Assembly (NCBI GenBank): GCA_949317995.1
Contig: OX439051.1
Span: 44,271,250 to 44,335,249 of the forward strand
Origin: Acholoe squamosa
Taxonomy: Eukaryota > Annelida > Polychaeta > Phyllodocida > Polynoidae
Direction: 5' to 3'
Length of the DNA: 64,000 bases
This document shows, one piece after another, positions 1 to 64,000 of the stretch; position 1 is the stretch's first letter; the number at the start of each line of letters is the position of its first letter. The notes beneath the pieces are model-generated. The model did not search any database. It saw only the letters and a list, made by a program, of their open reading frames with translations, and had not been told where the DNA came from. The position numbers were made by a program, and so were the translations under genes.

Positions 1-111
1 GGGCAGGAGGGCCATTTTAAGAGGGAGTGCCCCCAACTAAAGAAGGGGGGAGACGCCGAGAGGAAAGTGGAGTCAGCTCAGCCTAGCGCTTCCCGCCCGG
101 CGGAAAACTAG
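1..111 (+). CDS. gag: gag C-terminus (nucleocapsid knuckle, partial)
   Basis: This is the end of gag, in the frame starting at base 1. The first residues (G-Q-E-G-H-F-K-R-E-C) are the second half of a CCHC zinc knuckle, which binds genomic RNA. Its two upstream cysteines lie before the window. After a Lys/Glu-rich tail the frame ends at a TAG stop (109-111). Directly before the stop is GGAAAAC (102-108), and the -1 frame is open from there into the protease. The same arrangement occurs in elements 1 and 3. Confidence 0.8.
   Translation, partial: GQEGHFKRECPQLKKGGDAERKVESAQPSASRPAEN
102..111 (+). promoter_or_regulatory. putative -1 ribosomal frameshift site, element A
   Basis: The string GGAAAAC followed immediately by the gag stop TAG. 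The -1 frame is open from this point through the protease. It resembles known retroviral slippery sites such as GGGAAAC, although it is not a perfect XXXYYYZ. The identical string precedes the gag stop in elements 1 and 3. Confidence 0.55.
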
Positions 112-587
112 AATCGACCCTGACCAGCGGCCTTGTTAGGGTTGAAAAGAAATGGCCGGACGAGAGGGTGCAGGGGAGACAGGAAAAAGGGGGTAACGGG
201 ATAATAGTGGCTGGGAAGATAGGCGGAAAGGAGGTACAGCTTTTGGTAGATACGGGGTCGTCCCTTAACCTGTTGTCAGTGGACTGGTGGAGACGGGCAG
301 GGGGATACCCCGATTTGGATCCCGCCGAAAGTGACATCTTTAATGCCGACGGCAGGCCCATGGCGGTGCGGGGGAAGTTCACTGGAAGCTTTCAACTGGG
401 GTCTACAATCACGACTACCACGTTTACAGTAGCAGAGATTGGCAATGAGGCCATCTTGGGAGCTTCCTTCCTGAGGGACCACCGTATCAAGGTGGATATG
501 GCGGAAGCATCGGTGGCGTGGCCGGGGGGGACTCGAATCCAGAAGGGCTGGTCCGGAGGATCGTGTGTGCAAGAGCAGCGGTGGTAG
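108..587 (+). pseudogene. pol: Gypsy pol: aspartic protease, element A
   Basis: Protease part of pol, read in the -1 frame relative to gag. The active-site motif L-V-D-T-G-S-S lies at about 246-266, followed by a flap region and the I-L-G-A-S-F motif near 453-471, as in retropepsins. It would release the mature Gag and Pol proteins. The frame closes at 587, and homologous pol continues in another frame from about 518, so a frameshift separates protease from the connecting region. No ATG is expected, because pol is presumably made as a gag fusion by frameshifting. Confidence 0.8.
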
Positions 588-1222
588 CCGGCGGGCAAGA
601 AGCGCTGGTGGAGGGCCAGGTCTTAGGGGATTGGCCGGAAGGGCAGGAAGGGATGGTGGAAAAGGCGGAATCGGCGGGAAAGAGTAGCCCGTTCCTGGTG
701 GGGCGAGGGCTAATAGTCCCAGAGGAAGGGCAAGCCTGTGTGCGGGTTTTGAACCCGGGAGGGGAAGCCTTGACAATCCACCGCGCCGAAATGCTGGGAA
801 CCCTGACTTAGGTGGAGGCTGGCGAAGGGGGGATCGGCGGAAGGTGTCGTGTGGTGGGAAGGCAGGAACTGACGGCGGAAGGGAGGAAGGTGGTGGCTGA
901 GCTGGTGGACGGGACTGAGGTGCACAGGAGGAGGGCATTGGCCACCTTGCTCAGGAGTAGGATCAACGCATTCCAGCTGGGGCCGGAGGACAGGGGCCAT
1001 ACTACGCTGGCTCAACACCACATCAACAAGGGGGGCGCAGCTCCCCTGAAACAGCCGCCGAGGCGTCTGGCACCTCACAGGCGTCAGGTGGTAGACGAGG
1101 AAGTGGATAAGATGCTGGAAGCGGGGGTAATCGAGCCAGCGGTGGGGCCCTGGGCATCCCCCGTTGTACTAGTAAAAAAAAGGACGGTACAACGAGGTTC
1201 TGCATCGATTATCGGCGGCTAA
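518..1222 (+). pseudogene. pol: Gypsy pol: protease-RT linker and RT N-terminus, element A (broken)
   Basis: Continuation of pol in a new frame. It holds the connecting region and the start of the reverse transcriptase (the R-R-L-A-P-H-R-R-Q-V-V-D-E-E-V-D-K-M-L stretch near 1060-1115, then P-W-A-S-P-V-V-L-V). An in-frame TAG at 809-811 interrupts it. A run of eight A at 1174-1181 appears one base short of what is needed to keep the next residues (K-D-G-T-T-R-F-C) in frame, so the RT shifts frame here. These lesions make this copy non-functional. Confidence 0.75.
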
Positions 1223-1752
1223 ATGCTGTCACTATCAAGGATGCCTCCCCGCTGCCTCGGGTAGAGGATTGCCTCGACACCATGGCCGGGGCTGCCTGGT
1301 TTTCTTCCCTGGACTTAGCTAGTGGCTACTGGCAGTTGGACATAGCTGCCGAGGACAGGGAGAAGACTGCATTTGCCACCCACCGGGGATTGTTTCAGTT
1401 CCGCCGTATGCCCTTCGGGTTATGCAATGCACCCGGGACATTTAAAAGAGTCATGGAGGTGGTGATGCGGGGCCTGCAGTGGGAGACCTGCCTAGTATAT
1501 CTGGATGACATCGTAGTTTTCGCATCTACCTTTGAAGAGCACCTTCACCGGTTAGAGGAGGTGTTAGACAGGCTTATCCAGGCGGGGCTTAAGATCAAAC
1601 CAAGCAAGTGCCAATTGGCCAGAAGGAGAGTGATGTTCCTGGGGCATATGGTGAGTGAGGAGGGGATAGCCACCGACCCAGCCAAAGTAGAGGCGGTGGA
1701 GGGGTGGCCCACCCCTCAGAATATCACCAAGTGCGCAGTTTCCTGGGGTTAG
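1180..1752 (+). pseudogene. pol: Gypsy pol: reverse transcriptase palm, element A
   Basis: Core reverse transcriptase, which copies the element RNA into DNA. Visible motifs: F-C-I-D-Y-R-R-L-N (about 1198-1224), S-L-D-L-A-S-G-Y-W-Q (about 1306-1335), F-G-L-C-N-A-P (about 1414-1434) and the catalytic Y-L-D-D (about 1498-1509). The active site is intact. The frame is lost at about 1725-1745, where the conserved R-S-F-L-G-L-A-G-Y-Y-R block switches to another frame, so another small indel lies there. Confidence 0.85.
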
Positions 1753-2831
1753 CCGGGTACTACCGAAATTTTGTCAGAGATTTCTCAGCAGTAGCCAAGC
1801 CCCTGTCCAGCCTGGCAGAGAAGGGAAGGAAGTTTGAATGGGACCGAGACTGCCAACGGGCCTTCGAGCATCTGAAGCAGGAGCTTATTAGAGCCCCCAT
1901 CCTAGCCTTTCCTCGGCCGGAGGGGGAACTGAGACTGGACTCCGACGCCAGTGACACCGGACTGGGGGCAGTCCTGTCACAAGAGCAGGAGGGGCACGAA
2001 AGGGTTTTGGCTTATGCTAGCCACACCCTAAATAAAGCGGAGCGGAATTACTGTGTGACCAGAAGGGAGCTGCTGGCCATTGTCTTTGCTCTGAAGAAGT
2101 TCAGGCATTATTTGATAGGACGGCCTATGAGAGTAAGGACAGACCATGCGTCCCTCCGGTGGTTAATGGGGTTTAAGGAACCTGAGGGGCAAATCGCTCG
2201 GTGGCTGCAAGTGATGGACACCTACGACCTAAGGATAGAGCATAGGGCGGGGAAGCTTCACGGGAATGCTGATGGCTTATCTCGTAGGCCCTGCAGACAG
2301 TGCGGGAGAGAGGAGGCAGGAATGGAAGTGTGCAGAATGATCACTCGTGCTCAGGGGCGGAGGAGGGAAGCACCCCCAGAAACAGTAGGGGAGGAGATCT
2401 CGCCGGAGGCTTCGGCGGAGCCCCCCTCGCCGGCTGAGATAGCTTCCCCCGAAGAGCTGGACTGGGAAAGGGAGCAAGCAGCTGACCCAATCCTGCAGCA
2501 AGTGAAGAAGTGGATAGAAGGGGAGGAGGTGGACCCGGCGGAACTGGGAGGGGCTGGCTACGAACTGAAGGCGTGGGCAGCCCAGAGAGACCTGCTGGGG
2601 GAGGTTAACGGTATCTTGGGCCGGTGGTGGGTGGAGCCGGCGGGGCAGTCAAGGTTCCAGGTAGCTGTCCCCCAAGCTATGAGGGAGGAGGTCCTCCGAC
2701 AGGTGCATGGCTCAAGCTTGGGGGGCATCTGGGGTGGAACAGAACCATCCGGCGTCTTCAGGATAGCTACTACTGGCCCTAGTTTCGGCGGGATGCCACT
2801 TGGTGGTGCGCCAGGTGTGAACCCTGTGTGA
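1704..2831 (+). pseudogene. pol: Gypsy pol: RT thumb, RNase H and integrase zinc-binding start, element A
   Basis: RT thumb (F-L-G-L-A-G-Y-Y-R-N-F near 1740-1775) followed by an RNase H domain. This has the D-S-D-A-S-D-T-G-L-G-A-V-L-S motif (about 1939-1980), the T-R-R-E-L-L-A block (about 2058-2080) and D-H-A-S-L-R-W-L (about 2140-2165). Downstream is an acidic Pro/Glu linker and the start of the integrase HHCC domain. A run of G at about 2718-2726 shifts the frame, and in the correct frame a TAG near 2789-2791 interrupts the Y-Y-W-P region. The HHCC domain is therefore broken in this copy. Confidence 0.83.
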
Positions 2832-5800
2832 GAAGGAAGTCGGCCAGGCCACCCCACCGAGCACCCATGGGGCATGTGGCGGTAGGTCTGCCTATGGAGA
2901 GGGTAGCCATGGACATCATGGGCCCCCTACCAGTGACTAGGGAAGGGAACAAGTACATTATGGTGATTGCCGACTATTTTACCAAGTGGACAGAGGCGTA
3001 TGCCATGAGGGATCAGCAGGCAGAAACGGTGGCTAGAGTCTTCGTGGAGGAGTTTGTGTGCCGCCAGGGACCCCCGGGGACGGTCCACACCGATCAGGGC
3101 CGTAATTTCCAGTCGGCGGTGTTCCAGGAGGTCCTAGGGTTGTTGGAAGTTAGCCAGACTAGGACATGTGCCTTCCGCCCCCAGAGTGATGGGATGGTGG
3201 AGAGGGCTAACCGAACCATAGAGATGCTGTTGGCCACCACGGTGGCCAAGGACCAGAGGGACTGGGACAGGAAATTGCCCTATGTAATGGCAGCATACAG
3301 AGCCTCCGCTCACTCCTCTACTAACATAACACCCAATATGATGATGATGGGCCGAGAGACTACCACCCCCTTGGCTCTACTCTATCCGGCGGGGCCCCCG
3401 CCGAGCTCCCTGGAAGGATATGTGGCGGAACTGCAGGTGCAGATGGCCCAAACCTTTCACTATGCTCGGGAAGTGCTGGGTCGGGCCGTAGAGAGGCAGA
3501 AGCGTAACTACGATGTGAGGGCAGGGGCAGTGAACATAGTGGAAGGGGACACAGTCTTCTACTACCACCCACTCAGGATTAAGGGCGTCTCTCCAAAGCT
3601 TCAGTCATACTGGACGGGCCCCTGGACAGTGGTCCAGGTTCGGGGGAAGGTGTTGTTCACCATACAGAAGGGGCGCCGTGTGAAAGTAGTACACTTCGAC
3701 TCTATCAAGAAGGTACCACCCGAGAGAGACCTCGGCGGAGGGCGGGAGTTGCCAGGGGAAGAGGGGAACGCCATGGTACGAGCGGTGACGCAGAGCAGGC
3801 CAGCAGACGGTGGCGTGATGAGTAACTCAATGGAGCCCCGAAAACCTCCCGAACGGTGGGATGCCGACTTGCCGAATATTCCACTGGGTGGGCCACTCCT
3901 GCCTAGCTGGGATATTCCTGATGGGTTATCTGAAAAAGAAACTGAAGACCTGCGGGAGAAAAGAAGGCTGGAAATCAAAGAAAACGGTGAGAGAATGGAT
4001 GAATATGATCGGCTTCGGCGGGAACGGAGGACGGCACCGGTGTATCTGAAAATGCAAGAGGACTGGAGAAAGCAGCGGCGAGCCTGGAATAGATGGAAAC
4101 AGGATTTAATATGGGCGCGAAACGAAAATGAAGCTAATCAAAGAGTAGAAGAGAGGAACGCAGGGGTGCCGGAGGAGAGGAAGGCAATCACTCGAGAGGA
4201 GGAGAGAAGGTGGAGAGGAATGGTGTCCATGCGCTTCATCATGACCTCAAAGAGGAAGACCTTCCTACAAAGCATCACCCGACGTACATCTCAAACTGGT
4301 CTCCGCCTCTCCGGGGTCCAGGAAGGGGGGCCGCTGGTCACCAGCCTAAGGTCTCCCCGGGCGATATTAGGGGAGGACCCGCCGGGACCCAGCGCTCGCG
4401 GTGCCATCATGACGACGGTTGACGGCAAGATGGCGGCAACAAATGACACGCGGTTGGTGGTGCCAAGAAGCCAGCAAACTTCTTCTAAGAAAACTAGATC
4501 CCCGAGCAAAGAAGGAGGGGAGAGACGACGACACGGGAGCCCGGGCGGGTCCCACAGCCGGGAGAGGACGGAGAGAGGCGCCAGAGAGGTGAAATCGGTG
4601 GTGGTAGCCAGGGAAGGGGAGAGACGGCGGAGCCGTTCGGCGGAGAGGAGGCGCCATGGTAGAAGTCGGGCTAGATCCAGGGGTCAGTCACCTCGGCCAA
4701 TAGAGAGATCGCCACATAAACGGGAGACAGGTGGCCAGCCAATAAAAAAAAAGTATAGAAGGGAGGAGGGGCGCTCCCACGAGCGGAGACCGCCTGACAC
4801 AGGGTTCCCACGCCACCGAAGTGGGGAGGGGAATACCCAGGCGGTGACGCAGAGCAGGCCAGCAGACGGTGGCGTGATGAGTAACTCAATGGAGCCCCGA
4901 AAACCTCCCGAACGGTGGGATGCCGACTTGCCGAATATTCCACTGGGTGGGCCACTCCTGCCTAGCTGGGATATTCCTGATGGGTTATCTGAAAAAGAAA
5001 CTGAAGACCTGCGGGAGAAAAGAAGGCTGGAAATCAAAGAAAACGGTGAGAGAATGGATGAATATGATCGGCTTCGGCGGGAACGGAGGACGGCACCGGT
5101 GTATCTGAAAATGCAAGAGGACTGGAGAAAGCAGCGGCGAGCCTGGAATAGATGGAAACAGGAATTAATATGGGCGCGAAACGAAAATGAAGCTAATCAA
5201 AGAGTAGAAGAGAGGAACGCGGGGGTGCCGGAGGAGAGGAAGGCAATCACTCGAGAGGAGGAGAGAAGGTGGAGAGGAATGGTGTCCATGCGCTTCATCA
5301 TGACCTCAAAGAGGAAGACCTTCCTACAAAGCATCACCCGACGTACATCTCAAACTGGTCTCCGCCTCTCCGGGGTCCAGGAAGGGGGGCCGCTGGTCAC
5401 CAGCCTAAGGTCTCCCCGGGCGATATTAGGGGAGGACCCGCCGGGACCCAGCGCTCGCGGTGCCATCATGACGACGGTTGACGGCAAGATGGCGGCAACA
5501 AATGACACGCGGTTGGTGGTGCCAAGAAGCCAGCAAACTTCTTCTAAGAAAACTAGATCCCCGAGCAAAGAAGGAGGGGAGAGACGACGACACGGGAGCC
5601 CGGGCGGGTCCCACAGCCGGGAGAGGACGGAGAGAGGCGCCAGAGAGGTGAAATCGGTGGTGGTAGCCAGGGAAGGGGAGAGACGGCGGAGCCGTTCGGC
5701 GGAGAGGAGGCGCCATGGTAGAAGTCGGGCTAGATCCAGGGGTCAGTCACCTCGGCCAATAGGGAGATCGCCACATAAACGGGAGACAGGTGGCCAGCCA

Positions 5801-7681
5801 ATAAAAAAAAAGTATAGAAGGGAGGAGGGGCGCTCCCACGAGCGGAGATCGCCTGACACAGGGTTCCCACGCCACCGAAGTGGGGAGGGGAATACCCAGG
5901 CGACTTTCCCAGGGCCCGCCAAGCTCGCCGAAAGCAACCAACCAATCAGGGCAAAGGGGGACACGGGAGGAGGCGGGACGTCTCGGGGCCGGGGAGGTAT
6001 AAAGGAAGGGCGAGGTGCTCAGTCAACTCAGAATCCGACGGAGAAGCAAGCACCTAATCTACGACGAGAAATTATCCACTACGCCGACTTGGAGGTCTTC
6101 ACGGCCAGCATGCCACGACAGGCCAAGTCCAAGGGGGAGGGAGCCGGAGACACTCCGGAGTTCGCCTGCCAGACGTGCGCCGACAGGGGAATAGTAAAGG
6201 TATTCGCAAGAAAGGACACCCTGGAGCGACATGTGGAGGGCCATGCCGGAGCGGGGCTTGGGCACCGCTGCCCACTGTATCCAGAGTGTTCCCACCAAGT
6301 TCGCAAGAAGAGGGAGGGCGACCTCCGGGGGCATATAAGATCTGTACATAAAGAGTATGACGTGGACGAATGGCAGCCGGGGGAGCCGGTGATGCTGGAG
6401 TTCCCCGACGTAGGAAGCACCAGAGGACAAGGAAGTAAGCCCCGAAAACAGCTAACCCCACAGAAGGCGTTGCAGGGGGGTAGCCCCTTCAGTGACTTAA
6501 GCTCCCCAGGAATACAGCTGGGGGAAGGCAACACTCCTGGCAGTTACACTATGTCTGCACACATGTTGGAGCAGATGTTAATCCAGATATCACCTGAGAA
6601 GAAGCAAGAGGAGGCAAAAGCGAAGAGCTCTCCGGCGGGTCCACCTAGCACTGGCACCCGCTCATCAGGGAAGAGGAAGAACCCCAGTGACTCGGCTGGG
6701 GGTAAAAGTGAGAAGAAGAGAGTAAAAAAGGATATAAAAGGGGGCAAGGGGAAGTCCTCGGCGGCAGCAGCGTCAGCTCTGGCTTCTCCGGAGAAGGAGT
6801 GCAGCGGGGGGAGGCGGGGTGAGCAGCCGCCACCGGGCCCACCTGAGTCTTCGGGGGGGATAGTGGGGAGTCGGACTAAACCAGCTGTACGCACCAGCAC
6901 CGCCGCAGTGAGGACTAAGATAGACGAGGAAAGAGCTAAGATAGCAGACCTGTGTGCCAAGTACGGCAAGAAGGGGGAAACACCTAATCAGATGATGATA
7001 AGACTCAAGAGACTGTTCCCGGGGGCGGAGGTGGACTATGATTTAGTGGATCCGGGGTTTGAGGAGGAACTCCAGTCTTATGAGGAGGAGGTGTTGGGGG
7101 AGGGACCTAAGGAGGAAGTTGGAGAAAGCGGGGAAAAAGGGGGTCCAGAGGGGGTCCAGGGCACTGAACTCACATTGTATGGACTGGACACTTCGGTGAA
7201 TGTCTCTGAGGCTACAGATGTGTCACTAAACAGATCTCTTAATCTGGACGATGCCCTTGCTATGGTGAAAACTCCTTTGGCGGATACTTCGGCGGGGTCG
7301 GTGAAGGGGAAGGAATTGGGGGATTTTGCAGTACCCGCCGAGTCCGGGTCGGCGGCGCAAGGGGCGGTGGAGGAGGGGGTGCTCTCTACCTTATCTCCCA
7401 CTGGACTGGCCGGGATTGATATTCAGACGCAGCAGCTGAAGAAACAGTTGGAGGTGCTAGGAAAAAATAGGGCAGCTGAAGCCAAGAGAATAGAGGCAGA
7501 GGCAGAGGAGAAAAGGAAGAAAGCCCAGGAGGCAGAGCAGAAAAAGCAGCGAGATGAGGAGAGGAAGCAGCGGGAAGAGAAGTTTATTGCTAAGACACTT
7601 AACCGCTACCGGGAAGATGATGAAGGGGCAGCTAATGTTAATAAATGGTTTTACATGGTCAGAGGCCAGGAGGGCCTCTGA
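2828..7681 (+). CDS. pol: integrase core fused in frame to ORF3 (zinc-finger protein), element A
   Basis: A single 1617-codon frame. The first ~300 residues are the integrase, which inserts the DNA copy. Its DDE triad is visible as M-D-I-M-G-P (about 2909), H-T-D-Q-G-R-N-F (about 3086) and M-V-E-R-A-N-R (about 3197), followed by a GPY/F-like block (Y-W-T-G-P-W-T-V-V, about 3607-3635). Then come two copies of a 353-residue basic, Arg/Ser-rich segment, a zinc-finger pair, a Lys/Glu/Pro-rich disordered region and a coiled coil. The last ~34 codons read through the antisense strand of a foreign LTR, so they are not native. A promoter-like region at 5942-6025 suggests that the portion from ATG 6110 is also, or mainly, made as a separate protein. 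Confidence 0.8.
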   Translation: MRRKSARPPHRAPMGHVAVGLPMERVAMDIMGPLPVTREGNKYIMVIADYFTKWTEAYAMRDQQAETVARVFVEEFVCRQGPPGTVHTDQGRNFQSAVFQEVLGLLEVSQTRTCAFRPQSDGMVERANRTIEMLLATTVAKDQRDWDRKLPYVMAAYRASAHSSTNITPNMMMMGRETTTPLALLYPAGPPPSSLEGYVAELQVQMAQTFHYAREVLGRAVERQKRNYDVRAGAVNIVEGDTVFYYHPLRIKGVSPKLQSYWTGPWTVVQVRGKVLFTIQKGRRVKVVHFDSIKKVPPERDLGGGRELPGEEGNAMVRAVTQSRPADGGVMSNSMEPRKPPERWDADLPNIPLGGPLLPSWDIPDGLSEKETEDLREKRRLEIKENGERMDEYDRLRRERRTAPVYLKMQEDWRKQRRAWNRWKQDLIWARNENEANQRVEERNAGVPEERKAITREEERRWRGMVSMRFIMTSKRKTFLQSITRRTSQTGLRLSGVQEGGPLVTSLRSPRAILGEDPPGPSARGAIMTTVDGKMAATNDTRLVVPRSQQTSSKKTRSPSKEGGERRRHGSPGGSHSRERTERGAREVKSVVVAREGERRRSRSAERRRHGRSRARSRGQSPRPIERSPHKRETGGQPIKKKYRREEGRSHERRPPDTGFPRHRSGEGNTQAVTQSRPADGGVMSNSMEPRKPPERWDADLPNIPLGGPLLPSWDIPDGLSEKETEDLREKRRLEIKENGERMDEYDRLRRERRTAPVYLKMQEDWRKQRRAWNRWKQELIWARNENEANQRVEERNAGVPEERKAITREEERRWRGMVSMRFIMTSKRKTFLQSITRRTSQTGLRLSGVQEGGPLVTSLRSPRAILGEDPPGPSARGAIMTTVDGKMAATNDTRLVVPRSQQTSSKKTRSPSKEGGERRRHGSPGGSHSRERTERGAREVKSVVVAREGERRRSRSAERRRHGRSRARSRGQSPRPIGRSPHKRETGGQPIKKKYRREEGRSHERRSPDTGFPRHRSGEGNTQATFPGPAKLAESNQPIRAKGDTGGGGTSRGRGGIKEGRGAQSTQNPTEKQAPNLRREIIHYADLEVFTASMPRQAKSKGEGAGDTPEFACQTCADRGIVKVFARKDTLERHVEGHAGAGLGHRCPLYPECSHQVRKKREGDLRGHIRSVHKEYDVDEWQPGEPVMLEFPDVGSTRGQGSKPRKQLTPQKALQGGSPFSDLSSPGIQLGEGNTPGSYTMSAHMLEQMLIQISPEKKQEEAKAKSSPAGPPSTGTRSSGKRKNPSDSAGGKSEKKRVKKDIKGGKGKSSAAAASALASPEKECSGGRRGEQPPPGPPESSGGIVGSRTKPAVRTSTAAVRTKIDEERAKIADLCAKYGKKGETPNQMMIRLKRLFPGAEVDYDLVDPGFEEELQSYEEEVLGEGPKEEVGESGEKGGPEGVQGTELTLYGLDTSVNVSEATDVSLNRSLNLDDALAMVKTPLADTSAGSVKGKELGDFAVPAESGSAAQGAVEEGVLSTLSPTGLAGIDIQTQQLKKQLEVLGKNRAAEAKRIEAEAEEKRKKAQEAEQKKQRDEERKQREEKFIAKTLNRYREDDEGAANVNKWFYMVRGQEGL
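3782..5899 (+). repeat. two-copy 1059-bp direct repeat inside the integrase/ORF3 frame
   Basis: 3782-4840 and 4841-5899 are adjacent copies with an exact 1059-bp offset and only a handful of substitutions (for example at 4693 versus 5762). The length is 353 codons, so the reading frame is kept. Each copy encodes a coiled, charged N-terminal part followed by an SR-like stretch of Arg-Ser/Arg-Arg residues. Near identity indicates a recent tandem duplication or strong constraint. Confidence 0.95.
5942..6025 (+). promoter_or_regulatory. putative internal promoter of ORF3, element A
   Basis: Within 85 bases there is a CCAATCA box (5942-5948), a GC element GGCGGG (5972-5977), TATAAA (5998-6003) and an initiator-like CTCAGTC whose A is at 6021, about 23 bases past the TATA start. 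The next in-frame ATG is at 6110. An AAGATGGCGGC motif (YY1-like) lies further upstream in each copy of the direct repeat (about 4428 and 5487). The order and spacing are typical of a pol II core promoter. Confidence 0.5.
6110..7579 (+). CDS. ORF3: C2H2 zinc-finger protein in env position, element A
   Basis: Same frame as the integrase, listed separately because a promoter-like block lies just upstream and an ATG stands at 6110. Two C2H2-like fingers come early: C-Q-T-C ... H-V-E-G-H (about 6170-6245) and C-P-L-Y-P-E-C ... H-I-R-S-V-H (about 6268-6348). A disordered region rich in Lys, Ser and Pro follows, then an acidic stretch, then a highly charged coiled coil (about 7430-7578). The native C-terminus is lost at about 7579, where foreign LTR sequence begins. 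Elements 1, 2 and 3 have a gene in the same place with paired fingers. Nucleic-acid binding is likely but the role is unknown. Confidence 0.65.
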
Positions 7682-7857
7682 CGTAGCGGCTGAGCCCCGG
7701 TCTTTATATACTGACCTTGGTGTTCGTCGCCAGATGTCCCCACAGGCCCGGATCGGTGCTGCCACCTATCCGGAACCTGAGGAACCTTCCAGCGACTGGA
7801 CTCACCCACCACGCCAGATGGTACCCATAACTATGGTTATAATACAATGCCTCTACA
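7579..7857 (-). repeat. truncated LTR of the element 1/2 family
   Basis: From a gaag microhomology at about 7578-7581 the sequence matches the solo LTRs at 10078 and 12687, ending with the LTR terminus CTCTACA at 7857. The first ~95 bases of the LTR are missing. It is inserted antisense to element A and supplies the stop of its 1617-codon frame. Confidence 0.88.
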
Positions 7858-8072
7858 CAATCCTAGTATACTTCTCTTGTTAAATTGATAGCACAACCCG
7901 GCTAACAAAATTCATATAAAACACATCTTGATTTAGGGTAGATTGTGCTTAATCGGCCGGTACTTGTACCAAAGGCTAGATTGTGATTAAATTCATCTTT
8001 TGAGATTGTGTGTGGCATTCAAATAGAATAAAAGGGAGGTTCAGGGGCACAGCCCCCCTAATTAAACACATT

Positions 8073-8733
8073 AAGGGGGGGAAGGGAGAGTGATAGCCAT
8101 AGGACTGGATGGGTTAGTGGTGAACTCGCCCCATGGCGAATTTCTCATGAAATTGGAACTAAATGACGCGGAGGAGGGGGAGACCAGAGTGCTACTACCG
8201 GCGGGGGTGAGGGCCTCCTTGAATGATGCTAAACTACCCCCACCGCCGATGGAGGCGGGACCATGTGTAACAGTGTTATCAAACTGGGAGCGGGGGACTC
8301 CAGTGGCATCCACCCCCGCACCCACAGCGCCGCCACCGGACGGTCCTGGTGCATCTCCACAGGCCGGGATGTCCGGCGGAGCGGTGGAGGAAGGACATGC
8401 TGAGGAGGCTGGGGCGCGTAACCCCTGGCAATCGGATTACCAAGGGTCGGCGACCCTGAGACGACTGGCACAGAGACTACTGCCCCCGGAGGAGCAGGGG
8501 CCAGATATGCGCCAGTTAGGGGAGGGGAGACCACCTCTCTAGTGATGCTCCCAGGAGGTGAGTTCGAGACTGTGGTTATAACCCGGAACAGATTTGTGGA
8601 CTTAAGCCAAAGGGATACCTGTAAAACCTGCGGCCGGCCCTGGGAGCAGCAGCAGCCGGAGGCGGAGGAGGCTGCAGGAGAGGTGGAACCGGAGGAGGAC
8701 GGTGAGGAGGAAGATGACAACGTGGCTGAATAA
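8073..8733 (+). pseudogene. element A tail reading frame, copy 1 (frameshifted)
   Basis: Copy of the frame that is intact at 10677-11324. It opens near 8090 and encodes a Pro-rich segment, but a 4-base deletion near 8527 shifts the frame, ending it at 8542. The remainder (C-K-T-C-G-R-P-W and a poly-acidic tail) continues at 8542-8733 in the other frame. It is probably the C-terminal part of the element's last gene, cut off from its upstream part by the duplication. Confidence 0.6.
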
Positions 8734-9410
8734 ACTAGGTAAGCTGGTCACTCCTTGTTGATAGCAGAGGTCGGGGAGCCGTTCGGGGAACGGGAGCGGT
8801 CGGGGAGGGCTGAGGAAGATAGACGACAGGGTGGTCGGGGAGCAGCCTGGACCGAGTACACGGCCGGAGAAACGGGAGATGTTCGGCGGGGAAGGGCTGG
8901 AGCGGTTGTCGGGGAGGCAGTAAGACCGAAGTACATGGTCGGAGAAGGGAGGAGTTCGGCGGGAGCTGAGAGGAGGGAGAAGGACAAGGGGGAACCCAGG
9001 GCCAAGTACACGGCTGGAGAGAAGGAAGAAAAAAGGGGGGGGTCTTTTTGGTCGAAACGTTTACCAAATCGAACCTGTTGCCAAATGAAAACTTACCTGG
9101 GTGTCCTGTCTTCCAGTTCGTTGGAGCGCAGTCCGGAGGGAGGTCGGTCGAGGCAGTCCGGAGAGGTGTCGCTGCAGCACAACCGGGGCGGTGGAAGTGG
9201 ACCCGGGGAAGAAGCAGACGGCCTTAAGCCTTAGGGGCCCAGAATTACTGGCGAAAGGGCCCATATTGCGATTGATCATTTGTAAATAATGACAACCATG
9301 TGTATGTAATATAACGACATTTTATTATTATTCTCTCTCAGTGACGCTGTAGTTAACATCCTGGGTATTAGTTTTTACACCCCCCAGAGTTTTAAATTAG
9401 TTGGGAGGAG
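8734..9410 (+). other. element A 3' untranslated region, copy 1
   Basis: No gene seen. GC-rich sequence with three spaced near-repeats of an aagtacacggccggaga-like string (about 8853, 8928 and 9004). A GGTAAG donor-like site lies directly after the stop codon (about 8737) and a cttccag acceptor-like site at about 9110-9116, so a 3'UTR intron is conceivable. It ends in the purine tract before the LTR. Confidence 0.5.
9403..9410 (+). other. polypurine tract, element A copy 1
   Basis: GGGAGGAG lies immediately 5' of the LTR start (TGTAGCGG). Polypurine tracts at this position prime plus-strand DNA synthesis in LTR elements. The same tract precedes the second LTR copy (12012-12019). Confidence 0.75.
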
Positions 9411-9728
9411 TGTAGCGGAGAGGCTCGTCCGCCGAATGACTGCCACGCAGTCATTCGGGGAAAGTCTCAACGCTCGGGAGTGGTCCTCCACGCTCGGTGG
9501 AGACTTGTATATAAAGCGCGACTAGTTCCACCGGAGGTCAGATCCAGCCGACAGCCCGAGGTGAACAGTCAAGCAGCTAGCTCCCGGAGGAGGTTGCAGA
9601 CGACATTTCTACTAGCAGATGGCATTTAGATGGTGTGGCCAAGGAGTGCCAGGGCAATAAACCAAGCGAGTTAATTTTACTTGACGTGTTGTGTTCTTCG
9701 ATCATTCATAATACAAACGGGCGCTACA
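9411..9728 (+). repeat. 3' LTR of element A, copy 1 (318 bp)
   Basis: Begins TGTAGCGG and ends GGCGCTACA, so has TG...CA termini. Contains TATATAAA (9508-9515) as core promoter and AATAAA (9656-9661) as polyadenylation signal, consistent with U3-R-U5 order on the + strand. Upstream of the TATA box is an 11-bp perfect hairpin (9432-9458). Confidence 0.9.
9432..9458. repeat. LTR hairpin upstream of the TATA box
   Basis: Perfect inverted repeat CCGAATGACTG / CAGTCATTCGG with a 5-base loop. Present again in the second LTR copy. It may be a protein-binding palindrome or an RNA hairpin. Confidence 0.8.
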
Positions 9729-9750
9729 GTATTATTAATGTAAGTTTTTA

Positions 9751-9867
9751 GGTGTTTAGAATTTAAATATTTAAATACTAAACACATGGTTAACTAAACA
9801 CCAATTGAACCAAAATGTTTAGATTTTAAACGTGTTTAGACCTAAACATGTTTAAAGTCTAAACACC
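9751..9867. mobile_element. small MITE-like inverted-repeat element, copy 1
   Basis: 117 bp bounded by GGTGTTTAGA and TCTAAACACC, with about 15 of 18 terminal bases pairing and several internal GTTTAG/CTAAAC motifs. It has no coding capacity. It lies in the host DNA (9729-10077) between the element A LTR and the solo LTR. I see nothing else in that stretch except a T-run. Confidence 0.6.
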
Positions 9868-10077
9868 ATTTTTGCAGTGTAGTGTGCTAGTGACACAGAG
9901 AGTTTGAATGCAGTTTTTTTTTTGCTCCTGCGTTCATTCTCTATAACTGACGTAAAGGAACCTCATCCTAACTAATTTATACCTTCTGTGCTGCTTAAGC
10001 TCTTACACTAAAATGCACTGATAAATATATTGATAATGAATTGGAGATATGGTAACATTAGATTATAATTATACAAT

Positions 10078-10444
10078 TGTAATGGTTTGTATTACTATTT
10101 CGGTGGTTTGGGCCTTACGGATCAGGAAAGAAGGAGTAAGGTGGTAATTCAAGTGTATGCCAACGGAAGTTTATTGCTAAGACACTTAACCGCTACCGGG
10201 AAGATGATGAAGGGGCAGCTAATGTTAATAAATGGTTTTACATGGTCAGAGGCCAGGAGGGCCTCTGACGTAGCGGCTGAGCCCCGGTCTTTATATACGG
10301 ACCTTGGTGTTCGTCGCCAGATGTCCCCACAGGCCCGGATCGGTGCTGCCACCTATCCGGAACCTGAGGAACCTTCCAGCGACTGGACTCACCCACCACG
10401 CCAGATGGTACCCATAACTATGGTTATAATACAATGCCTCTACA
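10078..10444 (-). repeat. solo LTR (367 bp) of the element 1/2 family, copy 1
   Basis: Full LTR, TGTAATGG...CCTCTACA on the + strand, flanked by CAAT on both sides (10074-10077 and 10445-10448), a 4-bp target site duplication. It closely resembles the LTR at 46382-46747. With no internal region it is a solo LTR, formed by recombination between the two LTRs of a former full element. Confidence 0.9.
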
Positions 10445-10676
10445 CAATCCTAGTATACTTCTCTTGTTAAATTGATAGCACAACCCGGCTAACAAAATTC
10501 ATATAAAACACATCTTGATTTAGGGTAGATTGTGCTTAATCGGCCGGTACTTGTACCAAAGGCTAGATTGTGATTAAATTCATCTTTTGAGATTGTGTGT
10601 GGCATTCAAATAGAATAAAAGGGAGGTTCAGGGGCACAGCCCCCCTAATTAAACACATTAAGGGGGGGAAGGGAGA

Positions 10677-11324
10677 GTGATAGCCATAGGATTGGATGGG
10701 TTAGTGGTGAACTCGCCCCATGGCGAATTTCTCATGAAATTGGAACTAACTGACGCGGAGGAGGGGGAGACCAGAGTGCTACTACCGGCGGGGGTGAGGG
10801 CCTCCTTGAATGATGCTAAACTACCCCCACCGCCGATGGAGGCGGGACCATGTGTAACAGTGTTATCAAACTGGGAGCGGGGGACTCCGGTGGCATCCAC
10901 CCCCGCACCCACAGCGCCGCCACCGGACGATCCTGGTGCATCTCCACAGGCCGGGATGTCCGGCGGAGCGGTGGAGGAAGGACATGCTGAGGAGGCTGGG
11001 GCGCGTAACCCCTGGCAATCGGATTACCAAGGGTCGGCGACCCTGAGACGACTGGCACAGAGACTACTGCCCCCGGAGGAGCAGGGGCCAGATATGCGCC
11101 AGTTAGGGGAGGGGAGCCAGACCACCTCTCTAGTGATGCTCCCAGGAGGTGAGTTCGAGACTGTGGTTATAACCCGGAACAGATTTGTGGACTTAAGCCA
11201 AAGGGATACCTGTAAAACCTGCGGCCGGCCCTGGGAGCAGCAGCAGCCGGAGGCGGAGGAGGCTGCAGGAGAGGGGGAACCGGAGGAGGATGGTGAGGAG
11301 GAAGATGACGACGTGGCTGAATAA
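10677..11324 (+). CDS. element A tail reading frame, copy 2 (intact, 215 residues)
   Basis: Open frame beginning at a GTG; in the original element it probably continued further 5', since the upstream stop is created by the duplication junction. It encodes a Pro/Ala-rich linker, a short C-K-T-C-G-R-P-W zinc-ribbon-like motif (about 11213-11236) and a very acidic tail of Glu/Asp. The position just before the 3' untranslated region and LTR suggests the C-terminus of ORF3 or a separate last gene. I do not recognise the family. Confidence 0.55.
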   Translation: MIAIGLDGLVVNSPHGEFLMKLELTDAEEGETRVLLPAGVRASLNDAKLPPPPMEAGPCVTVLSNWERGTPVASTPAPTAPPPDDPGASPQAGMSGGAVEEGHAEEAGARNPWQSDYQGSATLRRLAQRLLPPEEQGPDMRQLGEGSQTTSLVMLPGGEFETVVITRNRFVDLSQRDTCKTCGRPWEQQQPEAEEAAGEGEPEEDGEEEDDDVAE

Positions 11325-12019
11325 ACTAGGTAAGCTGGTCACTCCTTGTTGATAGCAGAGGTCGGGGAGCCGTTCGGGGAACGGGAGCGGTCGGGGAGGG
11401 CTGAGGAAGATAGACGACAGGGTGGTCGGGGAGCAGCCTGGACCGAGTACACGGCCGGAGAAACGGGAGATGTTCGGTGGGGAAGGGCTGGAGCGGTTGT
11501 CGGGGAGGCAGTAAGACCGAAGTACACGGTCGGAGAAGGGAGGAGTTCGGCGGGAGCTGAGAGGAGGGAGAAGGACAAGGGGGAACCCAGGGCCAAGTAC
11601 ACGGCTGGAGAGAAGGAAGAAAAAGGGGGGGGGTCTTTTTGGTCGAAACGTTTACCAAATCGAACCTGTTGCCAAATGAAAACTTACCTGGGTGTCCTGT
11701 CTTCCAGTTCGGTGGAGCGCAGTCCGGAGGGAGGTCGGTCGAGGCAGTCCGGAGAGGTGTCGCTGCAGCACAACCGGGGCGGTGGAAGTGGACCCGGGGA
11801 AGAAGCAGACGGCCTTAAGCCTTAGGGGCCCAGAATTACTGGCGAAAGGGCCCATATTGCGATTGATCATTTGTAAATAATGACAACCATGTGTATGTAA
11901 TATAACGACATTTTATTATTATTCTCTCTCAGTGACGCTGTAGTTAACATAGGGACGTAGTTCTCCATCCTGGGTATTAGTTTTTACACCCCCCAGAGTT
12001 TTAAATTAGTTGGGAGGAG
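11325..12019 (+). other. element A 3' untranslated region, copy 2
   Basis: Same as 8734-9410, with an 18-base insertion near 11948 relative to copy 1. No gene seen. Ends in the polypurine tract. Confidence 0.5.
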
Positions 12020-12337
12020 TGTAGCGGAGAGGCTCGTCCGCCGAATGACTGCCACGCAGTCATTCGGGGAAAGTCTCAACGCTCGGGAGTGGTCCTCCAC
12101 GCTCGGTGGAGACTTGTATATAAAGCGCGACTAGTTCCACCAGAGGTCAGATCCAGCCGACAGCCCGAGGTGAACAGTCAAGCAGCTAGCTCCCGGAGGA
12201 GGTTGCAGACGACATTTCTACTAGCAGATGGCATTTAGATGGTGTGGCCAAGGAGTGCCAGGGCAATAAACCAAGCGAGTTAATTTTACTTGACGTGTTG
12301 TGTTCTTCGATCATTCATAATACAAACGGGCGCTACA
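12020..12337 (+). repeat. 3' LTR of element A, copy 2 (318 bp)
   Basis: Nearly identical to 9411-9728 with an exact 2609-bp offset. It keeps the TG...CA ends, hairpin, TATA box and AATAAA signal. It exists because of the segmental duplication and does not come from a separate insertion. Confidence 0.9.
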
Positions 12338-12359
12338 GTATTATTAATGTAAGTTTTTA

Positions 12360-12476
12360 GGTGTTTAGAATTTAAATATTTAAATACTAAACACATGGTT
12401 AACTAAACACCAATTGAACCAAAATGTTTAGATTTTAAACGTGTTTAGACCTAAACATGTTTAAAGTCTAAACACC
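12360..12476. mobile_element. small MITE-like inverted-repeat element, copy 2
   Basis: Duplicate of 9751-9867, same inverted ends, carried along in the tandem duplication. Confidence 0.6.
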
Positions 12477-12686
12477 ATTTTTGCAGTGTAGTGTGCTAGT
12501 GACACAGAGAGTTTGAATGCAGTTTTTTTTTTGCTCCTGCGTTCATTCTCTATAACTGACGTAAAGGAACCTCATCCTAACTAATTTATACCTTCTGTGC
12601 TGCTTAGGCTCTTACACTAAAATGCACTGATAAATATATTGATAATGAATTGGAGATATGGTAACATTAGATTATAATTATACAAT

Positions 12687-13053
12687 TGTAATGGTTTGTA
12701 TTACTATTTCGGTGGTTTGGGCCTTACGGATCAGGAAAGAAGGAGTAAGGCGGTAATTCAAGTGTATGCCAACGGAAGTTTATTGCTAAGACACTTAACC
12801 GCTACCGGGAAGATGATGAAGGGGCAGCTAATGTTAATAAATGGTTTTACATGGTCAGAGGCCAGGAGGGCCTCTGACGTAGCGGCTGAGCCCTGGTCTT
12901 TATATACGGACCTTGGTGTTCGTCGCCAGATGTCCCCACAGGCCCGGATCGGTGCTGCCACCTATCCGGAACCTGAGGAACCTTCCAGCGACTGGACTCA
13001 CCCACCACGCCAGATGGTACCCATAACCATGGTTATAATACAATGCCTCTACA
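12687..13053 (-). repeat. solo LTR (367 bp), copy 2
   Basis: Duplicate of 10078-10444 with the same CAAT flanks. This copy borders the host DNA that continues unbroken past 13268, so it marks the original position of the solo LTR. Confidence 0.9.
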
Positions 13054-13579
13054 CAATCCTAGTATTCTTCTCTTGTTAAATTGATAGCACAACCCGGCTA
13101 ACAAAATTCATATAAAACACATCTTGATTTAGGGTAGATTGTGCTTAATCGGCCGGTACTTGTACCAAAGGCTAGATTGTGATTAAATTCATCTTTTGAG
13201 ATTGTGTGTGGCATTCAAATAGAATAAAAGGGAGGTTCAGGGGCACAGCCCCCCTAATTAAACACATTTCCTTGAACATTAGAACAGAAAAGGGGGTTCA
13301 GGGTTGTGCTGACATGATTTAAAACTGATGATTATATATAAATGAGGCGAAGATGATGCTATTAGGGAAGGGGGGTGACCTCTATACATTTATCATACGT
13401 TGTTAAGTATTCAATGGGACGATGGTGTGATGTCATTGAAAAATGTGATTAATAAAATGATGTTTGGTTGAGATTTCTTATATCAACCATGCTGGTACTG
13501 ACTGAGAGACACCAAGACACCAAGAATGAAGACATCTTTTTACAAACACTAATTACATTTTATGTTTTGTACTTTGCAG
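13054..13579. other. host intron-like sequence
   Basis: AT-rich sequence with no supported gene. The right part ends in a branch/polypyrimidine-like stretch and the AG (13578-13579) that opens the Ly6-type exon. 13269-13579 is unique host DNA. Confidence 0.5.
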
Positions 13580-13717
13580 GCTCCGGGCTGAAGTGCTATG
13601 TATGTGACTCTCACACAAATGAGGAATGCAATCGAGAGAAAAACGTTCAGGATTGTGACGAGAGCAGTAACCCAACCACGAACTATGACACCTGTCAGAC
13701 AGTTGTCAAACACACAC
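13580..13717 (+). CDS. host exon: N-terminal half of a Ly6/uPAR three-finger domain
   Basis: Internal exon of 138 bases preceded by tttgcAG and followed by GTAAGT, with both borders in phase 1. It reads L-K-C-Y-V-C-D-S, then C, C and C at spacings typical of the first loops of Ly6/uPAR domains (secreted or GPI-anchored three-finger proteins). Symmetric phase-1 exons are usual in this family. The rest of the domain must lie in another exon that I do not see in the window. The gene may be large, with elements B, 1, 2 and 3 in its intron, or this may be a stranded exon. Family confident, gene identity unknown. Confidence 0.72.
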
Positions 13718-13736
13718 GTAAGTACTGCACTTTTAT

Positions 13737-14002
13737 AGCACATCCACCGGTACATTGTCCACCAAGCACTAAGTAGGCCAATTACAGCACATCCACCGGT
13801 ACATTGTCCACCAAGCACTAAGTAGGCCAATTACAGCATATCCACAGGTACATTGTCCACCAAGCACTAAGTAGGCCAATTACAGCACATCCACCGGTAC
13901 ATTGTCCACCAAGCACTAAGTAGGCCAATTACAGCACATCCACCGGTACATTGTCTATCAAGCACTAAGTAGGCCAATTACAGCACATCCACCGGTACAT
14001 TG
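13737..14002 (+). repeat. 49-bp minisatellite, about 5.4 units
   Basis: Units starting AGCACATCCACCGGTACATT repeat every 49 bases at 13737, 13786, 13835, 13884, 13933 and 13982, with few changes. The last unit is cut at 14002 by element B and resumes after it at 31787-31816. Confidence 0.93.
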
Positions 14003-14573
14003 TGTCAATGGACTATTCTATGTATTACAATTATGAACGACATACTCAAACCAGACTGGCCAAGCTACCCCCTAGTTCAAACCAAGGTCAACCTATTTTT
14101 AGCTTGGCAGGGTGAAGAGTTCACACCTGCCCTCCTCCAGTGGGAAATCCCCAGGCTCCCTCCTGTGGATCCCCCACTGGAGAACCCAACTATTTTTAGA
14201 TTCACCTAGCCAATAGGAGCAGCTCACCCCTCCTACCACAGATTGGGACTGAGCAGAACCACCGACTCAGCATATCTGAGTCGCTCCCTATACTAAAAAT
14301 AGAAAGTACAGAAATAGACACGATGTCATCTGGGCTTACTCCTGACTATATAACCTAGTCAGGATCAAGCCTCAGCATCTTATTCTTCTCCAACCTAGAC
14401 CCTACGACACTCAGGTGCCTTGGCTTAGGATATAGCTTGGTCAGACCGGCGAGTACTATATTGTACACTGTATCAGTTACTCATCATGCCAATCTTACAA
14501 TAAAGCTGGATCATCAACTGAATTGTCTGGACTCCTGTTACCTCACTTCATGACATGTAACGAGACATTGACA
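14003..14573 (+). repeat. 5' LTR of element B (571 bp)
   Basis: TGTCAATG...CATTGACA with inverted terminal octamers. TATATAA box at 14347-14353, AATAAA polyadenylation signal at 14499-14504, and an inverted CCAAT-type motif (gccaatagg) about 140 bases before the TATA box. Confidence 0.93.
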
Positions 14574-14574
14574 A

Positions 14575-14587
14575 TGGTGGAGAACCC
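14575..14587 (+). other. putative primer binding site, element B
   Basis: TGGTGGAGAACCC begins one base after the LTR. The TGG matches the complement of a tRNA CCA end, but I cannot name the tRNA. Confidence 0.4.
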
Positions 14588-14625
14588 TATTTGTAACGTC
14601 CCATTGTTTTCACCTCTCATGAGCC

Positions 14626-16347
14626 ATGAATCAAAGTGAGACAACAACCAAAGAGCCATTTACAGAAGATGCCGTTACATCCCCAGGGCTAGACGCGCCC
14701 CCACCAGCAGCAGCAGCAGCAGCAGCAGCACCAGCACCAGCCCCAGACCAGCAGCAGACTGTTCCGTCATCTGACTCGTCACCTGACGCCTTTCTGTTGG
14801 ATCCAATCCTACCACCATCATTTCTAACACCCAAGCCAACACCTGTGAGTAGAAACAAAACTTTTTCATCAACAATTGATGACAATAATACCGGTACACA
14901 GACCAGCACCCCACTCACATCACAGGCACCAGGACTTAATCTGACTTTACCTGGTTTTTCAAGTGCTGAATCCCCAGTCCTAAGACTTGCTGGTCTACCA
15001 GGTGAAACATCATCTACACCTGTAGCTTCACCAAGCCACTTAGACCTAGACTCACACCTAGAGCCCAGGTCACCACGATTACAGGCCGCCTTAGAAAGCA
15101 TACCTACATTACCTCGGCAGCCTGCTACCGGTACAGACACCACCTCACCCCCAGCTGGTTTTACACACCCCAACCCTTCTGAACTCACCTGGGACAGTTA
15201 TATTCCCCCTGACCCTACATTACCACCTGAATCTGATCTCTGGAGACAAAGGATAAGATCAGCTATCAATAGGTGGAGATCAGTAAGGACAAATAGAGCT
15301 CAGGAGGCACCAGCCCCCAACACTCACAGTACACAGTGTGGTGAAAGTCCCTCAGCATTTTTAGGTCGCATTAATAGAATACTAGAGGAGCAGTGGCCTG
15401 ACGCCACCACATCTAGTGACCCCTTCAGGTCATATCTAAATACCCCGACCCCTGAGGCTACCCCAACACCACCAAACACTCTCAATACCCCAAACCTGGA
15501 CACAGGGGCCACCTCTTCAGACTATACACCCCTACCTAGCCCCAGGAGAAGGAGGGCACAGTCTACCTCACCTCTTAGAAGGCAGACACCCCCCTACTAT
15601 AGGGTATTGAGGAGCATAGACTCAGCAGTAGCAGGTGCTATAGGAGCCACCTCCCAGATCTTCAGGAGAAGAGCCACCCCATACTGCACCTCAGAAGACA
15701 GCCTAACCTCTGAGGACGATCCTGAAATCACCTTCCCTCACCTACGCAGAGGCAGGATGGACAGCAGGACACCCACTACACATCCTCCCAGGTATGATCA
15801 GGACGACCTGGCCAGGAATCTGGTAAGAGAATGTACACAGGCAGTCAGTGATTCCTTAAGCAATTTACTGACTGGCCAGATTAATCTCCTATCAGCTGAA
15901 ATCCAAAGGGTAGGCCAGGAGCACACCAGCCATCTAAACAGAGTCAACGACAGGTTAGACAACATGGACACCTGGAGGGCTCAGATGGAGCGCGACTTGA
16001 TACAATCACACAGGAGAGCTGCAGAAGATAATGCAGATGTCCTGAGAAGATCTGAAATGATGGCAGCAGATATCTCTGAGCGCATCAACAGAAACATGGA
16101 TGATGTTAGGAGAGAGATTTGCTCAGTTCATGGCCACAGGCCCCCACTCCAGCCCCCTTCTGCCCACTTCTCACCGGCAAACTTGGGTATACCTCACGCC
16201 TCACAGACCCCCAGTGCACCTACCATGCCAGGTTACCAACATGCTGGCAATGACATAAGGTTAAGCCCACCCAGCGCCTTCCAGAACAACACTCCAGCTG
16301 GTTTATTGGGTGCCACGCCCACCTCACACAGATCGACCCAAGACTAA
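14626..16347 (+). CDS. gag: gag-like ORF 1, element B (573 residues)
   Basis: Starts at an ATG 52 bases after the 5' LTR. It is Pro/Ser/Thr-rich, with an Ala/Gln homopolymer-like tract near residues 25-50, low complexity to about residue 390, then a helical, coiled-coil-like stretch (about residues 400-510). No zinc knuckle. The position is that of Gag matrix or a leader protein. It ends at a TAA (16345-16347), and the same frame continues open into the next ORF (ATG 16375). The two may be one Gag with a stop that is either mutational or read through. I do not recognise a family for the N-terminal part. Confidence 0.7.
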   Translation: MNQSETTTKEPFTEDAVTSPGLDAPPPAAAAAAAAPAPAPDQQQTVPSSDSSPDAFLLDPILPPSFLTPKPTPVSRNKTFSSTIDDNNTGTQTSTPLTSQAPGLNLTLPGFSSAESPVLRLAGLPGETSSTPVASPSHLDLDSHLEPRSPRLQAALESIPTLPRQPATGTDTTSPPAGFTHPNPSELTWDSYIPPDPTLPPESDLWRQRIRSAINRWRSVRTNRAQEAPAPNTHSTQCGESPSAFLGRINRILEEQWPDATTSSDPFRSYLNTPTPEATPTPPNTLNTPNLDTGATSSDYTPLPSPRRRRAQSTSPLRRQTPPYYRVLRSIDSAVAGAIGATSQIFRRRATPYCTSEDSLTSEDDPEITFPHLRRGRMDSRTPTTHPPRYDQDDLARNLVRECTQAVSDSLSNLLTGQINLLSAEIQRVGQEHTSHLNRVNDRLDNMDTWRAQMERDLIQSHRRAAEDNADVLRRSEMMAADISERINRNMDDVRREICSVHGHRPPLQPPSAHFSPANLGIPHASQTPSAPTMPGYQHAGNDIRLSPPSAFQNNTPAGLLGATPTSHRSTQD

Positions 16348-16374
16348 ATTCCTAGTGTCTCCGCTACTCACCAG

Positions 16375-17739
16375 ATGGCAGCTCCAGCCACCACCCCAGT
16401 GCAGGCCAATGCTAACACATTAGGTACAGTGGCAGGTAGTATCTACATCCCTGCTCATGCTCGTACACCCAGCAACATGCCTATATCCATGCAAACCCTG
16501 TATTCTCAAAGCACAGGTGCACATCCAACAGGACACCGCCAGGCATACGACCACTCCACCCCTATGATACCAATGATAGGCCAATCTCACATCGCCAGTG
16601 GTTTGGGTCAAATGACTTTGAGTGATGACAAACTCTCCTCAGCCCAACTCAGCTCTTTTAATAAGCCTGAGACATTTGACAAACCAACTGAGTACAGGTC
16701 TGCCGCCAAATTCATCACAGAATTTAAGTTCTGGATCAGGAATGTATACCCCCGCCACCAACACCTGCACGCCTCCTGCCTATACACCTTCCTAAAGGGC
16801 AGGGCAGCTCAATGGTTCTTCGCCAATATTTTTGAGAAGCCCATCATGTATGACAATGAGGCAGTATATGCAGCCTTCCTGAAGCGTTTTGGCACCCCTG
16901 ACCCTGCAACCATCAGCAAAGGTTATAGAAACAGGACACAACAGCCAGATGAGACAGTGGAACAGTACTTAGAAGACATGACCCTGCTCTTGGCAAACAG
17001 CAACCTGGAGGAGTCAGTTCAAGTGGATTACCTGATTAATGGGCTTAAGCCTCAAATTAAATCAGTAATCCTCCCTGACATGCCCAAAACCATAGCTGAT
17101 GCAGAAAAAATGGCCCTTACACAGGAATTGCGCATAGAAGCACATAAAATGGCCATGGCTGGGACCCAACAAGCAGACCTCTGTGCCATGAACAGTAACA
17201 AAAACAATAGTGGCACACCCAGAAAGGAAAACCAATACTCCAACAATAAAAAGTATGACAGGTACCCCAGTGGCAACTACAACAGGCAGTATGAGACCAG
17301 GACCCAAAACAGCTCCAGCAACCAATCTGACCCCAATTACAGAAGGTTCAGAAGGTCAAGGTCTCAGGATGCTTCTGGAGGAAGAAATAAACCACCTCAG
17401 CAAAGAGCTAGATCACAGAGCGCCTCCAGGAATCCTACCTCCAGGGATGACAACAAAATAGTCATCACAGTGGCCACAGCCCCAGCAAACAATAAACAGG
17501 TTTCCTTTAAAAAGGTCACACATGAGGCTGATATCATAAACAGCAATAGTCCCCCTTACCAGAATAGGAGGACCAGAGACCCCACACCCAGCAGATTCCC
17601 CAGGAATAACAATGAAAGTGATCCGACGGAACCTGAGGGCAACGCTGACCTACATAACATTGATGAAGACAATCATGATCACAACGATGGTGATGAAGAC
17701 TTCATTGATGAAGACACAGACTATGATGACGAAGAATAG
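16375..17739 (+). CDS. gag: gag capsid ORF, element B (454 residues)
   Basis: Residues about 100-250 match the pattern of retrotransposon gag capsid domains: F-I-T-E-F-K-F-W-I, then F-L-K-G-R-A-A-Q-W-F-F, F-L-K-R-F-G, and a Y-L-I-N-G-L-K-P block. It would form the particle shell. The C-terminal third is rich in Arg, Ser, Asn and Gln, with no CCHC zinc knuckle, so RNA binding is probably through basic residues; an acidic tail follows. Same frame as ORF 1 before it and pol after it. The frame closes at TAG 17737-17739, and pol continues in frame 48 bases later, an arrangement compatible with stop readthrough. Confidence 0.82.
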   Translation: MAAPATTPVQANANTLGTVAGSIYIPAHARTPSNMPISMQTLYSQSTGAHPTGHRQAYDHSTPMIPMIGQSHIASGLGQMTLSDDKLSSAQLSSFNKPETFDKPTEYRSAAKFITEFKFWIRNVYPRHQHLHASCLYTFLKGRAAQWFFANIFEKPIMYDNEAVYAAFLKRFGTPDPATISKGYRNRTQQPDETVEQYLEDMTLLLANSNLEESVQVDYLINGLKPQIKSVILPDMPKTIADAEKMALTQELRIEAHKMAMAGTQQADLCAMNSNKNNSGTPRKENQYSNNKKYDRYPSGNYNRQYETRTQNSSSNQSDPNYRRFRRSRSQDASGGRNKPPQQRARSQSASRNPTSRDDNKIVITVATAPANNKQVSFKKVTHEADIINSNSPPYQNRRTRDPTPSRFPRNNNESDPTEPEGNADLHNIDEDNHDHNDGDEDFIDEDTDYDDEE

Positions 17740-19467
17740 GTTTCAGGGGAAGGATGCAAAGCACCAAACCACCCCGCCCCCACCACAGTGGATATGAAAT
17801 CTGGAACGCCCCCCGCCAGCCACCACCCAACTGATATTCAAAGTGATGCAGAAATCAACTCCCTACAGCGGCCAAAAATGGATTTTTCCAAGGACAACAA
17901 CCTGGATTTTGGTGACAGCTCCTCTTCAGACAGCGAAGACTGTTACGAGGACAGCAGTAGCAGAGTGGCACGGCTTCAACTGAGAATCAAGTCAGATAAG
18001 TATGGGCAGCAAGGTAAGGTCTCTCGCATTAATACCGAGTTAACTAAAGGTGCAGTCTTTGTCGACATAAATGACCACCCCTATAGAGCTTTGGTAGACT
18101 CTGGAGCATCCTTATCTTTTATCAGTCAAAAAATGGCAGATAAGGTAATACACACCCCAAACTTTAAACATGGAAGACGCTCACGTATGAATGTCCTCCT
18201 AGCAGACAGATCCACAGTACAGGTAAACCATGCCATTACACTCAGCTTCCTAATTGAAGGCAAAGAATTTGTTACAAGATTACATGTTGTACCAAAATTA
18301 AATCACCCCATCATTCTTGGAGTAAACTTCATGACCAAGTACAAAGCTAAGCTTAGTTTTGGCCCCAAGCTTCCCTCCATAAACACAATCAGGCCTGCTG
18401 AAAATATCACAATACCACCAAACTCTGAAACCACTCTCAATGCTATTGTCAATGGTTCAGAAAATTTAAATAAATTGACAGGCATCACTGAAAATATCAA
18501 ACCAGCCCTACCTTTCTTGATTAAGCACGCCTTGGTTAAACCCAAGACTAGTGCAAAATTAATACCGGTAACTGTGGCAAATCCAAATGATTTTCCTTTG
18601 CATTTAAAGAAGAAACACACACCTCTAGGTATTTTCAAACCTTTCAACATGAAAAAGGCTATACCAATAGGCCCCCTGGACACTCATCATTCACTGAACC
18701 ATGTCTCACCTGCCAGCGAGCTTTTTCCAATAAATTGTGGTGAAGACCCCCTGGAGCAATTTCCCAAGGGTAATGAACCTCTACAATACAAAATTTGTGA
18801 GCAGCTCACTGAGACTCAAAAAACGCAGGTACGTAAAATTGTTGAACAGAATAGGCAGGCTTTTGTGATTGATGACAGCGCCATTGGCTCCAACACTGAG
18901 AATGAGGTCAAGATGGAGTTAATTCCAGATTTCAAGCCCTGCAACAGGCCCTCATACAGAATGTCCCCACATAAAGAAATTTTCCAAAAAGAGCTCCTAA
19001 ATAAACATTTAAAACAAGGAATCATTGAGGAATGTACCAAGCCCTGTGAATGGAATTCACCAGCCTTCTTGGTACCCAAACCTCAGGGAGACAGATCTGT
19101 AGCCTCTGGCTGGAGAGTGGTAGTGGATTACAGATGGGTTAATCAAAACCTCAAATCTTTTTCCTACCAATTCCCCAGAGCAGACGACCTCATGCAACAA
19201 GTTGGCAGAACAGGTGCAAAATATTTCTCAAAATTAGATGTGTATAGTGCCTACCATCAAATTCCCCTGGCGGAAGAATCTAGGCCTATTACCACCTTTT
19301 CAGCCAATGGAACCAGATATATGGCCAAAGTTCTCCCAATGGGACTCAAAACCTCAGGTTTGTCTTTCATGAATGTCATGGAGCAATTGCTCATGAAATG
19401 CAAGTACAGAAATGCAGTAGCATATGTTGACGATGTGGCTATTTATAGCCCCACCTGGGGGACCTAG
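17740..19467 (+). CDS. pol: pol: protease and N-terminal RT, element B
   Basis: In the same frame as gag. The protease motif V-D-S-G-A-S (about 18091-18110) is followed by I-L-G-V-N-F (about 18315-18332), as in retropepsins. RT follows: W-R-V-V-V-D-Y-R-W-V-N (about 19110-19142), S-K-L-D-V-Y-S-A-Y-H-Q-I (about 19228-19262), and the catalytic Y-V-D-D (about 19426-19437). YVDD is more typical of retroviruses than the YLDD of the other elements here. The frame ends at a TAG (19465-19467) because of a one-base slip in a run of five G at about 19457-19461; RT homology resumes one frame away. That slip disables this copy unless it is a sequence error. Confidence 0.85.
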   Translation, partial: VSGEGCKAPNHPAPTTVDMKSGTPPASHHPTDIQSDAEINSLQRPKMDFSKDNNLDFGDSSSSDSEDCYEDSSSRVARLQLRIKSDKYGQQGKVSRINTELTKGAVFVDINDHPYRALVDSGASLSFISQKMADKVIHTPNFKHGRRSRMNVLLADRSTVQVNHAITLSFLIEGKEFVTRLHVVPKLNHPIILGVNFMTKYKAKLSFGPKLPSINTIRPAENITIPPNSETTLNAIVNGSENLNKLTGITENIKPALPFLIKHALVKPKTSAKLIPVTVANPNDFPLHLKKKHTPLGIFKPFNMKKAIPIGPLDTHHSLNHVSPASELFPINCGEDPLEQFPKGNEPLQYKICEQLTETQKTQVRKIVEQNRQAFVIDDSAIGSNTENEVKMELIPDFKPCNRPSYRMSPHKEIFQKELLNKHLKQGIIEECTKPCEWNSPAFLVPKPQGDRSVASGWRVVVDYRWVNQNLKSFSYQFPRADDLMQQVGRTGAKYFSKLDVYSAYHQIPLAEESRPITTFSANGTRYMAKVLPMGLKTSGLSFMNVMEQLLMKCKYRNAVAYVDDVAIYSPTWGT

Positions 19468-20939
19468 ATGAGGTACTCAAACTTTTCATCAAAGGAAATA
19501 TCAAACTGAAATCAGAAAAATGTGAATTTGGCACAACCAAGATGGATTTCTTGGGATTTTCTCTAGATCAACACGGTGTGTCACCTTCCCCAGACAAAAT
19601 CTGGCCAGTCAAAACCTTCCCTCCACCTAAAAACATCCACGACCTTAGATGTTTCAATGGCATGGCACAATTCTACAAAAGGTTTATTAAAGGTTTTGCC
19701 CACATAATGGCACCTCTATATGAAGCCACCAAAGGGACCTTTAAATGGACCACTAGTTGCCAGCGCGCCTTTGAGAAAATCAAAGCTTCAATTTGCACTG
19801 AAGCTGTCCTCAAATTCCCTGACTACAGCAAGCCATTTGTCATATTTACAGACTCAAGCAACTATAGCTTGGGAGCTGTGATCACACAGGTAGATGAAAA
19901 TGGTTTCTATAGACCAATTGAATTTGCAGGTAGAGGTTTGACACCACAGGAGACGAGATATGGAATAACAGACAAAGAACTTCTAGGCATCGTCTTTGCA
20001 GTTAAAAAGTTCCACCATTATGTGGATGGAGCCCACTTCAAAGTGTACTCAGACCACACTGCCCTGGTCTCCCTTTTTAATAAAAAAGAGAACATTACTA
20101 ATGGGAGACTAGCCAGGTGGGTAGACACAGTCATGTCTTACGACTTTGAGGTGAAGTATCTGCAAGGCAGAGCAAATTTTGTGGCAGATTTCCTATCCAG
20201 GAGATCCTACCCACCCAGCTCTGATGACCCAGTGCCAATTAGATCCCAGGGGCAAATTATTCTTCCCCCCAAGAAATTAACTTTCTCTGATATCTCCATG
20301 ACCAAAGTCTTTAGGTCCAACGAGCCAGTACCCAAGAACCCAATCCAGATGGGACCCCCTAGATCAATTCTAAAAGGAGGTAAAATCTGGGGAAGTACAG
20401 GCAAACCACCCAAGGGTGTAATTGCAAAGAAAAATAGCTCTGAAAGAAATCACTTAGCTTCACTAGCAGCGCCAACGGAGCTGTGCGTCTTGACCAGGGC
20501 ACAGTCACAGAACTCCCAGGAAGACACACCCCCAGCCCCCAGCCAATCACGGCCCAGAACCGCTGTAAACAAACAAGGCCGACCCACAAAGGTCAAGCCA
20601 GCTGGTTCAAGGCCAAGAGGTCGACCTCCCAAGTCTAGGTCACCCAGGGTATCAGTTAAGGCAGCCAATGCCAGACGCGCCAAGCTGTCACACAAAGTGT
20701 TACCTTTGGCTGAGAGGGCCATCACCAAAATTTGCAAGCACCCCTCACTCACACCCTCTAGAGAAGTATTGATAAAGGCACAAAAAGAAGATCTTTTTGC
20801 TTCATCAATGCTAAATTACATTCAGGATGGAAAGTTGCCACCAGATCAAGGCTTGACAAATCAGATTTTAGCCAATCATGATCAGTTCATCATACTAGAT
20901 GAGATACTTTTCAGAATCACCGACACAGTCATTGGGTAA
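19461..20939 (+). CDS. pol: pol: RT C-terminus and RNase H, element B
   Basis: Continues RT (F-L-G-F-S ... F-N-G-M-A-Q-F-Y-K-R-F, about 19545-19685) and RNase H (F-T-D-S-S-N-Y-S-L-G-A-V, about 19847-19882; K-E-L-L-G-I-V; D-H-T-A-L-V, about 20053-20070). A long basic linker of about 200 residues follows and contains an AT-hook-like R-P-R-G-R-P-P-K (about 20610-20633). The frame ends at 20939 by a second small frameshift at about 20930, and integrase carries on in the next frame. Confidence 0.85.
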   Translation, partial: DLDEVLKLFIKGNIKLKSEKCEFGTTKMDFLGFSLDQHGVSPSPDKIWPVKTFPPPKNIHDLRCFNGMAQFYKRFIKGFAHIMAPLYEATKGTFKWTTSCQRAFEKIKASICTEAVLKFPDYSKPFVIFTDSSNYSLGAVITQVDENGFYRPIEFAGRGLTPQETRYGITDKELLGIVFAVKKFHHYVDGAHFKVYSDHTALVSLFNKKENITNGRLARWVDTVMSYDFEVKYLQGRANFVADFLSRRSYPPSSDDPVPIRSQGQIILPPKKLTFSDISMTKVFRSNEPVPKNPIQMGPPRSILKGGKIWGSTGKPPKGVIAKKNSSERNHLASLAAPTELCVLTRAQSQNSQEDTPPAPSQSRPRTAVNKQGRPTKVKPAGSRPRGRPPKSRSPRVSVKAANARRAKLSHKVLPLAERAITKICKHPSLTPSREVLIKAQKEDLFASSMLNYIQDGKLPPDQGLTNQILANHDQFIILDEILFRITDTVIG

Positions 20940-22254
20940 ATCCCTAGACCCCTCCCTTCAAATTGTGATTCCAGAAAAGTGGGCAGAATCATTAATTGAA
21001 TCCACACACTGCTCCCCATTAGGAGGGCACTTGGGTTCAATGAAAACATATGCAGCTATCAGGTCACGGTACTATTGGCGCTCAATGTTCAAACAGGTGT
21101 TTGATTACTGTGGCACATGTCACACATGCCTTACCACCAAAAAGAGGCCGAAAAACCTAAAATCACCAATGACACTCCGTGAACCTGTACTCACAGCCTA
21201 CTCTCACGTCACCATGGACACAATAGGACCATTTAACAAGGCCGTTAATGGATCCCACCACATACATGTGGTCACAGATCATGCCACTAGACATGTAACA
21301 GCATGGTGCACAGAAGACAACACAAGCGCTGAGGTAGCCCTTGGTTTCTTTCAGAGAGTGATCTGCATCCATGGCACTCCCTCAGTTTTAAACACTGACA
21401 ATGCTAAACAATACACTTCAAAATTCTTTGCCCTCTTCTGCAATAAATTTGGTATTAAGCATGTCACAGGGAGCGCACACTGGTCCAGATCTCAAGGTCT
21501 ATGTGAACGCCAACACCAGACAATAGAATCATCCCTCAGAGCCTTTGTGTCTAAATCACAAAAACATTGGTCAACCTTCCTCCAAGCTGTGATTTTTAGC
21601 ATGAATAACACAGTCTCCAGTGCCTTGGGTTACTCACCCAATCTCCTGGTATTTGGAAAACAAACCCATCTACCCACAGAGGCTGCATTAGCACTGATCA
21701 CAGCAACAGAAGATGTTGACCCGGTACAAAAAGAAAATGTAGCCACTCATTTATTAAATCTCAGGGATGAAATTCAAATGAAGGCAGCAGAAAACATGAT
21801 AAAGGCCCACAAAAAGATGAAGGCCAAGCATGACGCCTCTGCAGAGGTAGCCACCTTCAATACTGGTCAGTTGGTGTACTTACATATACCCAACCTCCTG
21901 GTGAAACACACCACCAAAAAGCTGCAACCCACATACTCTGGCCCTTACATCATAGTTAAGATGACCTCATCAGTAACTGCAATTTTAAAAAGGTTGCAGG
22001 ATGGACATGTCTTTAAAAAGGCAGTACATGTGTCCAGGCTGAGAAGACCAATTACTAGAGCCAGCGCCAAAGCCATCATAAAAAGGCTCCAGACTGGTCC
22101 TGTACAAACTCTCTTCGACCCTGATTCAAGCATAATTGCTGATACCAATACACCAGCTCCTCCCCTCAAGAAAAAGAGAGGAAGGCCGGCAAAGAAAGGT
22201 ATCATCACCTTTGCCCCATCACTCAAGAAAAGGGCAAAGAAAAGGAAGCAATGA
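20899..22254 (+). CDS. pol: pol: integrase, element B
   Basis: HHCC zinc domain (H-C-S-P-L-G-G-H ... C-G-T-C-H-T-C, about 21007-21130), DDE core with M-D-T-I-G-P (about 21214), N-T-D-N-A-K-Q-Y (about 21391) and L-C-E-R-Q-H-Q (about 21500), then a GPY/F block (Y-S-G-P-Y-I-I-V-K, about 21934-21960). The C-terminus is very basic and holds an AT-hook, K-K-R-G-R-P-A-K-K (about 22170-22196), which would bind the minor groove of AT-rich DNA. All catalytic residues are present. The real start is a fusion with the upstream RNase H frame, and the frame shift lies at about 20930. Confidence 0.88.
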   Translation: MRYFSESPTQSLGKSLDPSLQIVIPEKWAESLIESTHCSPLGGHLGSMKTYAAIRSRYYWRSMFKQVFDYCGTCHTCLTTKKRPKNLKSPMTLREPVLTAYSHVTMDTIGPFNKAVNGSHHIHVVTDHATRHVTAWCTEDNTSAEVALGFFQRVICIHGTPSVLNTDNAKQYTSKFFALFCNKFGIKHVTGSAHWSRSQGLCERQHQTIESSLRAFVSKSQKHWSTFLQAVIFSMNNTVSSALGYSPNLLVFGKQTHLPTEAALALITATEDVDPVQKENVATHLLNLRDEIQMKAAENMIKAHKKMKAKHDASAEVATFNTGQLVYLHIPNLLVKHTTKKLQPTYSGPYIIVKMTSSVTAILKRLQDGHVFKKAVHVSRLRRPITRASAKAIIKRLQTGPVQTLFDPDSSIIADTNTPAPPLKKKRGRPAKKGIITFAPSLKKRAKKRKQ

Positions 22255-23414
22255 AATTTCGTTGAAATCACATATAGAGAAAGCACAAATACCCCCCCCC
22301 CCACACACAGAAACACCTCTCAACCCCGACCCCCCCCCCCCATACACACACACACACCAACACTCACCACGGCTGTTGGCCCACACTCAGGCCACGTGCC
22401 ACACCCCTGCTATCTACAGGGACACCCGCACTCACACACACCTAGGCCCAATTACCCACCCTACACATGTGACCACCGACCTCAAAGCCCCGACCTGATG
22501 ATAACAAATTCCCTCAGCGGCACCCCATATCATCAGGTACCCCCTTTTTCTCTTCTTTGAAGTTTTACTAACACTCACCTCTTAACTTATCACCTCGCAC
22601 GCCTTTTGTTTTTATATTTATCCTTTTATTATATATATCTCGTTTTTCTTAAACCAATTTTATTTTTCCTTTAAATTATTTATCAAAGGCCCAATGAGCC
22701 CAATTATACACTGTTTGACCCCAGGATCAAACCCCTCAACCAGCCGCACTGTCAACCACTCAAGGGCAGCATATGCACACAATTTTGTCCAGCTATGGTT
22801 AGGTAGCCACATAAATTGCCCACGGCAGCAGTGTATCCTCTGGTACATGTTTTTCATTTAAAGAAAAATCATGCATACACCGGCTAGATAGCTTTTCAGG
22901 GCTCCTATTTACCAGTTGACACGCCTATTGTAGGTGCTTGTATTCCCCCATGCCCACCCATGTTTGTACCTCTGTTTAGCACGAGGGCGCTGATACAGGT
23001 AGAACCCCATATTTATGAGCTGTCAATTAAGAGCAGCTCGGTACCCCAGGCATAATGTTTCTCACACACATGTATTCATGGTCAGCAAATTTTTAGACAT
23101 GTGAACTGACCTCTCCACTCCCGCCTTATCTCAAACCTGACCCCAGGAATTCCAATTATAAGCTTATTACCGGGGTATAGGTTCCAAATTTGCATAAGGG
23201 ACATATGCCCAAACTGCAGCCATCCAATAGAATCAGGCCCAGCCTTTTTAGGGCAAGACATACCACTATAGGGATATCCAAAAGTGAGAAATAGCCACCC
23301 TCACGGATGGGTTTATAAGCCTTAGCCCACCCCCACCTTAGCCACTCCACAATATCACCCAGATCACACCATATCAGCGTTCCAAGTGAACAAGTGCCTG
23401 GACCAGGGATCACC
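22255..23414 (+). other. element B region between integrase and the start exon
   Basis: 1.16 kb with no supported gene. Contains C homopolymers and CA repeats (about 22289-22350), then AT-rich sequence. Near the right end there is a CCAAT motif (about 23222), a TTATAA box-like string (about 23310) and the splice-rich leader of the env region. Confidence 0.5.
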
Positions 23415-23443
23415 ATGGCGTTTACGACGTGCAATAAGCCCAG
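23415..23443 (+). CDS. putative common start exon with Kozak ATG, element B
   Basis: ATG in the context caccATGg, nine full codons plus two bases, then the donor AG|GTAGGC (23443/23444). The phase (two bases of a codon left) fits in frame with three downstream acceptors: 23704/23705 (accessory exon), 24471/24472 (env-like exon) and 29248/29249 (cysteine-rich exon). For env the conceptual junction places a basic segment before the hydrophobic core of a signal peptide, as expected. This is an inference from splice signals and phase only. Confidence 0.5.
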
Positions 23444-23704
23444 GTAGGCCTGTCCTATGTGCCCATTAACCAGTACTAGTTTTATCAGTCGTTCTTATAT
23501 GGTCAATGACATAACCTGATGTCATGCTACCCAGGTACCTCTATTAACCAATGGCAGTGTGAGTACTAGAATACCTGTAAAAAGTTTGATTGTTCACTTC
23601 GCGCCCCATACCTGACTCAATTGTTTGTGCCCCTATACTCACCCCTCTGTATGGTTTACAGCTTATTCAAAAAGTAGCTTACTCAAATTAAAACTTCTCT
23701 TCAG

Positions 23705-24179
23705 TGAAAATTGGACAATCTACGACCTCCTGGGACCGGTTGGATTATTGAAAGAAGGAAGAGACATTTTTGAGTTTAGGCAGCTCATTGTACACCACCA
23801 AAATTTGGTCTTCAATATGACTTCTAAACATTTAGCATATTACCTGAATGACCCCGCAGTCCACAAGGAACTGCCGCTATCAAACCCGTTGGTCTCTACC
23901 CTCATCAAGAGGATGTTACCTTATGTCTGTTGCGACATGCCAACTTCTCCAGATTGGAGCACCTTCAAACCTAAAACAGCCGCTTATATAGCCTTGCTGT
24001 GCGCGCGCACACTTCTGGTCTCTGACCAGCCTTTAAAAGACCTTCCCAGATACTTTAGTGGGACGGGCAGAGCTTTGGTCATCAGGGACGCCATAGAATT
24101 AGTAGTTCAGAAAGCCTTTCTTGAGACCCACATGTGGTCCAATAACCTGTCTAAACTCCCACCTACAGCCCATTGCTGA
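23705..24179 (+). CDS. accessory exon of unknown function, element B (about 158 codons)
   Basis: Open frame closing at TGA 24177-24179, without an early ATG. A good acceptor (cttctcttcAG) ends at 23704, and its phase matches the start exon 23415-23443. The encoded protein has mixed helical character, two adjacent Cys (about 23924), and no signal peptide or obvious membrane span. I do not recognise it. Its place between pol and env resembles accessory genes of complex retroviruses. An alternative is initiation at the internal ATG near 23818. Confidence 0.5.
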
Positions 24180-24471
24180 AATAAATCTGACAGGGTAAGC
24201 TACAAAATTTTTACTCTCACAACCCCCCATTTAGTCTTAGCCTACTAATACCCAAGGTCCAGTCACATCTCCCTCATACCCCCCTCACAACCTCGCCAAG
24301 CAACCACCCCCCACTGTTTAAACAAACCACACTACACTCACCTAGGTGTGCCTACAGTCCCCTTTCACAGGAGGACACCTCCCACACAATCGACCATAAA
24401 ATCCCCCACCACATAACCCAATTGCTGATATGACTCACAAACTCAATCCCCCCATCACATCTCTTTTACAG
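24180..24471 (+). other. intron-like spacer before env, element B
   Basis: 292 bases of C/A-rich sequence, no gene. It ends in tctcttttacAG (24470-24471), a strong 3' splice site for the env-like exon. Confidence 0.5.
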
Positions 24472-27205
24472 AGCCGCAGTACCTCTAATAGTGCTGTGTA
24501 TCCTCTTCAACCTCACCAATGGATCACAGGACAAGGAGTTACCACAAAGGATCGTATTCAGACCAAATTATGGAGCACTGTTTACCCAGTTACCACAGCC
24601 CCTAATCTCAAATTTCATGGACTACCCCCTAGTTTTCAGTTTGAACATCTCCCTGTCCCCCAACCTCCAAAGACCTGATAGAGTGTCACCCCTACTTAAG
24701 CCCGGCACCCCACCATACATTACCCAAACAGCCAACAATCTGGACACATTGATTAGCACCCTATTTGACAAAACCCAAAATTCTTTAGACCTTTTGATTA
24801 ATTTAATTTCCAACCCCAGGAACCGTCAGGCCAGAAATGCCCCAGGACAAATCATTGGCGATATTCTCAGAGCAACCCTAGGCCTGGGAACCCAACCTGA
24901 AATTGACCTTCTAAACGCTGACATTTCTGACATTGACAAAAGATTGGCCACTAAAATGCATGTGGTTGAATTAGCCACCCATTTTCTATTAAATATCTCA
25001 GAATACAATTACAATTCACTAAACATCCTATCTGAATTCCAAAATGATACTGACGACGCACTGTCCCTACTGGCCCAAAATTTAAAAACATTAAATTCCA
25101 ACTTTTCAAACATTATTTTAAATTTAGAATCCCAAGCCAGACAGGACACCTTTTATTCCATGTTATTTTCTGCAGCAAACTCACAAATTGAGTCACTAAT
25201 CAACCTTCAGGAAGATCTAGATATTTTATTAAGTGCCATAAACAGCTTAATGGAGGGCGAGCTCCCTCCCACCTTAATTACCCATGACACCCTCAGGTCA
25301 GGCCTAAACAACCTCTCCAGCGCCTTGAGTAGCGCCCACCAAGGCATATCAATCCTTGACATACCCATAGGTCACTACTATAAAAGGCGAGTAAGTGCCC
25401 AGTGGAGTGGCCCCTCCACCCTCTTCATCTCACTACCCATACCCATAGGACTAGGGGATAATGTTTACACCCTATTCAGAACTGAAACCTTTCCAGTCCC
25501 CTTTGACACATCAGATGTTAACTCTACAGGTTACACCCTGGTACAGCCCCTACCCCCCTACATAGCCATGTCTCCCAGCCACGCCCATTTCATGGAGCTT
25601 CAGCAGGCAGACTTAGACCTATGTACACAAGACACCTTCATCAGCTGTAACCTACCCCTCCCCCTGCTATCACCTCTACACCCCACCTGCACTCTGTCCG
25701 TACTCCTGGACCTACCTGATGCAGTGCACCACACCTGCAGTTTCACTGCACACATGGCTGCACCCATACCCAACCTAATCAAACCCATTTCTAGGTCAAC
25801 ATATCTCATGATTACTGGCAAGTCGCCATCTTACTTACAGTGTCACAATGCGGGACAAATACCCATGATCAATGCAGCCTATTCAGTCATGTCAGTACCA
25901 TGCCTATGCTCTATTAAGAATGCAGGCATGGTTATGATCAATTCAAATATGACCTGCGTACAAAATATAACACTGGAACCCATGGCCATGAGCCCCATAA
26001 ACTTACCACTATGGCGACACTTTGGTTCACCTCCAGCTAACATATCAGGCGTTACCATGACAACCGTGCCACGGTCCCTGGAACTACCTAACTTCCAGCG
26101 TCTCAAATCCTTACACAACCAAAAAATAGTACCCTTAATTAAAAGCGTACTCACCCTCAGACGAGCAGCCAAAGGTCTGTCAGATGAGTCTTCTCTCCTG
26201 TCAGCAAGTTCACTAACACACCTTGGTTACCATTTGGAATATTCGATCTGGTTCCACTTAGTGACCCCTCTGATTGCCATCCTCTGTTGTGCAATGACAT
26301 GCCAGATCCAGATGCGCGTGTCACGCCTGGCTCAGTTGGTGACAGTCCATCTAGCACTCAACACACCCAGAATGGCGGATGCAGCGACTTGGCAGAATCT
26401 TAAGGATCTGATCAACAAGGCCAACAACAACTGGCCCTCGACACCCACACAACAGCCCGTGGAGCAAAGCCTGGAATTTATCCAGACTCCTGGACGCTAC
26501 GATGTGATGTGGGCAATCGGCTCCGTCCTGATCATCTTGTACCTGGCCCGCCTCTTCATCTCCAGATGCTGCAGACACTGGCCACACTGTAGGCAAGACG
26601 AATCCGATGGCTTGCCCCAGTTTGTCCTCCGCATCCACTCCCAGGGCAGAACATACGAGTTTGTTGTGGGAACCATGATTTTCGGCTCCAACCTATGGCC
26701 ACCCTTCATTAAGGCCCCTAAAATTGGAAAGCCCCGCCTCACTATGCCCTTTGGCCGTCACCTGGATCTCAACTGGAAGGCCAAGGTCAGCTTCATAATT
26801 GGCGCCCAATTGAGAGTGGTGCAGCTCGAGAGATACCCTCGCTGCCCTCTTTTCTGGAGACTACCCCTCTACAGAATCCTAAATGGGAGGCCACATGTTA
26901 TGACCCTGGTCATCAAATCCAAAACCCAGCCAGATTTCCAGCTGACCCCAGGATATGAGACGATCGAAGACACCAACATCCCAGAGATCCCCAGGATCCA
27001 GGCCCCCAGCAGCCCCAGCCCCAGGCCCAGGGGCACCCAAAGACCCAGCGGCCAGGTGGAGCTAACTAAATTCACACCAAAGGACTACCAACCCCCTAAG
27101 GACATGTACGTGTTCGATCCCACCCTGGAGGATATATCTACCAAATTCCCACCAGAAATCGGTATGTTTATTTTTCCGTTCAAATCCTTAAGGCCCGTGT
27201 CTTGA
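24472..27205 (+). CDS. env: env-like fusion glycoprotein (F-type), element B, about 910 codons
   Basis: Open from the acceptor at 24471 to TGA 27203-27205. The first residues are hydrophobic, as the end of a signal peptide cut by an intron, and the first Met is not near the start. Counted from 24491, a basic R-N-R-Q-A-R site at residues ~110-115 (furin-like) is followed by a Gly/Ile/Leu fusion-peptide-like stretch and long heptad-type helices, then Cys-rich loops with N-glycosylation sites. A membrane span lies at about residues 583-605 and a second hydrophobic segment at about 671-690, with a long basic/Pro-rich tail. This layout recalls baculovirus F/errantivirus envelopes. A GTATGT donor at 27161 could splice away the last codons. 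Confidence 0.72.
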
Positions 27206-28476
27206 TTTATGTGGGGATACCCACATGTCTTCGTAGCCAAAATTGTTCTACAGCCACCGGCCACCCCTATTTTCTCATATAATGGAACCGACCAACCATA
27301 CCACAGCACAAGACCGGATAGCCACACACAGGATAACACATCCTATGTGGGGATACCCCACCCCCCCCCTACCCCACAGATAACCCAGCCCGGCGTTGCC
27401 AAGCCAAGCCTCATCTAATCCCAGACTCCCATCCCATACCCCGTCAGTCTTATCAGCAAAACAAACATAGCCCCATTAAAACAAACATACCGCCACATAC
27501 CTATACAATAGCAGCCCCACTGACCCAATTTTGAATGTTGTTAGCGGATCACAGACGTCAAGTGCTGACGCTGCGTCTGGGCATGTTCGCGCCAAACGCA
27601 GCGTCATGACGTCGCCGAGCGTCCCCAGTACCGAAACCAGTCACCAAATGCAAATTTTTCGCACGTGATCACGCTCACATGACAATATGCATAACCAAAT
27701 AAACGTCCACACGTGGTGTGCACGCCAATACAATAACATATGCACGTGTTCATATTGACAATAGACTTGCAACATACCCCGACTTACCACTCCCCGATCA
27801 CTATACCAATCTAATTCAGATGACACCGGCACCCAATTTACAAGCCCCAAAATTCATAACAAAACTCTAAACTGGTGGTGGACTTTCTATATTATTAGCA
27901 AATATCACAATTTAATCAGGTTCTCCGGCGCCAATCAGATTAAAATCACGAGGAATCAAGCATATCATCAAAGTCATTTATCACAGGTTGATCCGAGCCC
28001 TCCTGGCCACTGATGCCGCAATCACAATAACAAATCACAGAAAAATCACAGTCAATCACATAGCGCATTAGGCCTTGCCACCTTCCGGATCTAGTCCTTT
28101 TCTCCCACTCCTCGTCTACATCCTTAGAAGATGCCCAAGCGATGGTCCACCCTGAATCAAAAACAAACAAAAACCTGGCCTGTAAATTCGTACAGCCAAC
28201 GAGAATTTCAGCGAAACCGAAAAATTTTTTTTTTCTTTTACTTTAAAACACTATAATACCACCCACCTCCTCCACCTCCATCTGAACCGGGCCACCCATC
28301 TACATCCGCACGCTACAGGGCCCACTTGATCCACCGGCGGGCCCCTCACCTGGTCCCCGGCATGGACGGCAAAGGTACGGCACCCACCCGATCACCACGT
28401 AGATGGTACGGATCCTAGACAAAAACCAGAAATCCCTTTTAAACATACCTCAATAGTTTTTTTTTGCAACAGCTAA
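27206..28476 (+). promoter_or_regulatory. element B 3' region with CRE/E-box cluster and palindrome
   Basis: No gene seen in 1.27 kb. It holds a 15-bp inverted repeat with one mismatch (27566-27580 and 27592-27606; arms TGACGCTGCGT...), ACGTCA/GACGTC motifs on both sides, and three CACGTG E-boxes (27662-27667, 27710-27715, 27743-27748). The density is far above background, so it may be an enhancer or internal promoter. Confidence 0.45.
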
Positions 28477-28845
28477 ATGACAAATCGAATCGCTGCAAGC
28501 CTAGAACTCCACTCACCTCACTGGTTCAACAACCCGGATCCTGAGGCAAACAGCCCCATCGGCCAAAACACAGACGGTAACTCCGATCTCCATGTTTTCT
28601 CTTCTGGCCGGCGCCCAAAATTTCCAAAGCAACCAAAATCTCCGCAGTCTCTGACGCCAAAAACGCCGTCTTCCCCTTTTATACTAGGCCTAGCCGCGGG
28701 AACCTTAAGCTCATTTTTCGGCCCAATTTTCGAACCTCAAAAATCCAAACCTTTCCAGCCGCTTTCCAAAATTCTTGAACCCAAACCAAACCCCCCCCAA
28801 CCTAAAATACAAAGTAAACCTCCCCAGCCCCCGTCCCAACCCTGA
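28477..28845 (+). CDS. possible accessory ORF, element B (122 residues)
   Basis: ATG four bases after a strong acceptor-like T-run and AG (28471-28472), open for 122 codons. Pro/Lys-rich, with one hydrophobic Gly-rich segment in the middle (about 28678-28730, F-I-L-G-L-A-A-G-T-L) and a Pro-Gln-rich tail. No known family. Low-complexity composition makes the call uncertain. Confidence 0.3.
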   Translation: MTNRIAASLELHSPHWFNNPDPEANSPIGQNTDGNSDLHVFSSGRRPKFPKQPKSPQSLTPKTPSSPFILGLAAGTLSSFFGPIFEPQKSKPFQPLSKILEPKPNPPQPKIQSKPPQPPSQP

Positions 28846-29248
28846 AGGGTTGGTGCAAGTCTACATCTCTCATTTACCGTAAACTCATAGGCCTTAACGT
28901 AAATCCCATACATTAACCAAACGCTGTACAGACGCTGGCGCAGTGGTGCCTCTTGGTGTTATTTTTCCGAACTAAAATCCGAGACGGAGCAGCGTACGGC
29001 CCAGCGACCGTCCGCTGGCGCCGCCAGGTGTGTAGCATTGAAATTAACATAGAGTCCTTGGATACGGCCTCCCGCCTAGCTCCAAACCAAAACCTTTGCT
29101 TCTGTATGGTACTCCTAAGTGTCGACTTGACTAAAATTTAGCACCATGGGTTAATCTTAGTATTATTGCGGACCTGATTGTGAACCATACAACCCTGACA
29201 CAGTCTCTAATGCTTTGTTTTCTCTGCTCTATGTTGTTTTCTGAACAG
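28846..29248 (+). other. spacer before the cysteine-rich exon, element B
   Basis: About 400 bases with no supported gene. The end (gctttgttttctctgctcta and ttgttttctgaacAG, 29212-29248) is a long pyrimidine-rich 3' splice site. Confidence 0.5.
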
Positions 29249-29888
29249 GTCAACGCGAGATGACTGGGACCAGTCCAACACCGACGAAGCCGGCCCTGAA
29301 AGACCAGAAACCTCCTCAGCCGAAAAATACCCAGGTCAGGAAACCAGTTACCCTCAATACTCAGGAGGAACGAACCCTAATGGCGGCAGCGGAAATACAC
29401 GCAACAGAAGGGCCGACACCCCCATCCCAGAGGCCCGCTACAACTGGAGGAGCAACCCCCGCACCCCAGCAAGGCCAAAATGCCTAATAGCAGGGTGCAG
29501 ACTGTGCTCCAGCACCCCTGAGGGTTTTGTCTGCCCCTGCTCCTACACAGGCATCAAGTTCAGACCCCTAGTATCCCAGAGACACTACACCACCACCACC
29601 TTCACCAATAGCACCTCAAACCTAGATCACCAGGACAACAAAAATGACAATAGCTCCGAGTCTGAAGACTCTGATTCTTCAACCTCTACTTCTGCCGAAC
29701 CAGGCAACCTGGCCTCGGTGGAAAAAGATTTTAGAGACATAAATTTAGACCCCAGCACTCCTATAAAAAGAGCTGCACTCAGAAGGAAGTGGGCAAGAGG
29801 CAGATTCTACATAAGAACCCCCAGACCCCACCCTAACCTACCCCCCTCCAGTGTCAGTGCTGGAGACAGCAAACCGTGGAAACATTAA
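29249..29888 (+). CDS. cysteine-rich accessory exon, element B (213 codons, no ATG)
   Basis: The frame with codons from 29250 is open to TAA 29886-29888 and lacks an early ATG, so it needs splicing. The acceptor ends at 29248, and the phase agrees with the start exon 23415-23443. The protein has an acidic Ser/Pro/Asn-rich N-terminus, a compact Cys cluster (C, C, C, C, C within ~22 residues, about 29480-29550), an acidic Ser-Glu-Asp patch and a basic Arg-rich C-terminus. That is a plausible transactivator or RNA-binding layout, but no family is recognised. A second frame (29260-29487) is also open and would be entered by splicing from the env donor at 27161. Confidence 0.5.
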
Positions 29889-31215
29889 TATTCAGAAAAT
29901 CATGTAAACCCCTCCGAATTCAAAGTACAAATCAGTGCATTCTTACCTTCCTTTCCATATTTATCGATTGTAGGGACACAATTTAAAACCCCCCCCCCAA
30001 GAACCACAGTACCGCTTTCATTTGTATGTGATCTTTAATTCGATCTGCAAGGTTTAAACGATTTCTCCACGATTGTAAAATAAAACCAAACTCATCTTGT
30101 ACCATCTTAACCAATAAACCACCATACATTTACTTGTAAAAACTCTGTGTAAGCTTAGAGTTGACCTGGCTGGCAGATCAACCCTAGCTTTCAGGTGCCA
30201 CAGAGCCCCCATCTCTCTTTTCAAGCCCAACCATGTCATTGTATTTATGGGTTTTAGCCTCAGTAGAAAACCATGTGTGAAAAATGTTTTGAAATATTTA
30301 TTGTCTCAAGAAGTTGAACATCCAGAGCCTGTAATTTCCACTACTAAAATTCTACAGAATGCCACCTCGGCAAGCCTTTCAACCCCAAAAGTAACAAGTG
30401 ACAACTACCTCGGGCCAAATGCCCCCTTTTCCAAAAATCCAAAATTTTTTTTTTTAGAAATTTCACATTTTTACCAACCTCTCGGCTCTGGGTGAACAGT
30501 TTCTCCTTGCATGCAAGTTTGTGTTTTCAATTATTTTATGTACAAGCTAGTCCAAAAGAGATCTTCGGTCACATCTCACTGTATGTCACTGATGATCGTC
30601 ACCTCGCCCATATAAGTAGCTTAGCAGTGATACCACTACTGCCCAGCTTATTTGTTAAAACCTTGTATGTAAGGACAGCATGTACATATTTTCACCTTAT
30701 TTAAAACCTCTTTTAAACAATCTGTGCTTTTATACCGCTGATGTATTTGTAATTTTATACCGTATATTTTTATACTGGATATAGAAAATGTATTTTGACA
30801 AATGTATGATGCACAGGACAGATCTAGTCATGTCCCTACCACCCTGCTCAGCCAGAGCAGTCTTAGTATCCTTAGCATTTATTTTTGTGGTGCTCAAGCC
30901 AGATTATTTTGAGTTAGTTCATAGAGTTTGCCTCAATTGAGAGGATGCAAGTTCAAGTAGTTTTAGCTAAGAAAAATATCAGTTGTTATCCAAGCTCCTA
31001 TGTTTTGTACCAACTACTACCGGTAGAACCAAATATTGTACCCCCTTTTCACAAGAAACTTGGTAATATCAATCTTTACCCAGCGCTGAACATCTTTTCA
31101 GCCCCCTATTTCACATTTTATACTTGAGCATGTCAATGGACTTGATATAGACTCTCATTCCTTATAATTATACTCCCTTTAACCTCATGCAGAGATGAGT
31201 GGGAATGTGGGGATA
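29889..31215 (+). other. element B 3' untranslated region with polypurine tract
   Basis: 1.33 kb, AT-rich, no supported gene, with a C homopolymer at about 29989. The last ~24 bases (31192-31215) are purine-rich (gagatgagtgggaatgtggg) and abut the 3' LTR, as a polypurine tract should. Confidence 0.55.
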
Positions 31216-31786
31216 TGTCAATTGACTATTCTATGTATTACAATTATGAACGACATACTCAAACCAGACTGGCCAAGCTACCCCCTAGTTCAAACCAAGG
31301 TCAACCTATTTTTAGCTTGGCAGGGTGAAGAGTTCACACCTGCCCTCCTCCAGTGGGAAATCCCCAGGCTCCCTCCTGTGGATCCCCCACTGGAGAACCC
31401 AACTATTTTTAGATTCACCTAGCCAATAGGAGCAGCTCACCCCTCCTACCACAGATTGGGACTGAGCAGAACCACCGACTCAGCATATTTGAGTCGCTCC
31501 CTATACTAAAAATAGAAAGTACAGAAATAGACACGACGTCATCTGGGCTTGCTCCTGACTATATAACCTAGTCAGGATCAAGCCTCAGCATCTTATTCTT
31601 CTCCAACCTAGACCCTACGACACTCAGGTGCCTTGGCTTAGGATATAGCTTGGTCAGACCGGCGAGTACTATATTGTACACTGTATCAGTTACTCATCAT
31701 GCCAATCTTACAATAAAGCTGGATCATCAACTGAATTGTCTGGACTCCTGTTACCTCACTTCATGACATGTAACGAGACATTGACA
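31216..31786 (+). repeat. 3' LTR of element B (571 bp)
   Basis: Same length as the 5' LTR, with four substitutions seen by eye. TG...CA ends, TATA box and AATAAA are kept. Followed by the TSD ATTG and the interrupted minisatellite. Confidence 0.93.
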
Positions 31787-33467
31787 ATTGTCCACCAAGC
31801 ACTAAGTAGGCCAATTTGTGGAAGGATAAGCACACACACACACAAAATCCATTCTTGAGCAATTCCAGTTATTCAATTTTTAACAATTCTTGTGGTACTG
31901 ATATCTGAAGCAATCAAACAATTATTACAAATGATTCAAACTACACAAATGCCTTGACTTACTGCGAGATCTAAGGCTGAATAAACATCTATGGTGTAGC
32001 CGTATGCTTTGAAACGTCCCTACTACTTACTACTTAGTACTAGGAAACCCCGACTATATTCACGTTTTCATGTAACATGTTGTGCCACCATGGCAGTGGC
32101 TGGAGGTCTCAAAGAAGAATTGCTTCCGCACTATACTTTAATGTACGAAGATGTGCGACTACTACTACTCGAACATGTTCATTTTCAGAAATTTGTTGCT
32201 GATGGGTTAGAGACATTCTTGCTACACTACATAAATAAATCCTGGTTATAATGTGGATTGACCATGAAAATTTTGAGCTTGGGTCAAAAATGTAAACTCA
32301 CCACAGGCTTTTACACTATATTACCAGTAGATTTTACTAAACCTAAATCAGCACACAATACACACAATAAGTTACTCTGATGTCATATGTTTCATTTCAA
32401 TAGACATTCAGCAGCATGCACACCTGTTTTCAGATTATTCCCAGTGTTTATGACTGATTTATGGACCATTCAGTGTTCCAGCATTATTCACTTCTGATGA
32501 CAATCGTATATGACTTCCGGTTTTCTGCGGGATTTCCCTCACTGAGACCTACTATTATACCCATTTCAACAATGACACTTTACAAACACTTGTTTTTTCA
32601 ACTGTGGGGTGTCCTGAGTACAGCCCCCAAGTTTAAAGGCTGTGGCATTATTGAAAGTGTGAAAACTTCAGTCATTTATATGTCCTCTCTCAGTAAGGCT
32701 TATATTGCACAGTTACGCCTATTTCCCCTGCACCTTGTTATGAAGGTCCTCGGGCCACTTTTGATAGAAATATGCACTGCATTGTCATCCCACTCACCAG
32801 GAATGTTGAGAAAGTATCACTGAGTACTGAAGGTTTCAGTATGTACAAATAGTCAGAAAACCTCTGGCCATCCTGTATTTTTCAGAATGATGAGTTTAAA
32901 ATCAAGAAATTGCCAAAAAGGGTGTGGAATTCTACAAAACTGTTCAATTTATGATTTTTTGTACAGCCTTATCTATTTTTTATCAGTGAGAGCTAGTTGG
33001 TTTTTGTATCTATTATGTATCAGCAAGCTGCGAAAAAAAATTAGATTTTTTGGATGCTTCTTTATATTTTTCATCTCAGCTTATGCGTTTTTTGGTTCAC
33101 CGACAGAATAGAAGGTTTCAGGACCGAGAACTTGTTGGTACCTCCAACTGGGTAAAACTGTCTTAAACACTTAGAATCAGATAAGAATGATTGTAAATGT
33201 GAACATTCACACCATGCAGCATATATTAAAGCATGTAAAAATTAGTTTTGATTTATTTTTATTTTCTATAATTTTTTTCAGAATAAAGACAATATATTTC
33301 ACATTTTTTAGCAATTTACTTGTTCTCAGTGAATTTATTTGTTGATAAGGTATCTCAAAGCTTGGATTCATTTCCTTCAAGATAATCTCATTAAATTATT
33401 AGCAAGTGTTATGCATTGGGATATGATTTTAGTGCGCGAATGATGGGCTAAATAAATGGTATGATAT
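31787..33467. other. host intergenic or intronic DNA between elements B and 1
   Basis: Starts with the rest of the minisatellite (to 31816) and a short CA repeat (about 31831-31846), then AT-rich sequence. Short open frames (32009-32251, 32461-32823) show no recognisable domain. I support no gene here. Confidence 0.5.
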
Positions 33468-33842
33468 TGTAAGGGGTTGTGGCCTTACGGACCTGGGGGT
33501 TCGGGTCTTAGGATTCGGAAAGAAAGAGTAAGACAGTGTTTCAAGTGTATGCCAATGGTTAGATTTATTACTTAATGCACACTCACGGCTGCCGGATAGT
33601 ATAGAAGGGGCAGCTAATAATAATTAATGGTGATCTACATTCTGCGGAGGCCAGAAGGGCCTCTGTCGTAGCGGCTGAGCCCTGGGCTTTATATAAGGAC
33701 CCAGGTGTTCGTCGTCAGATGTCCCCACAGACCCGGATCGGTGCTGCCACCTATCCGGAACCTGAGGAACGTCCGACGACTCGACTCACCCGCCACGCCA
33801 GACGGTACCCAACTCTATGGTTAAACAATACGTACCTCTACA
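33468..33842 (-). repeat. 3' LTR of element 1 (375 bp)
   Basis: Read on the - strand it runs TGTAGAGG...CCCTTACA. It carries a TATATAAAG box (about 33690-33698) and AATAAA (about 33564). An inverted repeat around gaggcc/ggcctc, also found in the element 2 and solo LTRs, lies between them. Confidence 0.94.
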
Positions 33843-34024
33843 CCACTCCCCCAGACATTTAGGAGGGTGTTATAGTTATAGTAATATTACTAGGATAACA
33901 TTTCTATATGTCTAAACCATTAGTAATAGAGGTACAACCATAGATATAACATTAACACCAAGTTAAATATGATTCGAATGTCATATACATATTCTGATAG
34001 TGTATATAGTTACATAATAATAAA
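33843..34024 (-). other. polypurine tract and 3' untranslated region, element 1
   Basis: On the - strand, TGGGGGAGTGG (33843-33853) abuts the LTR. The rest matches the first part of the element 2 untranslated region and then stops at a ~1.3-kb deletion marked by two copies of tagttacataataataaatt (about 34008-34046). Confidence 0.8.
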
Positions 34025-35787
34025 TTAGTTACATAATAATAAATTCACTGGTGCAGCGACAGCCTTGGGGGGAGTCGATGTGGCCTGAGGACCACTTCCG
34101 GGTGTTGGACTTCCGGACACGCCTGCTGTTGGCATACAGTAGGTTGGAGGCTGGTTCTGCTTCAGCCCCATCTGCAGATAAAGATTTAACTGCTCCGGGG
34201 TGAAGTTAACTGGAACGGCGGCTGGAGCGGATGCGGATCCGGCGGCAGCAGGTGCTGAGGTCTTCTTGGGAACAAGTCGACCACCCTTTCCAACGACCAA
34301 GGTCTGGCTCTCAGGTCCAGGTCCCTGGGTCAAGGACGGAAAGTTGCGGGGGTTAACTTTCCCAGGCTTTGATACTGCGCCAGCGTATCCGGCAGGTTCG
34401 GGTTTCTTGAACACAGGAGTGCCCTGAACCTGCTCATGGGGGTGCCGAGCCAGAGGAGACCTGGAGCGGTCATCTGCTCTGAATTTGGCAGTGGTGGTCT
34501 GACCATTACCGTTACCACCACGGTTCTGATCCCTTCTGCTCCTTTCACGAGCTCTCTTTCCTTCCTTGCCGGATTCCTCGCATTTCTGCCAGAGAGACTC
34601 GTGCATGTCCAGCTTACCCTTTCCAGGAGTCAGGACTATCTTTGCGCAGAGTTTCGAATCCTTGGTCTTCGGAACCTCGCAGAGGACTTGGTCCCCTGGT
34701 CGGATCTTAGACCAAGCATCCTCGCTCAGACTGTCGAACTCCTTCATGAGTTCCTGATGAAGCTCCATGATACGCTTTCGGGCCCCATCCAAACCTTCTG
34801 CGTGGCATTTCTTCTGGTGCCTCGGCAGATCACTACGTCAGCTATATTGAACCTTCGTAGTGCACTTCTTGCCCTTCTTACCATAACTCGGATCACAAAT
34901 GTAAACCGGGTGATGGTGGAAGTGGGCCTCTACCAGATGCCTTTGGAACCGGGCTGGAGTACTCCAGGTCCGGACCGAGACATCACTCGCATCCTGGCAG
35001 ATAGAGAAGGGACAGGACTTCTGGTCGTCACCGTACCACTTCTCAAGAGCCCAACGCAGCTTTCTCCTCTGGGTATAAGTGTAATACCCTTCGGTGTGGT
35101 TTAGCATAAGCCACATCTTCGATAGGCTTTGCTCGGATTGGGGTCCTCGTCCGAAAGATGCATCCAATCTTCATCATCTGACTCATTATTTTTATTAACT
35201 GAGTCCGGGCAGGCATATAGGGTAGAGCCGTCCTTTTTTACTCCGTAGGCACAGTCGGAGAAACACGTCAGAATCCGGGTTTTGAATCCAGATTTGGCGT
35301 TAGCCCATCGCTCAGCCTCGGTTTGAGTTGATGGAGTGGCCTTCTCATCATACTCAACCTCCAACCTAACTGGTGTACCGTCAGCATAGGTCACTTGTGC
35401 CTGTAGTTCCGGGTGGACGTACAGGTAGCGACCATCATACTCTGCAGGGAACGGGTCAGCCACTGCTGGCTTCCACTGGTCCTTCGGTCCGTCGACCCGT
35501 GCGGTCTCGGACCCAGTTGCTGCGGGTTCAACATTCGTAGCCCCTCCGGATCCCTCGGGTGGGAGTGGAGACAACAGTTTCTCTGGCTCATTCAGGGAGA
35601 ATGAGGCCAGCTTCTCCTCGAACGAGCGATCCGTGGGTTCCTCCACGTCCATCATCTCGCTCTCTTCCTGTGTAACAGGTGACAAAGCTTCCGGAAAAGC
35701 TTCTGCGGACGGAGTCAGCTTATCCGGGTCACCGGATAGCTTGGCTGCAGCTAAGGATTCCTCAGCCATGACTGGGGAATCACTCAC
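34025..35787 (-). pseudogene. ORF3 zinc-finger gene in env position, element 1 (broken)
   Basis: Starts at the ATG near 35769 (35787 in the longer frame). The N-terminus is acidic and Ser/Pro-rich, then comes a conserved core with C-A-Y-G and N-K-N-N-E-S-D-D-E-D-W-M, then a finger (C-P-F-S-I-C ... H-L-V-E-A-H). Against element 2 it has an in-frame loss of about 250 residues after the D-G-T-P-V block, a one-base deletion near 35108, a nonsense TGA plus Cys-to-Arg change in the second finger (about 34840), and loss of everything after the Pro/Ala-rich region. Probable role is nucleic-acid binding; unknown family. Confidence 0.72.
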
Positions 35788-36277
35788 GGGAGTAAACTAC
35801 TCCTTTTTCCGGCTTTTACGGCGCCGGGGCCAACACAGACGGAGTCTGCCTACCAGGAGACAGACTCTGGAGGAGCAGCGAGGAGTTTGCTAGCCGGTAA
35901 AATCCAAGAAGGGAGCGAGCTCGACCGTCTTGGACGTTACCGAAAAACAATATGGCGACAGGCCAGCTTTCGTGACGTCATTTCCCCGCGGCTCGCGAGG
36001 TCACGAGAGGTCAGTCGAGACTGGACACGGTGACGTCATGCGGAAACGCACGTGCTACAAGCGGAACATCAACAAACTGATTGTTTTTAGGTAATTATCG
36101 CTCACGCCGATGACTCGTCTGGGGATTTAAGTGGAGATTATGGAAAGCTTAAGCAAATCCACCGGATTATCCGTCCACTACCCATTGGTATATCATGCGG
36201 CGGTGACAAATAAGCCTTTCAGGTCAGTTGTCATCCGTTCCTCTAAATGTAAACATTACACCCGTTGTGTATACAGG
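35788..36277 (-). promoter_or_regulatory. pol-ORF3 spacer with CRE and E-box cluster, element 1
   Basis: Between the integrase stop and the ORF3 ATG: two perfect TGACGTCA palindromes (35973-35980, 36031-36038), a CACGTG E-box (36049-36054) and an AATATGGCGAC YY1-like site (35950-35960). Elements 2 (same set) and 3 (one CRE) share this arrangement, although their coding sequences diverge. It probably drives a separate ORF3 transcript. Confidence 0.5.
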
Positions 36278-37765
36278 TTAGGTCACTGCAGTCCTCTGGG
36301 CAATTCGAGGGCTGCGACGAACGTATCTCCCCTTCTCAGATAGTTCTTTATCGTACCTGACAGTCTGAAGAGCCTTTTCTAGGTGTTTCTTAGCCTTCGA
36401 GACACCTTTCCTCTTCTTTTTGTCTTCACCTGCCGAGACCTTTTTAACTCCCCCACGCTTAATCGGTGTTGGCGTGGGTGCCACTGATTCGGAACACTTC
36501 TTAGGCCTACCACGGCCTCGCTTCACTGTAGTGTTCTTTACCTGGTCTATTATACGATTCTGGTTCAGGATCTTTCCGGAACCTTCACCATACATTTCTG
36601 TGGAGGTCTCCCTCCCAGACCATTTCCTTAATCTAGCGTGTCTAAGTGGTTCATGTAATCTGAGAACTCTGTCTCCGGATTGGAATTTCCCATGCTTTAG
36701 ATCGGTATCACATCCAGCTTTCTGCCATTTGGCACTTTTCTCCAAATCAATTCGGACAGACTCATATGCTTTTTTAAATCTGTCTCTTAAACATTCCACA
36801 AAAACTACATGGCAAGGTAGTTCCGGGTCCATCCCTACGACTCCAAATACTAAGTCGGCAGGCATTATCAGATCCTCTCCGAATACTAAAAGGTTCGGAG
36901 TACAATTTGTACTTGAATGTACCGTACTGTTATAAGCATGTGTCACAAAATGACATTGCTCATCCCAGTCGTCCATATGTTCATTGACGAGTGACTTTAG
37001 AACTTGGATAAGGGTTCTATTGAACCTTTCTACCAATCCGTCGCTTTGTGGCCTATACGGGTTGGTTCTAGTCTTACAAATAGCTAAGTATTCGCACATG
37101 CCCTGCCAGAGATTTGATTCGAATTCTCTGCCTTGGTCACTGTGTAGCATTAATGGTACACCGAAACTTAGTACCCAACCTTTTACAAAGGCTTCGGCAC
37201 AAGTAACTGCTTTGTGGTCCGGTAGTGGAAATACTTTAGTGTATTTTGTGTAATAATCACACACTACCATCATACAGGTATTATCATTAGCGGTTGTATT
37301 CAATCCACTAATGATATCTACCCCGATTCTTGCGAATCTAACTCCGAAAAGTTCTTGAGATAGGGGAAGTTTGCCCATCCCGGGTCCGGATTTGTTTTTA
37401 CAACAATCCGGACAGGTGATTACCCATCTTTGCAAGTCTCTTGTCATGCCAGGCCAGTAGTATTTTTTGGAAAGTCGTGCCAACGAGCGTTTCCTTCCGA
37501 AATGACCACTGGTCCGATGTCCATGACAGAAGTATATAATGTCATGTCTCATGGCATGTGGTATCACCACTTGCATGATTTTCTCACCATTATTACATGG
37601 CTTCCAACGGTATAACACGCCTTTCCGGACTTCAAGCTCGGTCCATTGAGCAAGAAACCTTCTCATTTCTCGATTTTCCAGAGAGACCTCGGGTCTAACT
37701 GGACGTATACCCTTTGGTCCTAATTGCAGTAGCTGCGCAGTTATCGAGTCAGCTTCCTGGAAACG
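36278..37765 (-). pseudogene. pol: pol: integrase, element 1
   Basis: HHCC domain (H-G-H-R-T-S-G-H ... C-P-D-C-C, about 37390-37530) and DDE core: V-D-I-I-S-G, H-S-D-Q-G-R-E-F (about 37120-37145) and L-V-E-R-F-N-R (about 37015-37035), all present. About 108 bases covering the GPY/F block (near 36640) are missing compared with element 2, an in-frame deletion. The C-terminus carries an AT-hook, K-R-G-R-G-R-P-K-K (about 36500-36530), and a basic tail. It is cut from RT/RNase H by TGA 37766-37768, where element 2 has a sense codon. Confidence 0.85.
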
Positions 37766-40018
37766 TCATATGTGATCCATAGACCAATCCAGTATACTGG
37801 CAACTAGGGGTTCGAATGGTCTTCGAATCCCTGCTAACACTGCCCTATGAGCTCCACAATCAGTACAATCCGGATTATCACATTTCCGGATTGGTATTCG
37901 AGACAAAGCATCAGCATTCAAATGCTTCACTCCAGGTCTATGCTGAATCTGGTGATGTTCAAGCCCATATTCTGATAGATGGGCTAACCATCGGCCTAAC
38001 ATTCCTTCAGCATCTCGGAAGTTCAGTAGCCATCTTAAAGAGGAGTGATCCGTACGTAATGTAAAGTTCGTTCCCCATAGAAAATGTTTGAACTTCTTGG
38101 TATATACGACTACTGCTAACAACTCTCTTTTGGTTGTGCAGTAATTGCGCTGAGTTTTGCTCAGTGTATTGCTGGCAAAGGCAATAGGTACCTCTCTCCC
38201 ATTTTGGACTTGCGAGAGAGCTGCACCAATGCTATCATTACTAGCATCAGTATCCAGTATGAAATGATCCGTTTCATTCGGATATTGTAATACCGGAGTA
38301 CTCGTGAACAGGTCTTTTAGCTTTTGAAAAGCAGATTCCTGTTCATGCGTCCAAGGAAATTTTTCCTTGGTACTTCCTGGAGTCCAGTTAGCTATTGCTT
38401 GTAATGGATAACTGACTCTAGAATAATTCGGAATAAATTCCCTATAATAGGAACAGAATCCTAAAAAGGACCTCACTTCTTTGGGTGTTTTAGGTCTATT
38501 CCAATTCGTAACTGATTCGATTTTCTCCGGATCCGCTTTTATTCCTTCATCACTAATGATGCGGCCCAAATAATTTATGGACTTTCTAAACATGTGGCAT
38601 TTCTTAGGTTTCAATTTGAGACCATTAGAGATAATACGTTCTAGTACCATTTTTAGGTTATTAGAACACTCTTCGAATGTTTTTCCGAAGACTATGACAT
38701 CGTTAAGGTATACAAGACATCTTTTCCACAATAAATCACTTAGGATTGTTTCCATCATTGCTTCAAATGTTGCTGGTGCATTGCACAAACCAAACGGCAT
38801 TACGTTATATTGGAATAGCCCAATATGACTCGAAAATGCAGTTTTCTCCATATCTGAAGGATTCATCCCCACTTGCCAGTAACCTGATTGCAAGTCTAGG
38901 GTACAAAACCAACTGTTTCCTCCTAAGGAGTCAATGGTTTCATCTATTCTCAGTAATGGATACGAATTCTTTTTCGTTACTCCATTCAACTTCCTGTAGT
39001 CTATGCAAAAGCGGATAGTACCGTCTTTCTTTGTTACCATACACACAGGACTACTCCATGGACTATTGGAAGGGACTATTACATCCTGTTCCAACATCTT
39101 GTTTATTTCCTCTTCAGCTACTCTCTTTTTCACTAAAGGTAACCGTCTATACGGTATTTTAAAGGGTTCCGCATCTCCAGTATCTATTTTATGTACTACC
39201 TTATTTGTCGTACCTAGTTTCTCACCAGGTTTGGCAAAGGCAGTCCTATACTGACAGAGCAAACCATAGAACTCTTTCCGGCGTTCCGGATCTTCTAATG
39301 AAGTTTCTTTATACAACTTGAGTAAGTCTTCCGAAATTTCATCATTTCCTGTTACCTTTTGTAAGTTTAACTTACTATCCGTTACAGTTTCCGAAAGGGT
39401 CACGTTTCCAAAAACTTGTCCCTTTTTCAAGTAGATAGTACTGTTTCCAGTATTGGAGACAGGTACTACCGACCAGGACGCATTTGCTACAATAGTGTCT
39501 GCAGATATTAATCCGATACTTGACAGAGTAGCTACATCCGGTTCTATCACTGCAGGCTTATTGCGCATTGCAGGATCACTTCTTACTAGCACATCACAGG
39601 CTACTCCCGGAGGGATTTGCACAGTGTGTGCCACACTAGCCATACTGCTCACTTGTCTCAGTACACATCTAACCTTTACAGGATACGGGTATTTCACACT
39701 CAACACTCCTGATTGGGGTTCCAACACAACTCCATACAGGGATGCCAAATCCAACCCGAGTATCCCCTCATCTGCTATATCCGCAACGGTGGCGCTCATG
39801 ACATAGTCATGTACTCCATCCAATTGTAGCTTCACACAAGTTCTACCATACGTCTGCAAGGTACTGCCATCGGCCGTCTGAGCACTTCCTCCCGATTTGT
39901 TCATCCGGTATAAGATCATAGAACCTCTTGGAGATACATGAGTGGCTAGCTCCCGTATCCATGAGAAATTCGGCAGATCTTCCGTTAACAGTAAGGCAAA
40001 CATACCACCGCCTTCCAT
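37766..40018 (-). pseudogene. pol: pol: RT and RNase H, element 1 (catalytic Asp lost)
   Basis: Long open frame with RT motifs F-C-I-D-Y-R-K-L-N, L-D-L-Q-S-G-Y-W-Q, F-G-L-C-N-A-P and the active site, which here reads Y-L-N-D: the codon at 38702-38704 gives Asn where elements 2 and 3 have Asp. RNase H follows, with D-T-D-A-S-N-D-S-I-G-A-A, K-R-E-L-L-A and D-H-S-S-L-R-W-L. The first Asp of the YxDD pair binds a catalytic metal, so the polymerase should be dead. The first ~40 residues of this frame are the protease region read out of frame; the true junction is near 39890-39905. Confidence 0.88.
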
Positions 40019-40357
40019 TTAAAACAGAGGGCATATCCATGATGATCGGAATGTCATTGTTCACACCAGGAGTCGATCCACATCCTTTCAGGTATTCCAG
40101 ACAAGGATGACCCGGGGGCAGGTGGGCACTACCAACCCTGGCTAGCTCATAGCCGCCTGCCTCGTTACTGATATTGGGTTTCCCCTGTGCTCCCGTGGCA
40201 CCTGTTATATCAGCTTTCCTAACCTTCCGGGTGTCTACAACCACCTCGGTGCTAGGCGAGTTTGCTACTACATGCGAACTATCATCACGGATGGTGATAT
40301 CATGGCAAGATTTGTCACTGGGATCCCCTTCTTTGCCCGTCGGGAGACCCCTCCTTA
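39890..40357 (-). pseudogene. pol: pol: protease, element 1 (frameshifted)
   Basis: Open in the -1 frame from the gag stop. It contains the retropepsin active site F-L-M-D-T-G-A-S-H-S-C (about 39945-39980). A one-base shift at about 39890-39905 moves the rest of the protease into the RT frame, where I-L-G-L-D-L-A-S (about 39735) is the second protease signature. It would process Gag and Pol if repaired. Confidence 0.8.
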
Positions 40358-40364
40358 GTTTTCC
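40355..40364 (-). promoter_or_regulatory. putative -1 frameshift site, element 1
   Basis: On the - strand GGAAAAC (40364-40358) followed by the gag stop TAA (40357-40355). The -1 frame is open into the protease. Same string and frame relation as in elements A and 3. Confidence 0.55.
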
Positions 40365-43230
40365 TCTGTACTTATTCCAGAGACACCCTCCTGTCTACGA
40401 GGGACAGGTTTCTCAGCCATACATTCGGGAGCGTAGTGCCCCAGTTTCTGGCATCTGAAACATCTCCTTTGAGATTTATCAACTCTCGGTCTCTTTAGAG
40501 CTTCTGTTAATCCGGCTATTAATGTTTCCATCATATTAGTAGGAGCAACAGTGGCTGCCACAGTTGGCTTCGCCGTAGAGGTTACATTGCCAGATTGAGT
40601 CGGTCCGGAAGCTGTTTTACCAGCAATGGATCCTCCCCTCCCTCTCGAATGTACCTTCCTATACCACTTCTGTCGGTAATACTTTCCAGCTACCTGGACT
40701 GATCCAATATATTCTCCGTTTTCATCGGAGACATATTCATCCTCCTCATCAGCCTCATGCGAATCGACCGGGGCTAACTGGGAAGTTTCATATATCGGAG
40801 CAGGTGTACCTCCGTATTGAAACGGAGCTGCTCTTACCGGGTTAGGTCCTAGACCTACCAATCGTTTCTTCATGTCATGTCCATCAATTGATATGAACAG
40901 GTCACTGAAGGAAGTGTCATCCTTCCAAGAATCCCAAACTACTTGTTTGTGATCTGGATCCCGCAATCCATTGTAGAATTGTATAAACAACTCCTGTAGA
41001 TAGCAGTCATCGTCATGAGCCCAATTCGGACGCGCTTTTGATAGCAAGTCCTGTAGCTCCAAACCAAAGACCTTGTGAGATTCTTTAGGTTTCTGTGTCC
41101 TTTTCTTGAAGCTTACCCATGGATCTTCTCTAACGATTGATCCGAATAGGTATGCGGCACATTCGACCAATTGATCATAGGTGCCGTATATTCCGTATGC
41201 TGCTCTCCATTGGTTGAGGGCTACTTTTCCACCTTTATTCAACCAACAGATCAAATACGGCAGAGCTTCTTCTTTTGTCCAGCCACTTCAATTGACTTCG
41301 TCGACAAAAGCTTGATACCTATCCTTCCATGGATCATTGGAATCATATGGAGGGGGTATCCGTGCCTGTCTACGTGCTAGATTATTACATCTGCGTAGTC
41401 TATCTGCTTCTCGCATGCTCCAGTTCATGACTTCCATGCCATCTGCTCCCTTTCGGTAGCAGTCAATGCCAAGGTTTTGGATACATTGGCTTCTATCAAA
41501 GATGGTTTGCAAACCCTGCAGGCATGGAAGTTCTTCTGTTTGGCTTCCTGCCATCTCCTCCCGATCCTGAACCCCCTGGATCCGGATCCTCCTGGGCCGC
41601 CTGGAGGGTTTCCTCCTGGTGGACCGTTATTAGGATAGTGTCCGGATGAACCGCTAGGGTATCCACTACTGTAACCGGCATTTCCAGCTGTTCCGGAAGA
41701 TGCATACCTAGGGTAAGAATTATTTTGATTCCATCCCTGATTATAGTTATTACCATTTTGGTAATTACTACTTCCTGACGGATTATAATTATATCTATAT
41801 CCATAGGAAGTTGTTCTTGGTTGGTACGTACCGCCGTTAACATTGTTTTGTGGCGGGTTTGGTCTTGGAAAACGTCCATCATTAGGACCATTACCTTGAC
41901 CCGAAGGTGGGTTCGGTAATCTTGGACCTGCTGGTGTACTGTGGCCGGGTTGGGAGAAATATGAAGGTGGTGTTAACATATGTCTCGGTGGTCCCGGTAC
42001 TCTCGGTTGTGCTACGGGTGTATTATTGTTAGCTCCAGTAGCACTATCGTGAGTCGCTTTAATTTTATGACTCAAATCTGGTATTGGTGGTGCCGGACCT
42101 ATTGTATCCAGCACAGGAGTGGTGTAGGTGCGTTTCCATTACCTGCGGTATTATCCGGTTTCTTATAGATTCCGGATACTACATTCTTATCAGCCCCGTC
42201 ATCAACGAATGGGTTGTATCTAATTGGAGTTGCATCCTTGGATGTTTTTCCCAACATTGTAGACACCACAGCTGGATCTATAGTACCTATAGTCAGTTGG
42301 GCGGCTTCTACGTATTTGTCTAAGGTTATTGCAGTAGTCTGCAATTCCTGAAGCTCGTTCGTGAGTTTCTGTCTATCTTCCTCCAGTTGTTTATTGTAAG
42401 CTATAATGCCTACCCGGATGGTTTCATTGTCTTCAGCTTGTTTACTACACTGAATTTTCAATTTCTCTAACTCGCTCTGATAATGGCATATTTCGGATTC
42501 GAATTTTGCCTTATCAAGACTTAGTTGATCGTTCGTATCTATGTATGTTTGGATACGAATGTGTCTATTGTCATATTCTTTATTGAATGACTTTCTCATT
42601 TCCTGAAGTTTTAGTTCTTCATTTTCGAGTTCCTTCATGTACTCACTCCTTCTGGTCCTCTTCCAGCTGAAGTTTTTCATGGAATACTTCATCTTTAGCT
42701 TTGACCAAGGTATTTAGGTTCTCGTTCAAAGTTACATAAGTTTCATTTAACAACAGGACATCCAGTCGTTTAAATTCCTCACCTTCCGGTACCGCATAGG
42801 TTAAGTCGCCATCTATAGCGCTGTAATCTAATATTGGTAGTCCGGGTCTGGGTAATCTATAAGGTAGTTCTCCGAATGTTACCCTTTTTGGCATCGGTGC
42901 CGGATGTTCTGGATTAGTACTACCACCAACTTCGAACATCGAATTAGTTAACTCGTCAACAAGTGATTGTTGGCCTATTAAGTTACCCTGTCTCTGTATG
43001 GACCGTTCACGTCGTACAGAGTCTGGTAGATTTTCCTCACTATCATTATAGTGGGGTTCGGGATCTCTCCAAGATGCAGATTCCGCATCTTGGGAGTTCG
43101 AATGGGTTTGGAGCACTAATGATCCATTGCCATTCTCCTGGGCAACTAATTGCCCTGCTGGGTTAGCTTCCGCGAGGCTATCTAACCCATGTACTAGCCG
43201 TTCGGACGTTATAACGTCCAGGCTATACAC
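40355..43230 (-). pseudogene. gag: gag, element 1 (frameshifts and stop)
   Basis: Reads from about 43230 in successive frames. First an acidic N-terminus to 42643, then a coiled coil (42692-42099), then an unusual Gly/Asn/Pro/Tyr-rich low-complexity region (42114-41425), then a capsid-like part (41554-40355) and a CCHC knuckle C-F-R-C-Q-K-L-G-H-Y-A-P-E-C (about 40440-40480). Frame changes near 42670, 42105 and 41500, plus a TGA at about 41288, break it. The N-terminal coiled coil and Gly/Asn-rich segment are uncommon for Gypsy Gag. The start codon is not certain. Confidence 0.72.
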
Positions 43231-43240
43231 CAGAATTAAC

Positions 43241-43254
43241 TGGTCATGGCACCA
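43241..43254 (-). other. primer binding site, element 1 (tRNA-His-like)
   Basis: One base inside the 5' LTR, the - strand reads TGGTGCCATGAC..., close to the tRNA-His primer site (TGGTGCCGTGAC...) used by some retroviruses, with one mismatch in 12 bases. Confidence 0.5.
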
Positions 43255-43255
43255 G

Positions 43256-43630
43256 TGTAAGGGGTTGTGGCCTTACGGACCTGGGGGTTCGGGTCTTAGG
43301 ATTCGGAAAGAAAGAGTAAGACAGTGTTTCAAGTGTATGCCAATGGTTAGATTTATTACTTAATGCACACTCACAGCTGCCGGATAGTATAGAAGGGGCA
43401 GCTAATAATAATTAATGGTGATCTACATTCTGCGGAGGCCAGAAGGGCCTCTGTCGTAGCGGCTGAGCCCTGGGCTTTATATAAGGACCCAGGTGTTTGT
43501 CGTCAGATGTCCCCACAGACCCGGATCGGTGCTGCTACCTATCTGGAACCTGAGGAACGTCCGACGACTCGACTCACCCGCCACGCCAGACGGTACCCAA
43601 CTCTATGGTTAAACAATATGTACCTCTACA
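43256..43630 (-). repeat. 5' LTR of element 1 (375 bp)
   Basis: Same length as 33468-33842, five transitions between them. Followed by the ATAT target duplication. Confidence 0.94.
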
Positions 43631-44199
43631 ATATTAACAGAATATTACCTCCGCAAGGCCGAGACACCAAAATTCAATTTTGAAGAGCATAATCAATCAC
43701 ATAAACCCTTCTTTGGCATGGAACATGTACTCTGACCTGAAATGATATATAAAACAGATCAAGTGGGCCACTATAGCCACCATATCCTTTATAATGTATG
43801 TAGAAACATGAAAAATTAGTGGTAATTCACTTAAAATATGATGAAATTCTCATATATGAACTCAGAACGCTAAATTGGAACATTTCTTTGACAAATATTG
43901 TGCCTTTCATTTATATCTAACTACCATTGACTCAGGGAAACAAGAAAGCAAGAGTGAGATATCTATTAAGGTCAGTGGCACCAATCCTGACATCTTTATA
44001 GGGTATTGTTTTACATGGGGCAGTAACATGCTCCCTGTCTAAATCTCATTTCTTGGGTTAGATCTAAACTGACTGTGGTGCTACATGTACACGTAGCCTT
44101 CACTAGTTAAGAGCTAAATAATTCAGGATTATCATTAACTCCTGTAGAAGTTTATAAGTCATCCTCAACATGGGAATTAACAGGCCCCTGATCCGGAGG
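43631..44199. other. host DNA between element 1 and the transposase relic
   Basis: AT-rich, no gene seen. Possibly includes the decayed 5' part of the DNA transposon. Confidence 0.4.
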
Positions 44200-46238
44200 G
44201 TGCAGTCAAAGAAAAAAATCACAGTTCAGAGTAGGGCACAAATGGATAGACCCAAATGAAGTACCAGTGGTTTCTCCTGACAGGAAAGTTGTGAGGCTGA
44301 GTAAGCTTAATCACAAGAGATGTGCAGTGTCTGAGGACTCTGGCTCCATCGTTACAAAGGATCATAAGGGATATGCAGTGAACAATATGATACTCAGGCC
44401 TAAGGGTGAATGTCCAGAGTTCTATGAAGAATACAATAGGATTAGTGGACTTCCTGAAGGTGACGACAACAGCAACATGATTCTACATAGAGGGAAACTT
44501 CTGCTATTCTTCAATCAAGTTTGCAAGGAACACAGACATCATGCAGTTCAATGTGAAGGTGATCTAGTCTGGAATGATGCTAAAATGGAACAGCGAGGTG
44601 CATCCTGGTGTGTCGGTGTTAAATGCTCTACCTGCAGCTACATATCAGCAAAATCCAAACTGTATAATGAAGTGCCAGCAACAGGGCAAGGACGAAAGGC
44701 ATCTACAGTTAATAGATCTTTGTAGATTGGGTTGGACAGGCAGAGCATTGGATATGAGGGTATAGCTGACATTATGAATGCTTGTAACATTGCTGCCCCA
44801 TCCAAGCGGTCATTGCTGGATAACGCAAACACTGTAGCACCAGTCATTGAGAAAACTAACCAGGATGATATGTCAAATTGCATCAAGGAGCTACAGGACA
44901 TAAATAAGGAGATTGGTTTTGGAAAATCGGCTGGTATAGCAATAGAAACTGATGGGAAATATAAAAAAAAAACTTAATAATGGTGTTGGTAAGACCCCGA
45001 CACAGCCTGCTACAACTAACGTTTTCCTGGCTGCTCAGAATGTTACAAGCGATAAGCAGATTATTGCAGTTAAGGTAAGCCAAAAGAGATATACATACCC
45101 AGAAGCAAAAAATGATAAACATCTAAACACATGCATAGCCAATCTTTCACAAGATGCTGTAATAGGCAACTAGGGTAGTTACCTGGAGAAGGCTGTTATG
45201 AATATTTCCTCTAATGATGGTCCACCTGTAGCAGCTACAACTATGGATGGCGATAGCAGCGCAAATCTGGCAGCAAAAAAAATGGGTATAAAAGTATATA
45301 CATGCACAAAACACTTGACAAGGAATCATTGTAAACATATAAAGAGTGCCCAGTTCTCCAAGGATATGTTTCCAGGGAGCACTAAGGCTGAGAGGAATCA
45401 ATTCCAGTCTAGATTTGCAATTGACTTTGCCCAAAGATGCCAAGCAGAACTATGTCATGTGTCAAAAAGGTACCCTGGGGATCTCGGTTCAATCTGTAGA
45501 AAGACATCATACATGGGGGACACATTATTGAATTGTTACCAAGGAGACCACACCCTTTGCCATGAGCATTCTTTTGTCTGCTCCAAAAAGAAACCCTGGC
45601 CTAGACCCTATGCTATCACTGACAACGGAGTGAGCCGCCCAGATGACACTATTATATTCCCCACTGCTCAGGATACCAAAAAATTGTATAAACTTGTGAA
45701 TGAGAGGTTCGATCCAGCAGTTTTAGAGAAGACTTATCTAAACAGGACCCAGAACAAATGTGAGGCTTGTAATCATGGTCTATCAAAAGCCTTACCAAAA
45801 AACATTCCTCGACAGACGCGGGCCAGGGCTCATGCTGCAGCACACTTAATGAACAATGGTCCTAGTAAGTTACTTCTCAAACTGTTAAAAGAAGCAGGCT
45901 GTCCACTCCCCCAGAAGTCCAAGGCAGTCCGTCAACTAAAAAGAAAGGACAAGAAGGTGACATATGACAAAGAAAGGCAGAAAAGCCTAAAGTTCAGGTG
46001 TGAACGGTTATGGATAGTGAACAACAGGTATCGGAACTATGACTGTAAAAAGCATGAACAACACTACAAGCCTGGGGGGGTTCAAGTATGCAAGCAGCGC
46101 CAAACAAATCGAAAGAAATCGCATTTCATCACCAACAACGAACATGGCTATGGCAGCAGCAACAAGATCAAGCTTAAAAAGTTCAAACATCAGGTTTTCT
46201 TTTACTCTTGTCTAAAATGGACAGATCCTGATGTGTAA
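44200..46238 (+). pseudogene. Mutator-like transposase relic
   Basis: Discontinuous frames at 44200-44725, 44732-44977, 44952-45173 and 45198-46238 together look like one transposase. Features: a C-S-T-C finger-like motif followed by V-P-A-T-G-Q-G-R-K-A-S-T-V-N-R (about 44625-44715), an E-T-D-G stretch (about 44946), T-M-D-G-D-S-S-A-N (about 45243) and a Cys/His-rich C-terminal half (C ... H-L-T-R-N-H). These resemble the Mutator-like transposase proteins common in invertebrate genomes; assignment is from pattern memory. At least three stops or frameshifts show it is dead. I did not find terminal inverted repeats. Confidence 0.6.
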
Positions 46239-46381
46239 TCATATACACAAGTCTGTGCACATAAAATAACTTCTTAATATTGAGTGGCGGAGGAATCGTT
46301 ACCCGCTTTTGGCCATATTCTGTCTTTTTGGTACTTGTTTTAGCCCCAGTCCATAATAAACAACCCTTATTTCCTTGAATA

Positions 46382-46747
46382 TGTAATGGTTTAGTCTTAC
46401 GGACTTGGTGGTTTGGGCCTTACTAATCGGGAAAGAAGGATTAAGGCGGTGATTCAAGTGTATGCCAACAGATGATTTATTACATGAACACTCACGGCTA
46501 CCCGGTAGATGGTACAAGGGCAGCTAATGGATAAAGATATTTACATGATCAGAGGCCAGGAGGGCCTCTGACGTAGCAGCTGAGCCCCGGTCTTTATATA
46601 TGGACCTAGGTGTTCGTCGTCAGATGTCCCCACAGACCCGGATCGGTGCTGCCACCTATCCGGAACCTGAGGAACACCCAACGACTGGACTCACCCGCCA
46701 CGCCAGACGGTACCCACCACTATGGTTTATATTAACGTACCTCTACA
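46382..46747 (-). repeat. 3' LTR of element 2 (366 bp)
   Basis: TGTAATGG...CTCTACA on +. Close to the solo LTRs at 10078 and 12687, and more distantly to the element 1 LTR. Includes the gaggcc/ggcctc inverted repeat and a TATATAAAG box on the - strand. Confidence 0.92.
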
Positions 46748-48104
46748 CTACTCCCCCAGACATTTAGGAAGGAGTTATAACTATTGTATTATTATATAGG
46801 GATAACATTACGATATGTCTTTACCCTAATAATAGAGGTACAACCATAGATATAACATTAACATCATGTACAGTATCATTCGAAAAATATTTTGATATAC
46901 CCGATAGGATTTATAGTTACGGATTAACAAACAGGATGATCGATATAGTTCGAATATGTGGAAAAATAACAGTTATGTGTAACGGAACTGTTAAGTAATG
47001 AATTAAACCACATAATAACATCCTAATGAGTTTGTAATTATTAATATCAAAGTGATTATGTAGTCTTGAGAAAGACTTTTAACATAACTATACTATCTAA
47101 TGATACTTTTTAATTTATGAACATCAAATCCGTTAGAGGTTCTATGTTTTAGAAACCTTATGACATGTAACCGTTATGATTTATACACTTGAAAAAAATA
47201 GATAGAGTAACGTATATGACATCATCATGCATTAAATAACCACTATAGCACCAGATAATTATTATTATTATACAAAAATATGTCACGCAGGACAATTATG
47301 ATAGTCTGGTGAATATGTACTGTATAGGTATCGGACCATGTTAAGTGATATGAACAGTGACAAGAGATCCATATTAATATTAACCCGTCTGACACTATGT
47401 AATAACGTATCATCATAGTGTAAATATACATATAGATATAGTATTCATAAGGATAGTGAGGTTATATACATGACTATATATGTACAGAATGCTGTTGATG
47501 TCTTGTGCCGCAGTCTTCTGGATGCCTTGTAGGTAGGTTGTGTGGTCAGCTAACCATGGGATGGACGTGCTATAGCCTATTGTTATCCAGTAGAGGTTAT
47601 ATATATAGAGACACTGAAGTTGAATTAGGGGCAGCTACCCACAATCCTCTATAAGTGCTATTGTTCATAAGTAGATCCGAATGGTGTGAAGTAAATAGCC
47701 TGGTAGACAACAGGTAATAATAGTAATCCTTTTGTGTGTAGTTGACATAGTGTTCGGTACATCAGTAGAATATCGTCCATCCAGTATAGTGGTCAGGAAC
47801 GGGTAACAGCAGTCATCAGGTTTTAAGGTAACAGCATCCGGAGGTAACTTGCAGCAACATTTCTACTATCGGATTTTTATAGATATGGGTTCTAATCCCA
47901 ATAGAACTTTCAGGATATAATGATAAATATATGTCCTGAATTAGGCTATTTTCTGGTTATAAAGGAACCCGGAACACATAGAATAATCATAAGTGTTGAT
48001 TTTCTTAGGGACATTCGCAGATATATAATTTCTGCAAAAACTAAGTCTGGTTATCAAGGTTTAGGAGAGAGAAAAAAAATTTTGCCAAGTAACCCGGAAC
48101 ACAC
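46748..48104 (-). other. element 2 polypurine tract and 3' untranslated region
   Basis: TGGGGGAGTAG (46748-46758 on the - strand) abuts the LTR. Then 1.35 kb of AT-rich sequence with no coding signal. Its first ~200 bases match element 1. Confidence 0.8.
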
Positions 48105-51068
48105 TTAGGTTGATTTCTCCGCGTGTTTCTTCCTAAGAAGGTCTAAAGCCGACTCGGGAGTACCATCCCATTCGTCTATGTCGACTCCGAATACTCTCAT
48201 GAACTTAGTGTTCAGATTTGTATTCCGAGTAATCTCCTCCTTGACTCGTTTCTCAAGAACATGCACGTCCATAGCTGCCTGTTCCTTGGCAGCTAAGGCA
48301 TCCTCCTCCCGAGCTTTGACTTCATCTTGGAGTCTCGAGGCGTTCCTTTTCAGCATCGCCCACCTGTTTCATACATAACAGAGTATCATTCAGGAGACCC
48401 TGATGGAACTCTGTTGCTCTGTCACGAACACATTTCTCCCAGTGGGTGTAGATGGCCTTTTGGACATCTGCTTCCCCCTGAGGAGACTTTTCAAACCAGA
48501 TTTCAGCGTTACCGGTCTTAATGGTAATCGCGTCCTTTGGTTTCGCAGGTGGTGCAACAACCTTGGGAGGTGTTGACACTGCCTGCGGGGTACTTCCGGA
48601 TGTGGGGCTTCCGGACGTTCCTGCTGTGGGAAGACAGTAGGTGGGTGGCGGATTTTGTCTCATCCCCATCTCCATGTACATTTGTACCTGTTCTGGAGTA
48701 AATGTCACAGGCTGAGCGGCTGCAGTACTTGCAGATCCGGCAGCAGCAGGTGCTGAGGTCTTTTTAGGGACTAAACGACCTCCTTTTCCCACAACCAAGG
48801 TCTGGCTCTCGGGTCCAGGTCCTTGTGTCATGGACGGAAAGTTACGAGTGTTCACCTTCCCTGGTTTAGATACAGCGCCAGCGTATCCGGCAGGTCCGGG
48901 TGCCTTGAAGACAGGAGTACCCTGGGCCTGCTTGTGTGGGTGACGTGCCAGGGGGGATCTGGAACGATCATCCACCCTGGTTTTAGTGACAGTAGTAGAC
49001 TGACCATTGCCGTTGCCACCTCGGTTCTGGTCTCTCCTAACTCTCTCTCTCTCGCTCTTTTTCCTTCTTTTCCGGACTCCTCGCATTTCTGCCAAAGAGA
49101 CTCATGCATGTCTAATTTGCCCTTACCAGGAGTCAAGACAATCTTGGCGCGGAGTTTCGAATCCTTGGTCTTCGGAACTTCGCAGAGGACTTGGTCCCCT
49201 GGTCAGATCTTTGACCAAGCATCTTCACTCAGACTGTCGAGCTCCTTCATGAGTTCCTAATGCATGTCCATAATGCGTTTACGGGCTGTATCAAGTCCTT
49301 CGGCATGGGCCTTCTTCTGGTGTCTTGCCAGATCGCTACAGTGGTTGTATTGCACCTTCGTAGTACATTTCTTCCCCTTCTTACCATAACTCAGATCACA
49401 AATGTAAACCGGGTGATGGTGGAAGTGGGCCTCTACCAGATGTCTCTGGAACCGGGCTGAAGTGCTCCAGGTCCGGACCGAGACATCGCTAGCATCCTGG
49501 CAGATGGAGAAGGGACAAGACTTTTGATCGTCTCCGTACCACTTCTCAAGTGCCTAACGTAGCTTGCGCCTCTGGGTAGAGGTGTAATACCCTTCGGTGT
49601 GGTTAAGCATAAGCCACATCTTACGATAGGCTTTGCTCGGATTGGGATCCTCGTCCAAGAGACGCATCCAATCCTCATCGTCGGATTCACCGTTCTTGTT
49701 AACTGTATCCGGACAGGCATACAGAGTAGAACCGTCCTTCTTTACTCCGTATGCGCAGTCTGAGAAACACGTTGGGATCCGGGTTTTGAATCCGGATTTG
49801 GCATTAGCCCAACGTTCGGCCTCGGTTTGAGTGGATGGAGTCACCTTCTCATCGTACTCTACTGAGGACTCATGTACCGATTCCTCATCCGAGGAAACTA
49901 CCTCCATGGCGGTGCTACTGGTGGCTGAGGTGCTAGCTTGCGGGTCGGCTCTAACAGAATCTGGAAGATTCTTTAGTCTCCAAGAAGCAGACCTCCTGTT
50001 CTTACTAACCTTCCAGTCTTCCAGATCCTTGGTCCCGGATTCACTTGAAGTAGATGCTTCTACCAGACTTTTCCCGGTAGCACTGCCAGTGGTTGTTTTA
50101 GAACTGGCTGAACTTCTGGCGCCTAGCTTCAGGTCGGGGATTGGAGGTGCAGGTGCCTCCGCTTCCCTTCGAGCTTGCTCCAGGGCTTCCTGCTCCGCAG
50201 TCAGACGACGGACGAGAATCGTCCGAAGGGCTGCGCTCCTGTCCAGTCCTGTAAGAGAGGTGTTCTGGACTTCCGTAAGTTCGGCTTCGGCTATATAATA
50301 GCCATCATCCCACTGCTCGAAGTTAGCAGCGGCCTCCCGGTACTCCCTCATTGTTCGGTACTCCGGCCGGACAGCACTAAGGCGTGGGTAGGTCTGGCCT
50401 TCAGGTTCCGAAACGCAGCCTACCCAGTCAATGTTTGTCTTCGTCAGATTCCACTGAGACCTGTCCGGCTTTGGATAAGCTCCTAGCAAGAAGGCTCTGT
50501 TTGCCTCATACACCACCTGTCGAAAGGCGATGTCAACCATGAGTCCCCGTTGTAACCAAGGCCAGTCTCTGAGCCATTCGGGTGGTGTCCTGTCCAGCTG
50601 TTCGGGAGGCATAACACCCTTGATAGCCATTCTCACCTTCGGGTCCAGTTTAACTGGAGTGCCGTCCGGGTTCACTACCTGTGCCTGTAAGTCCGGATGG
50701 ACATACAGGTACCGACCATCATAGGCCACTGGGAATGGATCGTCCACGGCCGGCTTCCATTGGTCCTTAGATCCGTCAACTTGGGCAGTTTCAGATCCGG
50801 TTGCTGCTGCTTCGGGGTTTGAAGCGTCTCCAGATCCATCGGTGGGAAGTGGTGACAACAGTTTCTCTGGCTCATTCAGCGAGAATGAAGCCAACTTCTC
50901 TTCAAATGAGCCATCAGCGGATTCCTCCACTTCCATCAGCTCGCTTTCCGCCTGTGTAACAGGTGACAAAGCTTCTGGAAAAGCTTCTGCGGATGGAGTC
51001 AGCTTGTCCGGGTCACCGGATAGCTTGGCTGCTGCTACGGATTCCTCAGCCATGACTGAAGGAATCAC
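48105..51068 (-). pseudogene. ORF3 zinc-finger gene, element 2 (near full length, broken)
   Basis: Most complete version of the element 1/2 family. The N-terminus is acidic (ATG near 51052). A middle domain absent from element 1 follows (about 50400-49860), then the conserved N-K-N-G-E-S-D-D-E-D-W-M block, paired fingers (about 49500-49340), a Pro/Ala-rich linker with F-T-P-E-Q (about 48690), a helical domain and a C-terminal coiled coil ending in D-E-W-D-G (about 48165-48180). Lesions: TAG 49554-49556 (from Trp), CGA to TGA near 49206, CAG to TAG near 49258, frameshifts near 49060 and 48345. About 1000 codons if intact. Confidence 0.75.
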
Positions 51069-51521
51069 CTCGGGAGTTAAATACTCCTTTTCCCGGCTTT
51101 CACGGCGCCGGGGCCGACACTTAGCGGAGCCGCCTGCTAGGAGACCGACTCTGGAGGCACACCTGGATCGTTTATCGACGGTAATTCAAAAGAAGGGCGA
51201 TTGCTCGCCCGTCCCGAATACTGTCGAAAAACAATATGGCGACAAGCCAGCTTTCGTGACGTCATTTCCTCCCTAGCTAGCGGGGTCACGAGAGGTCAGC
51301 TGAGACTGGACACGGTGACGTCATGCGGAAACGCACGTGCTACAAGCGGAACATAAACAAACTGATTGTTTTTAGGTAATTATCGCCGATGACTCGTCTG
51401 GGGATTTAAGTGGAGTTTATGGAAAGCTTAAGCAAATCCACTGGATTATCCGTCCACTACCCACTGGTACATCATACGGTGGCGACAAATAAGCCTTTCG
51501 GGTCAGTTGCCATCCGTTCCT
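51069..51521 (-). promoter_or_regulatory. pol-ORF3 spacer with CRE and E-box cluster, element 2
   Basis: Two TGACGTCA sites (51257-51264, 51316-51323), one CACGTG (51334-51339) and an AATATGGCGAC site (about 51233). The same set, order and near-equal spacing occur in element 1. The region precedes the ORF3 ATG by about 200 bases. Confidence 0.5.
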
Positions 51522-53220
51522 CTAAATGTAAACATTACACTCGTTGTGTATACAGGTTAGGTCACTGCAGTCCTCTGGGCAATTCGAGGGGTGCGGCGAA
51601 CGTATATCCCCTTTTTTGATAGTTCCTTTTCGGACCTGAGAGTTTGAAGAGCTTTCTCTAGGTGTTTCTTGGCCCCCACGCTTAATCAGTGTTGGCGTGG
51701 GTGGCACTGATTCAGATCCCTTTTTAGGCCTGCCTCGGCCTCTCTTCAGTATCGGCTTCTTTACCTGGTCTACTATCCGATTCAGATTCAAAATCTTTTC
51801 GAATCCTTCAGCATACATTTCTGTGGAGGTCTCCCTCCCAGACCATTTTCTCAGTCTAGCCACATTTGACTTATAAAGTCGACCAAGGTCCGATTTAATC
51901 ATTACGGTACAATCACTAATAACTTGGGTTATTGTAAAAGGACCATCCCAATTAGACACTAATTTTATCTGTCTAAGTGGTTCATGTAGTCTTAAAACTC
52001 TATCTCCGGGTTGGAATTTCCGATGCTTTAGATCGGTATCATATCCTACTTTCTGCCATTTGGCACTTTTCTCCAAATCAATTCGGACAGACTCGTATGC
52101 TTTTTTTAATCTGTCTCTTAAACATTCAACGAAAACTACATGACAAGGTAGTTCTGGGTCCATTCCTACAACTCCAAATACTAAGTCTGCAGGCATTATT
52201 AGATCCTCTCCGAAAACTAGAAGATTCGGAGTGCAGTTGGTACTTGAATGTACCGTACTGTTGTAAGCATGTGTCACAAAATGACATTGCTCATCCCAAT
52301 CGTCCATATGTTCATTAACAAGTGACTTTAGGACCTGAATAAGGGTTCTATTGAACCTTTTGACCAATCCGTCACTTTGTGGCCTATACGGATTGGTTCT
52401 AGTTTTGCAGATAGCCAAGTATTCGCACATACCTTGCCAGAGATTCGATTCGAATTCTCTGCCTTGGTCACTGTGTAGCATTAATGGTACACCGAAAGTC
52501 AGTACCCAACCTTTTACAAAGGCCTCGGCACAAGTGACTGCTTTGTGGTCCGGTAGTGGAAATACTTTGGTGTATTTCATGTAGTAGTCACACACTACCA
52601 TCATACAGGTATTGTCATTAGCGGTTGTATTAAGTCCACTAATGATATCTACCCCAATTCTCGCTAATCTAACTCCAAAGAGTTCCTGAGACAGGGGAAG
52701 TTTGCCCATCCCGGGTCCGGGTTTGTTTTTACAACAGTCCGGACAGGTGGTTACCCATCTTTGCAAGTCTTGTGACATACCGGGCCAATAGTATTTCTTA
52801 GAAAGTCGTGCTAATGAGCGCTTTCTTCCCAAATGACCACTGGTCCGATGCCCATGACAATGGGTCTAGACCCCTAAAGTCGACAGTGTGACATGACATT
52901 TTCTTTAAATCGACAAAGGACATGGAGCTTCTAGGGACAAGGACAAGGGACAAAAAAGATAGTGACAGGGGACATGGACTTTTCTTAAAATCGACATGTG
53001 ACATGGAGCTTAGTGACAAGGACATAGGAAAATACAAATTTAGTGACATTTGACATGGGCTTTTCTTAAAATCGACAAGGGACATGGGGACCCCCCATCT
53101 AGACCCCATGACAGAAATACATAATGTCATGTCTCATTGCATGTGGTATAACCACTTGCATGATTTTCTCACCATTATTACATGGCTTCCAACGGTATAA
53201 CACTCCTTTCCGGACTTCAA
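51522..53220 (-). pseudogene. pol: pol: integrase, element 2 (catalytic Glu lost, split by insertion)
   Basis: Integrase with HHCC, the two Asp motifs (V-D-I-I-S-G; H-S-D-Q-G-R-E-F) and a complete GPY/F block (W-D-G-P-F-T-I-T, about 51935-51960). The third catalytic residue is changed: codon 52359-52361 is AAA, so the motif reads D-G-L-V-K-R-F-N, where elements 1 and 3 have Glu. A K-R-G-R-G-R-P-K-K AT-hook is near 51735. A ~58-base deletion near 51675 shifts the frame of the tail. A 245-bp insertion (52860-53104) separates the HHCC histidines from the cysteines. Confidence 0.85.
52860..53104. mobile_element. 245-bp non-autonomous insertion with sub-repeats
   Basis: Absent from element 1 at the same place. 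Flanked by a direct repeat CCCATGACA (52851-52859 and 53105-53113). The inner ends share an inverted GGGTCTAGA motif. Inside are three ~80-base sub-repeats around ttttcttaaaatcgaca and gacatggagctt. No coding capacity. An 8-9 bp target duplication suggests a hAT- or Mutator-type non-autonomous element. Confidence 0.7.
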
Positions 53221-54331
53221 GCTCAGTCCATTGAGCAAGAAACCTTCTCATTTCTCGATTTTCTAGGGAGACCTCTGGTCTAGCTGGACGTATACCCTTT
53301 GGTACCAATTGCAGTAGCTGTGCAGTTATCGAGTCAGCTTCCTGGAAACATTGCATGTGTTCCATAGACCATTCCAGTATACTGGAAACTAGGGGTTCGA
53401 AGGGCCTCCGAATCCCTGCTAGCACTGCTTTGTGAGCTCCACAATCAGTACAATCCGGATTATCACATTTCCGAATTGGTATTCGAGACAAAGCATCAGC
53501 ATTTAAATGCTTAACTCCGGGTCTATGCTGAATCTGGTGATGTTCAAGCCCATATTCGGATAAGTGAGCTAGCCACCGACCTAACATGCCTTCAGCATCT
53601 CGGAAGTTCAATAACCATCTTAAAGAGGAATGATCCGTACGTAAAGTAAAGTTTGTCCCTCATAGAAAATGTTTGAACTTCTTTGTATATACAACTACTG
53701 CTAACAGTTCTCTTTTGGTCGTGCAGTAATTGCGTTGAGTTGCTAGCAAAGGCAATTGGTACCTCCCTCCCATTTTGGACTTGCGAGAGAGCTGCACCAA
53801 TGCTGTCATTACTAGCATCCGTATCCAGTATGAAATGATCCGTCTCATTCGGATATTGCAATACGGGAGTACTCGTGAACAGATCTTTTAGCTTTTGAAA
53901 AGCAGATTCCTGTTCATGCGCCCAAGGAAATTTTTCCTTGGTACTTCCTGGAGTCCAGTTAGCTATTACTTGCAATGGATAACTGACTCTAGAATAATTC
54001 GGAATAAATTCCCTATAATAGGAACAGAATCCTAAAAATGATCTCACTTCTTTAGGTGATTTAGGCCTATTCCAATTCGTTACTGACTCCATTTTATCGG
54101 GATCAGCTTTTATTCCTTCATCAGAGATGATGCGGCCCAAATAATTTATGGACTTTCTAAACATGTGACATTTTTTAGGTTTCAATTTGAGACCATTAGA
54201 AATAATACGTTCTAATACCAATCTAAGATTATTAGAACATTCTTCGAATGTTTTTCCGAAGACTATTACATCGTCAAGATATACGAGACATCTTTTCCAC
54301 AATAAATCACTTAATATAGTTTCCATCATTG
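53114..54331 (-). pseudogene. pol: pol: RNase H and RT C-terminal part, element 2 (truncated by element 3)
   Basis: RT from the M-M-E-T-I-L-S-D-L-L-W block with an intact Y-L-D-D (about 54270-54280), the thumb (F-L-G-F-C-S-Y-Y-R-E-F) and RNase H (D-T-D-A-S-N-D-S). A 14-base deletion near 53740 shifts the frame within RNase H, and the remainder continues from 53611 downward. Upstream RT is cut at 54331 by the insertion of element 3. Confidence 0.88.
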
Positions 54332-54695
54332 TGTAATGGTTCGTATCGACTTATATGTTGGGTGGCTCGTTGGCTCGCTTATCACTAAAGATACCAACAC
54401 AACATGAGTAGTTCGGGTTGGGCAAAGCCCCGGATACCCCTACCTCTCGGGTAGGACTTTATTCAATCTTTCAACTGGTTATGGCTACACGTCTTGACTG
54501 GACTACGTCCAGTCCCCTTCTACGGCTCGTCCGGCTTCTTAGTAGAAGCTGGACGCAAGGCATGGTGCTGCCCCCTCTTGTACCAGCCGGGTATCGCAAA
54601 GCGACACCTAGTTGGCATAGAAGGAACGAGCACCACACGAACACGTCTCTCGGATGAACCGCACTAATATATATACAACGATGCCGGCCCCTACA
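54332..54695 (-). repeat. 3' LTR of element 3 (364 bp)
   Basis: TGTAATGGTTCG...GCCCCTACA on +, TG...CA ends. Begins directly after the element 2 bases CATTG (54327-54331), which should be repeated at the other end as the target duplication. A TATATATA stretch lies at about 54669-54676. Confidence 0.9.
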
Positions 54696-55443
54696 CCACC
54701 CCCACTAGACTATACCTAGGGTTGGGTGTATTTAACAAATACCTAATATTAACTTTATACATAGGTAAGTCTATACACAAGTGTTCGTATAGATTATACA
54801 ACATTAAAGGGGCATTATAAATAATATGTACATAACAAGGCATCGTCGCATATAACCCGAAGTAACTAATAATAACAATAAGGAAGTGGCGCCTTATGCA
54901 CCATCGACCCAAGGTGATAAATGGTAACGATGTTACAGTGTTATTATAGTTTTAAAGACGTGATAAAAGAACGGTAGACATGTGGTGATATGGTATTAGC
55001 ATTATTATACAATGGCAGTAATCGACCCGAGATGGACTAACAACCCGAAAAAATTTTGTTTAGTTTGATTACAAAAATATAAATATTATATAAAAAATAG
55101 CTTTACACAAAATTTTAATACTGATAATAATAGACGTCCTACCAGGGTAGTAGGATCTCCCTTACAAAATACCGAACTTCCGGCGAATCTGGAACGACTG
55201 GTTTCTGCAGCTCCACCCGGCGACATATGTGTGGTGGCAAGCCACGTTGCTGTTATGATGTGCCCTGATGAAGATGGGAAGATGGAGCCCCGGTTAGGTG
55301 TGGTAATCCTCTTTGTATTTCGGGTAGCATCCACCTTCGCTGCAGGTTTGGTCCTAGATCGGCGAGTCCAGTATAAGGATAAGTACCTCTGGCATGGTAA
55401 ATGCCTTTACCCTCGGGTACCACAAACACCTTCAGATGGACAC
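54696..55443 (-). other. element 3 polypurine tract and 3' untranslated region
   Basis: On the - strand GTCTAGTGGGGGTGG (54696-54710) precedes the LTR. The rest is AT-rich to about 55080, then mixed, with no supported gene. Confidence 0.75.
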
Positions 55444-58400
55444 TTAAAGATCCTCCGGATCAGTGTCCATCTTCTCAGCCGACTCCGCTGAGGCAGCCGG
55501 AGCCGAGCTGCTGCAACTGCTCACAGAGAGCAGCGTTGGGGTTTCGCTGGGCGTCTCGCTTCCCAAGCTCAGCACGCCCATCCCCGCGGACGGACTGCTA
55601 ACTGCCTCGGGTAAGGGTGGAGCAGCCGGAGCGAGGGACAGGGACGACGCAGAACCGTCCCACTCGTCCAGGTGCTTCCCGAACGCGAGGAAGAACTTGA
55701 GGTCAGCCTCCTTGTACTTATGGATGTACCCGGCGTTCTCAGCACGGTGGAACTCCTTAAGCTTTTCAGCTTCCAACTGCTGGCGCCGGCAGGATTGGAT
55801 TGCCTCCTCGACATTCTTCCTCTCCTGCGCCCGAATCTTCTCTTCCTCCCTCTTCTGGACCTCGTAGACCAGGTTGAAGGTGGCTTCAGTCATTGTACGC
55901 CAGTAGTCGACTGACTTCTGGCGATGCAATGCCTGCCATTCCGACATCAGGTCATTCTGGATCGTCGCCGTTTGAACGTCGCGATGATCGACAAACGTGT
56001 TCGGATCCTGAAGACCTGACAGCGTACCTGCGATAAGTTCCATAACGGGCACCCGAGGGGCCGTTGGTGGAACTATAACCGGTGGGGGCGCGGCGGCCTC
56101 CACAGTGACAGGCGAAGCGCCTGCTGGAGGGACAGAGGGACCCTCAACTGTTGCGCCTCCTCGGCCTCGGCCCCCGCCCGGGGGAGCACGGGTGGACTCC
56201 ATGCCACCACGGCCCCTACCCTGGGGTTTGGACCAACCCAAGGGGGTTAGGACCTGAGATTCGGGTCCCACTGGTCCCATTGCAGGGAACTTCGCCGCGT
56301 AGTCACTATACGTGGGGCGCTTGCCGGATGACCCCTCACCGGCCCACCAAGATCCGTATCCGGATGGGGCACTAAAGAATGTGCTCCAGTCATCCGGACT
56401 GCCAGTGGCTTCACTCGGGGGTGGCTCCTCGGGTGCAGTTGGTGCTCGTGTGGCTGGAGTGGCTGCCTGGCTAACCACCCTATGGGTCTGGTTGCCAGGC
56501 ATATCCAGAGCCGAGACTTGTTGTCCCGACTGGCGACGATCAGCTGGGTTGGCTGGTCTAGGCTGATCCTTATTACCCGAAGAGCTTACGGATCGGTCTG
56601 CGCGGGTCCTTTTGGAAGCACCGGTAGCCGTGGCTGTGCCTCCATTAGGACCCTTCGAGCGGGCCTTGACTTTCTCCCGCTTGTCGTCTCCCCTCCACTT
56701 CTTCACCTTCAGGTGTACCTCGCTGGGCATCCCGAACTTGGTAGAAGAGAAGTTAATCTGGAAGAAGGCCAAGAGGTTGCCACTCCTCCATGAACAGAAT
56801 CCGGTCTCGAATGCCTGTTCCTTAACATCTTTGACACTCAACGAGGCCCAGTTAGCCAGGAGCTCGTTGAAGCACTTTACGGCCCGTTTCCTTGTTTTCT
56901 CCAGGCTGATGCCATGGGCCTTCTGCAGATGATGTCCCGACGCCGGTTGGTGGAAAACGAGCCGTCACACAGTTTGCTCGGACGGTCTCCGAGCACACAC
57001 TGGAGAAGTGGCTTGTGGTGTATGTGATGCTCCACTATATGTCGAGCGAAGCGAGGCTTCGTCTCAAACATCTCTCCAGTGAGAGCCAGCTGGCAGGACT
57101 CAAGTGGGCACTTCCGGCGGTTGCCGGATGGTCCCCATTGGGTCATAGCCCATTGAACTTTCGTCCGGGCCTCGTAGTTGTAGATCGACCCCAATTTGGA
57201 TTTGAGCTGGTCAATCCAAATGAGGTAGAATTTACCCACTGGCGTATCCGAGGGGCCGGACTTCATCCACTCCTCGTCATCGCTATCACCATCCTTATTG
57301 ACGGCGCCCGGGCACATATAGTGGACTGTGTCATAAGCACAGTCCGCGGGGAGTCCGTTCCTTGAACCCCTCGGCTGCATTCTTCCACATCCACTTCTGA
57401 TTGTCGTCTTTAGGGACGTCCATGGTCATTTCTTCCCACGTCGTCACAGACTCCAAATCAGATTTGGCTGACTCGGGCAGCTCTGGGTCGCTTGCGCTTC
57501 CCTCACTGTCCGTGTAGATGCCCTCCCCTTTACGGCTAGCTCGGCTGGTGGTAGCAGTACCAGTCGAAGCCTTGGTAGAGGATTTGGCGCTTGTCCCGCT
57601 GGTGCTAGCAGAGGACGCTGCAGTAACCGGGGTGGCTACTGTGGTTGTTGGGGCTTTGGAGGCGGGCGTCTTCGGGTCGCCCTTACCCCTCGGCTTGTGG
57701 GGGGGCGTGGGCTCTGCCGGAGATGCTTTCGCTCCATTCTTCTTCTTCCAACGGACGGCCTTGGGTGGCTGCGCCGGCACCTCGGGACTAGAATCCGACT
57801 GACGTGGATCCTTGTCCTTTGAACGAGGGCTCCTCCTACCACTGACCGGGGAGTCAGAGTCGGAGGCGGCCTTTGCCTTACTTTGGGCCTTTGCCTTACT
57901 TTGGGCCCGACGAGCAGCGGTGAGCTCCTTCTGCTGTTTAGCCAGCTCAGCTCGCTTGGCTTCAACAGCAGCCTGCTGCCGTGAGATGTCCTGTTCCGAG
58001 ATCTCACCAACCGCCTCCGGTATGTTGGCGCCCGGCTCCTGATCGGTCGTGGACCTCTCGATGGCGATCCGGACATCTTCCAACTCCAGGTCACTCTCGG
58101 TGAGAGGACCCTTCGGTGCTGGCTTACGGCTCAATCGCTTGACCCGTCCGGTTTCCACCGACGACTGCATGACGGTGTAGTCTGTATCCATGTCGGATTC
58201 AGACTCTCTTAGCTGCGCGGCCTTCCGGGTAATGCCTTCGGAAAGCAGCACAGCTCAGGCCAAGCTTTCGTTGACCGCCATCTTCTCCGCCAACTTTTGG
58301 TAGTTGCGGAGCCAAGAGACTGGCATACTGTCAGCCAACTCGTCGGTGCACGAGTCCATGACCAGAGTCTTGAAGTCATCTGGTATGGCATCGGGCACGC

Positions 58401-58823
58401 CGGGTGTTTCCGCAAGCGGACCGCATCCGAACATGGAGGGATGCATGGGGATGTAGGTCCCCCAGGAGGTGTACATGACACCAGTGGCCGTATCGACATG
58501 GGCCATGCGCTCGATGCGCGTTCTGAATCCCGGAGGATACAGCGGAATGTCCAGGACATCAACACTGCCACCCCAAGCTGTTGCAGCAGGTGTGGGCTCC
58601 GGGCGTGGTGGTGGTGGAGGTGGCATCCTCTCCCTGTCCGTGACGTCGGCCATAGCAGAGAGTGTGAGGGCTGCCTCCTCGACTTCGGATCCCCTTGCAG
58701 GGACCCCCGTTGAAGAGTCCATACTCTCCTCAACCCGAGACGGGACCGTCGGGTCCTCGCCTGCCTCCAACTGGATGTTGGCGGTTTGACGCGCGGCGTC
58801 AATCGTCCCCTGTGCCATGGCAC
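55444..58823 (-). pseudogene. ORF3 zinc-finger gene, element 3 (about 1100 codons, three lesions)
   Basis: The likely start is an ATG at about 58817. N-terminal part to TGA 58255-58257; the same frame resumes at once and runs to 57331. After a small shift near 57350 it continues through D-G-D-S-D-D-E-E-W-M (about 57260-57290), and a finger C-P-L-E-S-C ... H-I-V-E-H-H (about 57020-57110). After a shift near 56950 it reads the second finger, a Pro/Gly-rich region, and a coiled coil ending F-G-K-H-L-D-E-W-D-G (about 55655-55690). Domain order equals element 2, so this is a conserved gene and not chance coding. Confidence 0.77.
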
Positions 58824-59470
58824 TGAGGGCGACTTCCAATTTTAAAAATTGGCAAATGTGTTGGACTCCTCCCGAAGGATTCGTCCAACAAAAAGGGGAA
58901 GGTGTAGCAGAGCTAACCCAACAGCTACCGGCTGCCAAACGCCGACAATAACCGGAGCGAAACGGGTGGCGTCTTACCGCCACGAGTCCGCTCTAGTTAT
59001 GAACAATATGACGTCACGCCTCTCGTCTCGCGAGATCCCGCAAAGGCTATCCGGTGACCTAGTTCCATGCTTTCCCGCCGCACCCGCGGCGCCACCTAGG
59101 GGACTAGATCCGAACTAACATTCGACTTGACATGCGAGACGCGGCCTACTACCCGAGTGCTATCGTCTGGAGCTTGGCGGTGTATACAACGCTACAAAGC
59201 GAGTGTACCGGTTAATCCGTCTGCCGCTCACGGGATACAGCTACCCGGGGAGGGCGCGTTCCGCATATCTAGCCGTGGAACGTATGTTGTTCGCCTACAG
59301 CGGACAACGCGCAGCAGCTCGTTGTGTACTGAGTTAGGTTACAGCAGACCTCAACCGGGGACTGCGTCTAACGCCTTCGGTTAGTATTTTATTCTTCCTG
59401 GCTTTACGTACGGCCTTCTCTGGGTCCCGCTTAGCCACGGCGAGACCTTTCCCATACGTAATGCCTTCAC
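58824..59470 (-). promoter_or_regulatory. pol-ORF3 spacer, element 3
   Basis: Contains one TGACGTCA (59009-59016) next to an AATATGACG string, in the same relative place as the CRE cluster of elements 1 and 2. No gene seen otherwise. The ORF3 frame is formally open upstream to 58983. Confidence 0.4.
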
Positions 59471-61168
59471 TCAGCGAGACATTCTTCCTTTCTTACGATT
59501 AGGTCGTTTCCTGGCCTTCGTCTTTCTTTTGACTATTCTCTCATCTTCCGGCCTTTTCCTCGGCCGGCCCCTAGGGCGTTTTTCGGGTACCACCACGTTA
59601 GGTTTGCTAGGCACAGACTCAGGTGGATGGTAACCGAACTCCCTCTTCACCTCTTCGCGTCCCTTCCAGGGCCAAAGTTTTCCGACATTTGTCTTCCATT
59701 TCCTACCAGTAAGGCAATCCTCCATCATCACCGTGGACTCGGAGATGATGCGAATAATTTTAAATGGACCTTCCCAGGGCGTTACGAGCTTTAACCGTTC
59801 CAGCGGCTCGTAGTACCTTAGTACTTTGTCCCCAACATTGAAACGAATTCTTTTGGCATTGGTGTCATAACCCACCTTTTGCCATTTCGCACTCTTCAGC
59901 AGTTCTTTCCGAACGGCCTCGTATGCCTGTTTGAATCTATCCCTTAATGACTCCACAAACAACACGGTGCAGGGCGCCTCCGGGTCTATCCCAACCACTC
60001 CATACACTAAGTCGGCGGGCATTATGATGTCCTCGCCGAATACTAGCATGTTTGGAGTACAATTAGTAGATGAATGGACAGTGTTGTTGTAGGCGTGTAC
60101 TACAAACTCACACTGTTCATCCCAGTCGTCCTGGTGGGTATTGACCAGGGGCTTTAGCACTTGTATCAGGGTTCTGTTGAACCGTTCTACCTGTCCATCC
60201 GACTGTGGCCGGTATGGGTTGGTTCGGGTCTTGCAAATGGCTAGGTAGTGACACATTTCCTGCCATAGCTCTGACTCGAACTCTCTCCATTGGTCATTGT
60301 GCATCATAAGGGGGACACCCAAATGAAGCACCCAGCCTTTTACAAACGCCTCAGAGCATGTGGCGGCTTTGTGATTTGGAAGAGGGAACACCCGAGTGTA
60401 CTTGGTGTAATAGTCGGTTACGACCATCATGCAAGTGTTATCTCGGGGCGTCGTTTTGATCCCGCTGATGATGTCTATCGCTACTCGAGCGAACCTGACA
60501 CCAAACAATTCCTGGGATAAGGGTTGCCTCCCCAGGCCGGGTCCCGGCTTGTTTTTACAACAATCCGGGCAAGTGGCGATCCACCGAAGTAGGTCGCCTC
60601 TCATTCCGGGCCAGTAGTAACGTCTTTGTAGACGCTCTCTTGACCTCTTCTTACCGAAGTGGCCACTAGTTTGGTGGCCATGGCAATAATACATGATATC
60701 CCTCCTCATCGGGGTGGGAATCACTATTTGTAACAGCCTACCGTTGGTGGGAGTAGTCTTCCACCTGCACAGTATGCCGTCTCGGATCTCTAACTCGGTC
60801 CACTGGGCTAGCAATCGCCTTGCTTCCATATCTTCCAGGGATACCAGCGGCCTCGCCAGTTTAATACCTGTCCGTAGGTATTCCATTATGCGCGCAGTGG
60901 TGGGGTCCGACTGTTGGAACTTCTTGATGGTCTCCGAGGACCAATCGAGATAGCTACATATAGCCTCCTCCCAGGGGATACGGGGGGTGGTATAATTAAA
61001 TACCAACCCAGCTACCACAGCATTGTGGGCCCCGCAGTCTTCACAGGTGGCATTCTGGCACTTTCGGACGGGTCGCCTCGACAAGGCAACCGCATTGATA
61101 TGTTTAGCACCGGGCCGGTGCTCTATTTGTTTGTGCTCTAATCCGAACTCGGATAGATGAGCTAACCA
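59471..61168 (-). pseudogene. pol: pol: RNase H end and integrase, element 3
   Basis: HHCC domain (H-G-H-Q-T-S-G-H ... C-P-D-C-C, about 60550-60690). DDE motifs I-D-I-I-S-G (about 60460), H-N-D-Q-W-R-E-F (about 60275-60300; Trp where relatives have Gly) and Q-V-E-R-F-N-R (about 60170-60195). GPY/F block W-E-G-P-F-K-I-I (about 59755-59785). AT-hook R-P-R-G-R-P-R-K (about 59550-59580) and a basic tail. Open to its end, but separated from RT by TGA 61169-61171. The Trp next to the second catalytic Asp may also matter. Confidence 0.85.
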
Positions 61169-62002
61169 TCATCCAATCATCCCCTCGGCATCCTTAAAGT
61201 TAAGGAGCCACCTAAGAGACGAATGGTCGGTTCGTAAAGTAAAGTCACTTCCCCAAAGGAAATGCTTGAACTTCTTCGTATACACCACTACCGCGAGGAG
61301 TTCCCGTTTAGTGGTACAATAATTACGCTGGGTCTTGCTTAACGTGTTGCTAGCGAATGCTATCGGGACCTCGACTCCGTCCTGGACCTGAGAGAGAGCC
61401 GCCCCGATTGCATCATTGCTCGCGTCGGTGTCTAATATGAAATGTCCCTTGGGAGTGGGATATTTCAATATGGGTGTGTTTCTAAACAAATCTTTTATTT
61501 TATTAAAAGATTCTTCTTGCTCGCTGGTCCATGGGAATGGGTCCTGTGCCCTACCCGGGGTCCAGTGAGCTAAGCACTGCATTGGAAAACTGACACGAGA
61601 GTAATTTGGTATGAAATCACGGTAGTAGGAACAAAATCCTAAGAATGATCTCACCTCCTTAGCACTCGTGGGTCTTTCCCAATTTTCTACAGCTTCTAAT
61701 TTCTCCGGATCTGCACTCACCCCGCTGGGGGTGATGATCCTTCCTAGGTATGTAATTGTTTTCTTAAATAGATTACATTTTTTAGGTTTAAGTTTTAGAC
61801 CATTGGATAGTATCCGGTCCAGTACCAATTGCAGGTTCGCATGGCATTCCTGAAACGACTTGCCAAACACGACAACATCGTCCAAGTACACCAAGCATTT
61901 TTTCCACAAAAGGTCGCTCAGCAAGGATTCCATCATGGCCTCGAATGTAGCTGGGGCGTTACATAATCCGAAGGGCAAGACGTTATACTCGAATAGCCCC
62001 AT
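61169..62002 (-). pseudogene. pol: pol: RT C-terminal half and RNase H, element 3
   Basis: Y-L-D-D intact (about 61870-61890), F-L-G-F-C-S-Y-Y-R-D-F thumb, RNase H D-T-D-A-S-N-D-A-I-G-A-A and D-H-S-S-L-R-W-L. Ends at TGA 61169-61171, where CGA (Arg) is expected from element 1, so a C-to-T change. The upstream edge at about 62000 is a small deletion that removes about nine conserved residues (E-K-T-A-F-S-S-H region) and shifts the frame. Confidence 0.87.
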
Positions 62003-63170
62003 ATGACATCAGGGTGCATCGGTATCTGCCAATACCCGGATTGTAAATCCAATGTACAAAACCATTGGTTCCCACCCAAGCTATCTAAGGTCTCGTCTAT
62101 CCTAGGTAAAGGATACGAGTTCTTCTTTGTTATACCGTTTAACTTTCGGTAATCCACGCAAAAGCGGATTGTACCGTCCTTCTTAGTGGTCATACAAACA
62201 GGGCTGGACCAGGGGCTCGAGCTCGGCATGATGACCCCTAGGTCCAATTGCTTCTGTATCTCCTGTTCACAAATTAGCTTCTTAAGAGGAAGCCTACGAT
62301 ACGGGATTTTAAAAGGTTTCTCGTCGCCCACATCTATAGTGTGCAACACCTTATCGGATTGGCCTACCGGTCCTCCTTCCCTACCGAAAGCACTCTCGTA
62401 TCTCCGTAGGAGTTTCGCTAGGTGATCCTTGTCCTCCGTATCCTGCAAATCTGATTGTTCAACCAGCTTCTTAAATTCTTCATCCAATGGATGCTTACTA
62501 ACAGGATTTAGTTGTTTATTGAACCTGGCCTCGGCGACGTGTTCAACCGAACTCATCACACCCACACTGTCGCCTCGCTTCAAGTAAACCACCGAACCAC
62601 TTCGGTTAGTTATGGGTAATACAGACCAAGCTGCATTGGCCACTAATGTATCCACTGAGTCCAACCCGATACTTGATAAATATACTGTGTCGGGTTCATA
62701 GACTCCAGTTTCATTCCTCTGGGCCATCGATCCGCCACAAAGGACATCGCAAGTGGTACCCGGTGGGATCTTCACCGTATGTATCATTGATGCAACAGAA
62801 GACACCTGTCTCAATACGCACTGGACATGCAAGCCATACGGGTTCCGTATACTCATCATACCATCCCTGGGATCCAAGACGGCCCCATACAAGCTTGCAA
62901 AATCCAATCCGAGGATTTCATCATCACTAACCTCTGCTATAGTTGGCGAAAGAACGAACTCTTTGCCTCCTATACGGATAGGCATAAACGTCCTACCAAA
63001 AGTACGCATACTGCTTCTGTCGGCTGTGCAAGCATTTACCCCCGTTTTGAGGTTCTCATGGCTGCCGGTCACCGAGTCAAAGAATCTTTTGGACACACAG
63101 GAGTGGCTGGCTCCAGTATCCACCAAGAATTCTCCTACCCGGCCTTCCACAGATATGGGTACATACCACC
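61990..63170 (-). pseudogene. pol: pol: protease and RT N-terminal half, element 3
   Basis: Protease F-L-V-D-T-G-A-S-H-S-C (about 63100-63130) and I-L-G-L-D-F-A-S (about 62890-62915). RT with F-C-V-D-Y-R-K-L-N (about 62130-62160) and L-D-L-Q-S-G-Y-W-Q (about 62030-62060). The frame is lost upstream at about 63165 by one base, and downstream at the RT deletion near 62000. Confidence 0.85.
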
Positions 63171-63541
63171 GTCTCCCCCTAAAGGAGAGGGGTTGCTGGT
63201 AAACTGGTGAAAGTCTCCCGAATCACCAAGATTCAATCCGAGTCCTCTCAAAAACTCCAGACACGGATGACTTGGGGGAAGGCGTGTCCCACACACTCGA
63301 ATCAACTCTTTGATCCATCCTTCCTCTCCCCCAGTGCGGCCACTCGCCTTTATATGTTCACCACCGTACACATGAGCACTAGGGTCCCTGGCCCCGGCCA
63401 AGGTGCAGGGGTGCGCACCCACAGCCACCCGGCCTCCAGGTGAATTTGATTCGAAATCTTCCACCGGGTTACCCCCGGTAGCATTTTGGCATTCGTTCCC
63501 TTCCGGGGTCATACCCAATGCCGTGGATACAACCCCCACTA
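63135..63541 (-). CDS. pol: pol leader between gag stop and protease, element 3
   Basis: Open in the -1 frame directly from the gag stop, with no ATG at its beginning, as expected for a frameshift product. Encodes a poorly conserved linker with P-P-S-H-P-C-L-E-F-L-R-G, matching the P-P-G-H-P-C-L-E-Y-L-K-G of element 1, which confirms that it is translated pol. Confidence 0.7.
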
Positions 63542-63548
63542 GTTTTCC
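63539..63548 (-). promoter_or_regulatory. putative -1 frameshift site, element 3
   Basis: On - strand GGAAAAC (63548-63542) then the gag stop TAG (63541-63539). Pol continues in the -1 frame. Confidence 0.55.
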
Positions 63549-64000
63549 ACATCAGCGGAACTCGTAGCGTTCTGTTCGCCCTCACCGTTATCTTCGGCTT
63601 CATAGAAGGCAGCCATTACCGGTTTAGCAGCGGTACATTCAGATGAGTAGTGTCCCATGCGTTGGCACCTGAAACACTTGACCGTCCGGCGATCCACTCT
63701 GGGTCGTTGCTGGTTGGCTTGGAGGGCATCTGTAATATTCATACACATCTCCTCCATAAGTTTGGTCATGTCCGGGGACTGACCCTTCGCTTTATCAGCA
63801 TTGTCAGAAGACTTAATTGCCTTCTCACCAACCTTTGGGTCACTCCTGACCTCGGATGACGGTTTAGAATCTCTCGATTTACTAAACGCCTTCCGTGGAA
63901 TGTACTTCCTACCTGAAGTATTTTTCCTGAGCTGCATCGAACAAAAGGTGCCGTCCTCCTGCTCGATTTCTATTAGTTCAAAATCATCGGAGGTATTATC
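63539..64000 (-). CDS. gag: gag C-terminus with CCHC knuckle, element 3 (partial)
   Basis: Open frame from the window edge to TAG 63541-63539. Holds the zinc knuckle C-F-R-C-Q-R-M-G-H-Y-S-S-E-C (about 63635-63675), which binds element RNA, preceded by a basic, low-complexity region. Strong match to the element 1 knuckle. The remaining gag is outside the window. Confidence 0.82.
   Translation of the reverse strand, partial: DNTSDDFELIEIEQEDGTFCSMQLRKNTSGRKYIPRKAFSKSRDSKPSSEVRSDPKVGEKAIKSSDNADKAKGQSPDMTKLMEEMCMNITDALQANQQRPRVDRRTVKCFRCQRMGHYSSECTAAKPVMAAFYEAEDNGEGEQNATSSADVEN

What the first reader, a model, noticed from the sequence alone, without database searches (positions are those of the whole stretch)
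23415..29888. One ATG exon may feed three alternative genes in element B
Seen: a Kozak-type ATG at 23415, nine codons and two bases, then AG|GTAGGC. Three long open frames downstream (23705-24179, 24472-27205, 29249-29888) lack a usable early ATG, each begins right after a pyrimidine-rich AG, and each requires two leading bases, which is exactly the phase left by the donor. For the env-like frame the junction also rebuilds a basic-plus-hydrophobic signal-peptide layout. Three phase matches have about a 1/27 chance of coincidence. Alternative splicing of this kind is typical of complex retroviruses and would be unusual for a Gypsy-type element.
Basis: partly seen in the sequence, partly recalled or inferred. 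Interest (0 to 1): 0.88.

Follow-up and report, generated by a model that had tools for sequence, protein, structure and literature searches.

The report
Retro-element with one shared start exon
A retrovirus-like element in an invertebrate genome seems built to make an envelope-like protein and two small proteins by splicing one short start exon to three different later exons, an economy known from complex retroviruses; no RNA was available to prove it.

Summary
The sequence facts hold: ATG exon 23415-23443 ends with two bases at a good donor, and three downstream frames need exactly two leading bases. ORF3 has no methionine; the other two frames have none for 37 and 48 codons. An older subfamily (B2, 24 loci, about 71-79% identical) supports function: start exon, donor and the three acceptors mostly keep position and phase, and codon-type substitution starts at the two testable acceptors, before the first in-frame Met. 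I add four things. (1) A conserved TATA box, 23312-23319, suggests an internal promoter. (2) The env-like exon ends at a conserved donor, 27161, leaving one base; the last exon (29249) is then open in a second frame, probably an env tail. (3) A candidate antisense gene with its own TATA box lies at 28683-28300. (4) A rival start exon in the 5' leader (ATG 14619, donor 14635) leaves the same phase and is well conserved; Drosophila errantiviruses use such exons. No RNA was searched; no spliced genomic copies were found. Best reading: a Gypsy-type provirus with complex-retrovirus-like expression; which start exon feeds which gene is open.

The parts
14003..31786 (+). Element B, LTR provirus; LTRs 14003-14573 and 31216-31786, target duplication ATTG (13999-14002 and 31787-31790)
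   Evidence: LTRs 573 bp aligned, 4 mismatches; flanks
14619..14635 (+). Rival start exon end: ATG 14619, five codons plus two bases, donor 14635; overlaps gag ATG 14626, which leaves one base there
   Evidence: best donor score in 14370-15400; identical in the one B2 copy aligned there; 214 genomic matches to the stretch
14626..22254 (+). gag-pol pieces with two in-frame stops and two frame changes in this copy
23312..23319 (+). TTTATAAG, candidate TATA box of an internal promoter
   Evidence: only such octamer on the + strand of 22255-31215, 23415 is the first ATG after 23340; island conserved in L009
23415..23443 (+). E1 coding part: ATG, nine codons, two bases; donor GTAGGC
23705..24194 (+). 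E2: ORF1 (stop 24177-24179), then a strong donor (AGG|GTAAGC)
   Evidence: acceptor and codon pattern; donor rank 2 of 348, GT kept in 13 of 16 B2 loci
24472..27161 (+). E3: env-like exon, ending at donor 27161 with one base over; the genomic frame runs on to 27205
29249..29888 (+). E4 start: ORF3 frame (212 codons, stop 29886-29888) and second frame (78 codons, stop 29485-29487)
28517..28593 (-). antisense exon 1: ATG at 28593, donor after 28517; TATAAAAG at 28683-28676
28300..28414 (-). antisense exon 2, open to a stop at 28302-28300 (or spliced at 28350)

Best explanation
The region after pol is one multi-exon unit. Supported by comparison: the first exon E1 carries the only early ATG and leaves two bases, and three downstream acceptors accept that phase. 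E1-E2 would give ORF1, E1-E3 the env-like protein with its signal peptide, E1-E4 ORF3, so the exon that follows E1 decides the protein. Inferred: E1 is transcribed from an internal TATA promoter (about 23312, RNA start near 23343). Moderately supported: E3 ends at donor 27161 and is joined to the same E4 in another frame, giving the env-like protein a tail. Inferred: the 5' leader exon (ATG 14619) may feed the same acceptors from the LTR promoter, and a small antisense gene lies between E3 and E4.
For: Phases and missing early Mets. B2 retention: E1 donor 20 of 23, ATG 23 of 24, acceptor 23705 20 of 21, E2 donor 13 of 16, acceptor 24472 12 of 13, E3 donor 4 of 4; background means 0.56 (GT) and 0.59 (AG). 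Acceptor 29249: AG|G seen in 9 of 12 aligned B2 loci, 7 of 7 other B1 copies. Coding pattern before the first Met in E2 (.24/.07/.26) and E3 (.25/.17/.42), absent upstream of 23705 (.09/.21/.19) and after 27161. 217 genomic sites match the E1 end followed by GTA.
Against: No RNA. Acceptor 23705 scores poorly (rank 145 of 489) and is lost in 3 of 18 loci. For 24472, 5 of the 18 B2 loci have a deletion or no matching sequence there. About half of single background sites are also kept at 0.85 or more, so no single site is proof. TATA-like motifs occur 47 times in 64 kb, and the 24 B2 loci were chosen by a pattern holding the TATA box. The leader exon 14619-14635 fits the same phase. No spliced copy in the genome. 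ORF3 is broken within 42 codons in 3 of 9 B2 loci.
Confidence: 0.6

Rival explanations
1. The env-like exon, and perhaps ORF1 and ORF3, is fed from the 5' LTR promoter by a short leader exon: ATG 14619, five codons plus two bases out of frame with gag, donor 14635. E1 is minor, or serves only the small ORFs.
For: Same phase as E1; best donor of 14370-15400; identical in the one B2 copy aligned there; 214 genomic matches, two with another base at the donor (L070, L071). Drosophila ZAM and Beagle subclades splice env from a short peptide-coding exon upstream of gag (PMC12992720, passage).
Against: It does not explain a conserved TATA island, a conserved ATG exon and a conserved donor at 23312-23449. 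The leader conservation may reflect gag coding and reverse-transcription signals.
Confidence: 0.27
2. No shared exon: the frames are reached in other ways (non-AUG starts, other exons) or are not expressed, and the phase match is chance.
For: Weak acceptor 23705; by score only two of three phases match.
Against: Codon-type constraint upstream of the first Mets; acceptor 24472 kept while the intron before it is full of indels; ORF3 has no Met yet a wobble excess (.195/.181/.434).
Confidence: 0.1

Closest known systems
Insect errantiviruses (gypsy, ZAM; Metaviridae)
   Same: Gypsy-type pol, env after pol, env exon completed by splicing to a short upstream exon (PMC4276936, PMC12992720; passages)
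   Different: Here two extra ORFs, an internal start exon, a possible second frame on the last exon and an antisense gene; no sequence match to a known env was found
Cer1 / CERV of C. elegans (Metaviridae)
   Same: Gypsy-type element with a spliced five-exon product, one exon in a different reading frame (PMC10309623, passages)
   Different: Cer1 exons 1-3 share the gag frame; no shared internal ATG exon choosing among three genes
Foamy viruses
   Same: A second, internal promoter besides the LTR (PMC7828637, figure legend)
   Different: Retroviridae; pol comes from a separate spliced RNA; layout otherwise unlike
Plant Retand/Grande elements; HTLV-1 HBZ
   Same: Antisense gene between pol and 3' LTR in Retand; for Grande a gene with its own promoter (cited title seen in PMC11963269); HBZ is antisense
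   Different: HBZ starts at a TATA-less promoter in the 3' LTR (PMC10186651, passage); here a TATA promoter and splice signals inside the element, in an animal

Membership tests
Metaviridae (Ty3/Gypsy) | protease-RT-RNase H-integrase order with Gypsy-type domains | tested here: met
   Pfam RVP-type, RVT_1, RT_RNaseH, Integrase_H2C2 and rve in that order
Metaviridae (Ty3/Gypsy) | LTRs with TG..CA ends and a 4-6 bp target duplication | tested here: met
   TGTCAA..TTGACA, ATTG
Metaviridae (Ty3/Gypsy) | place in an RT tree | not tested
   no named reference set was used
Errantivirus | env related to the baculovirus F protein | tested here: inconclusive
   no Pfam F-protein hit, no PDB match of note; signal-like start, two hydrophobic segments, R-x-x-R site; fold not predicted
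Errantivirus | env from a spliced subgenomic RNA | not testable with these tools
   splice signals conserved, no RNA
Foamy-virus-like expression | active internal promoter | not testable with these tools
   TATA island conserved; no transcript start data
Foamy-virus-like expression | pol from a separate spliced RNA | not tested
   how pol is reached was not studied
Troyka | CG..CG ends and 3-bp duplication (PMC12440569, part 1 of 5 read) | tested here: not met
   TG..CA ends, 4 bp

The most novel reading that the evidence does not exclude
An invertebrate Gypsy-type provirus has independently built a complex-retrovirus expression programme: an internal promoter and one shared ATG exon that selects among three proteins by exon choice, a last exon read in two frames, and a TATA-driven spliced antisense gene.
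Probability: 0.4. Interest if true: 0.87.

Novelty: new variant of a known kind. Interest (0 to 1): 0.72.

Why it matters
Several spliced genes, two promoters, an antisense gene and an exon used in two frames are usually treated as a speciality of complex vertebrate retroviruses. If real here, the layout evolved separately in the Metaviridae. With more than 200 genomic matches to the start exon and its donor it can be tested in one RNA data set from the host.

Tried and rejected
Sequence relatives: no hit at E <= 0.001 for the env-like frame (the 7,999 candidates sharing most words were scored) or ORF1 (36 candidates); ORF3 was not searched. Nothing of note among PDB sequences. The weak Pfam hit to torovirus spike (E 6.5e-4 to 9.5e-4, 18 bits against a cut-off of 35) lies in a helical-looking part (my reading) and is not taken as homology. 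Within the window only gag-pol has relatives.

Spliced genomic copies: patterns at the E1 donor and the leader donor gave donor variants (L009/L010, L055, L063, L070, L071) or unrelated sites (L011-L013), no junction. Only copies with an intact exon end can be found this way.

Antisense exon 3 (28151-27946): phase fits, but no codon periodicity (p=0.6) and many indels; not claimed. Acceptor 23662: better score, wrong phase, less conserved. Gag ATG 14626 with donor 14635 leaves one base and cannot feed the three frames in phase.

A protein search of the own genome for more distant families did not complete.

Full report
What it is. Element B is a Gypsy-type LTR provirus, LTRs 14003-14573 and 31216-31786, target duplication ATTG. 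Its LTRs differ at 4 of 573 aligned bases, so the copy is young. Its gag-pol pieces carry Retrotrans_gag (just under the cut-off), protease, RT, RNase H and integrase domains. This copy has two in-frame stops and two frame changes in gag-pol. The host genome is 1.48 Gb in 63 contigs. A COX1 gene on contig C63 reads with the invertebrate mitochondrial code, so a protostome is likely; the species is not known to me.

Coordinates, phases and codon counts are right. The ORF3 frame has no methionine. The env-like frame's most hydrophobic 15-mer is the first one after the acceptor. The 1/27 is too generous: the better-scoring AG of the first frame, 23662, has the wrong phase. The case therefore rests on comparison.

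A second subfamily. A pattern at the E1 donor led to older copies, 'B2', 71-79% identical to this family ('B1') in most long matches. A pattern in the TATA island with a base that B1 lacks gave 24 B2 loci; L022/L023 are L009/L010, probably one duplicated locus, and L026 is L015. In B2 the E1 donor GT is kept in 20 of 23 aligned loci and the ATG in 23 of 24; L019, L022 and L023 lost the donor, L026 the ATG. L027 has a 9-base, frame-keeping deletion in E1; L037 breaks off inside it. Genome-wide 217 sites match the E1 end followed by GTA; the patterns for other bases there found four sites (L009/L010, L055, L063).

The acceptors. Blast-aligned retention in B2: 23705 AG 20 of 21, 24472 AG 12 of 13; donors at 24195 13 of 16 and at 27162 4 of 4. 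Background AG averages 0.59 (101 sites) and GT 0.56 (97 sites); 50% and 44% of single background sites reach 0.85, so the set counts, not one site. In the multiple alignment of 18 loci, 23705 is kept in 15 (two deletions, one substitution); 24472 is kept in 13, with one deletion and four loci without matching sequence. The intron before 24472 is full of indels between subfamilies while acceptor and phase stay. B2 has 12 extra bases just after 23705, a multiple of three. At 29249 the AG|G is readable in 9 of 12 aligned B2 loci and in 7 of 7 other B1 copies. In eight B1 copies, window included, the TATA box and acceptor 24472 are exact in 8, E1 with its donor in 7 (the eighth has GTAAGC), acceptor 23705 in 7.

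Where coding begins and ends. B1-B2 substitutions at codon positions 1/2/3: ORF1 .259/.115/.383, middle of env .184/.081/.428, ORF3 .195/.181/.434. Stretches before the first in-frame Met already look coding (E2 .24/.07/.26; E3 .25/.17/.42). The open frame just upstream of 23705 does not (.087/.211/.191). The start of ORF3 could not be tested so, being unalignable by blastn. These counts pool related copies. A site-level count gives p=2e-75 (env), 2e-8 (ORF1), 2e-5 (ORF3) and p of 0.18 or more in the tested introns and spacers on the sense side.

Env tail and two frames. Env-type constraint runs to 27161 and stops there (.22/.26/.43 before.19/.39/.16 after, on 4 loci or few more). B1 has TCG|GTATGT; of four B2 loci three have GTAGGT and one GTAGAT there. 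This donor leaves one base. On E4 that phase opens a second frame of 78 codons, stop 29485-29487. A frame that long has probability 0.086 in a Markov model of E4, so its length alone is weak. In the nine of 14 downstream B2 loci with a readable acceptor the second frame is open for 40 to 117 codons, exactly 40 in five; ORF3 is open for 98 or more in six and for 42, 39 and 7 in three. Over the first 86 bases in these nine, sites vary most at the second frame's third position (16 of 29) and least at its second (8 of 29), opposite to what ORF3 alone would give (no significance test run). In seven other B1 copies the second frame is open for 78 or more codons in five and ORF3 for 208 or more in five.

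Promoter. TTTATAAG at 23312 lies about 100 bases before the ATG; 23415 is the first ATG after 23340, while 14 others lie between 22563 and it. The island is among the best conserved stretches between the window and L009, a copy found through the exon, not the TATA box; L015 and L055, found in the same way, keep it too. The 24 B2 loci cannot be counted for this, since the pattern held the TATA box. Such motifs occur 47 times in 64 kb. The internal promoter is inferred from position and conservation only.

The rival leader exon. Ten bases into gag lies donor 14635, the best score in 14370-15400. From gag ATG 14626 it leaves one base; from the overlapping ATG 14619 two, the same phase as E1. The stretch is identical in the one B2 copy aligned there and has 214 genomic matches. 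Drosophila ZAM and Beagle subclades splice env from a short peptide-coding exon upstream of gag (PMC12992720, passage). Either start exon, or both, could serve E2-E4.

Antisense gene. On the minus strand: TATAAAAG 28683-28676, ATG 28593, a 77-base exon ending AG|GTGAGT, acceptor at 28414, open to 28300. TATAA is kept in 11 of 11 aligned B2 loci. A counterpart of exon 1, found by a pattern with start and donor, is 74, 77 or 80 bases long in 8 of 14 downstream loci, one with an internal stop. Wobble positions vary most: exons 1+2, 26 of 61 against 22 of 123, p=6e-4; singly p=0.12 and 0.011. Against it: the intron between them leans the same way (14 of 34 against 15 of 66, p=0.11 in the three-class test), and only a few loci align there. 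A polyadenylation-like signal lies at 27916.

Known work. Spliced env in errantiviruses (PMC4276936, PMC12992720), a five-exon product in Cer1 (PMC10309623), an internal promoter in foamy viruses (PMC7828637) and antisense genes in plant Retand elements (PMC11963269; abstract and passages) are known; of the others I saw passages only. [quoted passage not shown] Eight paper searches listed no title that announces an animal Gypsy-type element with an internal promoter and shared start exon. The library is open-access and the lists are capped, so this is weak evidence of novelty.

Verdict. Splicing of these exons in some form is likely (about 0.85); E1 as start of at least one gene about 0.75, of all three about 0.5; internal promoter about 0.6; env tail on E4 about 0.55; antisense gene about 0.55 (lowered slightly after the intron control was set beside it). 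All are inferences from DNA.

Noticed in passing
28300-28683, minus strand: Candidate antisense gene with its own TATA box, ATG exon and splice signals, mostly kept in subfamily B2.
   Followed up: partly
27449-27916: Non-coding block conserved between B1 and B2 (about 80-90% in most 35-bp bins), with motifs that look like E2F, CRE and CACGTG sites (motif names recalled) and no codon periodicity.
   Followed up: no
22743-23019: Conserved non-coding block between pol and the TATA island (bins up to 93%); perhaps an enhancer or RNA element.
   Followed up: no
23559: Second donor-like site (AGT|GTGAGT) inside intron 1, GT kept in 22 of 23 B2 loci; use unknown.
   Followed up: no
L015/L026/L017 (G000:C4, about 82.45 Mb): A B2 copy in which position 14851 is followed by 23009: gag-pol deleted, post-pol region kept.
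   Followed up: no
7579-13268 and 3782-5902: Large near-identical tandem duplications elsewhere in the window (98.7% over 3.1 kb; 99.6% over 1.06 kb).
   Followed up: no
33468-64000: Other Gypsy-type elements on the minus strand, related to element B only in pol.
   Followed up: no
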